Origin: Cephalotus follicularis
Lineage: Eukaryota; Streptophyta; Magnoliopsida; Oxalidales; Cephalotaceae
DNA length: 64,000 nt
Reading direction: 5' to 3'
Assembly (NCBI GenBank): GCA_001972305.1
Contig: BDDD01000268.1
Location: forward strand, 635,467-699,466
Positions 1 through 64,000 of the stretch are shown here, piece after piece. Position 1 is the stretch's first letter. Each line of letters starts with the position of its first letter. The notes beneath the pieces are model-generated. The model worked only from the letters and a program-made list of their open reading frames with translations, had not been told where the DNA came from and searched no databases. Both the position numbers and the translations under genes were made by a program.

Positions 1-540
1 TACCATTCTTTTGGCAACCAAATGCATGAATAAAAGCTAAATTCCACCATTTTGCATCATTATAAACCAGCAACAATTCTACATTATTCACCACCAACGG
101 CCCTATCTACAAATTAGAAAAGTTTTTCCTCACTCTATAAACACCCCACGGATTGCATTAAAGAGAATATTGAGAATTGAAGTTGAAATTGAAATTGATG
201 AATAAAGGTCGATTTTGTTAAGAGAGTGGCTGGTTTCGATTGTCATAGTCGAATTTCTTTGAAGATTGTGGCATTCATGACTTGCATGTGACCTGGAACA
301 ACTTAATTGAGTTTGCATAGTAGATTGAAGCTGATTCTGAAGAAAGGAAACCCTAGTTGGCTAGTGAGACTTTCTTGGAGACTTAAACTTTCTGAATTCA
401 TCAAATTCTTCATCGAATCGTGTTAAGAGGCAAGGAATTTGTATGTTTTATGAACACATAATCTGTAGTGAGTGTAATATTAACATTTCATGTGATTGAT
501 TGTGCTTTAAAAGTCTCTTTGAGTGATAAAGTGTGAGTTT
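1..540. other. Gene-free AT-rich flank
   Basis: I see no supported gene, RNA or element boundary here. The short open frames on the minus strand have no recognisable domain and no splice context. The stretch ends at the ATA that flanks the MITE starting at 544. Confidence 0.5.
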
Positions 541-543
541 ATA

Positions 544-999
544 GGCTCCCTTTATTTGGAAAAAAATATTTTCTTGAAAATCATTTTTTTCATATTTAAG
601 TGTTTTATAAGTTTCAGAAAATAATTCAAAGAAAACATTTTTCAAGTCAATAAAAAATTATAATAAAAATATGAAAAAATATTTTTTTTTGAAAAAAAAA
701 CATTTTCCCTATTCTCCTTTCCTTTCACACTCTCAATTTCGACACTCCAGCTCTCCTCTCTCACTCCCTCACTCCAGTTATTAAAATATATTTATTATAT
801 TTTTTAGTATTCATATGTTAAATGAGAAAAAAATGATTTTATTAACAAAGAAAAATATTTTTCAGAGTGTAATCCAAATAATAAAAAATATTTTATGAAT
901 TGTATACCAAACACAGAAAAATAAAAAAAAATTCAAGAAAATATTTTTCAATGAAAATATTTTCCTCATGAAGTTATTTTCATTCAAACAAACGAAGTC
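544..999. repeat. MITE, family A, copy 1 (degenerate)
   Basis: This 456-bp AT-rich block begins GGCTCC and ends with an imperfect inverse (AAACAAACGAAGTC). Its interior aligns by eye along its whole length with 57009-57444, sharing the ATTTTCCCTATTCT, CTCCTCTCTCACTC and TTTATTATATTTTTTAGTAT blocks in the same order. It has no coding potential. It is flanked on both sides by ATA (541-543 and 1000-1002), a possible 3-bp target duplication. Terminal repeats, small size and multiple copies indicate a non-autonomous DNA transposon. The superfamily is uncertain. Confidence 0.75.
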
Positions 1000-1002
1000 A
1001 TA

Positions 1003-1533
1003 GTTTCTTTTAAAATTCTATGCAAACTCTGTACATGTTCACAAACTTTTGTATAACCTGAATTGTGAGTTTGAAATTGTTTTTGAGCAAAATTGATATA
1101 GATTTTGTAAAGTCTTGTTTTCTGAAAAAATCACGTTGATGTTATTTTCAAATCGGGTCGACTTGTTTAGTACTTCTAAGTTGAAGTTAAACTTCATCAA
1201 TGTATATTTGTTTTCACGTTGAAGCGATACCCTCGTTATGTCAATGTCAAATTGATCGAGTTATGTATGTAAAAATTGCTTAAACGTTGACTTCTTCCTT
1301 CTATTGCTTCAACGTCTTTCATTCTACAAATTATACATTTTGATTTTTCCTTTTTGCCATGCCTAATTTTAGTAGTGTATATCAAACTTAAATGGAATTG
1401 TAAGATTTATAGAATAGTGTATTAATCGTATGAATTGTATAAGTGAATGCCGAAATATGAAATGTACTTGATATATTTAAAATGCATAATGAAATAATAT
1501 CATTTTAAACTTGTGATATTTTATATAAAGGTG
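1003..1533. other. Gene-free spacer
   Basis: AT-rich sequence between the MITE and the copia element. I see no gene or repeat structure in it. Confidence 0.4.
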
Positions 1534-1538
1534 AATAT

Positions 1539-1707
1539 TGTTAGATTATCATAATTATGAATAACATAATTACAGGATACTTATAAATACTTTGAGATTT
1601 CAATCTGTTCTTGATCAACGGAGTTGCTACTAGAGTTTCTCCGATTCAAACCACGTTCACAAATCCTAGAAACGATTGGTGATGTTTCTAGAGTTAAGGA
1701 AGATAAT
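1539..1707 (-). repeat. Truncated 3' LTR of copia element
   Basis: These 169 bp match the first 169 bp of the right LTR (4998-5166) with about three mismatches by eye. The remaining roughly 194 bp of LTR are absent. At 1737-1772 a second, partial copy of the LTR motif (ACAGGATACTTACAAAT...) appears before the RNase H coding region, so this end was rearranged, not simply cut. Confidence 0.85.
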
Positions 1708-1778
1708 TACAGGAAGATAATGTTTCTAGACTTTCTCACAGGATACTTACAAATATTTTGAGATTTCAATCTCACAAA

Positions 1779-2138
1779 TCATTTTTTACTGCTCCAAGAG
1801 ATAGCACCACCACCAAGTATGAACGCATACCTTGAAGTGGACTTTCTCCCATCTCTATCACTAGCCCAATCAGCATCACTATAACCTCTCAGTCTTAAGT
1901 CACCTCCATGATGACATAAGACGAGGTCAGTTGTACCACGAAGGTATCGCAGTATTCTCTTAACAGCTATCCAATAAGCTTCTCCTGGATTACTCTGATA
2001 ACGACTGACCATGCCAACTGCATAGCAAATGTCGGGTCGTGTACACATCATAGCATACATCAGACTCCCTACAGCAGCTGCATATGGTACTTTGGACATG
2101 CGAATCTTTTCTTCATTATTCTTAGGACATTGATCCAA
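1779..2138 (-). pseudogene. Copia RNase H / pol C-terminus fragment
   Basis: The 119-codon frame holds the Ty1/copia RNase H region. It has the block LDQCPKN, the RPDICYAVG motif, then YSDADWASD with the catalytic DxD-type acidic residues, and GGGAISWSSKK. It lies downstream, in the element's sense, of the RT frame (2199-3113), separated by at least two stop codons (TGA at 2199-2201 and one near 2152). It is therefore a broken continuation of the same polyprotein. The C-terminal end of RNase H and the polypurine tract are deleted. Identification is certain from motifs, and function is lost. Confidence 0.9.
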
Positions 2139-2198
2139 GCTTAAAGTAGATCATTTTTCCATTGGGGTATCAACAGGTTTCGAGTTATGCATGCGAAA

Positions 2199-3195
2199 TC
2201 ATTCAATAATCTTTTTAATGTAAGTTTCTTGAGACAAACCTAGAAGTCTCTTTGAACGATCTCTGATTATTTTAACTCCGAGCACATAGCTCGCTTCCCC
2301 CATGTCTTTCATCTCAAAAGTAGAAGACAACCATTTCTGTGTGGCTACAATTAAATCCATGTCATTCCCAGCTAAGAGAATGTCATCTGGATACAAAGTA
2401 AGGAAAAGAACTTTCTCTTTTGATTTCTTTATATACATGAAATGATCCTCAGTGACCACATCATGTGATATATAAACGCAGTGGTCTTCCTCCATCATTT
2501 CAAAACCAATAGAAGTAATGAAATTATGGAACTTCAAATTCCACTGTCTAGATGCTTGTTTAAGACCATAAATAGAACGTTTAAGGCGGCAAACTTTGCG
2601 CTCTTGTCCTTTAACCTCAAAACCTTCTGGTTGAGTCATATAGATCTCTTCATCTAGCTCTCCATTGAGAAAAGCTGTCTTAACATCCATTTGGTAAAGT
2701 TCTAAATCCCGCTGTGCCACAATAACAAGGATCAAACGAAGAGAAGCAATTCTCACCACTGGGGAGAATGTATCTTCATAGTCTATACCCTGCATTTGGG
2801 TATAACCTTTCGCCACTAGGTGTGCCTTGTACTTGTCAATTGATCCATCTGCTTGGAGTTTGATATTTAATACCCATTTATTTCCAATGGCCTTACGCCC
2901 TGGTGGTAGATCAACTAATTCCCAAACATTGTTCTTGGCCATAGAATCAAGCTCTTCTTGCAGAGCTACTTGCCACTCATCACTAGCCTGTGAAGAAAGT
3001 GCTTCCCTGATAGAAGCAGACTCATCCTCACTAGATATAGCACACATGAGAATTTGATTCCCCTCAATCTCAAAATGACGACGAGGAATGTTCCCACGTT
3101 TGCTTTTACGCACTTGAGAATCCAGAATATTCTGTGGTGATACACTCTTATTATCTGGTATACTTCCACTGGATTGGGGATCACTCCTATTATCA
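2199..3195 (-). pseudogene. Copia reverse transcriptase (broken)
   Basis: The frame begins in the linker between integrase and RT (SPQNILDSQVRKSKRG) and continues through the copia RT. Recognisable blocks are the WELVDLPPG and AIGNKWV regions, VAKGYTQMQGIDYEDTFSPV, MDVKTAFLNGELDEEIYM, the YGLKQASRQW block and the catalytic tetrad. The tetrad reads YPDD where the family has YVDD. A TGA at 2199-2201 ends the frame before RNase H. Integrase and protease are missing upstream, where gag residues run directly into this linker near 3200. RT identity is secure. The Pro in the active-site tetrad and the stop argue for a dead copy. Confidence 0.92.
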
Positions 3196-3600
3196 TTAGC
3201 CAGTCATCGAGTTCTTAGGGTCTTTCTTGTACATTTCAAACTTGAGAACCAAGCTTCGGAGCCTAGTAACAGAAGTTCCCCCAAAATCAAACCTGAGCTG
3301 GTCCCACATTTCCTTAGCTGTGGCGCAGTGCTCATAAGCGCCAATAAGGTCGTCATGCATGCAGCTTAGCAAAGTAAAGCGCGCACAACGGTCCTTTTTG
3401 GACCATGTCTCAAAAACCTCAAGATCTCGACGAGATTGTGCAGTATTTCCCTCTGGTGGTATGGTCATTATGGTAGTGAGATGCTCAAAAAGTTCTTGCT
3501 CGTTAAGTAGAAAAGTCATTTTCTTATGCCAAATGTCATAATTGGTGCCAGTTAGCTTTTCTCCCTTATTAAGATCAGCAATAATGTTTTTAGTGGCCAT
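3196..3600 (-). pseudogene. Copia gag N-terminal fragment
   Basis: From the ATG at 3600 the frame reads as the capsid part of a Ty1/copia gag. It has the LTGTNYDIWHKKMTFLL block, the ATAKEMWDQLRF block and LRSLVLKFEMYKKDP, all typical of the UBN2-type gag domain. A GTG-initiated extension to 3624 is possible but ATG at 3600 is the natural start. The frame stops at 3196 without the CCHC zinc knuckle, because the deletion that removed protease and integrase starts here. Confidence 0.88.
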
Positions 3601-4169
3601 ATAATCACTGCAATTAGAAGACACAAGATGACATTATACACACTCTTTTTATTTATTCAAAACGCTTAATTATGAAAAATACATTTTTATTTCACACAGT
3701 GAGATCGAAAACTCGCATAAAGCTCATAATCATCTCCCACACATGTGAATTAAATATATATATTTCATAACTATCTTGAAAAAAAAATGTATACAATTGG
3801 AAAGACATTTTATCCAATTGTTAACCACATTCCTTGACTTATAACAATCAATATTACATCAATACTAAATTATTTAATCATTAAATTGAAGTATAGCCAA
3901 TTAACATTATGCATGACTTATTACATAATTCAATTGACAGAATTAATAACTAATAATTAACATTTAAACAGTAAATTTACAAAGTTAATAACAATCAAGT
4001 AAATGATATATCACGTTTAAACAGTCAATTACTTAATCAATTAAACTGTCAGTGACCAAGGAAATGAGGCCATTATGCGCAATATGCATACTCAGTAAAT
4101 GAGTAGTATAAAAAACTGAAATTTAAGAAACAAATAAAAAACAAAAACAAATAAAAAAAAAACTCCTCT

Positions 4170-4560
4170 ATCACTGCTTCATAGCGCCCAGACGCACATA
4201 GCAGGGGATCATGGCGCCCAGACGCACATAGCAGGGGCTGCGTAGTGCCAGGCGCACATCGCAGAGGAAGCGATAGCGCGCGACGCATAGCCCAGGCGCA
4301 AGAGAGAGGAATCGACGCCGGGCGTGCGAGGTGTGCGGCGCGATTAGACGCTAGCCGTCTTCATCATAGCGCCAGGCACTGGACAGAGGAAGAGAGAGGG
4401 CTGGACGCTGGGCTTTCGAGCGCCCGTTCGACGGGAAGAGAAGGCGTACGGCGCGGATCCTCAACACCAACGGTAAGCCCAATCCTCTTCTTTCGCCTCT
4501 ATCTCTTCCTTCTCCTTCCTGCTCCCCGGCGGCAAAGCAACCGTGTGCCACCACTGGTGT
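4170..4560. repeat. GC-rich island with short imperfect tandem repeats in the copia leader
   Basis: Inside an AT-rich element, this roughly 390-bp block is strongly GC-rich. At 4188-4262 about three imperfect units of 33-36 bp repeat (core GCGCCCAGACGCACATAGCA, later GTGCCAGGCGCACATCGCA). The block lies between the primer-binding site and gag, on the opposite strand to a possible spliced reading frame (see 4671-4873). It could be an insertion into the leader or a normal part of this family. Comparison with other copies would decide. Confidence 0.6.
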
Positions 4561-4670
4561 TAATGTTTTTATTTATTTATTTGTAATTACAATGAAATTA
4601 AGATTGTAAAGTTCCATTATTGTAAATTTCAATTCATCAATTTTTTTTTTGTTTTTTTTTTGTTCCTAGA

Positions 4671-4873
4671 TTACAGAAATGGTTTATGAAATTTGGGTCT
4701 GTGATATTGTGCCATACACTATATTTCACCGTGCACAAAATAACGTCGTCGATGTCACTGATGAACACTCGTCAGTGCGATTCATTCCTCAATCGATCGC
4801 ACTGGTGTTCGTCATGTGCGTTAGAGGTAGGACAGCGAGAATCGTTATCCCAAACGCACCATGTGCGTTGTAA
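4671..4873 (+). other. Possible antisense exon in copia leader (unproven)
   Basis: On the plus strand, antisense to the retroelement, a good acceptor (poly-T then TTCCTAG ending at 4670) precedes an ATG at 4680 that opens 64 codons to TAA at 4871-4873. A donor-like ACG|GTAAGC lies at 4471/4472 in the GC-rich island, so a 199-nt intron can be drawn. The peptide has no family I recognise. Within it, 4760-4822 forms an imperfect inverted repeat (GATGAACAC...GTGTTCGTC with GTGCGAT...ATCGCAC). Confidence 0.25.
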
Positions 4874-4980
4874 TTAGCCCCAAATCAGATTTCATAAAAA
4901 AAATTCTCTCTGATTTTGTTTTTTGTTTTTTTTTTAAAAATGATTGCATATTCTAATGATTTAGTCTAATCTCAAATTAA

Positions 4981-4996
4981 CCATGCTCTGATACCA
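4981..4996 (-). promoter_or_regulatory. Primer-binding site, initiator tRNA-Met type
   Basis: Read on the minus strand the 16 bases are TGGTATCAGAGCATGG, one base from the inner end of the 5' LTR. This is the usual plant copia primer-binding site, complementary to the 3' end of initiator methionine tRNA. It fixes the element's direction as minus. Confidence 0.93.
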
Positions 4997-4997
4997 A

Positions 4998-5360
4998 TGT
5001 TAGATTATCATAATTATGAATAACATAATTACAGGATACTTACAAATACTTTGAGATTTCAATCTGTTCTTGATCAACGGAGTTGCTACTAGAGTTTCTC
5101 TAATTCAAACCACGTTCACAAATCCTAGAAACGATTGGTGATGTTTCTAGAGTTAAGGAAGATAATTTTTATTGAGAGATGAGGGGAGAGAGCATCTGTT
5201 TTGTGAACCTTACTATAACCAGGAGTTTCATCTCCTTTAAATAACAGATACGTTAAAATAACTCGTTATCTAACTGACAGGGAGTTATAAATGACCCACC
5301 CATTTCATGTGGGTGGTTCATGGGTTATGGGTCGGGTCAAACCCGACCCATATACTAACA
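4998..5360 (-). repeat. 5' LTR of copia element
   Basis: This is the full 363-bp LTR with TG/CA ends. Its terminal sequence TGTTAG pairs with CTAACA at the other end. At 5327-5351 it contains a perfect 11-bp stem with a 3-base loop (ATGGGTCGGGT/ACCCGACCCAT), ten bases from the U3 terminus. A second, weaker hairpin (CCACCCA/TGGGTGG) lies at about 5296-5316. Confidence 0.93.
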
Positions 5361-5365
5361 AATAT

Positions 5366-6229
5366 AAAAGCATGTTTAAATATACATCATATATGTTTAT
5401 CATGTTACAAAGAATCATATTTTTCTTTAAAGAGAATCGTGTTTAATATTATTACATATGAGATATTTGTAAGTGACGTGTTTGATCGTGATTGTTAGTC
5501 CAATAATCGTAGTGCATTATTGGCTACAACGGTGGATAAGGTGTTAGGAGTTGGTTAGAACTTATACCAATCGTGTCGTCATGTGAACGAAATCATGTTT
5601 CACTTATCCGTTTCATGCTGCAAGACATGTTTACCTGACTTATTGTTAACTGGAGTGCGTGGCAATAGGCAGGGGTGTTTCATTGAGGTCAGGGGGTGGT
5701 AACGAGTGACACAACATAGTCTTCGGACATTTTGATTGATTTGCCCGTTGTGAAGAAATTCATGATGAGTGATTGATTAATCAATTTGTATTGGTGCTTT
5801 TGATAAATAATCATTATTTTCATATGTATAATAGTATATGGTATCATGACATTCACTACAATTCTGCATTCATATTGCATACATCTTTTCTACTTGATCA
5901 CGTGTATGGCTAACCCTATTATTTTTAGATTGAGAAGGCAGTCTTAGAGTTATGGATTGTCGGGAAGTACAGGACGGAGAGTTTACATTTGAGATTGGTG
6001 TATTTGTATAAAACAATGTTCAGAGTTAAGCACATATGTTTATGTTTATTATATTCAGCATATTGTTGAGTTTCTACGGTATATTCTAAATAAAATGTTG
6101 AAAATTTTATGTTTTTTGAAATTTTGATAAATGCTGAATATTATAATTTTTAAAAAGGAGTGTGACAAATCCTAACTTCCTATATGTATCGAAATATTTG
6201 AAAAATTTACAAAAGAAAATGGACACGGG

Positions 6230-6278
<49 letters not shown>

Positions 6279-6467
6279 ATCAAAGAACATGTTTTTTATA
6301 TTTAAAAAAAATATAATCCACAAGGAAAGAAAAACCAAAAATTGACCCCAAAGAAACTTGAATAATTATTAAATCCGAAAAATATTGAATGAATCAACCA
6401 AAAAAGCCACACAATAATATTTGCAAGTTATTAGATCTAGTTTTTTGACAAAAACATAAAAGTAATG
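5366..6467. other. Gene-free stretch with (TA)n microsatellite
   Basis: No supported gene is visible. A pure TA dinucleotide run of about 46 bp lies at 6231-6276. The minus-strand open frames near 5689-5880 have no domain or splice context. Confidence 0.5.
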
Positions 6468-6472
6468 ATAAG

Positions 6473-7385
6473 TGATATGGGAAAAATTGAGTTAAAACAA
6501 AAACGACACGTGTCCTTCCTAAACACAGCCAGCTATCCAAATGGTTCAACAGTTGGCAAACTCTAGACAGAGGAAGCTTATTAACTGACAAAACAGTAAC
6601 ATAAGGAGAGTCCTTCCTCGGCATAAGTACCGAGGACCCATCCAGCGGTTGCTATGCAAAAATTACCCTCCTCGGCATCAGGGCCGAGGACACCTTCTGA
6701 AGCACCAGTGCCGAGGACCTCCTCGGCTACATAGCAGGTGACCAACCATTTCAAGCATAAGTCTACGGACGTAGAAGACCTTGAAGAAAGGAGCTGACTA
6801 CCTCAGTAGCTCGTTGTGGTTCGACTCCTCGACAGCCTTGTTGAGGAGGGTCCCCTCCTCATTTATGGAATGAGGCCATGAAATTAGCCTACTTTTCAGG
6901 GATCCTCCTCTTCCAAATATAGACGATAAGATAAGGGGATTAAATCTGCCTTAATTCTTGGGATTCGTCCTTATCCAAACAACGAGGCAGTGTTATCATG
7001 AACTACCAACACGGAAAGAAGCGAAGTATTAGGTGGAGATAAGGAAAATCCCGAGATCCTCGAAATTTCCTTAGGGGACAACTATCACCTCCGCAATTCA
7101 CTCTCAGATAGTTACAAACCAGTCCTATAAATACGAGAATCAAACACAAATCAAAGGTCAGCCATTTTTATATTGAAAAGAACCTTATACCCTCTGCACA
7201 TTGTCTAACTTGAGCGTCGGAGTGTCCCCGGGAGAACAACCTCCTGGACCTTCCACCAGTTTGTTACATTGTGCAGGAATTACAGATCGACCTCTTCCTC
7301 CCAGGCATCCATTGCGAGCGTTTCTCTTAACAAATTAAAGTCATCCACGTAGGATACTGTTGAGAGAAAGATTTCTGTATCAACA
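6473..7385 (+). repeat. Solo LTR, gypsy Tat-type family B
   Basis: This 913-bp LTR starts TGATATGGG and ends TATCAACA and is flanked by a perfect 5-bp duplication ATAAG (6468-6472 and 7386-7390). It is homologous along its length to the 5' LTR at 59691-60595. There is no primer site or coding region beside it, so the internal part was lost by LTR-LTR recombination. A TATA box lies at 7126-7133. Palindromes of the type CCTCGGCA-N4-TGCCGAGG (with variants) cluster at about 6615-6730, in U3. Confidence 0.95.
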
Positions 7386-7390
7386 ATAAG

Positions 7391-7831
7391 AATAACCCTA
7401 AACATAATAATAATAAAAAAAATCTATTAGCGCATGATGACAAATTTATGGTTTGTTGTCGATCACTAAATAAATTGAGTGGTATAAGATAAAATGACAA
7501 AATATAAGTTTATCACCCGATGATAATAGATTATCCCCTTAAGAAAGAAAAAAAAACATAAAAGAAACATGAAACTATTGATAACAAAGAATTACGGGCT
7601 TGAAAAGTTACCTAACTACATATTCCATATATGTAAGATATAGGGCTCAATATTAATTTAGCGTTGATATGGTCATTTAAAATGGAGTCATAAGTTTATA
7701 CAAAGTTGACTCCAACACTTTTCGACCAAAATTAACATGCCCAAATAAAAAAAATTACAAAAGAAAAAAATAGAGTAAACAGTAGAGTATTCACATACAG
7801 GGAATGAGGAGAGAAATGAGTTGGTTAAGAC
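7391..7831. other. Gene-free spacer
   Basis: AT-rich sequence between the solo LTR and a MITE. I see no gene in it. Confidence 0.4.
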
Positions 7832-7834
7832 TTA

Positions 7835-8269
7835 CACTTTGTTTGGATAGAGGGATTTGGGTAAAAAGAAAAAAGAAAATAGCTAAAATATTTTCTACTT
7901 GTCTTGTTTAAATGTTTTTTTAGAGAAAGAAATGAGGGAATTGAATGGATAAAAATATAAGTTTTTATTGATTTTGTTATCATCACAAAAATGAAATGAA
8001 AGTGTGGCAAAAAAAAGTTTATTAATGAAAATTTTTAAATTTTCTAATTGTCCTTCACTATATAAACTAATATAACATAACGTAAAATCTTTTCTTTTAT
8101 TATATATTTTTTTTGTCAAAACAAACACAAATTACTACATTTCTTTTATTTTCTCTCATTAATATCCAAAAAAAATATTTATTATATATTCTTTTCTTTT
8201 TCTTTTCTTTTTATTCGTTTACTACTTGTCATTTCTCTTCTTTTTTATAGTAAACTCCCAAATACAGTG
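7835..8269. repeat. Tourist-like MITE
   Basis: This 435-bp non-coding, T/A-rich block has imperfect terminal inverted repeats (CACTTTGTTTGGATAG at the left; CACTGTATTTGGGAG read inward from the right). It is flanked by TTA on both sides (7832-7834 and 8270-8272). A TTA/TAA 3-bp duplication with short terminal repeats is the signature of PIF/Harbinger-derived MITEs. Confidence 0.72.
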
Positions 8270-8272
8270 TTA

Positions 8273-8982
8273 AGAGAGATTAGAGTACTGAAAATTGTAT
8301 AAAAACATGAATGTAAGTTTGTGAATGAATTAAAAAAAATGTAAAATAACTATTTGTACGAGGTTATCTTTGATGCACTAACATTATATATTGATTTAAA
8401 CTTATTTTACTTTTTATAAATTCAATAAATATTATAATAATTAATTGTATAAAACAACTTTGTTCTAAGTTAAAGAATAAAATATTATAATAATTAACAT
8501 TAATTGTTTAAGAAAGTGTAAAAAGACACAAAATTAAGATAAGTTAGTACTTTTTGTCCCAAATTTTTATCCCGAATTTGCATACTGAATAATATGATAG
8601 TTGTTAATAAATGACACATAGATGATGATGTATATATGTTATGACATATGACGTATATTAATAAGTGTCACATTATTAAGAACACAAATTCTGGACGAAT
8701 GACAATACTCGTTAAGATATTCTATTTATATAAAAGAGAAAATGAATATGTTGGATTATTTAGATGTTAGATCTGATTTAGGTGCTAGATGATGTAAAAA
8801 TTGCATGCTTACGATTTATATTTTACAAATCCGACCATTAGGTTTTATAATTCATATACGCAGATCATATCTATAAATTTTTAAGTCGATTGAATATTTC
8901 TAACTATTTTGTTTTCATACAACAATATGAACCGTTATAACTAGATACGAGGAAAAATTAGATTAACCGTTAAACATTGTTA
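8273..8982. other. Gene-free spacer
   Basis: AT-rich, with no open frame, RNA gene or clear repeat boundary. It ends at the CATGG target site of the Tat element. Confidence 0.4.
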
Positions 8983-8987
8983 CATGG

Positions 8988-9627
8988 TGATATGGGGAAA
9001 ATTCGTTTTGAACCCTTTGACACGTGGCCCGAGGGGAGCGCGCCAGCTGTCTCCTACGAGAATGATGATCTGACCTATGGGTCTTGTCATCAATTAAGGG
9101 AAAGGCCTCCTCTGGCTACCCTGACACGCCACAGAGGGTAGGAGGCCGCACGTCCGCGCAGCCATAGTTGAGGGAATAGCCCATCGTCACATCAATGTAA
9201 GAAAATGGACAGACAAGCCACCAAAGCCCTCCCATTCATTAAATGGGCAGGCGGCTACGCACACCAAAGGGGGAGGAGTCCAAGGGGAATGTCAGGGCCT
9301 CTGACGCCCCCCCTAGGGGCAGCCACTCCGGATGGGACGCTCATCAATCACAAGGGACCCTATAAATACGAGAATGAAACACAATACAAAGGTCAGCCAT
9401 TTTTTCTCTTTTTCTAACAGACAAAGAGCCCATTACTCTCTGTACAACAACTGACTAGAGCTTCGGAGTGCCCCCGGGAGAATAACCTCCTGGACCCTTC
9501 TCCATTCTCTTGCTTGTGCAGGGACCATTACACAACCACCTTTCTCGGACAGATTCACGCATTCCCCAAATACAAATCACGCTCCTACACGTGGGGTACT
9601 GTTGTGGAAGAGATTTCCGCATCAACA
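8988..9627 (+). repeat. 5' LTR of Tat element 1
   Basis: The LTR is 640 bp, begins TGATATGGGG and ends CCGCATCAACA. A TATA box (TATAAATA) lies at 9361-9368, which places the transcription start near 9390. A GC-rich conserved block with a possible hairpin follows at about 9461-9495. Confidence 0.96.
9361..9368 (+). promoter_or_regulatory. TATA box of Tat element 1
   Basis: TATAAATA sits about 265 bp before the LTR end. The same box occurs in the 3' LTR (19140-19147), the solo LTR (7126-7133) and element 2 (60336-60343), each followed at similar distance by the motif AGGTCAGC, so it is conserved across two LTR families. Confidence 0.8.
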
Positions 9628-9628
9628 G

Positions 9629-9650
9629 TTGGCGCCGTCTGTGGGAAACG
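9629..9650 (+). promoter_or_regulatory. Primer-binding site of Tat element 1
   Basis: TTGGCGCCGTCTGTGGGAAA directly follows the LTR. The first TGGCGCCGT matches the complement of the 3' end of plant tRNA-Asp, but the match weakens after nine bases, so the primer tRNA is tentative. Element 2 has TTGGCGTCGTCTGTGGGAAA at the same place. Confidence 0.65.
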
Positions 9651-9672
9651 CGGCAAAAAGTCATCTAGAATC

Positions 9673-12600
9673 ATGCCTCCGAGGAAGAACCCTAACAATT
9701 ACTCCACGGCAGGTGGAAGCCAACGTACGGCGGGGAACGACCCGGCCCAAACTAGCCAAGCCCCCCTGGGTGTCGAACAAGTCCCGGTCACGGGCGAGCA
9801 GTTCAATCGCCTATTCCAGGTGGCAGAGCGCATCACCGACTTGCTGGCCACTACTATAGCCAACCAACAGCAACAAACCGGGCGTGTAGAGCAGGTGACC
9901 CGAGGAGTTTCCGACCCCAACCGACCAGAGGTGGAGGCACGGCACCCACGAAGTGCTAGGAGAAACCCGTCGAGGGGAGACGAGCTTCTCCTTGGGCGGT
10001 CAGGGGATAACAATCCCCTGGGAAGAAGACCCGAGATCAATGCATCTCGCCGGGCGGAGTCCTCGACCGCCCGGTATCAACCTAACGACCCCAGGAGAGC
10101 GCCTCCGGAGCGTCGGGCGATGGAGGTAGACCCCCAAGAGGAGGCCAGAGGCGTAGAACAGGCGCCGGCGCGCACCAACGCTTCGCGCAGAGCGGGGGCA
10201 GAGCGGGGGAGCAGGCACGACCTCACAGCCGCAGGGGCTGGGGGGTCGCGTGTCTCTAGCAGGGCCAGGAACATTGAAGACGTGGAGCATGCAATGAATA
10301 GGAGGCTTGCGGAGGTGGAGAAAAGGCTCCAAGGAGCCGAAAAACCGAAAGGATACCTGGCGGAGGTACGCAACCTCACCGCCCATCCGTTCACGGCAGA
10401 CATCATGGCAGAGCGCATTCCTAGTGGGTTTCGGCTCCCCAGTCTCGACAAATATGACGGGTCCGCGGACCCCCTCCAGCACGTCCGGACATACATCCAA
10501 ACCATGTTGGTATGCCAGGCCTCGGACGCCACGCTTTGCCGGGGGTTCCCGTCCACATTAACCGGAGCCGCCCAGTCCTGGTTCTCAGCCCTGGCCCAGA
10601 AGTCAGTAGGAGACTTTGACCAGCTTACGGAGCTGTTTGTCACCAAATTCCTGAACAGCACCACTCAGAGGCGAAACGCAACCCACCTGATCAATGTGGT
10701 GCAAGGAAGGGACGAGTCATTGAGGGACTACCTGACCAGGTTCAACAAGGAATCCCTCACTGTGAAGGACCTAGAGCCATCCTTCGCCATGGCAGCTCTG
10801 AACAACGGCCTGAGGAACAACTCCTCTTTCACATTCTCTCTCTTGAAGAGACCTACCCTGGATATGGCCGACCTGCTGAGAAGAGCAGAGAGGTATGTGA
10901 TTGCAGAGGAAGAAATGGCGGCCAGGAGACAAAAAACCCCCTGGTCGGACCATCAGGAGGAAAGAGGAGGGCACCCCCGAAATTTCCCCGGGAAAAGGGA
11001 GAGGAAGAGGGAGAGGTCAGACCTGACCAAAGACGACCTCCGGCACAAGCTCTCCAGGAGGGAAGGCGCGGCTCAGGGGGGAGCGCCCGCCCCTTCCTAT
11101 AATCACTTTGCCCCCCTCCTGGACACCCACACCAAGATACTGGCCGTGGAGCAAGACAAGGTCCCCATTCAGTGGCCTGAGAAGTTGAGGTCCCCGGCAG
11201 AGGCAAAGGATGTGGAGAAATACTGCCAGTACCATCGCGACCATGGGCACGATACCGAGGGATGCAGACAGTTGAAAAATCAGATCGAGGATCTGATCCG
11301 GATGGGGCATTTGCGCAAGTACGTGGACAGGGAAACTCCTAGAGGAAGGAGGGAGCAAAGGAGAGAAGAGGCTCCCCGTCGGGGGGAAGAACCGCAGCAA
11401 AAGCCCAGGGGAGTTATCCACACCATCTCTGGGGGGGTCGCCTCCGGCGGAGACCATAAGAACGCCCGGAAGGCTTATGGGAGACAATCCCTGGCGGTGC
11501 AGCAGGTCCACCACAACAAGAGGCTGAGGACTGGTGGAGATGAGGAGGTAATATCCTTCTCCGAGGTGGACTACGAGGGAGTACGCCTCCCTCATGACGA
11601 TCCAGTGGTAGTGACCCTCATGGTAGAACTTTTCACCACAAAGAGGATCCTGATTGACAGTGGCAGCTCGGCCGACATCCTGTACAAGCACGCCTTTGAC
11701 CAGTTAAAGATACCCGTCGACCAGCTGAAGCCTGTAAAGACCCCTCTTGTCGGATTCGCAGGAGAAATGGTTAATCCCCTAGGGTCCATCGACCTGTCAG
11801 TAGTGGCAGGCACGGCTCCTCGCCAAACCCAGGTGCATATGACTTTCCTGGTAGTCGACAGGCCCAGCCCATACAACGTTATAATTGGGCGCCCGGGGCT
11901 GAACATGATGGAGGCGATAGTGTCCACGAGGCACCTGCTTATGAAATTCCCCACGAGATTTGGCATAGGAGAAGCCAGAGGGGACCAGCAGGCGGCCAGG
12001 CAATGTTATAAGACTGCCGTTGCGGACCGTGGGAAAGAAAAGATCCTCCTCATCACCAATGTGGAGCTCAGGGGGGACGTCGAGCCTGAACGCCCGAGTC
12101 CCGTAGAAGACGTGGTCCAAGTGCCCCTAGAAGTGGGCGACTCCGAGAAAGTCTTCCAAGTTGGTTCACACCTCGGAGAGGCGGAGCAGGGGGAATTGAT
12201 AGCATTCCTCCGGGGCAATAGAGATGTCTTCGCCTGGTCCGCGGGGGAGGTCCCCGGGATCAACCCAAGCGTGATAACTCACAGATTAAGTGTAGATCCC
12301 GCAAGGACACCGACCAGACAGAAGAAGAGGAACTTTGCCCCCGAGCGCCAGCAAGCAATAGCCGACAAAGTAAGCAAGCTTATGCAAGCAGGGTTCATAA
12401 GGGAGCTACATTACTCAGACTGGCTGGCGAACCCCGTCCTAGTAAAAAAGGCGAATGGCAAGTGGAGAATGTGCATTGACTTCACGGACCTCAATAAAGC
12501 TTGTCCAAAGGATCACTTCCCCCTTCCAAAAATAGATCAGCTGGTGGATGCAACCTCGGGCTACAGGATGCTAAGCTTCTTGGACGCTTATTCGGGGTAC

Positions 12601-15327
12601 AATCAGATTCCTATGCACGAACCCGATGAAGATAAGACAGCCTTTATCACCGACCGGGGGATGTATTGTTACAAGGTCATGCCCTTCGGCTTGAAGAACG
12701 CAGGGGCCACTTACCAACGGCTGGTCAATAAGATTTTTGAGCCCCAGATCGGGAGGAACATGGAGGTTTATGTTGATGACATGCTAGTCAAGACCCCGGG
12801 CGGGAGCCCCCACATCAAAGACCTGGGGGAGACGTTCGAGGTTCTAAGAAGGTACCAAATGAAACTCAACCCCTCTAAGTGCACTTTTGGGGTCTCCTCG
12901 GGCAAGTTCTTGGGGTTCATGGTTTCCGACAGAGGAATAGAGGCCAATCCGGAAAAGATCTCGGCGGTCCAAGAGCTAAGGCCCCCCCAGACTATCAGGG
13001 ATGTGCAAAAGCTAAGTGGGAGGATAGCGGCCCTGAGTCGGTTTGTCTCGAAGTCGGCGGAGAAATGTCTCCCGTTCTTTAGGGTGCTGAGGGACCCCAA
13101 GGGGTTTTCTTGGTCAGATGAGTGCCAAGCAGCTTTCGAAAAGCTGAAGGAGTACCTAGCTTCACCGCCCCTGATCTCGAAGCCTAAGGATGGCGAAAAT
13201 CTATATTTATACCTTGCTGCCGCTCCGGGGGCCGTGAGCGCTGTACTGGTCAGAGAGGAAGAGCAAGTTCAGAGGCCGGTGTACTACGTGAGCAAGGCGT
13301 TGAACGACGCCGAGGGGAGGTACCCGGAGGTAGAAAAGTTCGCCTATGCACTGATCATTGCGGCCCGGAAGCTGAGGCCGTACTTTCAAGCTCACTCAAT
13401 CAAGGTTTTGACCGACCAGCCGCTCCGGTAAGTCCTTGCAAGGCCTGACACCTCGGGCAGACTGGTTAAGTGGTCGATAGAGCTGGGCGAATATGATGTG
13501 AAGTTTGAGGCCAGACCAGCGATCAAGTCACAGGTCTTGGCTGACTTCGTTGGAGATAATACGCCCACGGAGTGTATGGAGGAGAACCCCTCAGAGAGCG
13601 AGAGGGAGACCTGGAGGTTATCTGTAGACGGCTCCTCCTGCCTCACGGGCAGCGGCGCGGGTGTGCTCCTGGTAAGTCCAAGTGGGTGGACGTTGGAGTA
13701 TGCCCTGAGATTTGCTTTCAAGGCCACAAACAACGAAGATGAGTGGGAAGCCCTCATAGTCGGGCTGACAATAGCAAAGCACCTGGAGGTACGGAGGATT
13801 GAGGCCTCCAGCGACTCCCAGCTAGTGGTCGGCCTGACCAGTGGAGAATACGAGCCCCGAGAGGAGTCGATGGTGAAATACTTATCACACTTCCAGGGTT
13901 TGAAGCCTACTTTTGAAGCCCTCAGTGTTACGAAGATACCCAGGGCGGAAAACGCCCGGACAGACCAGCTATCCAAACTGGCCACGGCAGGGGAGCTGGA
14001 AAGGAACCAGACCGTAATGGTACACTACCTGGACAGGCCAACCATCTCTGTAGCAGATGTCATGGACGTGGACATACCACGGGAGTCGAACTGGATGACC
14101 CCCTTTATATATTGGCTGAGGGACGGAGTCTTGCCCGAAGACCCCGCGGAGGCAAGAAAATTGGTGTACAGAGCAAACGGATTTCAACTCCGTGGGGAGA
14201 TTCTCTACAAGAGATCTTTTTCATTCCCTTGGCTGAGTTGCCTGGCTCCACAGGAGGCCGATTACGCTCTAAGGAAGGTCCACGAAGGGGTATGTGGCAA
14301 CCATACTGGGGGCAGGACGTTGTCCCACAAGCTGGTGAGGCAAGGCTACTATTGGCCTACCCTGCACCAAGATGCAGTCGATCTAGTGAGAAGATACGAC
14401 AAGTGCCAGAGGAATGCCAACGTAAGCAGAAGACCTTCCCAACCCCTGACATCCATAACGGCCCCCTGGCCCTTCGCGCAATGGGGGATGGATTTCGTAG
14501 GGCCACTTCCAATGGCCACGGGCCAGAGGAAGTTCCTCATCGTGGCAGTAGATTATTTCATCAAGTGGGTAGAGGCGGAGCCCCTGGCCACCATCACAGA
14601 AAAGAACACGGAAAGTTTCGTGTGGAAGTCCATCGTCTGCAGATTCGGAGTCCCCAGGATCATAGTTTCAGATAATGGGAAACAGTTTGACTGCCAGGCT
14701 TTCCGTGACTTTTGCCAAGAATGGAGAATAGAGCATAGACTCGCCTCAGTGGCCTACCCTCAATGCAATGGCCAAGCAGAGGTAATAAATAGAGAAATCA
14801 TTTCGGGCTTGAAAAAGCGCCTGGAGGACAGCAAAGGAAGATGGACGGAGGAGCTACCGAGCGTTTTGTGGGCATACAGAACTACTCCCCGGACAACCAC
14901 GGGGGAGTCCCCTTTCAGTCTTTGCTTCGGGGCGGAGGCCATGGTACCTGTGGAAATTGGTGTCCAGTCACCAAGGGTCGTGCACTTCACAGAACAGAAT
15001 AATGAAGAGGGACTCCGGTGCCTTCTCGACCTAGTAGGAGAACTCAGAGACAAGGCCGCCATCAGAGTCGCAGCCTACCAGCAGAGGGTGAGCCGTTACT
15101 ACAACAAGAGGGTGAACCCCAGACCGCTGCAGCAGGGGGACCTGGTCCTGCGTAACTCCGCGGTCTCAGACCCCACCGGGACAGGAGGGAAGCTAGCCCC
15201 TGCCTGGGAAGGGCCATACAAGATCACCAGAGTACTCCGGCCCGGAACATTCAAACTTGAAACTCTAGGGGGGAGGGAGATTGCCAGAGCTTGGAATACC
15301 GAGCATCTGAGAAAATATTACCAATAG
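9673..15327 (+). pseudogene. Tat-type gag-pol polyprotein, one in-frame stop
   Basis: One frame runs from the ATG at 9673 (MPPRKNPNN) to 15327, broken only by TAA at 13429-13431 in RNase H, where related elements have a Lys. The upstream part of the frame (to 9514) lies in LTR and primer site, so 9673 is the start. Domains: gag (about 10440-10900), zinc knuckle (CQYHRDHGHDTEGC, 11224-11265), aspartic protease (IDSGSSADILY, about 11653), RT with VDDM at 12772-12783, RNase H (about 13190-13430), a second archaeal-type RNase H (about 13615-13985, SVDGSS and SSDSQLV), and integrase. In integrase the DDE residues are intact (14551, 14671, 14779), followed by a GPY-type C-terminus. The first Cys of the HHCC zinc site is Tyr (14395-14397, TAC). 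No other frameshift is seen. The sequence is far more GC-rich than its surroundings. Confidence 0.95.
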
Positions 15328-16360
15328 TCGGATGTACACAAACGCAAAGTGGAAATAAAACTTTTTGACAAAAATTGCATTTAAGATAGTTCCAAGTTTG
15401 CAAGGGCCCGGAGGTCCAATGTTCATGTCCTTAAACCTCTGAACAGCCGCCGACCAGACAAGACCTCCCTACCAGGGAAACAATACAAAGAACCTCCCGG
15501 GAGAGGGACAGTCCCAACGATGTTAAGCAGGGGGAACCACCTTGGTCCCCCCAAATGATCAAACTACACTAAGGGGCCATCTTCCCACCCCGGCCACGTA
15601 GCCGAGGGTCCCACCAAGGCGCAAGGGACAAAACCCCTCCAGGCGCCAGGCTGGTCCGGGGTCGGGAGCGTGCCCAAAGCTACGACAGACTCCCTCTTCT
15701 CCCCCAAGAACCCCGAACAGGCCCGGGCGCCCTGCCCATATCTAGCAAAAAGCCTCCCCCCGGGGAAGCACGCGAAGGCGTAAGACTCCCCAGGGAGCAC
15801 CCCTCGATCGACAACCCCACAGGAACTTGTCCGACCGAACCTAAAAGTCGTGACTTGGAAGGCGAACCCGTAGGAACTCGCAACGATCAAGCTCGCCGGA
15901 CTGAGCACTTTAATACAAGTGTCCCTAACTGGACTGAAAGCTCAGCCGACCTGTCCTAAAAACTAATAGGTCAGACGATATTCTCCTCGGCAAACCCATA
16001 GGAACTTGTCCGAGCAAACCAAGAGCTAAACCTATGAGTATGATAAAGTTGTTTGAAGACTGAGTTACAGTTGCATAAGTGCCCTCAAACTAGGAAGGAT
16101 TGATAGTTTGGGTTAAGTTAAAATTCTAAGGAGATTGTTGATGTATGTATACCCACAAATATCAAAGCACATAAGGCAAGGGACTAGCCGGGGGCAAAGT
16201 CCAAGGATAAAAGAAGGTTTATAGCAACATTTCTGTTAAGTCACTCTGCTTCTAAGGGAAGTTAGAGGATCCGGTGTAAAATCCCCAAGGGGGGTTGTAA
16301 ACATACATCAGGCCCACAACGCAAAAAGGAAAGACAAGCTAAGTGAAAGAAAACATCTCT
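15328..16360 (+). other. Non-coding spacer between pol and antisense gene (Tat element 1)
   Basis: About 1 kb without a credible frame on either strand. It contains dispersed repeats of the short phrase AGGAACTTGTCCGA and variants (about 15823, 15872, 16000). On the minus strand, AATAAA at 16362-16367 lies just downstream of the antisense gene's stop codon. Confidence 0.6.
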
Positions 16361-16380
16361 TTTTATTGATAATTGAAAGA

Positions 16381-17680
16381 TTACAGTACAAAAGAAAAGA
16401 AAAAATTACAAGGTAAGCCTAGGCCTCGTCCCCCCTGGGCCCCTTCAGCCTCCCTGGCCTCCGCAGCTAGGGTCTGGGGCAACTCCTGAAGTCTCGCCCT
16501 CGCATCCGCGCGCGCGGCCGCCCTCCTCTCTGACGCCCTTCGCGTCTTTTCCAGGGCCTTCCGCCTTCGCTCGGCATCTCTCCGCTGGGTCTCAGGGTCC
16601 TCGGACTGGCCCTCCTCGCGCCTGGCCCTCAGCAGCTCCATTGCAGAGTTTGGTCGGGCCATCTCTGCACAAGCAAAAGGGAAACAGTTAGACACAGAAA
16701 AAATAAACGCATTTGCAAAAATAAACTAGTCCTAGGAAAAGCATAGTACGGCTCTCTCCCGGCAGGACCGCGGAGGTAGCGGCTCCCCCCTGGCTGCCCT
16801 GTCCTCTCTCTCTCTGCTGCGTCCCCTGGCCCCTCTCCTCTTCATCCAACTCCAGACTGACCCGGCGGCCCACGGACATGCTCAGCCCATGCCTCCACAG
16901 GCGGCCCTCTGACACGACCTTCTCCACTTCCTCCGGCCCCAGGGCTGAGAGCCTCGTCGCGCCCTCAGCTTCCTCCCTGGACAGATATGACCTCTGGTTC
17001 AGCCGCCCGATGTCCAGGGAGTCTGCCCAAGGGCACAGCGTGAAGCCCGGGAGGTTCCTGACTAGAAAATACTTTTTCCTCCAACGCTTGATGGATTTGT
17101 TGTTCTCGGCCAGCAGTCGGGGGCGGCCCGGACGCGACTTGAAGTGGAAGCCACGCTTCTTAGGGGTGGGGGACACGGTGTGGAACTCCTTGAATAAACC
17201 TACGGTGGGTGTCACCCCTGCTTCCATGCACCGCACAAGGAAGCCCACGATGAACCCCCAGGACTGAGCCTGCAGCATGGAGGGGTGGATCTGGTATTGT
17301 CTTAGGACTGCGATGGCGAACGGGTGCAGGGGGAGCCTAAGTCCGTGCTCCAAGGCGTCTTTGAACACCACGAAGTGCCCCGTCCGGCTCACAGTGGCAT
17401 CCCGGGGGTCAGCTGGAATCTCCAAGTCCAGCCCGCCAGGGATGGCGTACTCCTTGACCAGCTACGCCAGTCTTTCTGGGCGCATGGAAGACTCCTCAAA
17501 ATCGGCCCGGAAAACATGGACCCCGGCCCCAGTGGCCTCCACATTAGGGTTCCCGGCAGCGGAGGCCCCCATCTCCACCTCCATATCTAGGGGCCGGACT
17601 GCCACCGTAACCCCCTCAGAAGCACGGGCGATCGCTTCAGGGCCTCGAACGGGCATCCTCGTCTGCTTTGTTCTCGCCAT
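16381..17680 (-). pseudogene. Antisense extra gene (aORF) of Tat element 1, spliced, one nonsense codon
   Basis: Transcribed opposite to pol. The ATG at 17680 (MARTKQTRMPV) opens a frame that reads to 16750. A GT at 16749-16748 and a strong acceptor (TTTTGCTTGTGCAG ending at 16665) define an 85-nt intron that joins in frame to 16664-16381. The product would be about 404 residues apart from one TAG at 17464-17462. The central part (HFVVFKDALEHGLRLPLHPF to GFIVGFLVRC, then KRWRKKYFLVRN) matches the Pfam family called putative gypsy-type transposon (Transposase_28), as I remember it. The C-terminal exon is Arg/Glu/Ala-rich and probably coiled-coil (about 16640-16450). Upstream are a TATA box and an 83-nt leader intron (17767-17685), and AATAAA lies at 16367-16362. 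Extra antisense ORFs are known in Tat elements, and their role is unknown. Confidence 0.8.
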
Positions 17681-17684
17681 TAGG

Positions 17685-17767
17685 CTGCCAGAGAGAGAGG
17701 ACGATGAGGATGAGGTGGTCATAGGAAGGTTCGAACGGAGGGAAGAGCTAAACAGAGGTAGGCTCAC
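17685..17767 (-). other. Predicted 5'-leader intron of the antisense gene
   Basis: On the minus strand the segment starts CAAG|GTGAGCC and ends after a pyrimidine tract with CTCTCTCTGGCAG, five bases before the ATG at 17680. Length is 83 nt. No ATG lies in the leader portion I read between the TATA box and this intron. Confidence 0.6.
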
Positions 17768-17889
17768 CTTGCTTCTTGCTTTCTGGGGAGGATGAAGGTA
17801 AGGGTTCTTGGAGATCTGGAGCTTTTTTCTCTCTCTAAGGTTTTTAGGGATTAGAGGTGCGTAAAGAGACTCTTTGGGGAAGAGAGGGG

Positions 17890-17897
17890 TATTTAAA
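17890..17897 (-). promoter_or_regulatory. Candidate TATA box of antisense gene
   Basis: The minus strand reads CCTTTAAATACCCC here, about 120 nt upstream of the predicted leader intron and 210 nt upstream of the ATG at 17680. Spacing and context fit an independent pol II promoter inside the retroelement. Confidence 0.55.
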
Positions 17898-18211
17898 GGC
17901 CCCTAGAGCGAATCTGGGCCGTTGATCCCAGAATTCATCAAGGGTGGAGATCCTCCTGCCAGCTCAGGGGTGGTTAATGAAGGGACGCGCACAAGGCTCG
18001 AAGCGCCACGCCTTAAAAGCTGGAGTAAGAGCACGCGCGAGTATCGAAACGACAAGCGTTTAAAGTCCCGAAGGGACGTGCATGAAGACCGAAGCGTCAG
18101 GCGACTAAGGGAAATTTAAGGCACAATAATGGATATTTAGTGATGGGACGTGGCTCAAGGTGACACCTGTTACACCCTACCACGTTTGGCAATTGGGTTA
18201 GTTCGCCAGGT

Positions 18212-18694
18212 GTCACCTGGCCTGCCCAGGCACGCTCAACGCGTCAGCCCGGGAGGAGCCCGCGGCCTAGTCCCAATCCTTCACCTGGCCTGCCCAGGCA
18301 CGCTCAATGCGTCAGCCCGAGAGGAGCCCGCGGCCTAGTCTCAAATCCTTCACTTGGCCTGCCCAGGCACGCTCAACGAGTCAGCCCGGGAGGAGCCCGC
18401 GGCCTAGTCTCAAATCCTTCACCTGACCTGCCCAGGCACGCTCAACGCGTCAGCCCGGGAGGAGCCCGCGGCCTAATCTCCAATCCTTCACCTGGCCTGC
18501 CCAGGCACGCTCAACGCGTCAGCCCGGGAGGAGCCCGCGGCCTAGTCTCCAATCCTTCACCTGGCTTGCCCAGGCACGCTCAACGCGTCAGCCCGGGAGG
18601 AGCCCGCGGCCTAGTTTCGACCCTTCACCTGGCCTGCCCAGGCACGATCGATGCGCCAGCCCGGGAGGAGCCCGCGGAACGATCCCAATTCCTC
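18212..18694 (+). repeat. Seven-copy 68-69 bp tandem repeat in Tat element 1
   Basis: Seven head-to-tail units start with TTCACCTGGCCTGCCCAGGC (the first with GTCACC). They carry CGTCAGCCCGGGAGGAGCC and end near CTAGTCTCAAATCC. Units 4 to 6 are nearly identical and the last is most diverged. Each unit contains the short inverted repeat CCTGG-CCTGC-CCAGG. Such minisatellites just before the 3' LTR are known for Tat/Ogre elements and can seed satellite DNA. Here they also lie upstream of the antisense promoter. Confidence 0.93.
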
Positions 18695-18750
18695 ACCAGA
18701 CTTGTTCCTTTGACTATGTTCCCCCTTCTCTGGCACGACCAGAGAAGCAG

Positions 18751-18763
18751 GACCAGGGGGGTA
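18751..18763 (+). promoter_or_regulatory. Polypurine tract of Tat element 1
   Basis: GACCAGGGGGGTATA ends immediately before the 3' LTR at 18766. The G-run is the likely plus-strand primer, although it is interrupted by pyrimidines. Confidence 0.6.
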
Positions 18764-18765
18764 TA

Positions 18766-19406
18766 TGATATAGGGAAAATTCGTTTTGAACCCTTTGACA
18801 CGTGGCCCGAGGGGAGCGCGTCAGCTGTCTCCTACGAGAATGATGATCTGACCTATGGGTCTTGTCATCAATTAAGGGAAAGGCCTCCTCTGGCTACCCT
18901 GACACGCCACAGAGGGTAGGAGGCCGCACGTCCGCGCAGCCATAGTTGAGGGGATAGCCCATCGTCACATCAATGTAAGAAAATGGACAGACAAGCCACC
19001 AAAGCCCTCCCATTCATTAAATGGGCAGGCGGCTACGCACACCAAAGGGGGAGGAGTCCAAGGGGAATGTCAGGGCCTCTGACGCCCCCCCCTAGGGGCA
19101 GCCACTCCGGATGGGACGCTCATCAATCACAAGGGACCCTATAAATACGAGAATGAAACACAATACAAAGGTCAGCCATTTTTTCTCTTCTTCTAACAGA
19201 CAAAGAGCTCATTACTCTCTGTACAACAACTGACTAGAGTTTCGGAGTGTCCCCGGGAGAATAACCTCCTGGACCCTTCTCCATTCTCTTGCTTGTGCAG
19301 GGACCATTACACAACCACCTTTCTCGGACAGATTCACGCATTCCCTAAATACAAATCACGCCCCTACACGTGGGGTACTGTTGTGGAAGAGATTTCCGCA
19401 TCAACA
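18766..19406 (+). repeat. 3' LTR of Tat element 1
   Basis: The LTR is 641 bp. Compared by eye with 8988-9627 it shows nine substitutions, all transitions, and one extra C in a C-run. The TATA box at 19140-19147 points toward ORC2, whose start codon is 640 bp beyond the LTR end. Confidence 0.96.
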
Positions 19407-19632
19407 CATGGTAATGAGACCGTTAGAGAATTTTAATTATATTTAAAATTGATATCATATAGATTATCAAATAAAATAATTAAATTTATAACGTATAACT
19501 CATAATCATACTATTATCTAAACTCATAATTATATCATTTTTAGGTGATTTATGATCAATTTACTGTTTTAAAGTGATCTATCGTCGACCTCTCGTTGAG
19601 CATATTAAATTTTTGTGACACAAATGAAAAGC

Positions 19633-19640
19633 GCGGGAAA
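19633..19640 (+). promoter_or_regulatory. E2F-type site upstream of ORC2
   Basis: GCGGGAAA (reverse complement of TTTCCCGC) within AAAAGCGCGGGAAAGG, 406 bp upstream of the ORC2 start codon. This is the canonical E2F/DP element, and replication-origin genes are established E2F targets in plants. Confidence 0.6.
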
Positions 19641-20045
19641 GGAGAGTAGAGTAGGGCAAAAAAAATTATATAATTCCCTCTCTTTCCTCCCATTATCTGC
19701 CTTAAACCCTCCATTTCCCTCTTCAACACCGAAATCTCTACATTTGCCTCCTCCGCCTCACTCATCCACGAAATCAGATCATGCTGTAGCCTCCAAACCT
19801 CCGTTTCCACCTCCACAGCTCCCAGTCTCTCTTTCATCTCTTCCTCGCGCCCCTTTCATTTCCTCCATATCCTCCGCCAGTCGCTCAATCCTCTCTTTGA
19901 CTTCTTCATTCTCGCCGATCAATCCGCGCTTCGAGTCAGTTCGGTGGTCTCATTGACATCGAAGAAGTTATCCGCCGCCTGATCGTCGATTGCCTTCTCG
20001 TCCTCCATTCTGTCGATCCTAAATTTTATATCTCCGTCTAAATAA

Positions 20046-22607
20046 ATGACGGAATCCCACGACGAAAACGAGGAAGAATTCGAATTTTCCAGGAATTACT
20101 TTCTCGCAAAAGAATTAGCCGGGTCGGGCAAGAAATCAACCCACAAACTATCCGATATCAGTATCGTCGACGAACAGGTTCTCCCTTCTTTTTTGTTGCT
20201 TCTTTTTACTATAACAAATTTCCATTTAAAAATATAAATAAATAAAAAAGAAAAGAAAAGGAAACTGGTTTTATTATGTGTATAGGAGCTAAGAGCAGCG
20301 ACAGCTGATATTGAACCCAAACACGAGAGAGAGATCGCGTCTCTTATCAACAGTTATAAAGCTTTATACTCTAAATGGGTTTTTGAGCTAAGGTATGCAT
20401 AAGCTTCCTCTATCTCTTTATTTGTTTTTTTTTTATTATTAATTTTCACTTTATTAGCCTTTTTTGTGAATCTTGTTCCAATTTCATGGGCTCATTACTC
20501 ATGGGCGATATACTGATATTGAGTGTATATTACATAATAAGATTTGATGTATCTTTATTTTTTTGCAAAAATAATTTATCGGCCTCTACGTGTGGCATCC
20601 TCACTAGTTGATTATTATGTGAGAGATCGATCTGATTTTGTTAGGTATTGTTATTGTCTTCTTGTAGAATGTTTTACTTGTCACTATAGACAGTCTGCTC
20701 TTCTTATTATTTGTGAGTCATTATTTTATGCTTCTTTAACATTGCATTTGAATATTTAATGTGGGTCTAGAGTTTGTAAAGAATGAGTTATAGTTTTGCT
20801 TTTGTATGTTAATCTGTTTTTTTTTTTTTTTTGGAACAGATATGTTAATCTGTTTATTAACCGTCTATTTGCGTAATTTTATCTGTTTTATGAAATGTGC
20901 CAGGTGTGGGTTTGGTCTTCTAATGTATGGATTTGGATCTAAGAAGGCTTTGATTGAAGATTTTGCTTCAACAGCATTGAAAGAGTATTCTGTGGTTGTA
21001 ATTAATGGTTATCTCCAGTCAATTAATATGAAACAGGTATCATTAATATGTTTTAAATTTTCAAATAACTATAATTTTGTTTATTTTTTGCCACAAAATT
21101 CCATGCAATCATTTTAGTGATTGCCATTCTGTGTAATTATGTGTAAGGGAAGTGGATGCAGAGAAAATGTTTTTCTCATTTGTTTGTCTCCTCCTACTGC
21201 TCTGTGCTCAGTTATAAAATCGTACCTGTCTAAATGTAGGCCATGATAGCCATAGCTGGAGTACTATGGGATCAGTTGAAAAACAAGGGAAGGGATTCTT
21301 CAGGGAGCTTCCCTAAAGGGCAACAGCCATTTAGTTCTCAATCTATAGACAGTCTTCTTGCATTTTTTGATGGACCACAGGTTGAGGAAAATGATTGTTG
21401 TGTATGTGTTGTCGTCCACAGCATTGATGGGCCTGCATTAAGAGGGGCCGAGTTTCAACTGTTACTTGCACGACTAGCTTCTTGTTCTCATATTCGCATT
21501 GTTGCCTCTATTGATCATGTTAATGCGCCTCTTTGTAAGTAACTGAATATATCCCTCTTAGTTATTCTATAGATGATAAACTATTAAATTTATTTTGGTC
21601 ATCGAATTTCCTCATATTCTCTTGGTGTAAGTATGCCTTTTTGAATATATAAATTGATCAGCTATAGATGTTATTCCTGTTTCTTACAAGTGAAACTTTT
21701 CATGTTGCTATGTTTGGGTTTTCTCTAGATGTTTAAAAACTTGTGCATTTTTTTATCTTCTTACATATTGTTGTTATGCATTATTAAGAGAAAGGTCTGG
21801 ATAAGGTGGCTTGAGTTATTTGATAAGATCATGTATGAACCTTAATATTTTTTGGAGTCTTGAATAAGTTGGGCCCTAAATAGCATTTATGTCTCTGTGT
21901 AAGCCATAAGTACAAGTATATATGCTTTACAAAAATATCTCATAAATGTCAGCATTAGGTTATTTGAATGCCTAACTGACAGAGTACATTTGATTCTCTA
22001 TGAAGGGAAATTCTTTGCATAGCCTTGCAGAATTTAAAGTTTTCGTTATGATTTTTTCATGTCTTTGCCCTTGACAAACCTAGCTTGGATTTGTTGATAG
22101 TGTGGGACAAGAAGATGGTTCATACACAGTTCAACTGGTGCTGGTATCATGTTCCTACCTTTGCACCATACAAGGTTGAAGGGATTTTCTTCCCTTTGAT
22201 ACTTGCTCATGGCAATACCACCCAAAGTGCCAAAACAGCTGCAATAGTTTTACAAAGTCTAACTCCCAATGCCCAGAGTGTGTTCAAAATTCTTGCAGGA
22301 TATCAACTATCTCATCCTGATGAAGAAGGCAAGTACCTATGCCCAATCTGGAGCATTAAATTTGACATTTTAGAACTTATTTATTCCTTCACAATTATAC
22401 TTTTCAGGGATGCCAATGGATAATTTGTATACAATCTGTCGTGAGCGTTTTCTAGTGAGCAGCCTGGTTACTTTGAATTCCCATTTGACAGAATTTAAAG
22501 ATCATGAGTTGGTCAAGACACGAAGGCATTCTGATGGCCAAGATTGCTTGTACATACCTCTTGCGAGTGAAGCGCTTGAAAAACTGCTATCTGAGATTAG
22601 TGATTAA
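20046..22607 (+). CDS. ORC2: Origin recognition complex subunit 2
   Basis: Six exons: 20046-20177, 20286-20392, 20904-21036, 21240-21534, 22101-22328 and 22408-22607, giving 364 residues, the usual plant ORC2 length. ORC2 is part of the nuclear six-subunit complex that marks replication origins and loads the MCM helicase. An acidic N-terminus leads to the AAA-like ORC2 core. [19 protein letters not shown] (about residues 81-99) is its Walker-A-like loop, followed by [63 protein letters not shown] and a winged-helix tail with [15 protein letters not shown]. Phases agree at every junction. All introns are GT-AG except intron 5 (22329-22407), which has the GC donor AAG|GCAAGT; the nearby GT would give an early stop. 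The gene is convergent with KNL2. Confidence 0.95.
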
Positions 22608-24499
22608 TGTTTTCTTTTGGCCCAGTTCTTATAGGTTGATTGGCACATTTTGACAAGTAAACAATATATATAATTTGTGACCCACAATCGAGGTTAGCTA
22701 GATGTTTTAAATCAGTATTGGCAACTGCGATGCTTATAGCAATAGTTTTACGGGCAACAAGGCTGCTTGCCATGCGCCTCAGATGGTCTGCTACTTCAAA
22801 ACTTTTATGATCGGATTCTGATTCTTCTTATCTGTTGAGCAATTAGAAGCAGAAATTCTGTGCCTCAAAACTGAATATCGGTTTAAGGCTGATCTTATGG
22901 GGATGGTGGCTGCTGTGCCTCAAACTCTCTTCTCTATCCATGTTAACCGGCAACTTGTTTTTCCAGCGACAACAATGAAATAGAGATGACATCATGGAGT
23001 AGCAGCTTTTTGGCCTACAACCACACTACCCTTCCCTCTTCAACATCACTCTCCCCAGCTTGTAACCAAATCAGTTTTATGGGGTATATCAAAAACTAAG
23101 AGAGACAGTTATCTATCAATAGGTGAACGGAGCAGAGACGACGACAACGAGTCGGAGGAAATGGATGGATGGAGAGAAAAGAGTTGTGGTTGTGGGCCAA
23201 AAAGATGGCATGTAAAGGGGATGCTCTCTCTATCTTTTTTTTCCTTTCAATTACCGAGAAGAAACAGAAGGGGTTGAGGTAATCTGCAATACAAAGCTAA
23301 AATGACTTATTTTATTTTAGAATCAAAATTGTGAAATTGACCAAATCAGTAACCCAAGCGCACCAACAAGCCCAATGCTTGTGTACAAAATACAGTGTAG
23401 AGTATAAACAAATAAACACTAAAAAATAACGCACCTCATGGTTATTTTGATCACCAGAGAGTTAAAGGAATGTTTCTTCCATAAATGGAGTATAAGATCA
23501 GAGTCAAAATTTAGGATTTAAAGCAAACCCACAAAATTATTAGTCTTGATTGATTCCTTGAAAAAAAAAAACAGTAATGCCATTGTTTTGGATGTTTTTC
23601 ATGTTTCAGCTACACCCAGAATTTAAGATTTAAGGCATACCCACAAAATATTTCATGTTTTTCATCAAACGATCCTCTTTTCATATTGCACCTGCACCCA
23701 GAACATAAGAGGTAAAAAGATATCAAACGGACAGCTACCCAATGTAATTTGAATTACAAATGACAAGGATTGTTGTCCATCCATTAATTAGTTTCCGAAG
23801 TAATAATGAACCTGTAGATTTACCTTCTCATATTCACTTTTGTTCAACAGGAAATGCCAAATGTTTCACTGGTACTCGTGATTTTTCCTTCGCTTTTTCT
23901 GAGGCTTCAGATCTACTACCTGATGAATATGCGAGACGTGAAATCAGCGCAGCAGAAATTATGTAATGCAAAACACCCCATACAGCTAATTGAACAACCG
24001 TGACAAAGGCAGAAGAATATTGAAGAGACATGGCTACAACTTGCATGCAGAAACTTTTCAGATCAAGGTCTATATTGCCAGCTTTGAATAGAAAGGACAG
24101 GATAGCAGAAAATTTTTATGTGCAGTTGATCAGATGATCAACATAAGCAACATCAAAGAGTAGGTATATAACAGGGAATATATGGCACATGGTAATTGAT
24201 ATGATCAAACTCGTACACTTCAAACATGACATAAGGTAATCAAAGTTAAGGAAGTAATTTGAATAAAAACCTCCTTTACTTTTTCCAGTCAAGTGAATTC
24301 ATGACATGAAGCAACCTTTTTTTTGGGCGAATGACATTATATACTCAAACCACGGGATCAAGCAAAAACATTTATATTAACAAGATGCAACATTGACCCC
24401 AAGTTGAATTCATTCCACAAGATTCCCTTAGAGACTATGGTTCCATCATCACAACAAAGATACACTAACTCTATGCTTACTCACAACAAATGTGGTTCA
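22608..24499. other. Convergent intergenic region ORC2-KNL2
   Basis: Contains the 3' ends of ORC2 and KNL2. Open frames here (for example 23760-23966) have no domain, homologous partner or splice context. I see no RNA gene. Confidence 0.5.
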
Positions 24500-27400
24500 T
24501 TATAATCTAAAGGAAGACAAACCCCGAGATGGTTCTACAGCAGTGCTCAAGCCTTCTTGAATTCCAATGAGATTACGCTCCTGAAAAAGAGAAAACAAGT
24601 TGTTTTGTTGATATGACACATTATACTAACTCTATCCTTACAAACATGCTTTTGAAGTTGGACATTAAGTCTTAACATGGTATCAAAACTAGACATGCTC
24701 CAACCCTTATCACCATTAGCCCTTACCAAATGACGATAAACCAAGGCCTGAGTTACCACGTTGTTTGTGAAGACAAAGTGTTAAGAAGATCATCTCACAA
24801 TAAATTTCACGTCCCCTATATATACTTTGGGCTATAAAAAGAATTATAGAGTATATATATGGAAAACCTCAGAAAATGGGCATTCTAATAATTGGTCTTT
24901 TTATAAGGTCTCCTTACAATTTAATCAAGGGATGTAACTCAACCACTACAAGACAATACGTGGAACAACCAACATGGTTAAGGAGTTAAATAAGAAGCGT
25001 TTAAGAAAGAAGACCATGCATATTTAATGTAGATAAAACGCGATAAATGATTTACATTTACAAGCACGGACATAATTTCAATTAAATGCCAAATTTTGTA
25101 CGATGGCCCAGCCTATAATAATCACATGCTCAGAGTATTGAAGAAGGCTTGGTGGGGCAAGCATGCAGCCATCAAAGAACAGTAAATGTCATGAACCTAA
25201 ACCTTATGAAAAAGAATCTGAAATATTCAACTATATAGTACAATTTATGTCATTAAACCCAAGTAACTTTCAGTAACTTGAACTGAGGTATTTTCATGTT
25301 CACTATAACATCTAACAGAAAGCTGATCTAAATGACACCAAGAGATTATGCAAATTTGGGTGCATGTAAACATGCATATCGAGCATATAGACTAGCATAT
25401 TTGTGCTTTCAGTCCCAATAAGATTGGCATCATTTACATTTTGGCCTGTCCCATAGAGTTTGTCATTTTTGAATAGTCAAGGCATGATTTATTTTTTTCA
25501 TTTCTGCTTACTTAGCCATGTCACCAATTTTTCCTTGGAAAACTGAAGTCAAACTTAAAGTCTAAATACTCATGGTCACTTAAATGTCAACATTTCAAAG
25601 ACGTAAAAGTTAAACGAGGCAGCTTTGCATTAAATGTGCCAGAAAGAAATCACAAACCGCATCATAAACTGGAATTTGGTTGCGCCAGAAATCTAGGGTA
25701 GGTACAAGTAGCCTCCCTGCAACATATGCAAATCAGTAAGGTTGAAGAAATGTGAATCAAACAAACATATTTAATTTACATAGGAGTGTACATCAATCAC
25801 ATGTAATATAATGAGACTATTTTTTTATGACATGTAATCTAATGAGAAATTTTTTATTTGAATATGTGGATGGAATCCATGCTTTAAAAAGTAGTCTTTT
25901 AATGAAACTCGGGCCATTTAAGATTTTTTTTTTTGCAAATAATAATGAGCACAGAAGCAAGTCATGTAATTGCTGTCAGTTCTTCAATCCTTAAATTGAT
26001 ACATATGTGAATAAGATAAACAGATTTAGAAGGCCAAAATAATTTCACCTATTCTTTTTATGTCTTAATATAGTTGCAACATATATGAATTACATGATAG
26101 GATGACTGGTTTCCCATGGTGAACATGGAGAAAGCAAAATGGGACAAACATGACAAACCTACTTTGTGGAGGTCTGACCAATTTTAACAATTAAATTGAA
26201 TACAATAAACTTAAAGAAAGAAAATATAATTTTCTACTTAGATAGCAAACTTACCTGATCTGGATCTTTTGGAACCCATAGAAACTGGAGAGGCAGTAGA
26301 TTCTTTCTCTTTTCGTCCCTCAGTAAGTGGAGTTGCCTAAGTAGAGATTGGAAAACTGAAAAAAAATTAGGGGAGGTAAAACAGAGAGCAAACAGTTAAG
26401 TATGTGGCATTGATCAAGAAAACTATAGTTGGCGCCAACTGCACATATGAGACGAAAATCATAAGCAGTTTCTGTCAACATGCAGCTGCTTCGGCCAAAG
26501 GCCTATACAAAGGGACCAAGAGTCATATTATCCAATCTAGATCCATGAGCAGCAGCATCTCATTTGCCATCTCACTGGCAAGCCCTCTAGTAGTTGCCTT
26601 TTACAAAATTAAAAATAAAAACAACAAAAGCAGAATTTTAAGGACAATAAACCAGAGTTGATAAGAGTATAAAAGGCCCTACAGTATGAAAGCATGAGAC
26701 CAAATATTTAGTTTTAATATATGTTGTGAAGCGCACCAAATCCTTTAAAACAAATATCCTATTGATCACAATCACAAATGAGCATATCCTACTGATAAGA
26801 GAATAAAAGGCCCTACGGTATGAAAGCATACAACTATATAGTTTTACTATATGTTCTGAAACGCACCAAATCCTTAAAAACAAATCTCCTATTGCTCACA
26901 AATGAGCATACTAAATGCTCTATATAAGTGCACCCGAAAAAAACAAGAAAAAAACAATAAATGTGTATACTCTTCAGGCACTTAATTGAATTGTTATGGG
27001 CAAGTCGTATCATATTATATCCAACTCTCAAACATAAATAAATAAATAAAAACAGTTATTATTTCTCTAGCCCTCTAGCAGAACTGAATGAGCGTCAATC
27101 CTGCCCATTAATCTCAAATGCAGACAATGGAGAACATCTTACATGTGTATCAAAACTGACTTTCCTCTTAATTTTGGTCCCAGGTGAGCATTCTTGACAG
27201 ACAGCTACTTGTTTTTTCATTTCTTTCCTTTTTAAGTTTTTTGAAGAACTTTTTGCTATTCCTCCCTCACTCTCACTTGGATTTGCTTTGGATGAGTCCA
27301 TTTCCTTGCCAATGTAAATTGGTCCATGTGACAAACTCCCCTTCAGTTGCTCTTCATCTGGGTGCCCGAAGGCCTCTGGCGCTGACTCTTTCTTTCTGTG

Positions 27401-29124
27401 CTTTACTAAACATCCGTTCTGCTTCCATTTATCATTACGATTCCTCAAAGAATAAGTACTCTTTCTAGTCCCAGAATAAATTGGAGTACCATATTCTGAA
27501 TCAGTGTTCACTGCAAATGGATAACTATGATTTGATTCTTCACCTGACTGCACTGAGTTAACATACTTTCCTGACATTACTAATGTAGAACGTTCTATAT
27601 TTGCTGATCCTTTTATATTTGACTGTACCACTGACCTTTGTTTGCCTACCCTACTGCTTTCTTGAGTGTCCATCCCCACAGATAATTTTGTGACACAATC
27701 ACGTAGAGGTTCATCTGGAACTGCTAAGTTTTCCACTAGCAAGCTTACATCATTTACATGACAACCTAACAATGGTGATACTGAAGCACTCGTTTTTTCA
27801 ATATCGACTGTACTCTTTTTTGGACTTACCGCAACACTATTTTCGCACTCGTTTTGTAGCATTGTATGATTGTTCTCTACCTTGCCTTTAGGGTCATCAT
27901 TATTACCAAAGCAACCTTTGCTGACAATTGGTTTTCGGTTAAAATAACTTGACAAGTGAGACACAAAATTGTGCAAATTACAACCTTTTAAGGTATCAAC
28001 AGCAATCTTCTCAGACACGTTACAAGGAATATCTTTTGTGACATCATGCTTATCATCACTTTTGACCTCGTTCCTATATGGAGTCAAACTAGGAACAGAA
28101 TCTCTCATTCCTGCACTTGCTACATTTTCCCAACACATAAAGAGGAAGGAAAAATCAAAATAAAACTTGTTAGAGGCAGGGTTCAGTATTATCAGGTAAG
28201 GATTGTCCAACAAAACTTACACCACAGATGTAACAACCTGAATCCTTAGTTGACTTGCTAACGCCGGAAGCATTTTCTGATTCAATTACAGTGCTACACT
28301 CTTCCACCAGGAACTTTTCAGCACATGTTTCCCAATAAATGGGAAATCCAAACACGAAATATTTGGAAGCCTGATTAATGAAAAACTCATACCATAAATG
28401 TCAAATTTCTTAATCCCACAAGACCATTGAAACATCAAAATCTATGAGTACAAAACACTGATTATAATCTCAATACGATAAAGTAGGGAAAAAATGGTTT
28501 TGCGCACCTCAGAGGGAAATCCATTTTCACGAGCACGCGATTTGTTCATGAACCCATTGAGCCTAACACAGATTCCATCAGATGTCTCAAGTGTGAAAAC
28601 ATCGTATCTTTTAACAATGGGTGCAGAGGTAAACAAGCGGACCGGTAGTTGTAGCCTTGAGGAACCAAAAAACTAAATTACTAACTTTTAAAATTGACAA
28701 AAAATATGCAATCATCACTACTAGTATGAGAAATTAAATTCAGCACAAAATCACTATAGTACTGGTTGGTTACTGGGATAAACACAACACCAATTAATAT
28801 TAATTTCAATTAAAAATAATGACAAGCAAAAAACTAGAAAATGAGATTACAAGAAATATTACTCTCTAGATGTGAAGCCAGCAACGGCAAGTTGTTTCTC
28901 TCCAAAGTCATTCACGGCTTTACTTAACCACCAATCTTGTAAGCTCACCTAAGTGAAAACAATTAAATCAAAATAAGGAGAGAAGAAATATTGCAAATAA
29001 AAGAAGTTTTTGTTTTGAGAAAATCCAAAGAAAAGCACTGAACTGTTTTTTGGAAGATAGATGAAGAGCCATCATAGCTTTCGTTGATGTTGTTGCCATT
29101 GTTGTTGTCCTTGTTGTTGCTCAT
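24500..29124 (-). CDS. KNL2: Kinetochore null 2 homologue (SANTA and CENPC-k motifs)
   Basis: Eight exons on the minus strand: 29124-29044, 28948-28863, 28655-28508, 28370-28223, 28110-27143, 26336-26255, 25716-25658 and 24580-24500, giving about 550 residues with all phases consistent. KNL2 is the centromere-licensing protein (M18BP1 relative) needed to load CENH3. The SANTA domain spans about residues 28-125: VSLQDWWLSKAVNDFGEKQL, LAVAGFTSRE, FTSAPIVKRYDVFTLETSDG, GFMNKSRARENGFPSE and FVFGFPIYWE. The long exon 5 encodes a low-complexity Ser/Lys-rich middle. The CENPC-k motif lies at about residues 502-524 (exons 6-7): SGRLLVPTLDFWRNQIPVYD, with the key Arg, Trp and Tyr present. This is the alpha-KNL2 type that binds centromeric nucleosomes. 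The exon 5 acceptor could instead be a few codons upstream. Intron 7 is about 1.1 kb. Confidence 0.93.
26660..26925. repeat. 134-bp tandem duplication in KNL2 intron 5
   Basis: GATAAGAGTATAAAAGGCCC (26660) recurs as GATAAGAGAATAAAAGGCCC (26794). The two copies share AGTATGAAAGCAT, GCGCACCAAATCCTT and CACAAATGAGCATA blocks in order. It is an imperfect duplication inside the intron and affects no exon. Confidence 0.8.
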
Positions 29125-29320
29125 GGTGCCCTAGCGTTAGTGGAGAAGATAGAATTGCTGTTGTTCTTGTTGTTGATGTATTTGCCCTGGGTTTCAAGTT
29201 TCAAGAAGGAAATGAATCTGGTGTTTATATTTTTGCAGGTCTTTATTTTATTTTTTTAAAATATGGAACAAATTAAAAAAAAAGAAAAAAAGAAGAAGAA
29301 GAAGCAGATAGATTGCACTT

Positions 29321-29328
29321 TTTCCCGC
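29321..29328 (+). promoter_or_regulatory. E2F-type site upstream of KNL2
   Basis: TTTCCCGC lies 197 bp upstream of the KNL2 ATG (29124). An ACGACGTCG element follows about 25 bp further upstream. E2F elements work in either orientation and control S/G2-phase genes, including CENH3 in Arabidopsis. Control of KNL2 through this site is my inference. Confidence 0.6.
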
Positions 29329-29600
29329 TCAGAGAGAGCACATGTAAAACGACGTCGCTGAAGAAAAAAAAAAAGATTATAGTCCTATATGGAGTATTGA
29401 GAAATCAGTCATCAGTCTTACACTCATCAAACACTACACTACATCACAATCAAGTGAACCCAATTTCTATCGGATCCATTGAGTTATGAGCCAAAATCGT
29501 TCTGATTACATTTGAAAAATGAGTTTGAATTGTCTTTAGTTTCTGATTTTCAAAACTCAGATCGAGTGTGATTTAAAATGATGTTGTATATTATTGATTA

Positions 29601-29685
29601 GGGTAAATTACATAAAAACTCCTGAGTTTATCTCTGTGGATACTTAGCACCTGAAGATTGTAAAATGACAAAGTCATAACACATT
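29601..29685 (+). repeat. Left terminal inverted repeat of MULE
   Basis: It aligns by eye with the reverse complement of 33824-33908. Shared blocks are GGGTAAATTA, GAGTTTATCTC and ACCTGAAGATT. Confidence 0.85.
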
Positions 29686-30158
29686 ATTAACGAAAATTAT
29701 AAAATACAATACTACCCTTATATTAAAAAATCTGCGCTTAATGTGTTTTAAATCAATAAAACACTTTAATTTCAGAAAAACGCACTCAAGCACACCTAAG
29801 CCAAAATTTGTCGTTGGTGATTTCACTTCAATGAAATGAAACCATATAACTTCGTCATCGGTGATTCACTTGATATTACGTTGATTCACTCTACATTCTG
29901 TTACTGTAACTTCACCGAAAGCAAGGGTTGACAAGAGTCGATCGCAACGTTAGCAGAAGTTCATCGAGGTAAGGGTTTTTCTTCACCTTCTATGATTTTT
30001 TTTTAATTTAATTAGTAATGTCAATTTTTTTCTCCACATTTTGAATTTCAAACTCATAGAAACCATTATTAAGCCTCATAATAGTTTTATAAAAACCTAG
30101 GTAAATTGGGAGAAACCAAAATTTGAAAAGTATAAATGTGTTCTATATAGGTTTGACA

Positions 30159-31634
30159 ATGCTGCACAAGATCATTCTATTTTTTGGAGCCGAGAAACAA
30201 GGGCGTCCAATTAATTATGTGGATCCAGATTACTTCTACTACCTTATTCTACTGTCTGAGATTTTTGCTATCATGGGCACTAAACATGTAAGTGTCGTTA
30301 TTCGGTCTACTGATGATTTGGTTGTTAAGGATGATAAAACTTTAATGCACTTGTTTGAAATGCATAATGGGGTAGAGGAAATAATATTGTTTGTTGAGGA
30401 AAACAAAGATGAAAGTGTGGATTTTATAATGCCTCCAGAATGGGATATAGAAAAAAGTGTAGAAAACTGTGAAGATGTTGATGATGCTAGTAGTAATATG
30501 GGTGAGCATAATGTTGGGGATGTGGGAGATATTAGGACTGACAAGGGCAAAGATATTGTGAATGATGACAGTAGGGTAAGGGTAGAAAATAATGTGGTAG
30601 ACAATGACCCTGGAGATGCTGATGTAGAACCAGAGGACATGTATGGATTCTCTACTGATGATGATGACAGTGAGTGGTTTGCATCTGAGGAAGATAGTGT
30701 TGGTTGTAGTGAATCAAGTGAAGATGTCAATGATGTTATGGATGAGAGTAGGGGTAGAAGTGATGACTATTTTGATGTATACCAATCTAATGGATCTGTG
30801 GATCCATTGAGTAGTGATGAAGATGGTGATGAAAGGGTAAGAAGGAAGAGATTTGATTATAGATATAAAGAGGAGGTCAAAGTTTTTAAACCAAGACCAG
30901 ATGGTAGGATAGAATTTAAAACAGGGCATATTTTTGGGAATGTGCAAGAATTTAGAGATAAGTTATCACAATATGCTATTCAAAATGGATATAACTTGAA
31001 AAAAAGGCCAAATGAACCACATAGAATAACTTCTACCTGCATGGGTGATGGATGCAAATGGAGAATGCATGCCTCTGTTTTAAGTGATGAAAATACATTT
31101 ATGGTAAAAACCATGAACCCCTTGCACAATTGTTCTAGGCCTCTGAACATTAAAGTAGCAAACTCAACTTGGATAGCTAATCAATTGGATGATCTACTGA
31201 AAGCTGATCCAAATATGAGTTATGAGCTTATGCAAGAGACTCTAGCTAAGTTGTACAATGTTAATGCACATCCTAAGCAACTGTATAGAGCTAGAAAAAA
31301 AGCATTGGAGAAAAATGAAGGGAAACACAGTAAGGCATACTCATATTTGTATAATTATGCAAATCTGATTAAGGAAACAAATTCAGGATCAATTATAAAG
31401 TTTGGGTTTGAGACTATGCAAGAGGATTATGTAGGGCTTCCAAAATTTCAGAGGATGTTCATTTGTTATGAAGCTTCAAAGAGATGATTTCAACAAGGAT
31501 GCAGGCCTTTTATTGGTTTAGATGGATGTCATCTCAAGGGCCCATATGGTGGGATTCTCCTCTGTGCAATTGCATTAGATGGAAACCAAGGACTGTTTCC
31601 TGTTGCTGAGTGCAGGGATGGTGGAACCCAATAG
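30159..31634 (+). pseudogene. MULE transposase, truncated and with a premature TGA
   Basis: The frame opens with ATG at 30159 (a TTG at 30123 is in frame) and runs to TGA at 31485-31487. It then continues in the same frame to TAG at 31632-31634. The N-terminal half has an acidic Asp/Glu-rich segment, then the MudR DNA-binding region (FKTGHIFGNVQEFRDKLSQY, about 30916-30975) and a zinc-binding block (CMGDGCKWRMHASV to NPLHNCSR). Beyond the TGA, GCRPFIGLDGCHLKGPYGG is the start of the MULE transposase catalytic domain with the first acidic residue. The stop falls where the family usually has Gly, so one GGA to TGA change explains it. The rest of the DDE domain and the SWIM zinc finger are missing, so this copy cannot make active transposase. 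Confidence 0.88.
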
Positions 31635-32362
31635 AGCACAAGTGGAAGGCAGGACCACATGATATGATTCCATGTGCTTTGTTTTTTTTTTTTTTTTTGA
31701 AAGAATACAGAAGTTGTGGGTTTTTGGCTGTATGCCTTTTTTTTGGAGGTTGGATAACTTTGACAGGTAGATGGGTATAAGGCATGCTTTTGACATTTTG
31801 TTGGAAAGTTCTGTCTGTCATTGTATTGATAGTTTTAATACTTTGTTCATACTTTTATCAGTTTTAATATAATGACCATGTGTAATGCCATTAGTTTAAA
31901 TTTTATTGATTTGATGTTGGGTAAATTATATTAAATTGATGTTAGCATGAGATACATAGGTTATTTGAAGTGCACAAGAATTTGGTATGAGATATGCAAA
32001 TTGTTGACATATTAGATTATTGACACAGTTTATTTTTTTGAGATCAAACCTGATATTCACATTACAAAGCACATTTCAACAACACTCCTACAGTGATCCA
32101 TATATGTGTGATATTTCTTCAACACATTACACAAAACTAAAAATAAACAACAATATTACAATACAAAAATAAAGGCAAGCTAAAACTAATAACAACAATA
32201 TACAATCTTTTATTACCATCTCCTTATAATCAAAGAAGACATAACATAAAAACCACATTAAACATTACATTGTCCTAGTTCAACAAAATAACAATACATG
32301 AACTGTTACATTTTCAACACTAAACACTATTGCATTAGTTCCTTCGTAACATCCTAATCGCA

Positions 32363-32794
32363 TTAGTTTTTTGATAACAACAAAATCATAAAAACTATGA
32401 ATAAATTACATATAAAGTTTACAAGCACCAATATTTTTAGGAACCCTAAAGTATTCTCGAATAATTGTAGATGTCCAAACAATCTATTCTTTTCATCCTT
32501 TAAACTCTTAAATTCTGCCCTTAGCAATTCCTCAAACTCATTGCCTCGTATGTAAGCATTTGTTCCATTACAGTTGCAGTCTCCTCTCTTATACATATCA
32601 ATAGAAACACCAATGGGCAAACACCAACCCAAGAACCCACCACCACAGTTCTTATCTTCACAGCAATAGTAAATCTTGTTTTTATTCTTCTCTGACTGCA
32701 CAATCGTGACCGAAGCCCGCTTTCCACATTTGCAAAATTTGTTCAGGTATTTAAGTCCATTGCACTCAGCCTCATTGACACTTGATGAAGACAT
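32363..32794 (-). CDS. GRF-type zinc finger protein carried in the MULE
   Basis: The ATG at 32794 (MSSSSVNEAECNG) opens 143 codons to TAA at 32365-32363. The nearby in-frame ATG at 32812 is less likely, because TTTGTTAG just upstream of 32794 looks like an acceptor. A GRF zinc finger is clear: CKCGKRASVTIVQSEKNKNK, then YYCCEDKNCGGGFLGW. After it come a short charged helix (ELLRAEFKSLKDEKNRLF) and a C-terminal hydrophobic segment (LVLVNFICNLFIVFMILLL), probably one membrane span. Proteins of this plan (At4g04775-like) are abundant and uncharacterised in plants. The ORF lies inside the MULE, antisense and convergent to the transposase, the position held by mudrB in maize MuDR. It appears intact. 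Whether it is captured or a resident MULE gene is unknown. Confidence 0.7.
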   Translation of the reverse strand: MSSSSVNEAECNGLKYLNKFCKCGKRASVTIVQSEKNKNKIYYCCEDKNCGGGFLGWCLPIGVSIDMYKRGDCNCNGTNAYIRGNEFEELLRAEFKSLKDEKNRLFGHLQLFENTLGFLKILVLVNFICNLFIVFMILLLSKN

Positions 32795-33823
32795 ATCTAA
32801 CAAATTAAACATATAATCCAATGACGAAAATCAGTTGCAGTTATTTGATCATCACTTGTGGATAGTGATATAATGCATAGTGATACAATGAATAAGTAAA
32901 CAAATCTAGAATGCACAGTGATTATCAATGTCATAGAATGGAGCATTGTGATAAAATGGACAAGTACACAATGATAGAATACATAGACAATGCACATAGA
33001 TGAAGTATACATACACCAATATTAGGAACTAACAGTACAAATGCGACCGAACTGTCTTCTATCAACAAAGTATCAACAAAGTATTAAAACTAAATGAAGT
33101 ATTAAAACTGCCATTTCAAGCCAATAGTGTCTTCCCACTATGCCATTGAAATTTTTGAACTTCCCACTGTGTTAAAACTAATAAAAGTATCAACAAAGTA
33201 TTAATCAAGCAATTATTCATGAAAAAGAAATTTCAATGACAACCGAAAATCATTTCAACCTAACAGTTATATAGTCAATTTCATCAGATTCAATAATTGC
33301 AAAAAAAAAAAAATTTGAGATGGCAACGCTTAGGTTATGAGTATAGTAGTGACATACAAATAATGAAATACACAAATTTACATGGAAACCCACAACCACA
33401 ACAAATTAACCAAGATAATTTCAATGCCCATATTTTCAGTTATTGTCCAAATTTATATAACCCAAAACAACATCTATCAAAAAAATATTGTTACCGGTGA
33501 CAGAGAGACAGCGCACAGATCAATAAGATATTAAACCAAAAGAGAGGAAAGAAATGTAACAAATGTGAGTCTTGATGGCTTGATCGAAGGTGACAAAGAG
33601 ACAACTGGTGACAGAGAGACAACCGATGTTATTAGACAACCCCTGAGTTTTAATTTGTTATCCATGGTGGTGGTGGTGTTATAAAGGAGATGAGCTAAAG
33701 CATCAGGGTTACTTTTGGTATTAAAAAATGTTATTAATACAATGCTGACGTGGCAGTATAAAACTAACGGATCAACTAACAGCAGATTAACAACATGTGT
33801 CTAACTGTCTACCAAACAGTATC

Positions 33824-33908
33824 ATAAGTGTCAAATTTTCTGTTTTGAATCTTCAGGTACTAAAGTGTTCACGGAGATAAAACTCAAAGATTTTTGTATA
33901 ATTTACCC
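33824..33908 (-). repeat. Right terminal inverted repeat of MULE
   Basis: Reverse-complement partner of 29601-29685. It ends AATTTACCC next to the TATTAATTA duplication. Confidence 0.85.
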
Positions 33909-33917
33909 TATTAATTA

Positions 33918-35667
33918 TTGTTATTGTTTTAGATTAATATTACTAATACACCTTTATACAAGCTCACATTCCTTTTGCACTTCTCCGCAAAGTCACCCAA
34001 CTTGCTGGTCTTCAAAATTAATTCAAATAAAATTAATTAAATGAATATATAATTAGTCATTGCATTGCTTAGTGAGAACTCTTATTTTTAACTGATAATG
34101 GTAAAGATGAAAAGTGTTATCATGACAGGAGAAAGCAATGCCGTGAATGATAATATGTGTGAAGCTAATTATATAATATTTATGAAGAGTGTTAAGGAAA
34201 CTCTTTTTGTCAATCTTTTAAAGACATTCTCATATTAAAAAGAGTGTTTGATTTAGATTTTTGAAATCTAACTGTTCAGATGATTTACTATATTCATAGA
34301 TCATACATATCAAATTTCAAATCATTTTGATATTTACAAATATACTATTGAACAAATAACTATTTAATGGAATATGTAAAATTTATATAACGGTTAGATT
34401 TATTATGTGTAAATAGCATACCTATAAATATTCGATTTATTTGAAAATTAACATATATGACTTATAAAGATAACAAATCATATTAAACAATTACATTTAA
34501 AAATATAAATTAAACATTTCCCTATTAAGTAAAGTGTTAACTGAAGAGAGTGCCCCCACTCCCCTAATATCTATTGTAAGAATTTAATTTATGAAACATT
34601 AATTTATATGGGTATCCCTTTACGCTGAAATTTACTTTAACCATTGAGTTTGTTGTAAACAAGCAAGAGTTCATACTCACATATTTTATTTCCCCCAACA
34701 TTTAGATATATCAACCGTTATGCAACTGATTACAACAGCTTGTTCAAAGGAAGAGGAATTGCCGAATTGCTAGTGATATATTTCGTATTGGCATGGGAGA
34801 TCCTTGAATAAATCGAAGAAGCATCCCAGCAGCAGATACCGGCAGAATAGGAAGCTGTTGTCAAATTCGAAAAATATTTCCTTATAGAGTTGGTCAATAA
34901 CAGTAATCGACAGCAATTGAACTCTATATAATATAGAATGCATTTTTATTGGTAAGAATCTCCACTATTGTCGACTGATATTCAACTGATATTAATAACA
35001 AGGCTGGTCAAATTCCACTGACAGTCCCATTTTTATGTACTTTTATTGTTTCCACTATCATCTTTTGGATTTCTTGCCACACAAAACGCTGAGTGTTAAA
35101 TAACCAGACTGCCATGAAAGGCTTGGATCCGTTAATGTGTTTTCCTCTAGTTTGCTATGAATGCATAAACTTAGTGAAGGTGTTATTAACATGTCTTGAA
35201 GTGAAAGTCATTTAAGAAGTGATGATTCATATGGTGCTAAGAAGAAGCTATCTTGATTCTTGAAGAATAATATATAACCTTTTTTTTTAAGGCTTAACCC
35301 CAAAGGGAGCCTTCCAGAAATTCTCAAGCTCAAGCCGAAGAGAGGATTTGAAAATAGTTTTCAACCAGCAATAGACAAGTCTCGGTTAGAACCTCATTAG
35401 TTAGGTCATTGCCCCAAGCGCAAAGATTATAACAACCTTTCGTTTCAAGCCAAGCTTGTAGACAAAAGTTAACACGGCACCAACTTCCATACAAACTGCC
35501 AAAGTGTATTTTGCCTTGAATTATACAAACAGATGCTTCTTTAGTACTTTATATTTGATGTTTCACGTTACCTCTAGCTAATGTAAATTTTTTTTTCTTG
35601 ATAAAACAAAAAAGCAAATGACTAAGTGATGGCTCACACACACACAGAAAAGAAAGAAAAAAGACAC
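33918..35667. other. Gene-free stretch
   Basis: AT-rich and without a supported gene. It includes the 3' flank of the CUE gene. Open frames are short and lack domains. Confidence 0.45.
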
Positions 35668-37941
35668 TCAGTATATGTCAGGGTGGAATTGCCCAGATAT
35701 AGAGTTACTTGCCCCCGCCCTCTGAAGATGGAGCTTTAATGCGTAGTTGCTCACCTGGACCAGAACAAAAATATTACAAGGTCACTTCTACTAGTCAACT
35801 AAGGTCAACCTCAATTATTTCATATTTTACTGTTACTATGATCATCACCAAGCACTTCCTGATTGGCAGTTTTCGCAAGTATTGACTGTCTACTTTCGTC
35901 CTATAGGAATCTGATTTTCACAATAAAATATCTTTTAGCCTTGCCTACATCTGAAGAAAGGAATAGCTTTCCGTGTATTGTTGGTTCCATAGTCAAGATT
36001 GCCAATCGGGAGGACAAGAATTGACAAATCAAATGCTTTGGTCCAATTCCAAATCCTTAGGATAACTAGCTTTAAACACTTTTGCAAATTCTTGATGGAC
36101 AAAAGCATTACACATTTTTTGATGGACAAAAGCATCCATGATGCCAAACATGACACCCCCCAGGAACACACAACTACTTGCCGCAGAGTGTCATCCTACA
36201 TTGGAAAGAACTGCATGTCTATTTAGACATTAAATACTACGTGATAAGCATGAAGAAAAGAGCAAAGGTCAAATAGTTACAACACCATTTCCTAACATAT
36301 GCATTTGGTATGACGAATACAGCTGTAAATCATGGTCTACATGACCTAACTGTTTCTAGATGAACATTGAAATGTCACATATAGTACAATCACCAAATAG
36401 AAGAAATTACATAATCTTGATAGGTTAAAAAATAGTACCTCTAAATTTCGAACTTGTTGTTGGTACTGGCTTAAAACAAGCTTCAATTGTTGTACTTCCT
36501 TTCCCTTCTCCTCTTGCTCCAAATTCCGTTCGTGTTGGATGGCAACCGCTCTTTTTAAAATTTGGTTGTCATTAAACAAACTCTGAAGATGCTCCTTTAA
36601 AGAGGCATGTTCAAGCTGCTCCATGGGTAATTTTACACATAAAAACCATCAATGAGAGAATAAATTACATGATACTGCAAGTAAGTAGTCCTCGGCCACA
36701 AAATCAAATTAAGAATTACCTCCTCTGATGCCCTTAAGTTGGTAGTTACACTTTTTTCAAAAGCCTCTAAGATTCTCACGGCGCGCCCCCTAGCATCGTC
36801 AACATTTGTTGCGTTCATCATCTCGTGCACAAACAAATCCACCCACTGAGACCCATCCATATTGCTATCATATTCAAAGGTTGAATTTCTGTCTTTTATG
36901 TCTTCAACTTTCTGCTCTGACATTTGACTACCTGGCGAGTAAAGATTCAAAGAAAGCATAAGAAAGTAGTGTAAGCACAAGACAATACATGTTTAACAGC
37001 ACCTATTAGCTACTCTCATGAGAATCTTATCCAGGATACAACAGCATGAAGAAGCTACTTACATGTACCTACATCCTGATTGGTAATCTCAGCAGAATTT
37101 CCAATTGTCACAGAATCAACACTCTGAGATTTAATGCTTCCAATAGCATCACTGAAGGAAAGTGCACGCAGGCTCTCCATTGCGTCTTCAATCTTATTGT
37201 TGTGATTCCTAAGAACACTTCTAACCAACTGAACAAAAAAACACACATTGTCAAACAGTTGAAGCTTGAATATACAAACAAATCAACTAAGCAAAGTAAC
37301 ATGGCTAAGATTCCGCATTCATTCGGTCTTTTAGGTAGCTGCGAGAACATGAAAGGAACCATTAACCAATTATCATGCTTGCCAATGGGAGCCAAATAAA
37401 TAGATAGTTTGTAGGATGTAGAGGTATCATTATCAATATAACCACCACACTACAAACTGGTAATAAGCTTTATTATCAGAGTTACAATGTTCTTTATATA
37501 TATATATATATATAAAATTAACTATGAGAAAACTGGTAGCTAAGAAAGGTCAATGGAATTAAATTCGAAGGGAACACAAAATCTATTAACCAAATATGCA
37601 GTGCAAAAATGTAATGTGGCTTATTAAATCAAACTATAATAAAACTATACAACTAGTTTAGAATCAATAAAAATTAGCACTAAGAAGTAAAGAGATTTTT
37701 AACATTAAAAAAAAGAAACAAAATTAAAATGTAGACTGAAAAATCACTGAACCAAACGAACCTCGGGATCCAAGGAAGGGAACACTTGAAACAAGCCAGA
37801 AACCGGGTCCTCGGATCCGGATCCAGGAGACCTGGTAGGAGAACCGAAACTCGAACACCTGGATCTCTTCGCCGACGAGGAAGGAGAGGATCCAAAGATT
37901 TCCTCGAATCCCACTCGTTTCCCACAAATACCTGCAGACAT
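35668..37941 (-). CDS. CUE-domain ubiquitin-binding-like protein
   Basis: Five exons on the minus strand: 37941-37762, 37228-37069, 36931-36720, 36618-36439 and 35754-35668, about 272 residues. The ATG at 37941 (MSAGICGKR) is preceded in frame by GTG at 37947, which I reject as start. The Ser/Pro-rich N-terminus is typical of the plant family of At5g32440-type Cue proteins. The CUE domain follows at about residues 48-85 (GLFQVFPSLDPE with the FP motif, then LVRSVLRNHNNKIEDAMESL), split by intron 1. C-terminally there is a region with DGSQWVDLFVHEMMNATNVD and a Gln-rich coiled coil, ending NSISGQFHPDIY. CUE domains bind ubiquitin. The cellular role of this plant family is not established. The exon 4 acceptor is ambiguous by one codon. 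Confidence 0.9.
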
Positions 37942-37950
37942 CGCCACCTT

Positions 37951-37958
37951 AAACCCTA
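37951..37958 (+). promoter_or_regulatory. Telo-box-like motif at the CUE gene start
   Basis: AAACCCTA lies about 10 bp upstream of the ATG at 37941. This motif is common in leaders of housekeeping genes in plants. Confidence 0.4.
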
Positions 37959-38549
37959 GGTTTGTTTTTTTTTTTTTCGTTTTTGTTCTTCAATCACACA
38001 CAATAAAAAAATAAAATAAAATAACAAAAATAAATAACCTTGGTATATAAACAGGAAAATAACGGTTTTACTTTCTTTTTACATATAGCAAAATTAATTC
38101 AATCAATTTTTAGTTTTCTTGATAGAGGACAAGAGAGAAGGTGGGGTTCTGGTTTTGTGTTGGTTTTAGGATATTTGGCAAATCTATAACATCTTTTGTA
38201 TTTTCAGTATACAAGTTTACAGTAACGAATAATGGAAAGTAGTTAATTTACAAGTATGTTGTGTAATCAAATACTTTCTGCCTTTCTGACTCCAACAAAC
38301 AAGAATTTTATAATTTTTTTACATATTTGGTTGAGGCGCTTTTTATTCAAAGTAAGGCTATTAATCATATAAATGCATCTACAAATTAGAATGTCTTTTA
38401 AATATTTAATTTCTAGTGAAATAATCATTAAAAATATTTTGATAAGATCTATTTGTGTTATCACTTACTTTTACTTAATAATATTACTGTGTTAGTCAAT
38501 GTGCAAAAGTAATCATCCTCCAATATTATAAATTGGATTAGGTTGGATT

Positions 38550-39416
38550 TGGATTAAGGTATCTTACTTTCAACATAATTAGATATGTTAGACATATTTC
38601 TTTTTCGTGTGTGTAATTATATGTTACACATACTTCATTATTGTATGTGTAATTATACGTATCATTGTTCAATACACAGTGTTATGTGAAGTTGTATGGG
38701 TTGGATTTGGATTATAGTATCTCACTTTCAACATGATTGGATATGTCACACATATTCTTTTCTTGTATGTATAATCATACGTCTCATTATTTAATATGCG
38801 GTGTTATATGAAGTTAAATAACTTTTTTTTTGTTCGATTGGATTATAGTATCTCACTCTCAACATGATTTGATGTGTTAGACATATTCATGTCTTGTATG
38901 TATAATCAACGTATCATTATTTAATATGCGGTGTTATACGAAGTTGTATGGGTTAGATTTGGATTAAGGTATCTCAATTTCAACATGGTTGAATATGTTA
39001 GACATATTCCTTTATTGTATGTGCAATCATACGTATCATTGTTTGATATACGATGTTATCTTAAGTTAAATAACTTTTTCTTGGGTTGGATTTGGATTGT
39101 AGCATCTCACTTTCAACTTGATTGGATATGTTAGACATATTCCTTTATTGTATGTGTAATCATACGTATCATTGTTTAATAGTGTTATGTAAAGTTGTAT
39201 GTATAATCATTCGTTAATATGCGGTGTTATATGAAGTTAAATAACTTTTTTTTTGACATATTCCTTTCTTGTACGTGTAATCATAGGTATTATTGTTTAC
39301 TATGTGGTGTTTTGTGAAGTTGTACGTGTATTCATTCGAATCATTTGTTTAATATGCGGTGTTATGTGAAGTCAAATAACTTTTTTTTTGACATATTCCT
39401 TTCTTGTATGTGTAAT
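38550..39416 (+). repeat. Decayed tandem array, about 120-160 bp units
   Basis: The phrase GTATCTCACTTTCAACATGATTGG and variants recurs near 38559, 38717, 38847, 38968 and 39102 (spacings 158, 130, 121 and 134). Each is followed by GACATATTCCTTTCTTGTATG, ATCATACGTATCATTGTTTAATATGCGG and GTTATGTGAAGTT. Later units lack the first phrase. The array is interrupted at 39417 by the hAT element and resumes at 44198 with the same phrases. Confidence 0.85.
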
Positions 39417-42400
39417 TAGGGGTGTTTATATGGGTAAACCGAGCCGCAATTTTTTACGGTTCAGTTTTACTGTTTTTCGGGTCCAAAAATCCCAACCCAC
39501 ACTCGAACCGCACTTGGAGTTTGAGTTGCGGTTACCCGCCCCAAACTACAATGCGGTTTTCAGGTATTACGGGTAAAACCCGCATTTTTAAACTTTAAAT
39601 TAAAATTATTAAATTAATACAAAATTTTTAAAACTAAAAATCTAATACTTAATACTCTATCTAATTACATCAAATACTACTCAAATAATCCAATTATTCA
39701 ACAAATGATCACCAATTACACCTATTAAATCGACAAAGATACTGACTCTAAAACATGAGAACAAATTGAACCTGTTTATTTTGTATTCGTTGTATATTAA
39801 AACATTCAACAAGAAATGGACTCAACATGAAAACAACTAGCAAAATTGAACACTAGCAGACTCAATATATAGTGAACATGAACCAAAGAGTCAACATGTT
39901 TCCTGTTTCCAAGCAAATCATATATACAACTATATAGTCAACAACTCAACATGAAAACAAATACAACAACATCAACATTTGTGAAGAATTTCAATACTAG
40001 CAAACTCAATAGTCAATAACTTAGCCTATTACCATGTACCAATTATACCAACTATATAATCTAACCAAATGAAAATTGTGCACTCCAATCCTGACTTTCA
40101 AGAACAAAGTAGAGTAGCAAACTAACAGTACACCTATGTTAGTCTAACAAATTGAAAATTACAGAAGTATCAAACCACCATATAGCAGTACCAATTACAT
40201 TAAATAGCAAAATACATCATTTCATTCAAAACAATAGCAAACTAAACCACCAATATTACATTGAAGCAAATCCAAGCAATCCCAAGTTCCAAACTTCAAA
40301 TTAGTCCATCATCGGTGCTGAAGACAACTCCCCAAAATCAGAAAATTTAAAGAAAAAAAAGTATAAAAGAATTATCAGTAATAATAACAAGCGTGTAGCG
40401 GTTATTTGAAATTAAATATACAGTTGAATAACTAATAACAATGCAAAAATATAAAAATTACAAATATCAAACTTTTCAAGATCCTCTAAAACTTATTCAA
40501 CATTGATTCGTTGTGAAGACCGAAGCCAATCTTGAGAGCATATGAGAGATTCAACAATGGTAGGAGTCAAAGAGCTCTAAATGAATCGAGCACAAGTCCT
40601 CTAGTGCTAAATGCAAACTCTGAAGCAACAGTGGAGATGGGAATGACCAATACATGTCTAGCCATGCGTAAAAGGATAGAAAATCTAAGGCTATGTACTT
40701 TCCACCAGCATAAAATATCAAAGTCCTCAACATCCTTCTCGATTGTTTCATTAAGATAACTATCCTATTTTGTTTTGGTAGGAACATCATCCGACGTATT
40801 AATTTGAGAAATAAATATAGTCGTTGGATCCCTATCATCTTCATCATGGATTATATAATCCATCATCACACTTGAGCTTGATTGGTCACCTACACTTCTG
40901 AGTGTTCGAGGCATAGATCTTCTCATATTCACAAAATAAAGATTTAACAATATCTTCAACTTTCTTTATCATCTCATTTTTCAACTCATCTTCATTTTCA
41001 TACATTTTTGATAAACCAAACTCTACAAACTTCATCTTTCGCCTTGGATCAAGTACAACCCCAACATGAATTAGGAAATTCATCTTCTTCGGGTTCCCCC
41101 AATATTTTTCATACTTGACCTTCATTTTTAAAGCCATTGACCTCAACTTATAATCTCCAATTTCAATCCACCTATTCAAAAGGCAATACACCCTGCAAAT
41201 CTCATTAAAGTAAATATTTGAGGTGACAAATAAAGAACCCAAAACACGTACAATGAGCTTATATAGGCTCTCTAAAAACTTCACCATCCTCTCAACATTT
41301 CTCCAATATTCCTCACTAGGTCTTCCCTTATCATTCATCCTCCCACTGACATTCACATCATCAAACTTTTCAAGCTTGATCCTATACAAAGGATCTAACA
41401 GATCAAACCTATCAAATGCTTCCCGAAATTTTAAAGCAGTATTTAACATTAAATAGGTTGAGTTCCACCTAGTAGACACATCTAGACATAACAACCATTT
41501 ACTTTCAATTTGTAGAAGCGGGACACACTCCTTAAACTTTTTCAATCGAGCTGGAGAATGTCTCACATATCTCATAGCCACTCTAACTCGAGTCACGGAC
41601 TCATCCGTCCACCACTACAAGATTAATAATGTGGGTTACACATCTCATATGAAGGAGTAGCTTGTTCAAAACATTAGTACCCCAACTACGAAACCTGTCT
41701 TTCAAATAATTAATAGCAAGGTCATTGGATGAAGCATTATCTACAGTAATAGTCATCACTTTCCTAATTCCCCAATCCATCAAACACTTCTCAATAGTCA
41801 TTCCAATATCTTCACCCCTATGACTAGAAATTGGACAAAAGTTAAGAATCCTTTTGTTCAATTTCCATTGATCATCAATGAAATGAGCTGTTAAACACAT
41901 GTAGTTGATCCTTTGCAAGGACGTCCACGTGTCTGTGGTTAGGCAAATTCTATCACAAGACAATTTCAAAAAATTTTACAATTTCAACTTTTCATTCAAA
42001 TACAATTGATAACAATCTCTCGTCAGAACCTTAAACCATGGTGCTATCACAGCTATCAACTGTCTAAACCCTTCACTCTCGACAGATTTAAATGGAAGCT
42101 CATCAATTATTATCATACGAGCTAAGGCATTTCTAGCAACATCTTGATCCATCTTCCAATTACTAAGTGTGCTACCTGTATAGCTCTCAATCACTCGGTC
42201 AATAGGTTTAAGACTCAATATGGCTTGGGTCTTTTCTAAATTTGGGACGGTATTTTTTGCAAGTCCTAATATGAGCCTTAAGAGAAGAAGTACCATGTGT
42301 GTGTGTGTGTCAGTTGCATAATCCCTCTCACAATAATTACACATTGCTTTCATCCTCCCATCACTATGTCTATACTTTGAAAAGTGAAGTCATACCTCAG

Positions 42401-44197
42401 ACCTAGATTCTTGGATCTTTCTTTTCTCTTATTGCTTGCCTCAGTAGCACTAGCATCCTCCATTGCATTTATGGCCACTTCAGTTTCATCAATTGTGTCA
42501 AAATCCCTTTCTTCTCTAAGCGACATCTACACATGATAGTATACTCTATTAATATACACAAACAACTTTGTGAATTTGACCAAATGAAAACCTGTTGCAA
42601 TTGGAAGTGCAAGCAGAATTCTAGAAGTAAATTGGAGTAAGAATTACTATAGGTATTAAACAAATAGAACCAACATGTACATTTGAGTTTTGTAGAACCA
42701 ACATGTAGAATGACATTCATATATAGAGAACATAACAACACATCAAGCTACCAAGGATAATTTGCTGACTTTTGATTATCTTGAAACTTCGTCGGTTATA
42801 GTTGCTCACATTCAAACAAAGAATATTTTTATTTTAAAGTCTCTACCCTAAAATCTGGAAGCGTAGATTCTATATATAGCACAATACCTATATATTAGTG
42901 CTAACAGATTCTCTCTTTGAAGTAAAGCATATATATATGGGCTCATCCAGTCCAGAGTTAAAATCTCAAGGTTTATATATCATATGTGACCAACCGACTA
43001 ACTGTCTCTGTATATGTGTGTGTGAGAGTTCCGATAAGATTTTTTATAATGGAAAAAGCCCTTTATAAATTTAACAGATGGTACCGAGAAGTGTATATAT
43101 CAAAATTGAAGTAATATATAACAGGATGGTGATTTAGTGAGAAAAAAATGTAAAGCAAAAGACAATGGCAATAAATGGGGCTGCAAGCAAATGCCGGACG
43201 AGTATGACACTGCCACTTAAAATACTTTAATGTCAAAGAAACAGTTCAAGTACTTTTCCAAATTAACTGAATCATTACAGTCTGTTTGTATAAATTTGAA
43301 TAGGCATGACAATAAGGTTTGTCACAAATTTGACCCAAAATTAGTTAGATATTCGTATGAATGCTTGAATTTTTTAGATATTTTTTATAAACTAAATTAC
43401 TAAATACATTATAATCAGTCCCGATTTACATTACAAACAGTCCATAAACTGAATTTTTTTAGATATTCATATGAATTCAATAAATAAATTATTATTCTCT
43501 AAAAATTATAGTAATTAATATTTGTATAAATAAATTAAATAGTTAAAAAAATTTAAAAATAAAACAAAAACCAAGGGATGCAACACATGAACAACGGGCT
43601 AAGCAATAATCAGTCACAAATCATGGTTCACCAACTAAAAAAAGCAAAAGAAAAAGAAGATAGTAACTAACCTACTTTATGCGTTGTACTGTTTTGAGTC
43701 GAGAGAGTGAGAGGGAGAGGAGAGGAGCCGTTGACAGTGAGAGGGGACGAGGAGGATATGTCGTTGTCGACTTGTCGTTGCTAACGAAATAGGATGAGGA
43801 GGCAAGGAGACGAGTCGAGGAGGAGCCGTTGACAGTATTAGGGTTGCGAACGAAATGGCGCGGTGTGTGTGATTTGCGATTTGGGATGGAGCGTGCGTTA
43901 TGCGGATTAAGCAGTTTGTGTAATGGGCTGGGCAGTCTTGTATATTGCGCGTCATTACTGTTGTGTGTGTCTTGTGTGTGGCCCATATGAAAGGCCCAAG
44001 CCATAACTTAATTTTCAGGTATTCGGATATCTGAATACCCAAAAACTTAGAATTTTTAAACCGCACCCAAACCGCAATTTTAAATTTACCCGCAATACCC
44101 CCCCAAATACCCGAAAAACCTGAACTATCCAAACCGAAAAAAATACGGTGCAGTTCGGTTCGATTTTTCAGTTTTTGAGTAATTTTGCAGACCCCTA
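39417..44197 (-). mobile_element. hAT DNA transposon (degenerate) nested in tandem array
   Basis: This 4781-bp element begins TAGGGGTG and ends ACCCCTA. It is flanked by a perfect 8-bp duplication TGTGTAAT (39409-39416 and 44198-44205). Both ends carry subterminal clusters of CCGCA/TGCGG and ACCCG motifs (39440-39585 and 44050-44170), as hAT transposases require. The transposase remnant lies on the minus strand from 42526 to about 40517. Confidence 0.92.
40517..42526 (-). pseudogene. hAT transposase (RICESLEEPER-like), multiple stops and frameshifts
   Basis: Pieces in order on the minus strand are: a start at 42526 (MSLREERDF); a BED-finger remnant (MCNYCERDY, about 42345); a frame to 41976 with WFKVLTRDCYQLY; a frame at 41969-41601 with LTTDTWTSLQRINYMCLTAH (first catalytic Asp) and TITVDNASSND (second Asp); a frame at 41596-40886 with STRWNSTYLMLNTALKFREA; and, in another frame, the hATC dimerisation block at about 40733-40570 (FDILCWWKV, VIPISTVASEFAFSTRG). 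Stops separate these frames near 41973 and 41601, and at least one frameshift precedes hATC and one precedes the BED finger. It is a pseudogene. The family assignment is firm. Confidence 0.9.
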
Positions 44198-44310
44198 TGT
44201 GTAATCATATGTATCATTGTTTAATATACGATGTTATGTGAAGTTGTATGTGTAATCATTCGTATAATTGTTTAATATGCGTTGTTATGTGAAGTTAAAT
44301 ATTTTTTTTT
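44198..44310 (+). repeat. Continuation of the tandem array beyond the hAT element
   Basis: It carries TGTGTAATCATATGTATCATTG, ATGTTATGTGAAGTTG and TTTAATATGCG phrases as in 38550-39416, showing the hAT inserted into one array. Confidence 0.8.
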
Positions 44311-45286
44311 TTTTTGAGATTGTTAAGGGAAAGAGATTTAAGTTAACTACGATAATATTGACATTAAATGACACTTAAATTGATATAATATGATATATTG
44401 CTTATGATATATTTTCTTTTGTATTTGCACCGTTCATCGTCTCAATCTCTACGTTTCAATTTCATTATTTTTTTTATTTGACAATTTTTTTCATAACCAT
44501 TGTATTTCCAATAATGTATGCATTCCTCTCATTCTTTATTTTTTTTTTATGCATGCATGTGTTAACAGTTCTCATTTGTTAATTTTCAACTTCATTTTTT
44601 CCGAATGTGCGCAACTATAATAATAAGATTATAACAGAGTGTTTACATTAAGTGTTAAGTATTGAATGTTGAATCAACATATGAATAATTTAGAATAGTT
44701 AAGACACAATATTTGAATGTTGAATACTAAATTATTAAGATCGTTTGATAACTGAATTATTTGAAAGATCTAAATATATTTAATTCATCTTTTTAACCTT
44801 CTAATTTTATCCAAAAATTCTATTAAGATGTTATTTGACTGAATAAGAGGATGAATAAAATCTTGATCAATAAGTGATAATAAGATATATTTAAACTTAA
44901 TTTTAATGAGTAAACAAACGTTCTTATTGAGTCAAAATTTAGTTTATCCAGATTAACATGTCCAATAAGAATAAACAAACAGTCCATATTTTTAAATTCT
45001 TAATATTTTTATCAAAATTAATATATCATTATATATAATATGCATTTATTTATTTTATTTATTCAATAGTAATGAAAATCACGAATACGTTTTATTATTT
45101 AAATATTATTTGTACGTGATAATACATCTATTATAATGATTTTTTTTTTAATAAAAATGATAGAAGGTGTAACATCACTGAAAGAAGACTGGTATGTATG
45201 AGACTGGTGATAATTGTCGATGATATTTTACTTGGCAGTTTATCTATTATTAAATATTTATATAACTGAAAACGTCTTTCATGATT
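44311..45286. other. Gene-free stretch with dispersed repeat (family C, reverse copy)
   Basis: No gene is visible. The part at about 44790-44993 is the reverse complement of 59333-59535. Shared phrases read on the minus strand include TGTTTGTTTATTCTTATTGG, AACGTTTGTTTACTCATTAA and TTTTGGATAAAATTAG-like ends. It looks like a MITE fragment whose left edge I cannot place. Confidence 0.55.
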
Positions 45287-45358
45287 GTGGCTGTAGTTTA
45301 GTGGTAAGAATTCCACGTTGTGGCCGTGGAGACCTGGGCTCGAATCCCAGCAGCCACA
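45287..45358 (+). tRNA. tRNA-His (GTG)
   Basis: The 72-nt cloverleaf has acceptor stem GTGGCTG/CAGCCAC (45287-45293 with 45351-45357) and discriminator A at 45358. The anticodon stem CCACG/CGTGG encloses loop TTGTGGC with anticodon GTG at 45320-45322, and the T arm has GGGCTCGAATCCC-type sequence. A-box (TAGTTTAGTGG) and B-box are present, there is no intron, and a short T-run follows. It lies head-to-tail about 80 bp upstream of the OST4 leader. Confidence 0.98.
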
Positions 45359-45440
45359 AATTTTATCATCCTTTTACCTCTTTCTTGCCTGGAAAGAGAA
45401 CGACATCGTTTAGAGGCGCCTCTTAATATCCTCATAGGCA

Positions 45441-45450
45441 TATAAACCCT
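45441..45450 (+). promoter_or_regulatory. Telo-box in OST4 promoter or leader
   Basis: TAAACCCTAG follows a TATA-like CATATAAA and precedes the presumed first leader exon of OST4. Confidence 0.4.
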
Positions 45451-45536
45451 AGTTCACTGCTTCAGCCTCAACACTGACTCGTTGTATGTTTTTTTTCCCA
45501 AAACACGGTTCCTTTGACTCCCCCGATTTCAACACC

Positions 45537-46770
45537 GTGAGTTTCTCGATTTGTATTTTATTTGCTTCCACGTTATGTTTGTTTCTTCACTCTTTACTTT
45601 GATCTCATCATTGTAATTCTTATTCTTTGGAATCGTAAGGGTTTTAGATCTAAGTTAGATTTCTAGTTTGTTAATTTTTTAAATTCTATCAGTATTGCAT
45701 GATTGTTGCACTTGTGATGTGCTACGTTTACTTGTTTTTCTAGGTTTAAGATCATGATTTTATGATTCAAATTAGATTTATATTGTCCTAACGAGACACC
45801 GTAATTAATGGTAAATGTGTTGTATTTCGATTGGGAAGACTAGATCCCTGGTGAGAGGGTGTGGGATTTGGGCAATCTACACTAAAGTGTGTAATAAAAA
45901 ATAAATATCTTTATATTAGTTGACCTGCGTTGACCATACAGTCTCATAGATATTAAAATGGGAAATTTTATTTTGATGCAATAGCTGCATCGTAGAATTG
46001 AATGACGGAAGGTGGTTTGAATGATTTAATGGATTCTATATTAAAACTTAAATGTTTTTTTCCTTCTAATTTTAGACATTGTACTAATATAGTTTATGAG
46101 AGGGGAAATAGTGTAATTGTCGGTGTAAAGAGGCCTGATATGTTGATAATGGCTAATGAGAATTAACCACTATTAGATCCCACTTTGTGCCTCGAAAACT
46201 TTGACATTCTGTTTTTTGTTGTCACCTTTTTTCTTCTGGAAAATCAAATTGTATTTGGAGTTTTGCTTGAAGAGAAGTCTTTTGGAAATATTCCAATGTG
46301 AAACTGCCGAGTGAATTCTTTGATTTCACCAGTTTTGATTATTTTCACCTTTATTCTTCTGGAAAATCAAATTGTATTTGGAGTTTTGCTTAAAGAGAAG
46401 TCATTTGGAAATATTCCAGTGTGAAACTGCTTCGTGAATTCTTTGCTTTCACTGGTTTTTCATACCTATTTTTGTGTGGATTCATATTTGTATTTTTACG
46501 ACCAGCTACTATCTAAATCACGTGCATGTCTGTTTCTTATCTGCCTATGTTCTATGTTAAAAATACAAATATGAATGTGTTTCTTATCTGCCTATGTTCT
46601 ATGTTAAATATGCCGCATCTTTAGTATGACCGATGTTGAGATCAATGAGTTTACTTGTCATGTTATTGATGTTTGTTCATTTCCAGGATAATTAAGAATG
46701 AGATATCATAGAAGGATGATATGAATCATGTTACTGATCTGTTTTGCTATATTTGCATATGCTGTTACAG
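45537..46770 (+). other. Predicted 5'-UTR intron of OST4
   Basis: A donor ACC|GTGAGT at 45536/45537 and an acceptor GCTGTTACAG ending at 46770 frame a 1234-nt intron whose acceptor abuts the ATG. A leader intron ending at the start codon fits such a tiny coding exon. The donor is the best of several possible. Confidence 0.5.
46222..46463 (+). repeat. 123-bp tandem duplication in OST4 leader intron
   Basis: TCACCTTTTTTCTTCTGGAA at 46222 recurs at 46345 and the two copies stay similar for about 120 bp. A second, 48-bp duplication (TTTCTTATCTGCCTATGTTC) lies at about 46531-46607. Confidence 0.85.
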
Positions 46771-46872
46771 ATGATTGACGATCGGGACCTTGGCTATATT
46801 GTCAATTTTCTTGGTATCTTTATTTTTGCCCTGGTGATAGCATATCATTATGTGCTGGCGGACCCTAAATAG
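46771..46872 (+). CDS. OST4: Oligosaccharyltransferase subunit 4 (OST4), short C-terminus
   Basis: The 33-codon frame [20 protein letters not shown] continues to a HYVLADPK end. It is the single-span ER membrane microprotein of the oligosaccharyltransferase that N-glycosylates nascent proteins, where it stabilises the catalytic STT3 subunit. One transmembrane helix spans about residues 9-27, with a short lumenal N-terminus. The stop is TAG right after Lys-33. The next codons read GAA GGC AAT TAA, which matches the EGN tail commonly seen after Tyr in plant OST4. So Tyr appears changed to a stop and four residues are lost. The conserved core is complete, so the gene is probably functional. An acceptor AG abuts the ATG. 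Confidence 0.9.
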
Positions 46873-47576
46873 GAAGGCAATTAAGGATTCTTCAAAAAAT
46901 TTATGTGTCTGCAATGAACTTGTCATGTTACTTTCATAGGCTGAGCTGTAACCTTAATTAATGAATGTCATAGTGTTGCCATACTATTTTCTTAGAAATA
47001 TAAGATACAATTGATCTTTGATCTCGCTTTTATATATCCGTGCTATTGCTTTGGCATTTGAGGGACTTTGACAACCTTAATAAGTGAGTGTGAAACTTGG
47101 TAATACTGTTGAGGCAGCAATTTACTCAGTTTATTATTGGCTCTGTTTACTTGCAATGATGCCGTCGATGTGATGGCGGTGATGGAAGCATGATGTTTTA
47201 GGTTCGCAATTGTCTGGTCTAAGCACTTTTACATCTCATTGGGTGTGAAAATGAGTCAATTTCAAATGGGATGAAACTATGCATAATCTTTTCCCATGAA
47301 TCAAGAATTAGCTTTTTCAATTTGATCTTACAATGGCTATGGTTTTCTCAAATGGAACACAATCCTAGTATTACTGTTGTATTCTTAATTTTTGCTACCA
47401 CTTTCATCAGGAATTTAGGGTACTATTTGGTTGATGCACCTAGATGAAGTGGCCAGTTATACCAATTGCTCTGGTAACACTGGGGAGACTTTCTATATAT
47501 TTTGACACAGTGGTTGGGTATCATAACTCATAAGCAAATCATCTCCTCATTGGTCTTGGAGATGGTTGTGTTAGAC
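46873..47576. other. OST4 3' region and spacer
   Basis: Holds the OST4 3' UTR and the 3' flank of the minus-strand FUSC gene. I see no other gene. Confidence 0.45.
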
Positions 47577-50500
47577 CTATAATTTATCTAGCGCCTTAAT
47601 TTTACCATAAATTTCATACAAGTTAATCTGTCTTGTAGGATTCTCCCATGTGAGTAGTTCTCGTACTTTTTTCTCGATCTTAATTGTTTCTCTTATCAGA
47701 TTACCCATGCAGAAACCTAGGCTACTCAAACAAAGAACCGTTTGGCACTTGAACTTCTCCTCATCTTTGATATCGATAATTCTGTTAGATAATTCCTTCA
47801 AATGTAGAGAAAAGGAAGTCATAATCTCCTTGGCTTCTTCTTCTAGATCCAAATTCCTGAAAAAATCAGCATTTGGTGATTTCCCCAACTCAATATCTTG
47901 AGATACGTTTTTCGTTTGCATCTCCTTTTCAACTTTATCAAGGGACTTAATCGAAACCACCACTTTGAGGCATTTCAACAAATACCCAACTTTTCCCTTG
48001 ACACGCGCAAGATCATCATTTAGGAGTTCTTGTTGCTTCGTCCAATCATTTCCAAACCTTCGTGACATTTGTGAGAGTGATTCACATTCATAAACGATAA
48101 AAGCTAGGATATCCACCATCTTTGACAAAGATCCCAGGAGCTCACGATGACAAGCACCATGGAAAGGATGGAACCAGAAATTAGGCTCCGACTCAGCTTC
48201 TGCAATGAACGTCTCTAATTTATTGACATGGGATTTCAGTCTCCTATGCTTTTCTCTTATTGGCAGACAGTTTGCAGCTGACATATTTTTTCCTTCGACT
48301 CCAAGAACTAAGCCTCCAATGCACTCTTCGAGCACCCCTAAGCATTTTGAAACTTCAGCTTTTGCCAGGCTAGAGGCTCTTGCACGGTGCAAGAGGATCT
48401 CAACTGTGATAAAACAGATTAATCCGATTGTAGCCTCCGTTATTCTCGTGATTGCAAACTCGCTAGGAGTGCCGTAATTTTTCCTACCCAAGATTAGTAA
48501 TGCCCCAATTACTGCTGCAATCCCACCAGATTGGCCGTACATCCTGCTATGCCTTAGGAGACTAGTGAATATGATCCATGGTAGAAGAGGTAAGAACCTT
48601 AAATCCTCAAATCCTTGGAAAATAAAGCAACATAAGATACCATAGACTGATCCCATTGCTGTCCCTTGTGCTCGGCTATTTGCAACTGTAAAAGTCGCTT
48701 GTCGTCTTGTCACGAAGCTAATGGCTATCGTGAGTCCTGACCAGTATCCATTTTTTTTGTTATATATCAAGCCAAATAGCACAGCGAGACCCAAGGAAAG
48801 TGAACACTTGAATGCAAAAACCAAGCTTTCACTACTTAGATTCATCATCAGATTGCTCCAGCCCTTTTTGAACCCAGACTTTTCATGCGGCTGTTCGCGG
48901 GAATCAGATTTCTGTGTAGTCTTTGAAATTGAGTCGGGTTTTCCAGATATTGGGTCATCTTGGAGAAGTGTCATACAGTAAACAACAAAGAAAGCTGGTA
49001 GATCTTCATGGGTTGCGGACATGGCTTTGCGGGTCCAAAGGGACCCATCCAAAAGTTCTTCCTTTATCTCTGGTGCTGTTGTTGAATCGAAGGGAGCAAA
49101 TCGCTTGGCTTGCTCTAGTTTAAGGCCAATTTTAACTTTTGTACTTAGTAAAAAATCTTTAAGCTCCAGTTCAAGCATGCCAGCAGCCAAGGAAGGGAAA
49201 GAAGTTAGTGCAATTTCCATCCCTCTTATTGGTATCTCAATGCCTTCCAGTTTAAGTCCCGGGTCCAAGCGATTTGGCTTTAACAACCTGATCTGTGGTC
49301 TCTCCCATAGCATACCTTCCTATTCACAAGGAAATGACATTCTTTAGCTAATTGTACAAGCAATGCTCAACTGCAGATTGAGACTTGCATCCTATAGGTC
49401 AGAATATATGTCAACTACCTGATTTTTCTTGATGCTTTGAAGATGCTTGGCTCCTGTTTCAGAAATGAGCTTTGATTTAAAGACGAAATCAAGTGCAGTT
49501 GGATTGTCTTGGGCGGTGAAAGCCTTCACTAAGAGATTCAACCTCTCGCTAGCATTTTCAGCATATAATCGGCATGTTTTGCTGACCTGTGTGGTAAAAA
49601 ACATTGTCAATTACCCATTGTCATTAATAATTTTTTATTAGTAACAGTCAATTTAATCCTCATTTGGTACTGTTTTTGAGTTATTAAATTACTCAAAAAC
49701 AATGGCATTTAATGTTTGGTAAAAAACAACTCAATTGAGTTTGGATAAAATTATTTTTATTTTTACCTATAAAAAAACACTTTTCTATCATATACAAATG
49801 TATTGATTGTGAAAGTGTTTTTTACATATCCACATTTTCATGTCTTTAATGTAATAATTTGATACCAAATACATTTTCACTATTTTTATTTACAAAAGTG
49901 TTTTCGGTTGTCGAATTTATCAAACGATTTCAATTTTGTCAAAAGTACTTTCACCCAATATTTTTTGTGAAATAAACAGTAGAACTAAACAGACGCGTAA
50001 CATTAGTAACATGATTTTTTGTTGGACTTGTTTTAGATAAAGAAATCCATATTACTTATGCTCAAATGAGTATTGATGTTTCAAATTTCTTGTTGTGGGA
50101 GAATAACATAATATTTATACTGTTTTAGAAAATAATGGCATGTGACGTACCATTAAGCTGTCACACCACGAAAATAGGTTGACGGTGGATTTACGTGAGT
50201 CAGCTTGGAAACAAACATTGTCCTAAATCCGACTTTATAAATTGGATTAATTCTTCTTGTCTACCAACACGCCAAAAGTTGAAAAGTATCAGTCAAATCC
50301 CTCTCTCTTTAGGAGCAGGAGATGCCGCGATTTGCAGTACACACTACACTCTTTAGGCATAAAGTGCACTATGCCTTGTGCTTAATTGAGAATGGTGAAG
50401 GATAAATCGAAAGTTGATCAATCATAACATTCAGGCTCTTGTTTTTTATACACAATAGCTCTAGTGGGTCCGTTATTCCAAATTACTGTCCATCACTTTG

Positions 50501-51618
50501 CATGGACCAACAGTAAACTGCTATGGACAAAATCTAAGATTTCAAGTCAATTACAGTAATACCTAAGAAGAATGCTCACTAGTTTTGTTACTATTTGTGA
50601 GCAAGAGTTCATCCCTATGTACTCAAAGTTTCTACTAAATTAATACGTTGCTAATCTACCACCCAAATTTTTACTAATTGGTTATCTGTGAATCTTTATT
50701 GAATCTAGACTTTAATTATTAGCTGTATCATGAGTTATATATACCTAAAAATCTCTCTCATATAAATTTTCACTTACGAGAAGATGAGTCTTTCTAATCC
50801 AGTCAAGAACATTAATCATGTGTTGTTAACTGATCTTAAAATTTATACTAGTTGGAAATGATACGTGGTAATTACTATATGATACACCAATCAATGAATC
50901 ATGGGTCAAATTAAAGATTGTTAAACATTTTTAAAAGCTTAAGTTATTGATAATATAATTTACTTAGTTATGACCAAAAGCTCATACTAAAAATGGGAAA
51001 AGAATGATTATGTGTTATTTTAATTTTTTTGAACTCATCAATGCCTGCATAATTTATAGTATTAGTTACCTCGTAGTAGGCTAACCGTGGGAAGGGAAAC
51101 AGCATAGCCAAAACAGAAGCAAAGGCTCCAAGTGCAGTACTACATGCCACATGTAATGGATGCATAACAACTCCAGTTTGTGCCCCATGAATAACTGTAC
51201 CCAAATACACAATCACAATCTGTCCAAAAGCAATCCTCTTAGCCATCAAATGTGTCGACCGCGGCAATGCCACCAGGAACGAGCTAAAGGCCACTGCCGC
51301 TGCGGCTAGGCCGCAATTGAACCTCTCAGGTGTAATCACATATAGGGTTATAATGGAAGGGATGATAACTTGAATGGTAGCATAAAGAGCATGCCAACAA
51401 CCTCTAAGTGTGTCACCAAGTGTAGCATCCGACACAATTAGTATCGTTGTGACATAGGAGAAGGCCGGATAGGCCAATACTTTTCGAAGAGGTTCCGGAC
51501 CAAAGAGGGTGATGCAACACACTATGGTGCATGCTAGTGTGGTCCTTAAAGCTGAGCCTAAACGCATACGCCATAAAGCTTTAATTTGGTCCTTTGTTGT
51601 GGTCGTAGTAGTTGACAT
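47577..51618 (-). CDS. FUSC-family membrane protein, aromatic-acid exporter-like
   Basis: Three exons on the minus strand: 51618-51070, 49586-49419 and 49319-47577, giving 819 residues, close to plant proteins annotated as p-hydroxybenzoic acid efflux pump subunits (At2g28780-like). The ATG at 51618 (MSTTTTTTKDQIKALW) is the first in frame. Exon 1 encodes six hydrophobic segments, for example TTLACTIVCCITLFGP and ACSTALGAFASVLAMLFPF. Exon 2 encodes a soluble linker helix. Exon 3 begins with a soluble part, then a second membrane block (KCSLSLGLAVLFGLIYNKKN, GYWSGLTIAISFVTRRQATF, VYGILCCFIF, GLICFITVEILL) with the FUSC signature around GYW-N6-SFVTRR. A long helical cytosolic tail follows. Two FUSC-like membrane halves, about 12 spans, fit a transporter. 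Substrate and membrane are not known from the sequence. Confidence 0.92.
49650..49985. repeat. MITE-like insertion in FUSC gene intron 1
   Basis: An AT-rich block in the intron is bordered by imperfectly inverted ends (TTTGGTACTGTTTTTGAG at the left; AACAGTAGAACTAAACAG at the right). It has no coding potential. Boundaries and target duplication are unclear. Confidence 0.35.
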
Positions 51619-54600
51619 TTTAGAAGCTAGCTAGGTAGCAAAAAAAAAAAAAGGGTCGTGTTTTGGCAGGCACTGGGTTTGCGTCTTTTTTGTGTGCAAG
51701 TTTGGTTTTGGGAAGAGGCATTTTAACTTTTTAAGAGAGGAGCACATTGGTTTCTTGAGTGGACAAACTCTCTTAAATGTGTAGGTTAAGGACTCACAGA
51801 GTTTCACAGAAAAATTCTATTTAAAACATATGAAGCATAACATATATGTGTTATTTAATTATTAAAAAAAATTCAGTTTTTTTTTATATTTCATTCTACT
51901 AGTTAAATGACACATCATATGTTATGTATTTGTTATGTCTCTTTAGTTAGTAGCATCTGCATGTAAGTGACAGTAAAAAATGTATTATTCCTATATGAGT
52001 TAAATGAGTCAGGATAAATTATTATTTGATGACAAAATTTTCTATTTGTCACTCAATCTTATACTATTCAATATTATTTAATGGAGTGTATTAAGTGAGA
52101 TCTTCAAATTAATGGAGTATGTTTAACGGTGTAAAATAGGATAACAAACTAAAAAATTTATCACTAAATAATAGTATTTTTTACCTCTTCCTAAATTGTT
52201 CAAACACAAAAAGATCCTTTTTTATTTTCCTTAGTATAGTTATACATACACCTGTTGGACCAATATTGCAAAAGCCTTTCTATAATATGTTTGCAAATTA
52301 AGGTCATACATTTTATGAGTTTTAGTAGAGATCGTGATACTAATATAACAGCTGTTGGACCAATATTACAAAAGCCTTTCTATAATATATTGGAAATTAA
52401 GGTCATGATGAGTATTTTATAAAAGCACTATAGGTCTTAAAACCGGAGGGGTCTTGAAGTTGGGACTTGAGTTGTAAGACACTGAATGAAGACGCTTGTC
52501 TTAACTAAATAAAATGCATAGAATTATAAAATTTACAGGATAATAAGTATGAAAAAAAATTAATGAATGTAATTTAAAACTTGAAATAATAAGTAAAACA
52601 ATCGTCAAAATCATGTATAAAAAGCGAAACGATAAACCCACAAAAAATAACTGATTATCCAGGGCTTTTTGTCTTTCATTGCTCTAGATTTGTATATAAC
52701 CACCCAAACTTATATATTAGTTTCTATGTCAAATTGACGTGCCTTTTTAATCATTGGCCATGATTAGTTGATTAAGAATATTGGAAATTGAGTTACTCTA
52801 GTACAAAAACTTGTGTATTATTTTCTATGTCAAGTTGATTTATGACTTTTGCCTCTAAGTCACTATGCTCTCTAGCTTTTGTCCTCTAAACAGAAGGTAT
52901 ATTAAAATTGCCGTTTGCAAATGCTAGTCCCGCACCTGAGGAACAGATTCACAGTATTAGACGATGAAAATGTTTTCGTCATAATATAAATTCTAATAAT
53001 CTAATTTGTAGACAAATAGAATTTAAAGGCGGGGTTTATACGTGACAATAATTCATCATGACTGTTGATAAGAATAAGGAGCAATATAATTACAACAATA
53101 TTATGCTGTGGCAATAATTTCTAAGTTGCCAGGATGCGAATTTGTGCAAGATAAATAGTTTATGTGACGCGGGTAGCTATAATTCATTGTATCATTTATC
53201 AAAGAATTTTCATGATGTGAATGCAAATAATCGTGTAAATAAGAATTATATAACAATAGAACCAGTAATTGATTCAAATAATACTTTAATAATTTAATTA
53301 GTAGATTAATAAGTAAATTGATAAATTAATAAAAAATTAATTTGATCAGTTCGGTACAAACTGTATCACCGATCTAATCAGTACGATTCAGACCTAAATC
53401 AATGAGTCATATTGATTTTAATCGATCTATGTAAAGTCGTAATATGATAAATGATCCTAATTGATTCATTGATTCATCGGTAATCGAGCATAGGATCCGA
53501 TTCTAATAACTATGATTGCAATATAATATTGAATGGTCACCATGGGGCATCAATCATCAATGCATGCTCTATTATTAGGACAGTTGGCAGGAGAAGTGGA
53601 ATTTGTATCACTTCCATTCCACGCTATTTGTGCAAACGTGGAGAAAAGAAACCTAGTACGATAAAGAGATGAACCAAAAAATTTACAAGGTGTTTACTAG
53701 ATTCTTCTGTGGTCCGCACTCAATAGGGGTATATAACCGATCACCATCAGTCATGTCACTGCGAGGACTTACATAGAAGGGTGTTATTGTCACGGTCATT
53801 CGTAATTACTTTCATAACATTTTGAACAAGGCACAAGGCGCTTCCACATGTAATGTAACAAATCCCAAGCCTGAAAATCCATGCAAAACTTATTGTATAA
53901 ACAGCAAAACCTCTTAAACTTGATGCATATGGATTCTGTTCAACTTCCCTTGTAATATTTAATATATTATAGTATTCAATTAATATGGTTGAGCCAATTA
54001 TCCGATGATTACTCTGTATAATTTCATTTCTATCATATTTTTGTCGAACTTGTATGTAGTGTATGTTGAACTCTATTATGAAATTGATAGGCTATGAGGC
54101 TCAGGATAAGGATATTCACTTGAGACTTGAGGCTTGATGAGTCATGAGGCCGTGGGGTCTGATTCTGGAATATACCGGCAGGCATTACAATTCAATAATA
54201 AATGGATATAATACTTATGGTGGATAAGGCACCGTGTGCCTGAGGGTAGGGGGTGCACAAGGTGTGGTAGAGTTTGCATCCTCACTGCCTAAAACTTCAA
54301 TTGGACGTCGCCAGCCATTCATTTTGCAACCTTAGTAAAATTGGATCAACCAAACATGCCAATACCAATTTAAAACAACTCTCATTTATCAAATAATTGA
54401 TTAATTGGTTTTCTAATTAAATTATATGTATTTTTCATGGGTACCAGAAACCCTTTTAGCAATACATGTCATTTGGACATGTGGCTGCAGAGAAATTCAT
54501 GGAGACTAATGCGTAATCGCAAAGATTTGTCATACAATAACAGTTTAAAAGTATTCAAACTGAGACTTTTGTGCCTACAACACAAGTCTCAAATTTGTCC

Positions 54601-57005
54601 TAGTCTCTCTAAATCCCAAATTCGTCCAAGTCTCTCTGAAAATTGACTTAACTTTTATAAGGTGAAAAATGTTAATTACAGTAGTTAAACAATAACAATA
54701 ATTAAATTTTTGTATAATATAAAATAGACTCTTACGTGTAAAAATCTTCGTTACTCTTTATTACTATTGAATATACTGCTTCATAATATAATATTACAAG
54801 GCTCACTTCTTCTGCGTTCCTCTTGTATTTAATGGAAATGAAAATAGCCCAAATGCCTTGTATTTGCATGATTATCATATCAATATTATATATTTATAGA
54901 ATTCTCAATTAGAAAACCAGGGAAATTAACAACATATATATTTGTGGTGGGAGAATTAACATGTGGCCTGACGTTAAAGGTATGTGTCCCATGGTCCCCC
55001 TACCACATACAATGTCGGTGAAGAGGCCACTTCATGTTTCTACTAGTGCAATACTCAGTTTACCTTTGGATTGCATATATTTGTCGTCTGTTATATTTCA
55101 TATCACTCAAAAAAATTATATTCAAAAATTTTATTCGTTAGATGATATAAAATAGAATGATATACTATAAATTGTTATAGCTTCTCACTAAATAAGGGTT
55201 ACCATAGCAAAATGGCAAAAATTACAGGTTGTAACTTGTAGAAAACTGGATCGTTTGTCAGTTTTCAACGAACCAAAAAAGTTGTCACTTGTTAATCTAT
55301 TACCAAGGACAACAACTAATAAACAAAAACTAAAGTAAATGCATTTGTCTATACGTAATGTTATGTTTTTAAAAGACAAAGTACGTATACGGCATTCCTG
55401 AATGACATAGTATAATTTTCAAGCACTACTATAGAATGATTGTCTAGCCGGCGCCGCCTTATTCTATTTCTTTCTCTAAATTAGAGCGAGCATTAGAGCA
55501 ATGGAGAATTTCTTGTCTAAATCAGATAAAAATCTCTAAAATCGAGTCAGAAGGGTATACAATCCGATAGCAAAGAAAACGATAGAGAAATGTAACGGCT
55601 GACTTACGGAATGGAGGAGGCTAATAAACACAATCTCAAGGGTTACTTTCTAGCTCCAATGAGAGTAGTGACTAGCGTTATAAGCCCCTGAAAGAATATA
55701 GCGAGAAAGCAAGTTGGCTTGCAGATTTTGACAGACCTGTCTAACAATGTTATACAACATAGTTGTATGTATGGTTTGTTATTATGTCACAAATCTGAAT
55801 AGTTTTTTTTGTTATTGTCTTTTTATGAGTACTAATTAGTTTATGTGGTCCGCTATAGAAATTCTATTGAGCTATGTTAGAGATAATCTTAATTAGATAC
55901 CAATTATCCTATTATCTCTCAAATCAGAGGTATGCTCAAATCTATGTGATTTAATACGATCATATGAGATAACGAAGTTTTGGACAATAATATTTTCACG
56001 TGGTTATCTTTTTAGTACAAACTCAATAATAATTTCTATATTGTAGTATCATTTGTGATAGATTATTTTTCAGTTTATTATTATTGTGATTGTAATTCAA
56101 TCGTTTTGTATAGATCGCTAACTATTACAATATTGATAATTAATTTATTGTCTTTTTTTGTCTCTGTTATCACTCTTTTTATTGTCTTTTCTTTCTCTGT
56201 TATCACTGTTTTTTCTTCGTGTCATGTGAGATTCAAGGTTTCCACAAATCTCTCTCTAATCAAAATTAGATTATTTGTTTAATGGTTTTAATAATTCAGT
56301 GCATCGGATAGGGGTTTGAATAAACTATTTTGGACTATAAAAACTAGAAGTAAAGAAGTTGTAACAGACACATCCTTAGAAAACAACGATTTCCATATCC
56401 GATGACCTAACTATTAAAGCACATGACATCATTAGAATGCTTGAGATCAGTTTCTGCATTACATGCAGGCTCCTACATGTGGGCAGATACAAAACATGGT
56501 GCAATGGTGGGGCAGACTGCTCGAAGGGATAGTGTCACCTCCAAGTAAAGGGGATACAATTTCATCCACAAATATATTTATATAGACAACAATAAAACCA
56601 ATAAAATTTGATTAATGTGTGGTAGTGTATAGTTATTGCCACGACGGAAACCTCATTTGCCACTACTTTTTACACTGTGAAAATAATTATGATTTTTTTT
56701 TTTATATCCTTCAATACTCAATAGCTACTAGTTAACTTACCTGCACTTCATATCAGATTAACAAGAGGTTGTAAAAACAACACGAAAATATATATATAAT
56801 AAGAGAATTTTTTGTGTATAAATAGTGTAAAATTAACTATCGTATAAAATTATTAATTAAAAATTTTCGTTGATATAATCTCATTTACTTATCAGAATAA
56901 TTTATAAAAAAATCGAAATAAAAAAATAGATAAAATATATATCAATCATATATTTACATAATATATATCATTATACACACACGATTATACAAAAAAAAAA
57001 AAGGT
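51619..57005. other. Gene desert, about 5.4 kb
   Basis: I find no gene or RNA. A diverged direct duplication lies at about 52252-52345 and 52352-52420 (CTGTTGGACCAATATT and AAAAGCCTTTCTATAATAT in both). Open frames are short, AT-driven and without motifs. Confidence 0.5.
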
Positions 57006-57008
57006 TAA

Positions 57009-57444
57009 GGCTCCGTTTGTTTTACGGTTCATTTTTCAATGTTTGTTAAGTTTTGGAAAATAAGTCAAGGAAAACATTTTCTAGTCAACAAAAAAATTAT
57101 AATGAAAACATTGGAAAATGTTTTCCCTAAAAATAAAAGGGAAAACATTTTCCCTATTCTTCACTCTCAACATTAACACTCTTGTTCTCCTCTCTCACTC
57201 TCTCATTCGATATCATGTTTTTAATTTTGTAAAATATATTTATTATATTTTTTAGTATTCATATCTTAATAGAAAAAAAATGATTTTATAAACAAAGGAA
57301 AATATTTTCCAGAGTGTATTCCAAATAATGAAAATATTTTCTGGATTGTACACCAAACACAAGAAAATAAAAAAAATTCAAGAAAAAATTTTCCAATGAA
57401 AAATTTTTCCTCCGGAAGATATTTTTCGTGAAACAAACGGAGCC
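57009..57444. repeat. MITE, family A, copy 2 (well preserved)
   Basis: This 436-bp element has good terminal inverted repeats (GGCTCCGTTTGTTT at the left; AAACAAACGGAGCC at the right) and TAA on both sides (57006-57008 and 57445-57447). It is homologous to 544-999. Size, ends and 3-bp TAA suggest a PIF/Harbinger-type MITE, although copy 1 is flanked by ATA. Confidence 0.82.
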
Positions 57445-57447
57445 TAA

Positions 57448-59690
57448 ATCCATATTTATTTTCCGAACTTTTGTATCTGTGTTAAACTTCCCTGCAAACT
57501 TTATTTTGTGTCTTGTTACCTCTTATACTAATTATCGTTCATCAAAATTATCCCAAATCATTTTCCATTAGAAGCTACAGTTAAATGCTTAATGAGTAAG
57601 TTAGGCCCTTTAAGTATTGCATCAACCAAAAATTGGGCTAAATTGCTTGGCCCAACTCGCAAACCCAAAACCCAATCACAAACACATATTTTCCGGTCCT
57701 AATTGATCAAAATCCTTTTTTATATATATATATAAATAAAATTCACAAGCCCATATATCCCAAATCCCTAATTTAGGGTTTGATGGCTTAGGGAAATCTT
57801 TGATGGGTCAACCCGTTTGTGGTTACCATCATCATCACCCAGCCACCATTTCACTATCTGTATGAAATCCCTTCATTTCATCATTGGATAAAGGTAAGTA
57901 TCCACCAATCCATTTTCGGGGTTTCCAAAATGCCCACCAACACCACCATCAGCCACCAAGTCCCCATCTCGATCCACTAATGACATTGTTGAAGCCTGTC
58001 CTGATCCTACCCTCGAGGTCATATATGTCAATGCATTGTTGAAAGTCAATCTCCTAAGAAATAATAGTCAATTACCAAATGAACATACGTGTTTTTTTTC
58101 ATTGTAATTAAGGAAAAGAAAATTATAGACAATAACTTCGTCTCGGTTTTTTTTTTTTTTTTTTGAAATTGACATAACCAGGTCTCATTTGTTAAACATC
58201 AATGATGTTTTCCTAAAATCAACTATGATGTTTTAAAAATAGCAAGTAAATCTTGATCACGGTTTTTTTCAAAAAATTTCTTTCAATACTAGGTTGGTGT
58301 CTAGAATTAAACACTCAAGATGGTCATTGATCCCTTTGTGACTACTCTCTTGATTGAACTATGTTTTTGTAACTTATGTGGCCCATCTTCATCTACTTTG
58401 TGGTTGCTGGAAAGAATTGTCTCGTGAATTTCTTATAAGAGACATTTATCGGATCTTATAATGAGAACAATAGATCTTTCTCAATAAATTCCATCGCTCT
58501 TCATTCTTAGAACATTTTTTTTTAAAGTTTGAATTTATTCATTTAGAATTTAGACTCTTTTAATTCATTAGAGTATTCAATGTAGCTTTTGAAGTTTGAA
58601 CAAACAAGTGGATGTTCAAGAGCCCAATATTATACAAGTGGGCAATCATAAGCCCATGGACAGCTACGATCCATTCGTGGCCCATTAGCTGGTAAGACTT
58701 ACCAACGTGTGCCACCACAACGAGCTGCCCTTTGAAGGAGTTCTCATAATAACATAATACTAGTGTACGAGTATTCATGTATTCATGGAATAATGCTATA
58801 GATAATAATTAAAAATTAATAATTGATAATAATTATTAAGATTATGACATATCATATATTTTAATCTAATTTAATGATGATTTTATCCAGTTTCATTCTT
58901 TTTGTTATGACACATCAATAGATGTTATGATTTTTAATCACTGTCCATGGGATTACTCGCATTCATGTATTAAGATGAAAGTTTAAATGAAAAAAAGATA
59001 TGAAATAATACTTAATATCCATAACAAGAAAAATATTAGCATATTCTCCGATTGTCCACACTTGTTTCAAACATTTACATATTATACCAGTGAATTTTCA
59101 TTCAAAACTAAACTTGCAAACAAAGAATCAACTATTTCTAACGTTTGAAATAGATATAAAAGGGGCATTTTGAATTTGTCCGGGTGAACTAAATTTTTAC
59201 CGTTTAATCATTCTTTTGAAAAGAAACGCTCTAATTCACTTTCTGTTAGTAATTTTAAGGGAAAAATTCAACCCAGTGTAGTACTGAACATAATATTTAC
59301 AAAAAGATTTACACGACACAAAAATATAGATTTAGGGACTATTTGTTTGCTCTTATTGGACATCTTAATCTGGATGGACCAGATTTTGACCCAATAAGAA
59401 CGTTTGTTTACTCATTAAAATTAAGTATTAATATATCTTAATACTACTTATTGGTTAAGACTTCATTCTTTCTCTTATTCTGTTAAATAACATCTTAATA
59501 GAATTTTTGGACAAAATTATCCTCATTCATTTTTAAAAATCCAATTTTATCCTCTTTTATATTTCTTTTCTTCTGTATCTTACAACATCAATGATTTTTT
59601 TTCTTCCTCTATTTTTTTCATCTCTCTAACAATCTACAAGATATCTTATAATATTTCTTAAAATCTTGTATTTGTTATACATATGACTAC
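57448..59690. other. Gene-free stretch with family C repeat and a possible orphan exon
   Basis: No complete gene is visible. At 59333-59535 lies the forward copy of family C (GGACTATTTGTTTGCTCTTA...), the partner of 44790-44993. At about 57920-58016 a Ser/Pro/Thr-rich open segment ends at a donor-like GAG|GTCATA and might be an orphan exon, but it has no downstream partner. Confidence 0.45.
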
Positions 59691-60595
59691 TGATATGGGA
59701 AAAATAAAGTTAAATAAAAAACAACACGTGTTCTCATCCGAGCACCGCCAGGTGTCCAGATGAATGATTGATCCGTTAGTCAATAAAGCAATAATAGGAG
59801 GACTCCTCCTCGGCATAAGTGCCGAGGACACACCTGGTGGTTCCAGTACGAAGGTCATTCTCCTCGGCATAAGTGCCGAGGACCAGCCCAATAATTGCCA
59901 TGCAAAGTTTATCCTCCTCGATGCCAAATCCGAGGACACCTTCCGAAGCACTACTGCCGAGGACCTCCTCGGCTACATGACAAGAGACCACTCTCCTCAA
60001 GTGCAAGTCTATGGACTTTGAAGACTTTTAAACCAAGGACTGTGTCATTAGCCTCACTTCAACTCCTCTCCTTGGCGGATCATTGACAGGAGGTATCCTC
60101 CTCATTTACGAAATGAGGCCATAGAGTTAGCCTAAATTCCAGGGATTCTTATCTTCCAAGTATAGAAGATAAGATAAGGATGACGACCATAAAGGAAAGG
60201 AGATAGTTTAGGAGAAGATGAAGGAAAGAAGAGATAATTCAGGTGGAGATAAGGGAAATCCTGAGATCCTCGGAATTTCCCTAGGGGATATCTACAACCT
60301 CCATTTTTCACGCTCTAACAGTTACCAAATACCACTATAAATACAAGTTCAACAGACTGAACAAAGGTCAGCAATTTTTACATTCAAAAGAACCTTATTT
60401 CCTCTGCACTTTGTCTAACTTGAGCGTCGGAGTGTCCCCGGGAGAACAACCTCCTGGACTTTCCACTATTTTTGTTACCTTGTGCAGGGATCCGAGATCA
60501 AAAACTTCCTCAAGGCATTAGTGACAAGCGTTTCTCTTAACAAATAAAAGTCCTCCACGTAGGATACTGTTGAGAGAAGAATTTCTGTATCAACA
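59691..60595 (+). repeat. 5' LTR of Tat element 2
   Basis: The LTR is 905 bp and ends GTATCAACA. U3 contains perfect palindromes CCTCGGCATAAGTGCCGAGG at about 59809-59828 and 59862-59881 and related half-sites to 59972. The TATA box is at 60336-60343. Confidence 0.95.
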
Positions 60596-60596
60596 T

Positions 60597-60616
60597 TTGG
60601 CGTCGTCTGTGGGAAA
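60597..60616 (+). promoter_or_regulatory. Primer-binding site of Tat element 2
   Basis: TTGGCGTCGTCTGTGGGAAA follows the LTR at the position of the element 1 primer site, with one C-to-T difference in the first ten bases. Confidence 0.6.
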
Positions 60617-60640
60617 CGCAACAAAAAGTCATCAACAACC

Positions 60641-63600
60641 ATGCCTCCGAGGAAAAACAATTTGGTTGGAGCCACTGGTAGCCAGCAACAGGAGGTCATA
60701 GCTCCTCCCGAAGAAGTCGCCCAAGTGGTGGCCCAAGAACCAGCTCCCGTCACGGGAGAGCAGCTCAATCAATTCCTACAGGGATTGGAGCGTGTTACTG
60801 ATCGGTTGCTCACAACCTTAGCCAACCAACAACAGCAAGTAGGGCCTGCTCAGCAAGTGGCCCGAGGAGTTTCTGGCCCCCATAGGCCAGAGGTGGAGAC
60901 AAGGCACCCCCGAGGTACCAGGCGAAACCCGCCGAGGGGAGATGAACTTCCCCTTAGGCGGTCAGGGGACAACAATCCCCTGGGAAGGAGGCCCGAGATC
61001 AATGTATCTCAGAGGGCAGAGTTCTCGACGGCCAGGGATCACCCCAACGATCCCAGGAGAGTGCATCCCCAGCACCAGCCCATGGACGTGGATCCTCGGC
61101 AGGAGGACAAGGGAGAAGAGGAGGCACAAGTACGCTCCAATGCTCCGCACAGAGCTGGCACAGTCCGAGGAAGCAGGGTCGATCCCCCAGCCTCGGTGGC
61201 TGGGAGGTCACATGTTTCTAGCAGAGTTAGGAACATAGAAGAGGTAGAACAGACAGTGAATATGAGGCTTGCAGACCTAGAGAGGAGGTTCTGAGGAGTG
61301 GAACGGCATGGGGGGCACCTATCCGAGGTGCAAAACATCAATGCACACCCCTTCACAGCCGAGATCATAGCAGAGCCAGTCCCCAGTGGGTTTCAAAACC
61401 CAAACCTTGATAAGTACGATGGGTCCACGGACCCCATCCAACATGTACGCTCATACATCCAGGCTATGTGGATGCATCAAGCCTCGGACGCTATGCTCTG
61501 CCGAGGATTCCCAATGACCTTGATTGGAGCTGCTCAGTCATGGTACTTTACCTTGGCGAGGAATTCAGTCAAGAGCTTCGATCAGTTTACGGAACTGTTC
61601 GTGACAAAGTTCCTCAACAGCACCACGCAGAGGAGGAACTCTACCCACCTCATCAACGTGGTGCAGGGTAAAGATGAGTCGTTGAGAGACTACCTCACCA
61701 GGTTCAATACGGAATCACTCACAGTGAAAGACCTGGAACCGTTCTTTGCTCTGGCAGCTTTGAACAATGGGCTGAGAAGCAATTCATCATTCACCTTTTC
61801 TCTGCTGAAGAAGCCAGAAAAAGACATGACAGAGTTGCTGAAAAGGGCAGAGAGGTATGTCAATGTCGAGGAAGAGATGGTGGCCAGGAGGCAAAAGACA
61901 CCCTGGACTGGCCATCAGGATGAGAGAAGGGAGCATTCACGAAATGCTCCCGAGAGAAGAGAGAAGAGGATGGAGAGGTCAGACCTGTCAAAGGAAGACC
62001 TCAGACATAAGCTTTCAAGACGAGAAGGCACATCCAGGGGTGGGGCCCCAATACCATTTTACAATACCTTTGCCCCCCTCCTGGACACACGCACCAAAAT
62101 ACTTGCTGTGGAGCAAGATAAAGTCCCTTTCCAGTGGCCAGAGAAGCTGAGAACCCCGACAGAGAACAGGAATGTGGAGAAGTACTGCCGGTATCATCGT
62201 GACCACGACCACGATACAGAGGAGTGCAGGCAACTGAAGAATCAGATTGAAGACCTGATTAGAAAGGGACATCTGCGCAAATATGTAGATAGAGATGCCC
62301 CTCAAGGAAGGAGGGAACAGAGAAGAGAAGAGGCTCCTCGGCAGCAGGAGGAGCAACAACAACCGCAACCCAGAGGTGTCATTCACACCATCTCTGGGGG
62401 GGTCGCGTCTGGGGGCGACCACTCAAATGCAAGGAAGGCCTATGGGAGACAGTCCCTTGCTGTGCAACAAGTCCCTCACAGCAAAAGGCTCAGAACTGGA
62501 GGAGACAAGGAGGTCATAACCTTCTCGGAGGCGGACTATGAGGGAGTACGTCTTCCTCACGATGATCCACTGGTGGTAACCCTTCTGGTGGAACTCTTTA
62601 CCATGAAGAGGATCCTCCTCGATAGTGGCAGCTCGGCCGATATCCTGTACAAACATGCATTTGATCAGATGAGGATACCGGCCGACCAATTAAAACCCGT
62701 CAAAACCCCACTGGTTGGCTTCACAGGTGAGACGATCCATCCTCTGGGATCTATCAACCTGTCCGTGGTTGCAGGAACGGCCCCACGTCAAACTCAGGTA
62801 GAGATGACGTTCCTGGTGGTGGATACCCCAAGCCCCTATAATGCTATAGTGGGGCGACCATGTCTCAATTTGTTGGAAGCCATAGTGTCTACGAGACACC
62901 TATTAATGAAGTTTCCCACAAGGTTTTACGTGGGGGAGGTCCGAGGAGACCAAGAGGTGGCAGGGAGATGTTATAAAACTGCCATCTCGGATAAGGGGAA
63001 GGGCAAGGTTCTCCCCATAGCGAATGTGGAGCTCATAGGAGACATGGAGCCTGAGCGTCCACAGCTAGTAGAAGATGTCCTCCAAGTGCCCGTGGAAGAG
63101 GGCAACACAGAGAGAGTACTCCAAGTTGGTTCACAGCTTGGAGAGGTGGAGAAGGAGGAATTAATAACATTCCTCCGAGATAATAAAGATGTTTTTGCAT
63201 GGTCAGCAGAGGAAGTTCCTGGCATCAGTCCAAATGTAATGGTTCACAAGCTAAGTGTGGATCCTGCCAGACCTCCGATTAGGCAAAAGAAGAGGAACTT
63301 TGCCCCTGAGAGGCAGCAGGCGATAGCCGAGGAGGTGAGCAAGTTGTTGCAGGCAGGTTTTATCAGAGAAGTGCACTACTCGGACTGGTTAGCAAATCCA
63401 GTGTTGGTCAAAAAAGCCAATGGAAAATGGAGAATGTGCATCGACTTCACGGACCTCAACAAAGTCTGCCTAAAGGATCACTTCCCTATCCTAAAGAAGG
63501 ACCAGCTGGTAGACGCAACCTCGGGTTACAGAATATTGAGCTTCTTGGACGCTTACTCGGGGTACAATCAAATCCCCATGTACAAGCCAGACGAGGACAA

Positions 63601-64000
63601 GACAGCATTCATAACAGACCGAGGAATGTACTGCTACAAGGTCATGCCTTTTGGCTTGAAGAATGCAGGGGCCACCTACCAGCGTCTGGTCAACAAAATT
63701 TTTGAACCTCAGATTGGGAAGAATATGGAGGTGTACATAGACGATATGCTCGTCAAAACCCCTGCCAGGAACCCCCATGTGAAGGATTTGGAGGAGACAT
63801 TTGAAGTGTTGAAGAGGTACAATATGAAGCTCAATCCATCCAAGTGTACATTTGGGGTCACCTCGGGGAAGTTCCTCGGATTCATGGTCTCTAGCAGAGG
63901 AATAGAGGCAAATCCAGAGAATATCTCAGCTATTCAAAGTATGAGGCCACCTCAAACCATCAGGGATGTCCAGAGGTTAAATGGGAAGTGTAGAAAGTCT
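60641..64000 (+). pseudogene. Tat-type gag-pol (partial), one in-frame TGA in gag
   Basis: The ATG at 60641 (MPPRKNN) opens a frame interrupted once, by TGA at 61292-61294. The same frame then stays open to the window edge. Homology to element 1 is continuous across the stop. Visible domains are gag (about 61395-61870), zinc knuckle (CRYHRDHDHDTEEC, about 62186, with Gly replaced by Asp), protease (LDSGSSADILY, about 62616) and RT with IDDM at 63737-63748. The end of RT, both RNase H domains, integrase and any antisense gene lie beyond 64000. Everything seen except the TGA is intact, so this is a recently damaged copy or one polymorphic at that codon. Confidence 0.93.

Follow-up and report, generated by a model that had tools for sequence, protein, structure and literature searches.

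Does the strand opposite a plant retrotransposon's own genes carry a spliced gene with a promoter of its own? A locus of Cephalotus follicularis raises this question. In the stretch of 64,000 nucleotides that we analysed (the window; contig BDDD01000268.1, positions 635,467 to 699,466), the original prediction placed a complete antisense gene between pol and the 3′ LTR of a Tat element, made up of a TATA box, a leader intron, an exon with a transposon domain, a second intron, a coiled-coil exon and a poly(A) signal. The motifs are all where they were said to be: TTTAAATA at 17897-17890, AAG/GTGAGC at 17767, a CAG ending at 17685, GT at 16749, a CAG ending at 16665, TAA at 16383-16381 and AATAAA at 16367-16362. 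Comparison with other copies from the same genome points to a different gene model: in all likelihood, the window holds a decayed copy of a Retand accessory antisense gene, which in its family form would comprise three coding exons, two introns and a TATA promoter.

The host element is bounded by LTRs of 640-641 bp and has a 5-bp duplication, CATGG, on both sides (Table 1). A domain search gave the order RVT_1, RT_RNaseH, RVT_3, Integrase_H2C2, rve, in which the second RNase H (aRH) between RH and integrase is a Retand feature by the criterion of PMC6317226 and a trait common to Ogre. For the protease, the search returned a weak match only, and an in-frame TAA at 13429-13431 breaks gag-pol. 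Another Retand feature, an antisense TRP28 ORF located downstream of pol and ahead of the 3′ LTR, is present as a match to PF04195 on the minus strand (E 6.9e-13). The element also lies within the ranges listed for Retand in PMC11963269 (LTR 315-1194 bp, internal region 7.4-12.9 kb, pol to 3′ LTR 2.9-6.6 kb, often with tandem repeats), its internal region being ~9.1 kb long and the distance from pol to the 3′ LTR ~3.4 kb, even after the deletion described below. By domain order, antisense TRP28 and sizes, the host fits a Retand-type (Tat) Ty3/gypsy retrotransposon. The Ogre lineage was rejected: its sense intron between GAG-PROT and RT is absent, and gag to RT/RH forms one open frame (9418-13431). 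LTR divergence (K ~0.016-0.019), taken with the rice substitution rate of 1.3e-8 per site per year, puts the insertion at roughly 0.6-0.7 million years ago.

Table 1. Features of the host element and its antisense gene, in window coordinates
Feature	Position	Strand	Evidence or remark
5′ LTR	8988..9627	+	98.4% identical to 18766-19406 over 641 columns; TSD CATGG 8983-8987
gag-pol open frames (gag, RT, RH, second RNase H, integrase)	9418..15327	+	domain search and ORFs
AATAAA poly(A) signal	16362..16367	-	AATAAA in 22/33 aligned copies, AATACA in 10/33
Deletion junction and last exon 3 codons	16419..16434	-	~1.36 kb extra in full copies; unique junction
Exon 2 remnant	16434..16664	-	~230 of 695 nt; codon-position conservation, dN/dS 0.21
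Intron 2 (putative)	16665..16749	-	donor GCC/GTACTA (SD2), branch-like CTAAC 16691-16687, acceptor TGCAG (SA2)
Exon 1 (N-terminus and TRP28)	16750..17722	-	broken by TAG 17464-17462
Transposase_28 domain (PF04195, TRP28)	17171..17371	-	E 6.9e-13
Predicted leader acceptor (SA1)	17685..17686	-	AG in 34/39 near and 1/20 diverged copies; not conserved
Likely start codon (M1)	17720..17722	-	ATG in 58/59 copies; inside the predicted leader intron
Leader 5′ splice site AAG/GTGAGC (SD1)	17762..17770	-	GT in 58/59 copies
Start-site-like block CTTTACGCA	17858..17866	-	31 nt downstream of the first TATA base; top 9-mer of 17889-17723
TATA box TTTAAATA	17890..17897	-	exact in 36/39 near and 20/20 diverged copies
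69-bp tandem repeats near the 3′ LTR	18213..18677	+	6.8 copies, 93% matches
3′ LTR	18766..19406	+	TSD CATGG 19407-19411

A search for the gene in the same genome gave 3257 first-look candidates, 40 of which were scored. All 39 other long matches among these make up the near set (89-97% identical to the window), and 20 of 150 scored matches make up the diverged set (80-84% identical), giving 59 other copies in total. Distant TRP28 families are represented by five loci of this genome, 26-45% identical to the window's domain; L068, L072 and L074, which were fetched with them, belong to the window's own family. Two viral-contig scans and one genome-contig scan returned no relatives outside the source genome. 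The codon model was trained on gag-pol, and splice sites were scored with rounded weights drawn from general background knowledge. Between subfamilies, dN/dS was computed over near × diverged pairs, 780 for exon 1 and 721 for the start of exon 2.

Measured against these copies, the gene of the window is not complete. An in-frame amber codon (TAG) at 17464-17462 interrupts exon 1 on the minus strand, and a stop at this codon position occurs in none of the 59 other copies. Further downstream, most of the 39 near copies cease to be homologous at window position 16434 or close to it, and in 21 of the 39 homology resumes, within the fetched stretch, at or near the same base; the gap before resumption measures 1.34-1.43 kb in copies such as L011, L018, L024, L035 and L037 and is shorter in others. 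Because full copies hold that much extra sequence at 16434, the window has lost ~1.36 kb there. A probe for the deletion junction matches the window alone in this genome, and on this comparison the deletion is private to the window copy. It took most of exon 2, one more intron and nearly all of exon 3, and the additional intron and third exon are thus invisible in the window. The TAA at 16383-16381 ends the predicted second exon by accident, because of the deletion, whereas the family stop position at 16421-16419, where 32 of 40 aligned copies have TAG, is out of frame in the window copy. Of the predicted 3′ end, the poly(A) signal stands (Table 1), but the stop and the end of the exon are deletion artefacts. 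Amber codon and private deletion have together destroyed the antisense gene in this copy; taken singly, the window copy is an ordinary relic, and the interest sits in the gene structure at the family level. Other internal deletions are found elsewhere, for example in L017 and L028.

At that level, the prediction of an antisense protein-coding gene is borne out by purifying selection. Between subfamilies, dN/dS is 0.19 for exon 1 (17680-16751; 780 pairs), 0.13 for TRP28 (780 pairs) and 0.21 for the start of exon 2 (721 pairs); among near copies, the values are 0.17, 0.13 and 0.30, the last marking a less constrained stretch. Nucleotide diversity by codon position in the 40 near sequences is 0.051/0.034/0.141 in 17680-17465 and 0.039/0.045/0.135 in 17461-16751, and under the codon model the two parts of exon 1 reach z-scores of 3.8 and 7.9, and exon 2 reaches 4.0. 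Only 25 of the 59 copies have an open, in-phase exon 1 between M1 and SD2. The exon with a transposon domain is real as far as the domain goes, at the PF04195 E-value given above, but in the window it is cut by the amber codon. Could the frame have arisen by chance opposite a sense-strand gene? A single stop interrupts the 1071 nt of the mirrored plus frame, whose codon-model z is 5.6, yet the Pfam match lies on the minus strand only, and the minus frame comes out ahead on both codon-model score and dN/dS, leaving this explanation a negligible probability. The sense-strand ORFs at 16725-17795 were also rejected as a gene in their own right, having no Pfam match and weaker codon and dN/dS signals; the mirrored sense frame has a dN/dS of 0.27, and we read its signal as a shadow of the antisense frame.

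The coding region continues beyond what the window retains. In full copies, exon 2 runs for 693 nt from an ATG at 16662 (M3, 16662-16660, kept in 55 of 57 copies), followed by an intron and a 789-nt exon 3 (L039 coordinates), and by our sum of lengths the family reading frame from M1 comes to ~818 codons. Identity by codon position is 0.892/0.909/0.748 in exon 2 and 0.901/0.916/0.771 in exon 3, whereas intron 3 has a flat profile (0.836/0.856/0.862), as does the 3′ UTR. The remnant of exon 2 in the window is charged and alanine-rich. A simple heptad count on it finds no clear register (0.27-0.36), at odds with the coiled coil that had been assigned to it; a long coiled-coil-like region is seen by eye in exon 3, which also has a conserved C-terminus.

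The second intron was predicted as an 85-nt stretch at 16749-16665, and the copies uphold it. Its GT is found in 38 of 39 near and 17 of 20 diverged copies (55/59) and its AG in 37 of 38 near and 19 of 19 diverged copies (56/57, one copy in each set lacking the region), while its length, 80-96 nt, varies without regard to the reading frame, with 17, 20 and 20 of 57 copies in the three frame classes. In diverged copies, the middle of the intron is 0.655 identical, the donor 0.967 and the branch-acceptor part 0.823. Of the window's 7371 AGs, SA2 alone, with its branch site and a GC step at the exon border, fits three criteria that were picked after the site had been seen. SD2 is a poor match to the plant consensus, since 80% of the window's GTs score as high on the rounded weights. 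It sits in a 21-nt block (16759-16739), most of which hardly varies among diverged copies. Two four-fold third positions at SD2 are T in 59 of 59 sequences; in exon 1, positions of this kind are invariant at only 9 sites out of 174. We take SD2 to be a real, weak donor.

Intron 3, absent from the window, was evaluated in 41 copies with good flanks (L021, L045 and L052 were dropped for flank identity <70%, and the other 15 lack flanks). GT and AG are each present in 39 of the 41, the donor reads GTAAGC or GTAAGT in 34, and lengths of 54-88 nt fall into the frame classes 16/11/14. These numbers bear on whether the antisense ORFs are separate and unspliced, as catalogued in PMC11963269, with the T-rich stretches being coding or spacer. 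Exon 2 has its own ATG, and 8 of the 59 copies (7 near, 1 diverged) read open across intron 2 into exon 2, which leaves room for an unspliced reading of intron 2, although open reading of this kind can arise because the length is a multiple of three. What makes separate ORFs very improbable is the non-triplet length variation of both introns over all frame classes, the conserved GT, branch-like site and AG, and the absence of a codon pattern in intron 3. On sequence grounds, introns 2 and 3 are well-supported, conserved intron-like stretches. Among the five distant loci, three (L069, L071 and L075) have a T-rich stretch with an acceptor-like end at the place corresponding to intron 2; L073 reads AA in place of the AG, and neither T-rich stretch nor acceptor-like end was seen there in L070. 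Three probes for spliced junctions, SD1-SA2 among them, found 0 matches in the genome, a result that neither supports nor refutes splicing.

A promoter belonging to the gene itself was part of the original prediction, and the conservation of a TATA core promoter across copies speaks for one. A TATA-like motif by itself means no more than chance, as 280 of 2000 shuffles of the region contain one. In the 20 diverged copies, however, the TATA box is the most conserved block of 17950-17681, and its flanks are only 0.84 and 0.76 identical. The start-site-like block downstream, with a mean identity of 0.978 in diverged copies, lies at the usual distance from a TATA box to a start.

The leader has to be redrawn. 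The 83-nt leader intron of the original prediction, followed by translation from an ATG at 17680, begins at a good donor: SD1 is among the top 2% of the window's GTs on the same rounded weights, its 9-mer ranks 4 of 158 in the leader for conservation, and the ATG at 17680 is present in 54 of 59 copies. The donor part of that claim holds, but the acceptor does not, for SA1, AG in most near copies (Table 1) and in 35 of 59 overall, reads AA in 19 of 20 diverged and 5 of 39 near copies. Four near copies, L022, L024, L026 and L037, have both the SA1 loss and a 928-nt exon 1 in common, which suggests that elements without SA1 kept transposing. The ATG at 17680 is itself lost in 5 of 20 diverged copies, all 20 of which keep the in-frame ATG at 17722 that lies inside the supposed intron. 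With the amber stop and the deletion in the window copy added, the gene as originally drawn is very unlikely, and its leader intron is already refuted as a family-wide feature. Conservation of splice-site bases among related copies, on which the prediction had staked itself, is thus found at the leader donor and intron 2 and not at the leader acceptor.

Where, then, does translation begin? The leader 'intron' as a whole scores a codon-model z of ~0. The 14 codons from M1 show dN/dS of 0.35 between and 0.18 within subfamilies, on ~12 synonymous sites; by our count, distinct variant codons in this stretch comprise 14 synonymous and 17 non-synonymous ones, and of the 13 found in at least 3 copies, 8 are synonymous. 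Diverged copies read MTTSSSSSSLSGNP or similar here. From the conservation of M1 and this codon pattern, translation most likely starts at 17722, with the stretch 17722-17680 being coding; the evidence is moderate and the stretch short. A different use of the ATG at 17680 was considered and disfavoured. It is followed by ARTKQT, the start of histone H3, a reading that 33 of 39 near copies have together with the next R, and would make the protein an H3 tail mimic. Against such an N-terminal mimic stand the better conserved upstream ATG at 17722, the losses of the ATG at 17680, the 9 sequences out of 60 that have V, P or E in place of the A, and the readings ARAKQT or ARLIQT in distant families.

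The conserved leader donor, lacking a conserved acceptor nearby, may serve alternative splicing, and a long intron from SD1 to SA2 is our preferred reading of its conservation. As an extension of the three-exon gene, two or more proteins could be made in this way: joining SD1 to SA2 would put the leader 2 nt before M3, yielding the exon 2-3 protein alone, while a message that retains exon 1 and uses the weak SD2 would yield a TRP28 fusion. SD1 is kept in 58 of 59 copies although SA1 is not, SD2 is weak yet embedded in its nearly invariant block, M3 is retained as reported above, and in the distant L069, L071 and L075 an ATG occurs 2-8 nt downstream of the acceptor. Alternative splicing is nevertheless somewhat less likely than not: the SD1-SA2 junction probe had no match in the genome, the M3 methionine is unexceptional (rank 17 of 75 exon 2 codons in conservation), and the distant families showed no clear SD1. 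A broader version, which we put forward tentatively, is that the separate Retand antisense ORFs of the catalogues are exons of one ancient, alternatively spliced unit in which SD1 and SD2 would compete for SA2, so that a single promoter gives rise to a TRP28 fusion and a shorter protein starting 2 nt after the splice, like retroviral accessory genes.

Returning to the three-exon gene, its expression can be pictured as follows. The family TATA promoter, located between the tandem repeats and the gene, faces backwards, and RNA polymerase II would make an antisense message towards pol, from which the intron-like stretches would be spliced out, as their conservation suggests. The coding exons comprise a TRP28 exon, a basic, charged exon and an exon rich in coiled coil by eye with a conserved C-terminus, ending at a conserved stop that is usually accompanied by AATAAA. 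SD1, without a conserved acceptor in its vicinity, would be available for alternative splicing. The introns would survive because they are on the antisense strand and the genomic RNA shows no splice signals; on this point, the logic of the original prediction is upheld. The protein may enter the nucleus and act on the DNA or chromatin of the element, given a largely conserved TKRPRT-like basic motif. Following the authors of PMC11963269 and PMC7264820, its role is most likely the regulation of the element's own cycle.

How much of this is already known? Antisense TRP28 genes and promoters of their own are; the split structure at the family level is part of what is of interest here. As was anticipated, extra antisense ORFs are on record for this lineage: in PMC11963269 (Vicient 2025), every recently active Retand element surveyed has antisense ORFs, almost always with TRP28; all Retand clusters but two encode TRP28, which is predicted to bind DNA, and about half have tandem repeats. 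Our element agrees with these in the position between pol and the 3′ LTR, the antisense orientation, PF04195, the tandem repeats and the long 3′ internal region. That paper, in which the word 'intron' is absent, lists the ORFs by length; in our family, TRP28 and what follows it resemble exons of a single split gene in which two introns and a leader donor are conserved. Among the matches listed from the open literature, we recognised no description of introns in antisense TRP28 genes.

Several known systems resemble the gene in part. Maize Grande gene23 (Gomez-Orte 2013 via PMC7264820) is likewise antisense, lies between pol and the 3′ LTR and has its own promoter and a nuclear product, the likeness being one of description only; PMC7264820, the source for the promoter and the nuclear location, also calls for a search for spliced antisense transcripts. 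In the deltaretroviruses HTLV-2, -3 and -4, an antisense accessory gene at the 3′ end has a spliced message, and HBZ and APH-2 are nuclear products of such genes (PMC8622228, PMC11963269, PMC7264820); the HTLV antisense promoter, however, is in the 3′ LTR and ours is internal, and the proteins differ as far as known. Ogre, also of the Tat lineage, has a spliceosomal intron inside the retrotransposon as well, but on the sense strand between GAG-PROT and RT, whereas the introns here are antisense (PMC6317226). Finally, group I introns with antisense homing endonuclease genes (PMC9548176) are another case of a mobile element whose antisense gene holds spliceosomal introns, although element class, host and protein differ. 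A split gene with conserved introns would mean annotating Retand antisense ORFs as exons rather than as separate ORFs, and would give a reason for TRP28 and the other antisense ORFs travelling together. The exact splice junctions supplied here are testable by long-read RNA. The gene would also illustrate how a retroelement keeps spliceosomal introns through RNA-mediated copying, by way of a gene on the strand opposite to that of the genomic RNA.

As to the protein, Pfam has nothing at E ≤ 1 for exons 2 and 3 of L039, and a WD-40 repeat protein, aligned over 35 residues (E 0.0066), is the best of four weak phmmer matches to solved structures. TRP28 modelled from 27 aligned sequences reached pLDDT 69.9 and pTM 0.74 and had no Foldseek match in PDB or BFVD at E ≤ 0.001; the model made without an alignment (pLDDT 39) was too poor for use. 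Of 38 copies aligned without a gap, 23 have the basic motif TKRPRT exactly and most others nearly so, and the motif EYDF-P-GVE near the C-terminus of exon 3 is common to the window's family and the distant family of L073.

Spanning the weak donor of intron 2 in the antisense TRP28 gene is a 21-nt block that is mostly near-invariant among the diverged copies and purine-rich on its exon side. This block could possibly serve as a splicing enhancer, or else as a signal for the genomic RNA.

The residues ARTKQT follow the ATG at 17680 and are identical to the start of histone H3. Across the 60 sequences compared, RTKQT is near-invariant, and distant families carry ARAKQT or ARLIQT in place of ARTKQT. 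Because these families vary and the start codon evidence points to a site upstream of this ATG, mimicry of H3 by the protein's N terminus is unlikely.

How did the window copy lose most of exon 2 and nearly all of exon 3? At the deletion junction (16434), two homologous segments, both held in a G-rich run, abut or share one base, as in template switching or slippage. The same exons are hit by other, different internal deletions at two further loci of this genome, L017 and L028. Another two copies of the antisense gene, L041 and L042, lie about 400 bases apart on one contig in the same orientation, an arrangement that suggests either a nested insertion or a tandem duplication within one element.

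Features of the host element and the window
Feature	Position	Strand	Remark
21-nt block at intron-2 donor	16739-16759		
ARTKQT residues	17660-17680	minus	
In-frame TAA interrupting gag-pol	13429-13431		shortly after RNase H domain
Second, related element	59861-64000		cut off by window end; 74% identity over 3.7 kb, LTR end into pol

Within the window, 6615-7385 matches 59861-60595, and both stretches are apparently LTR sequence. Elsewhere (2199-3203, 30105-31487, 40886-41614, 47577-49319) lie a copia RT fragment, pieces of MuDR and hAT transposases, and a gene for a FUSC-family membrane protein.
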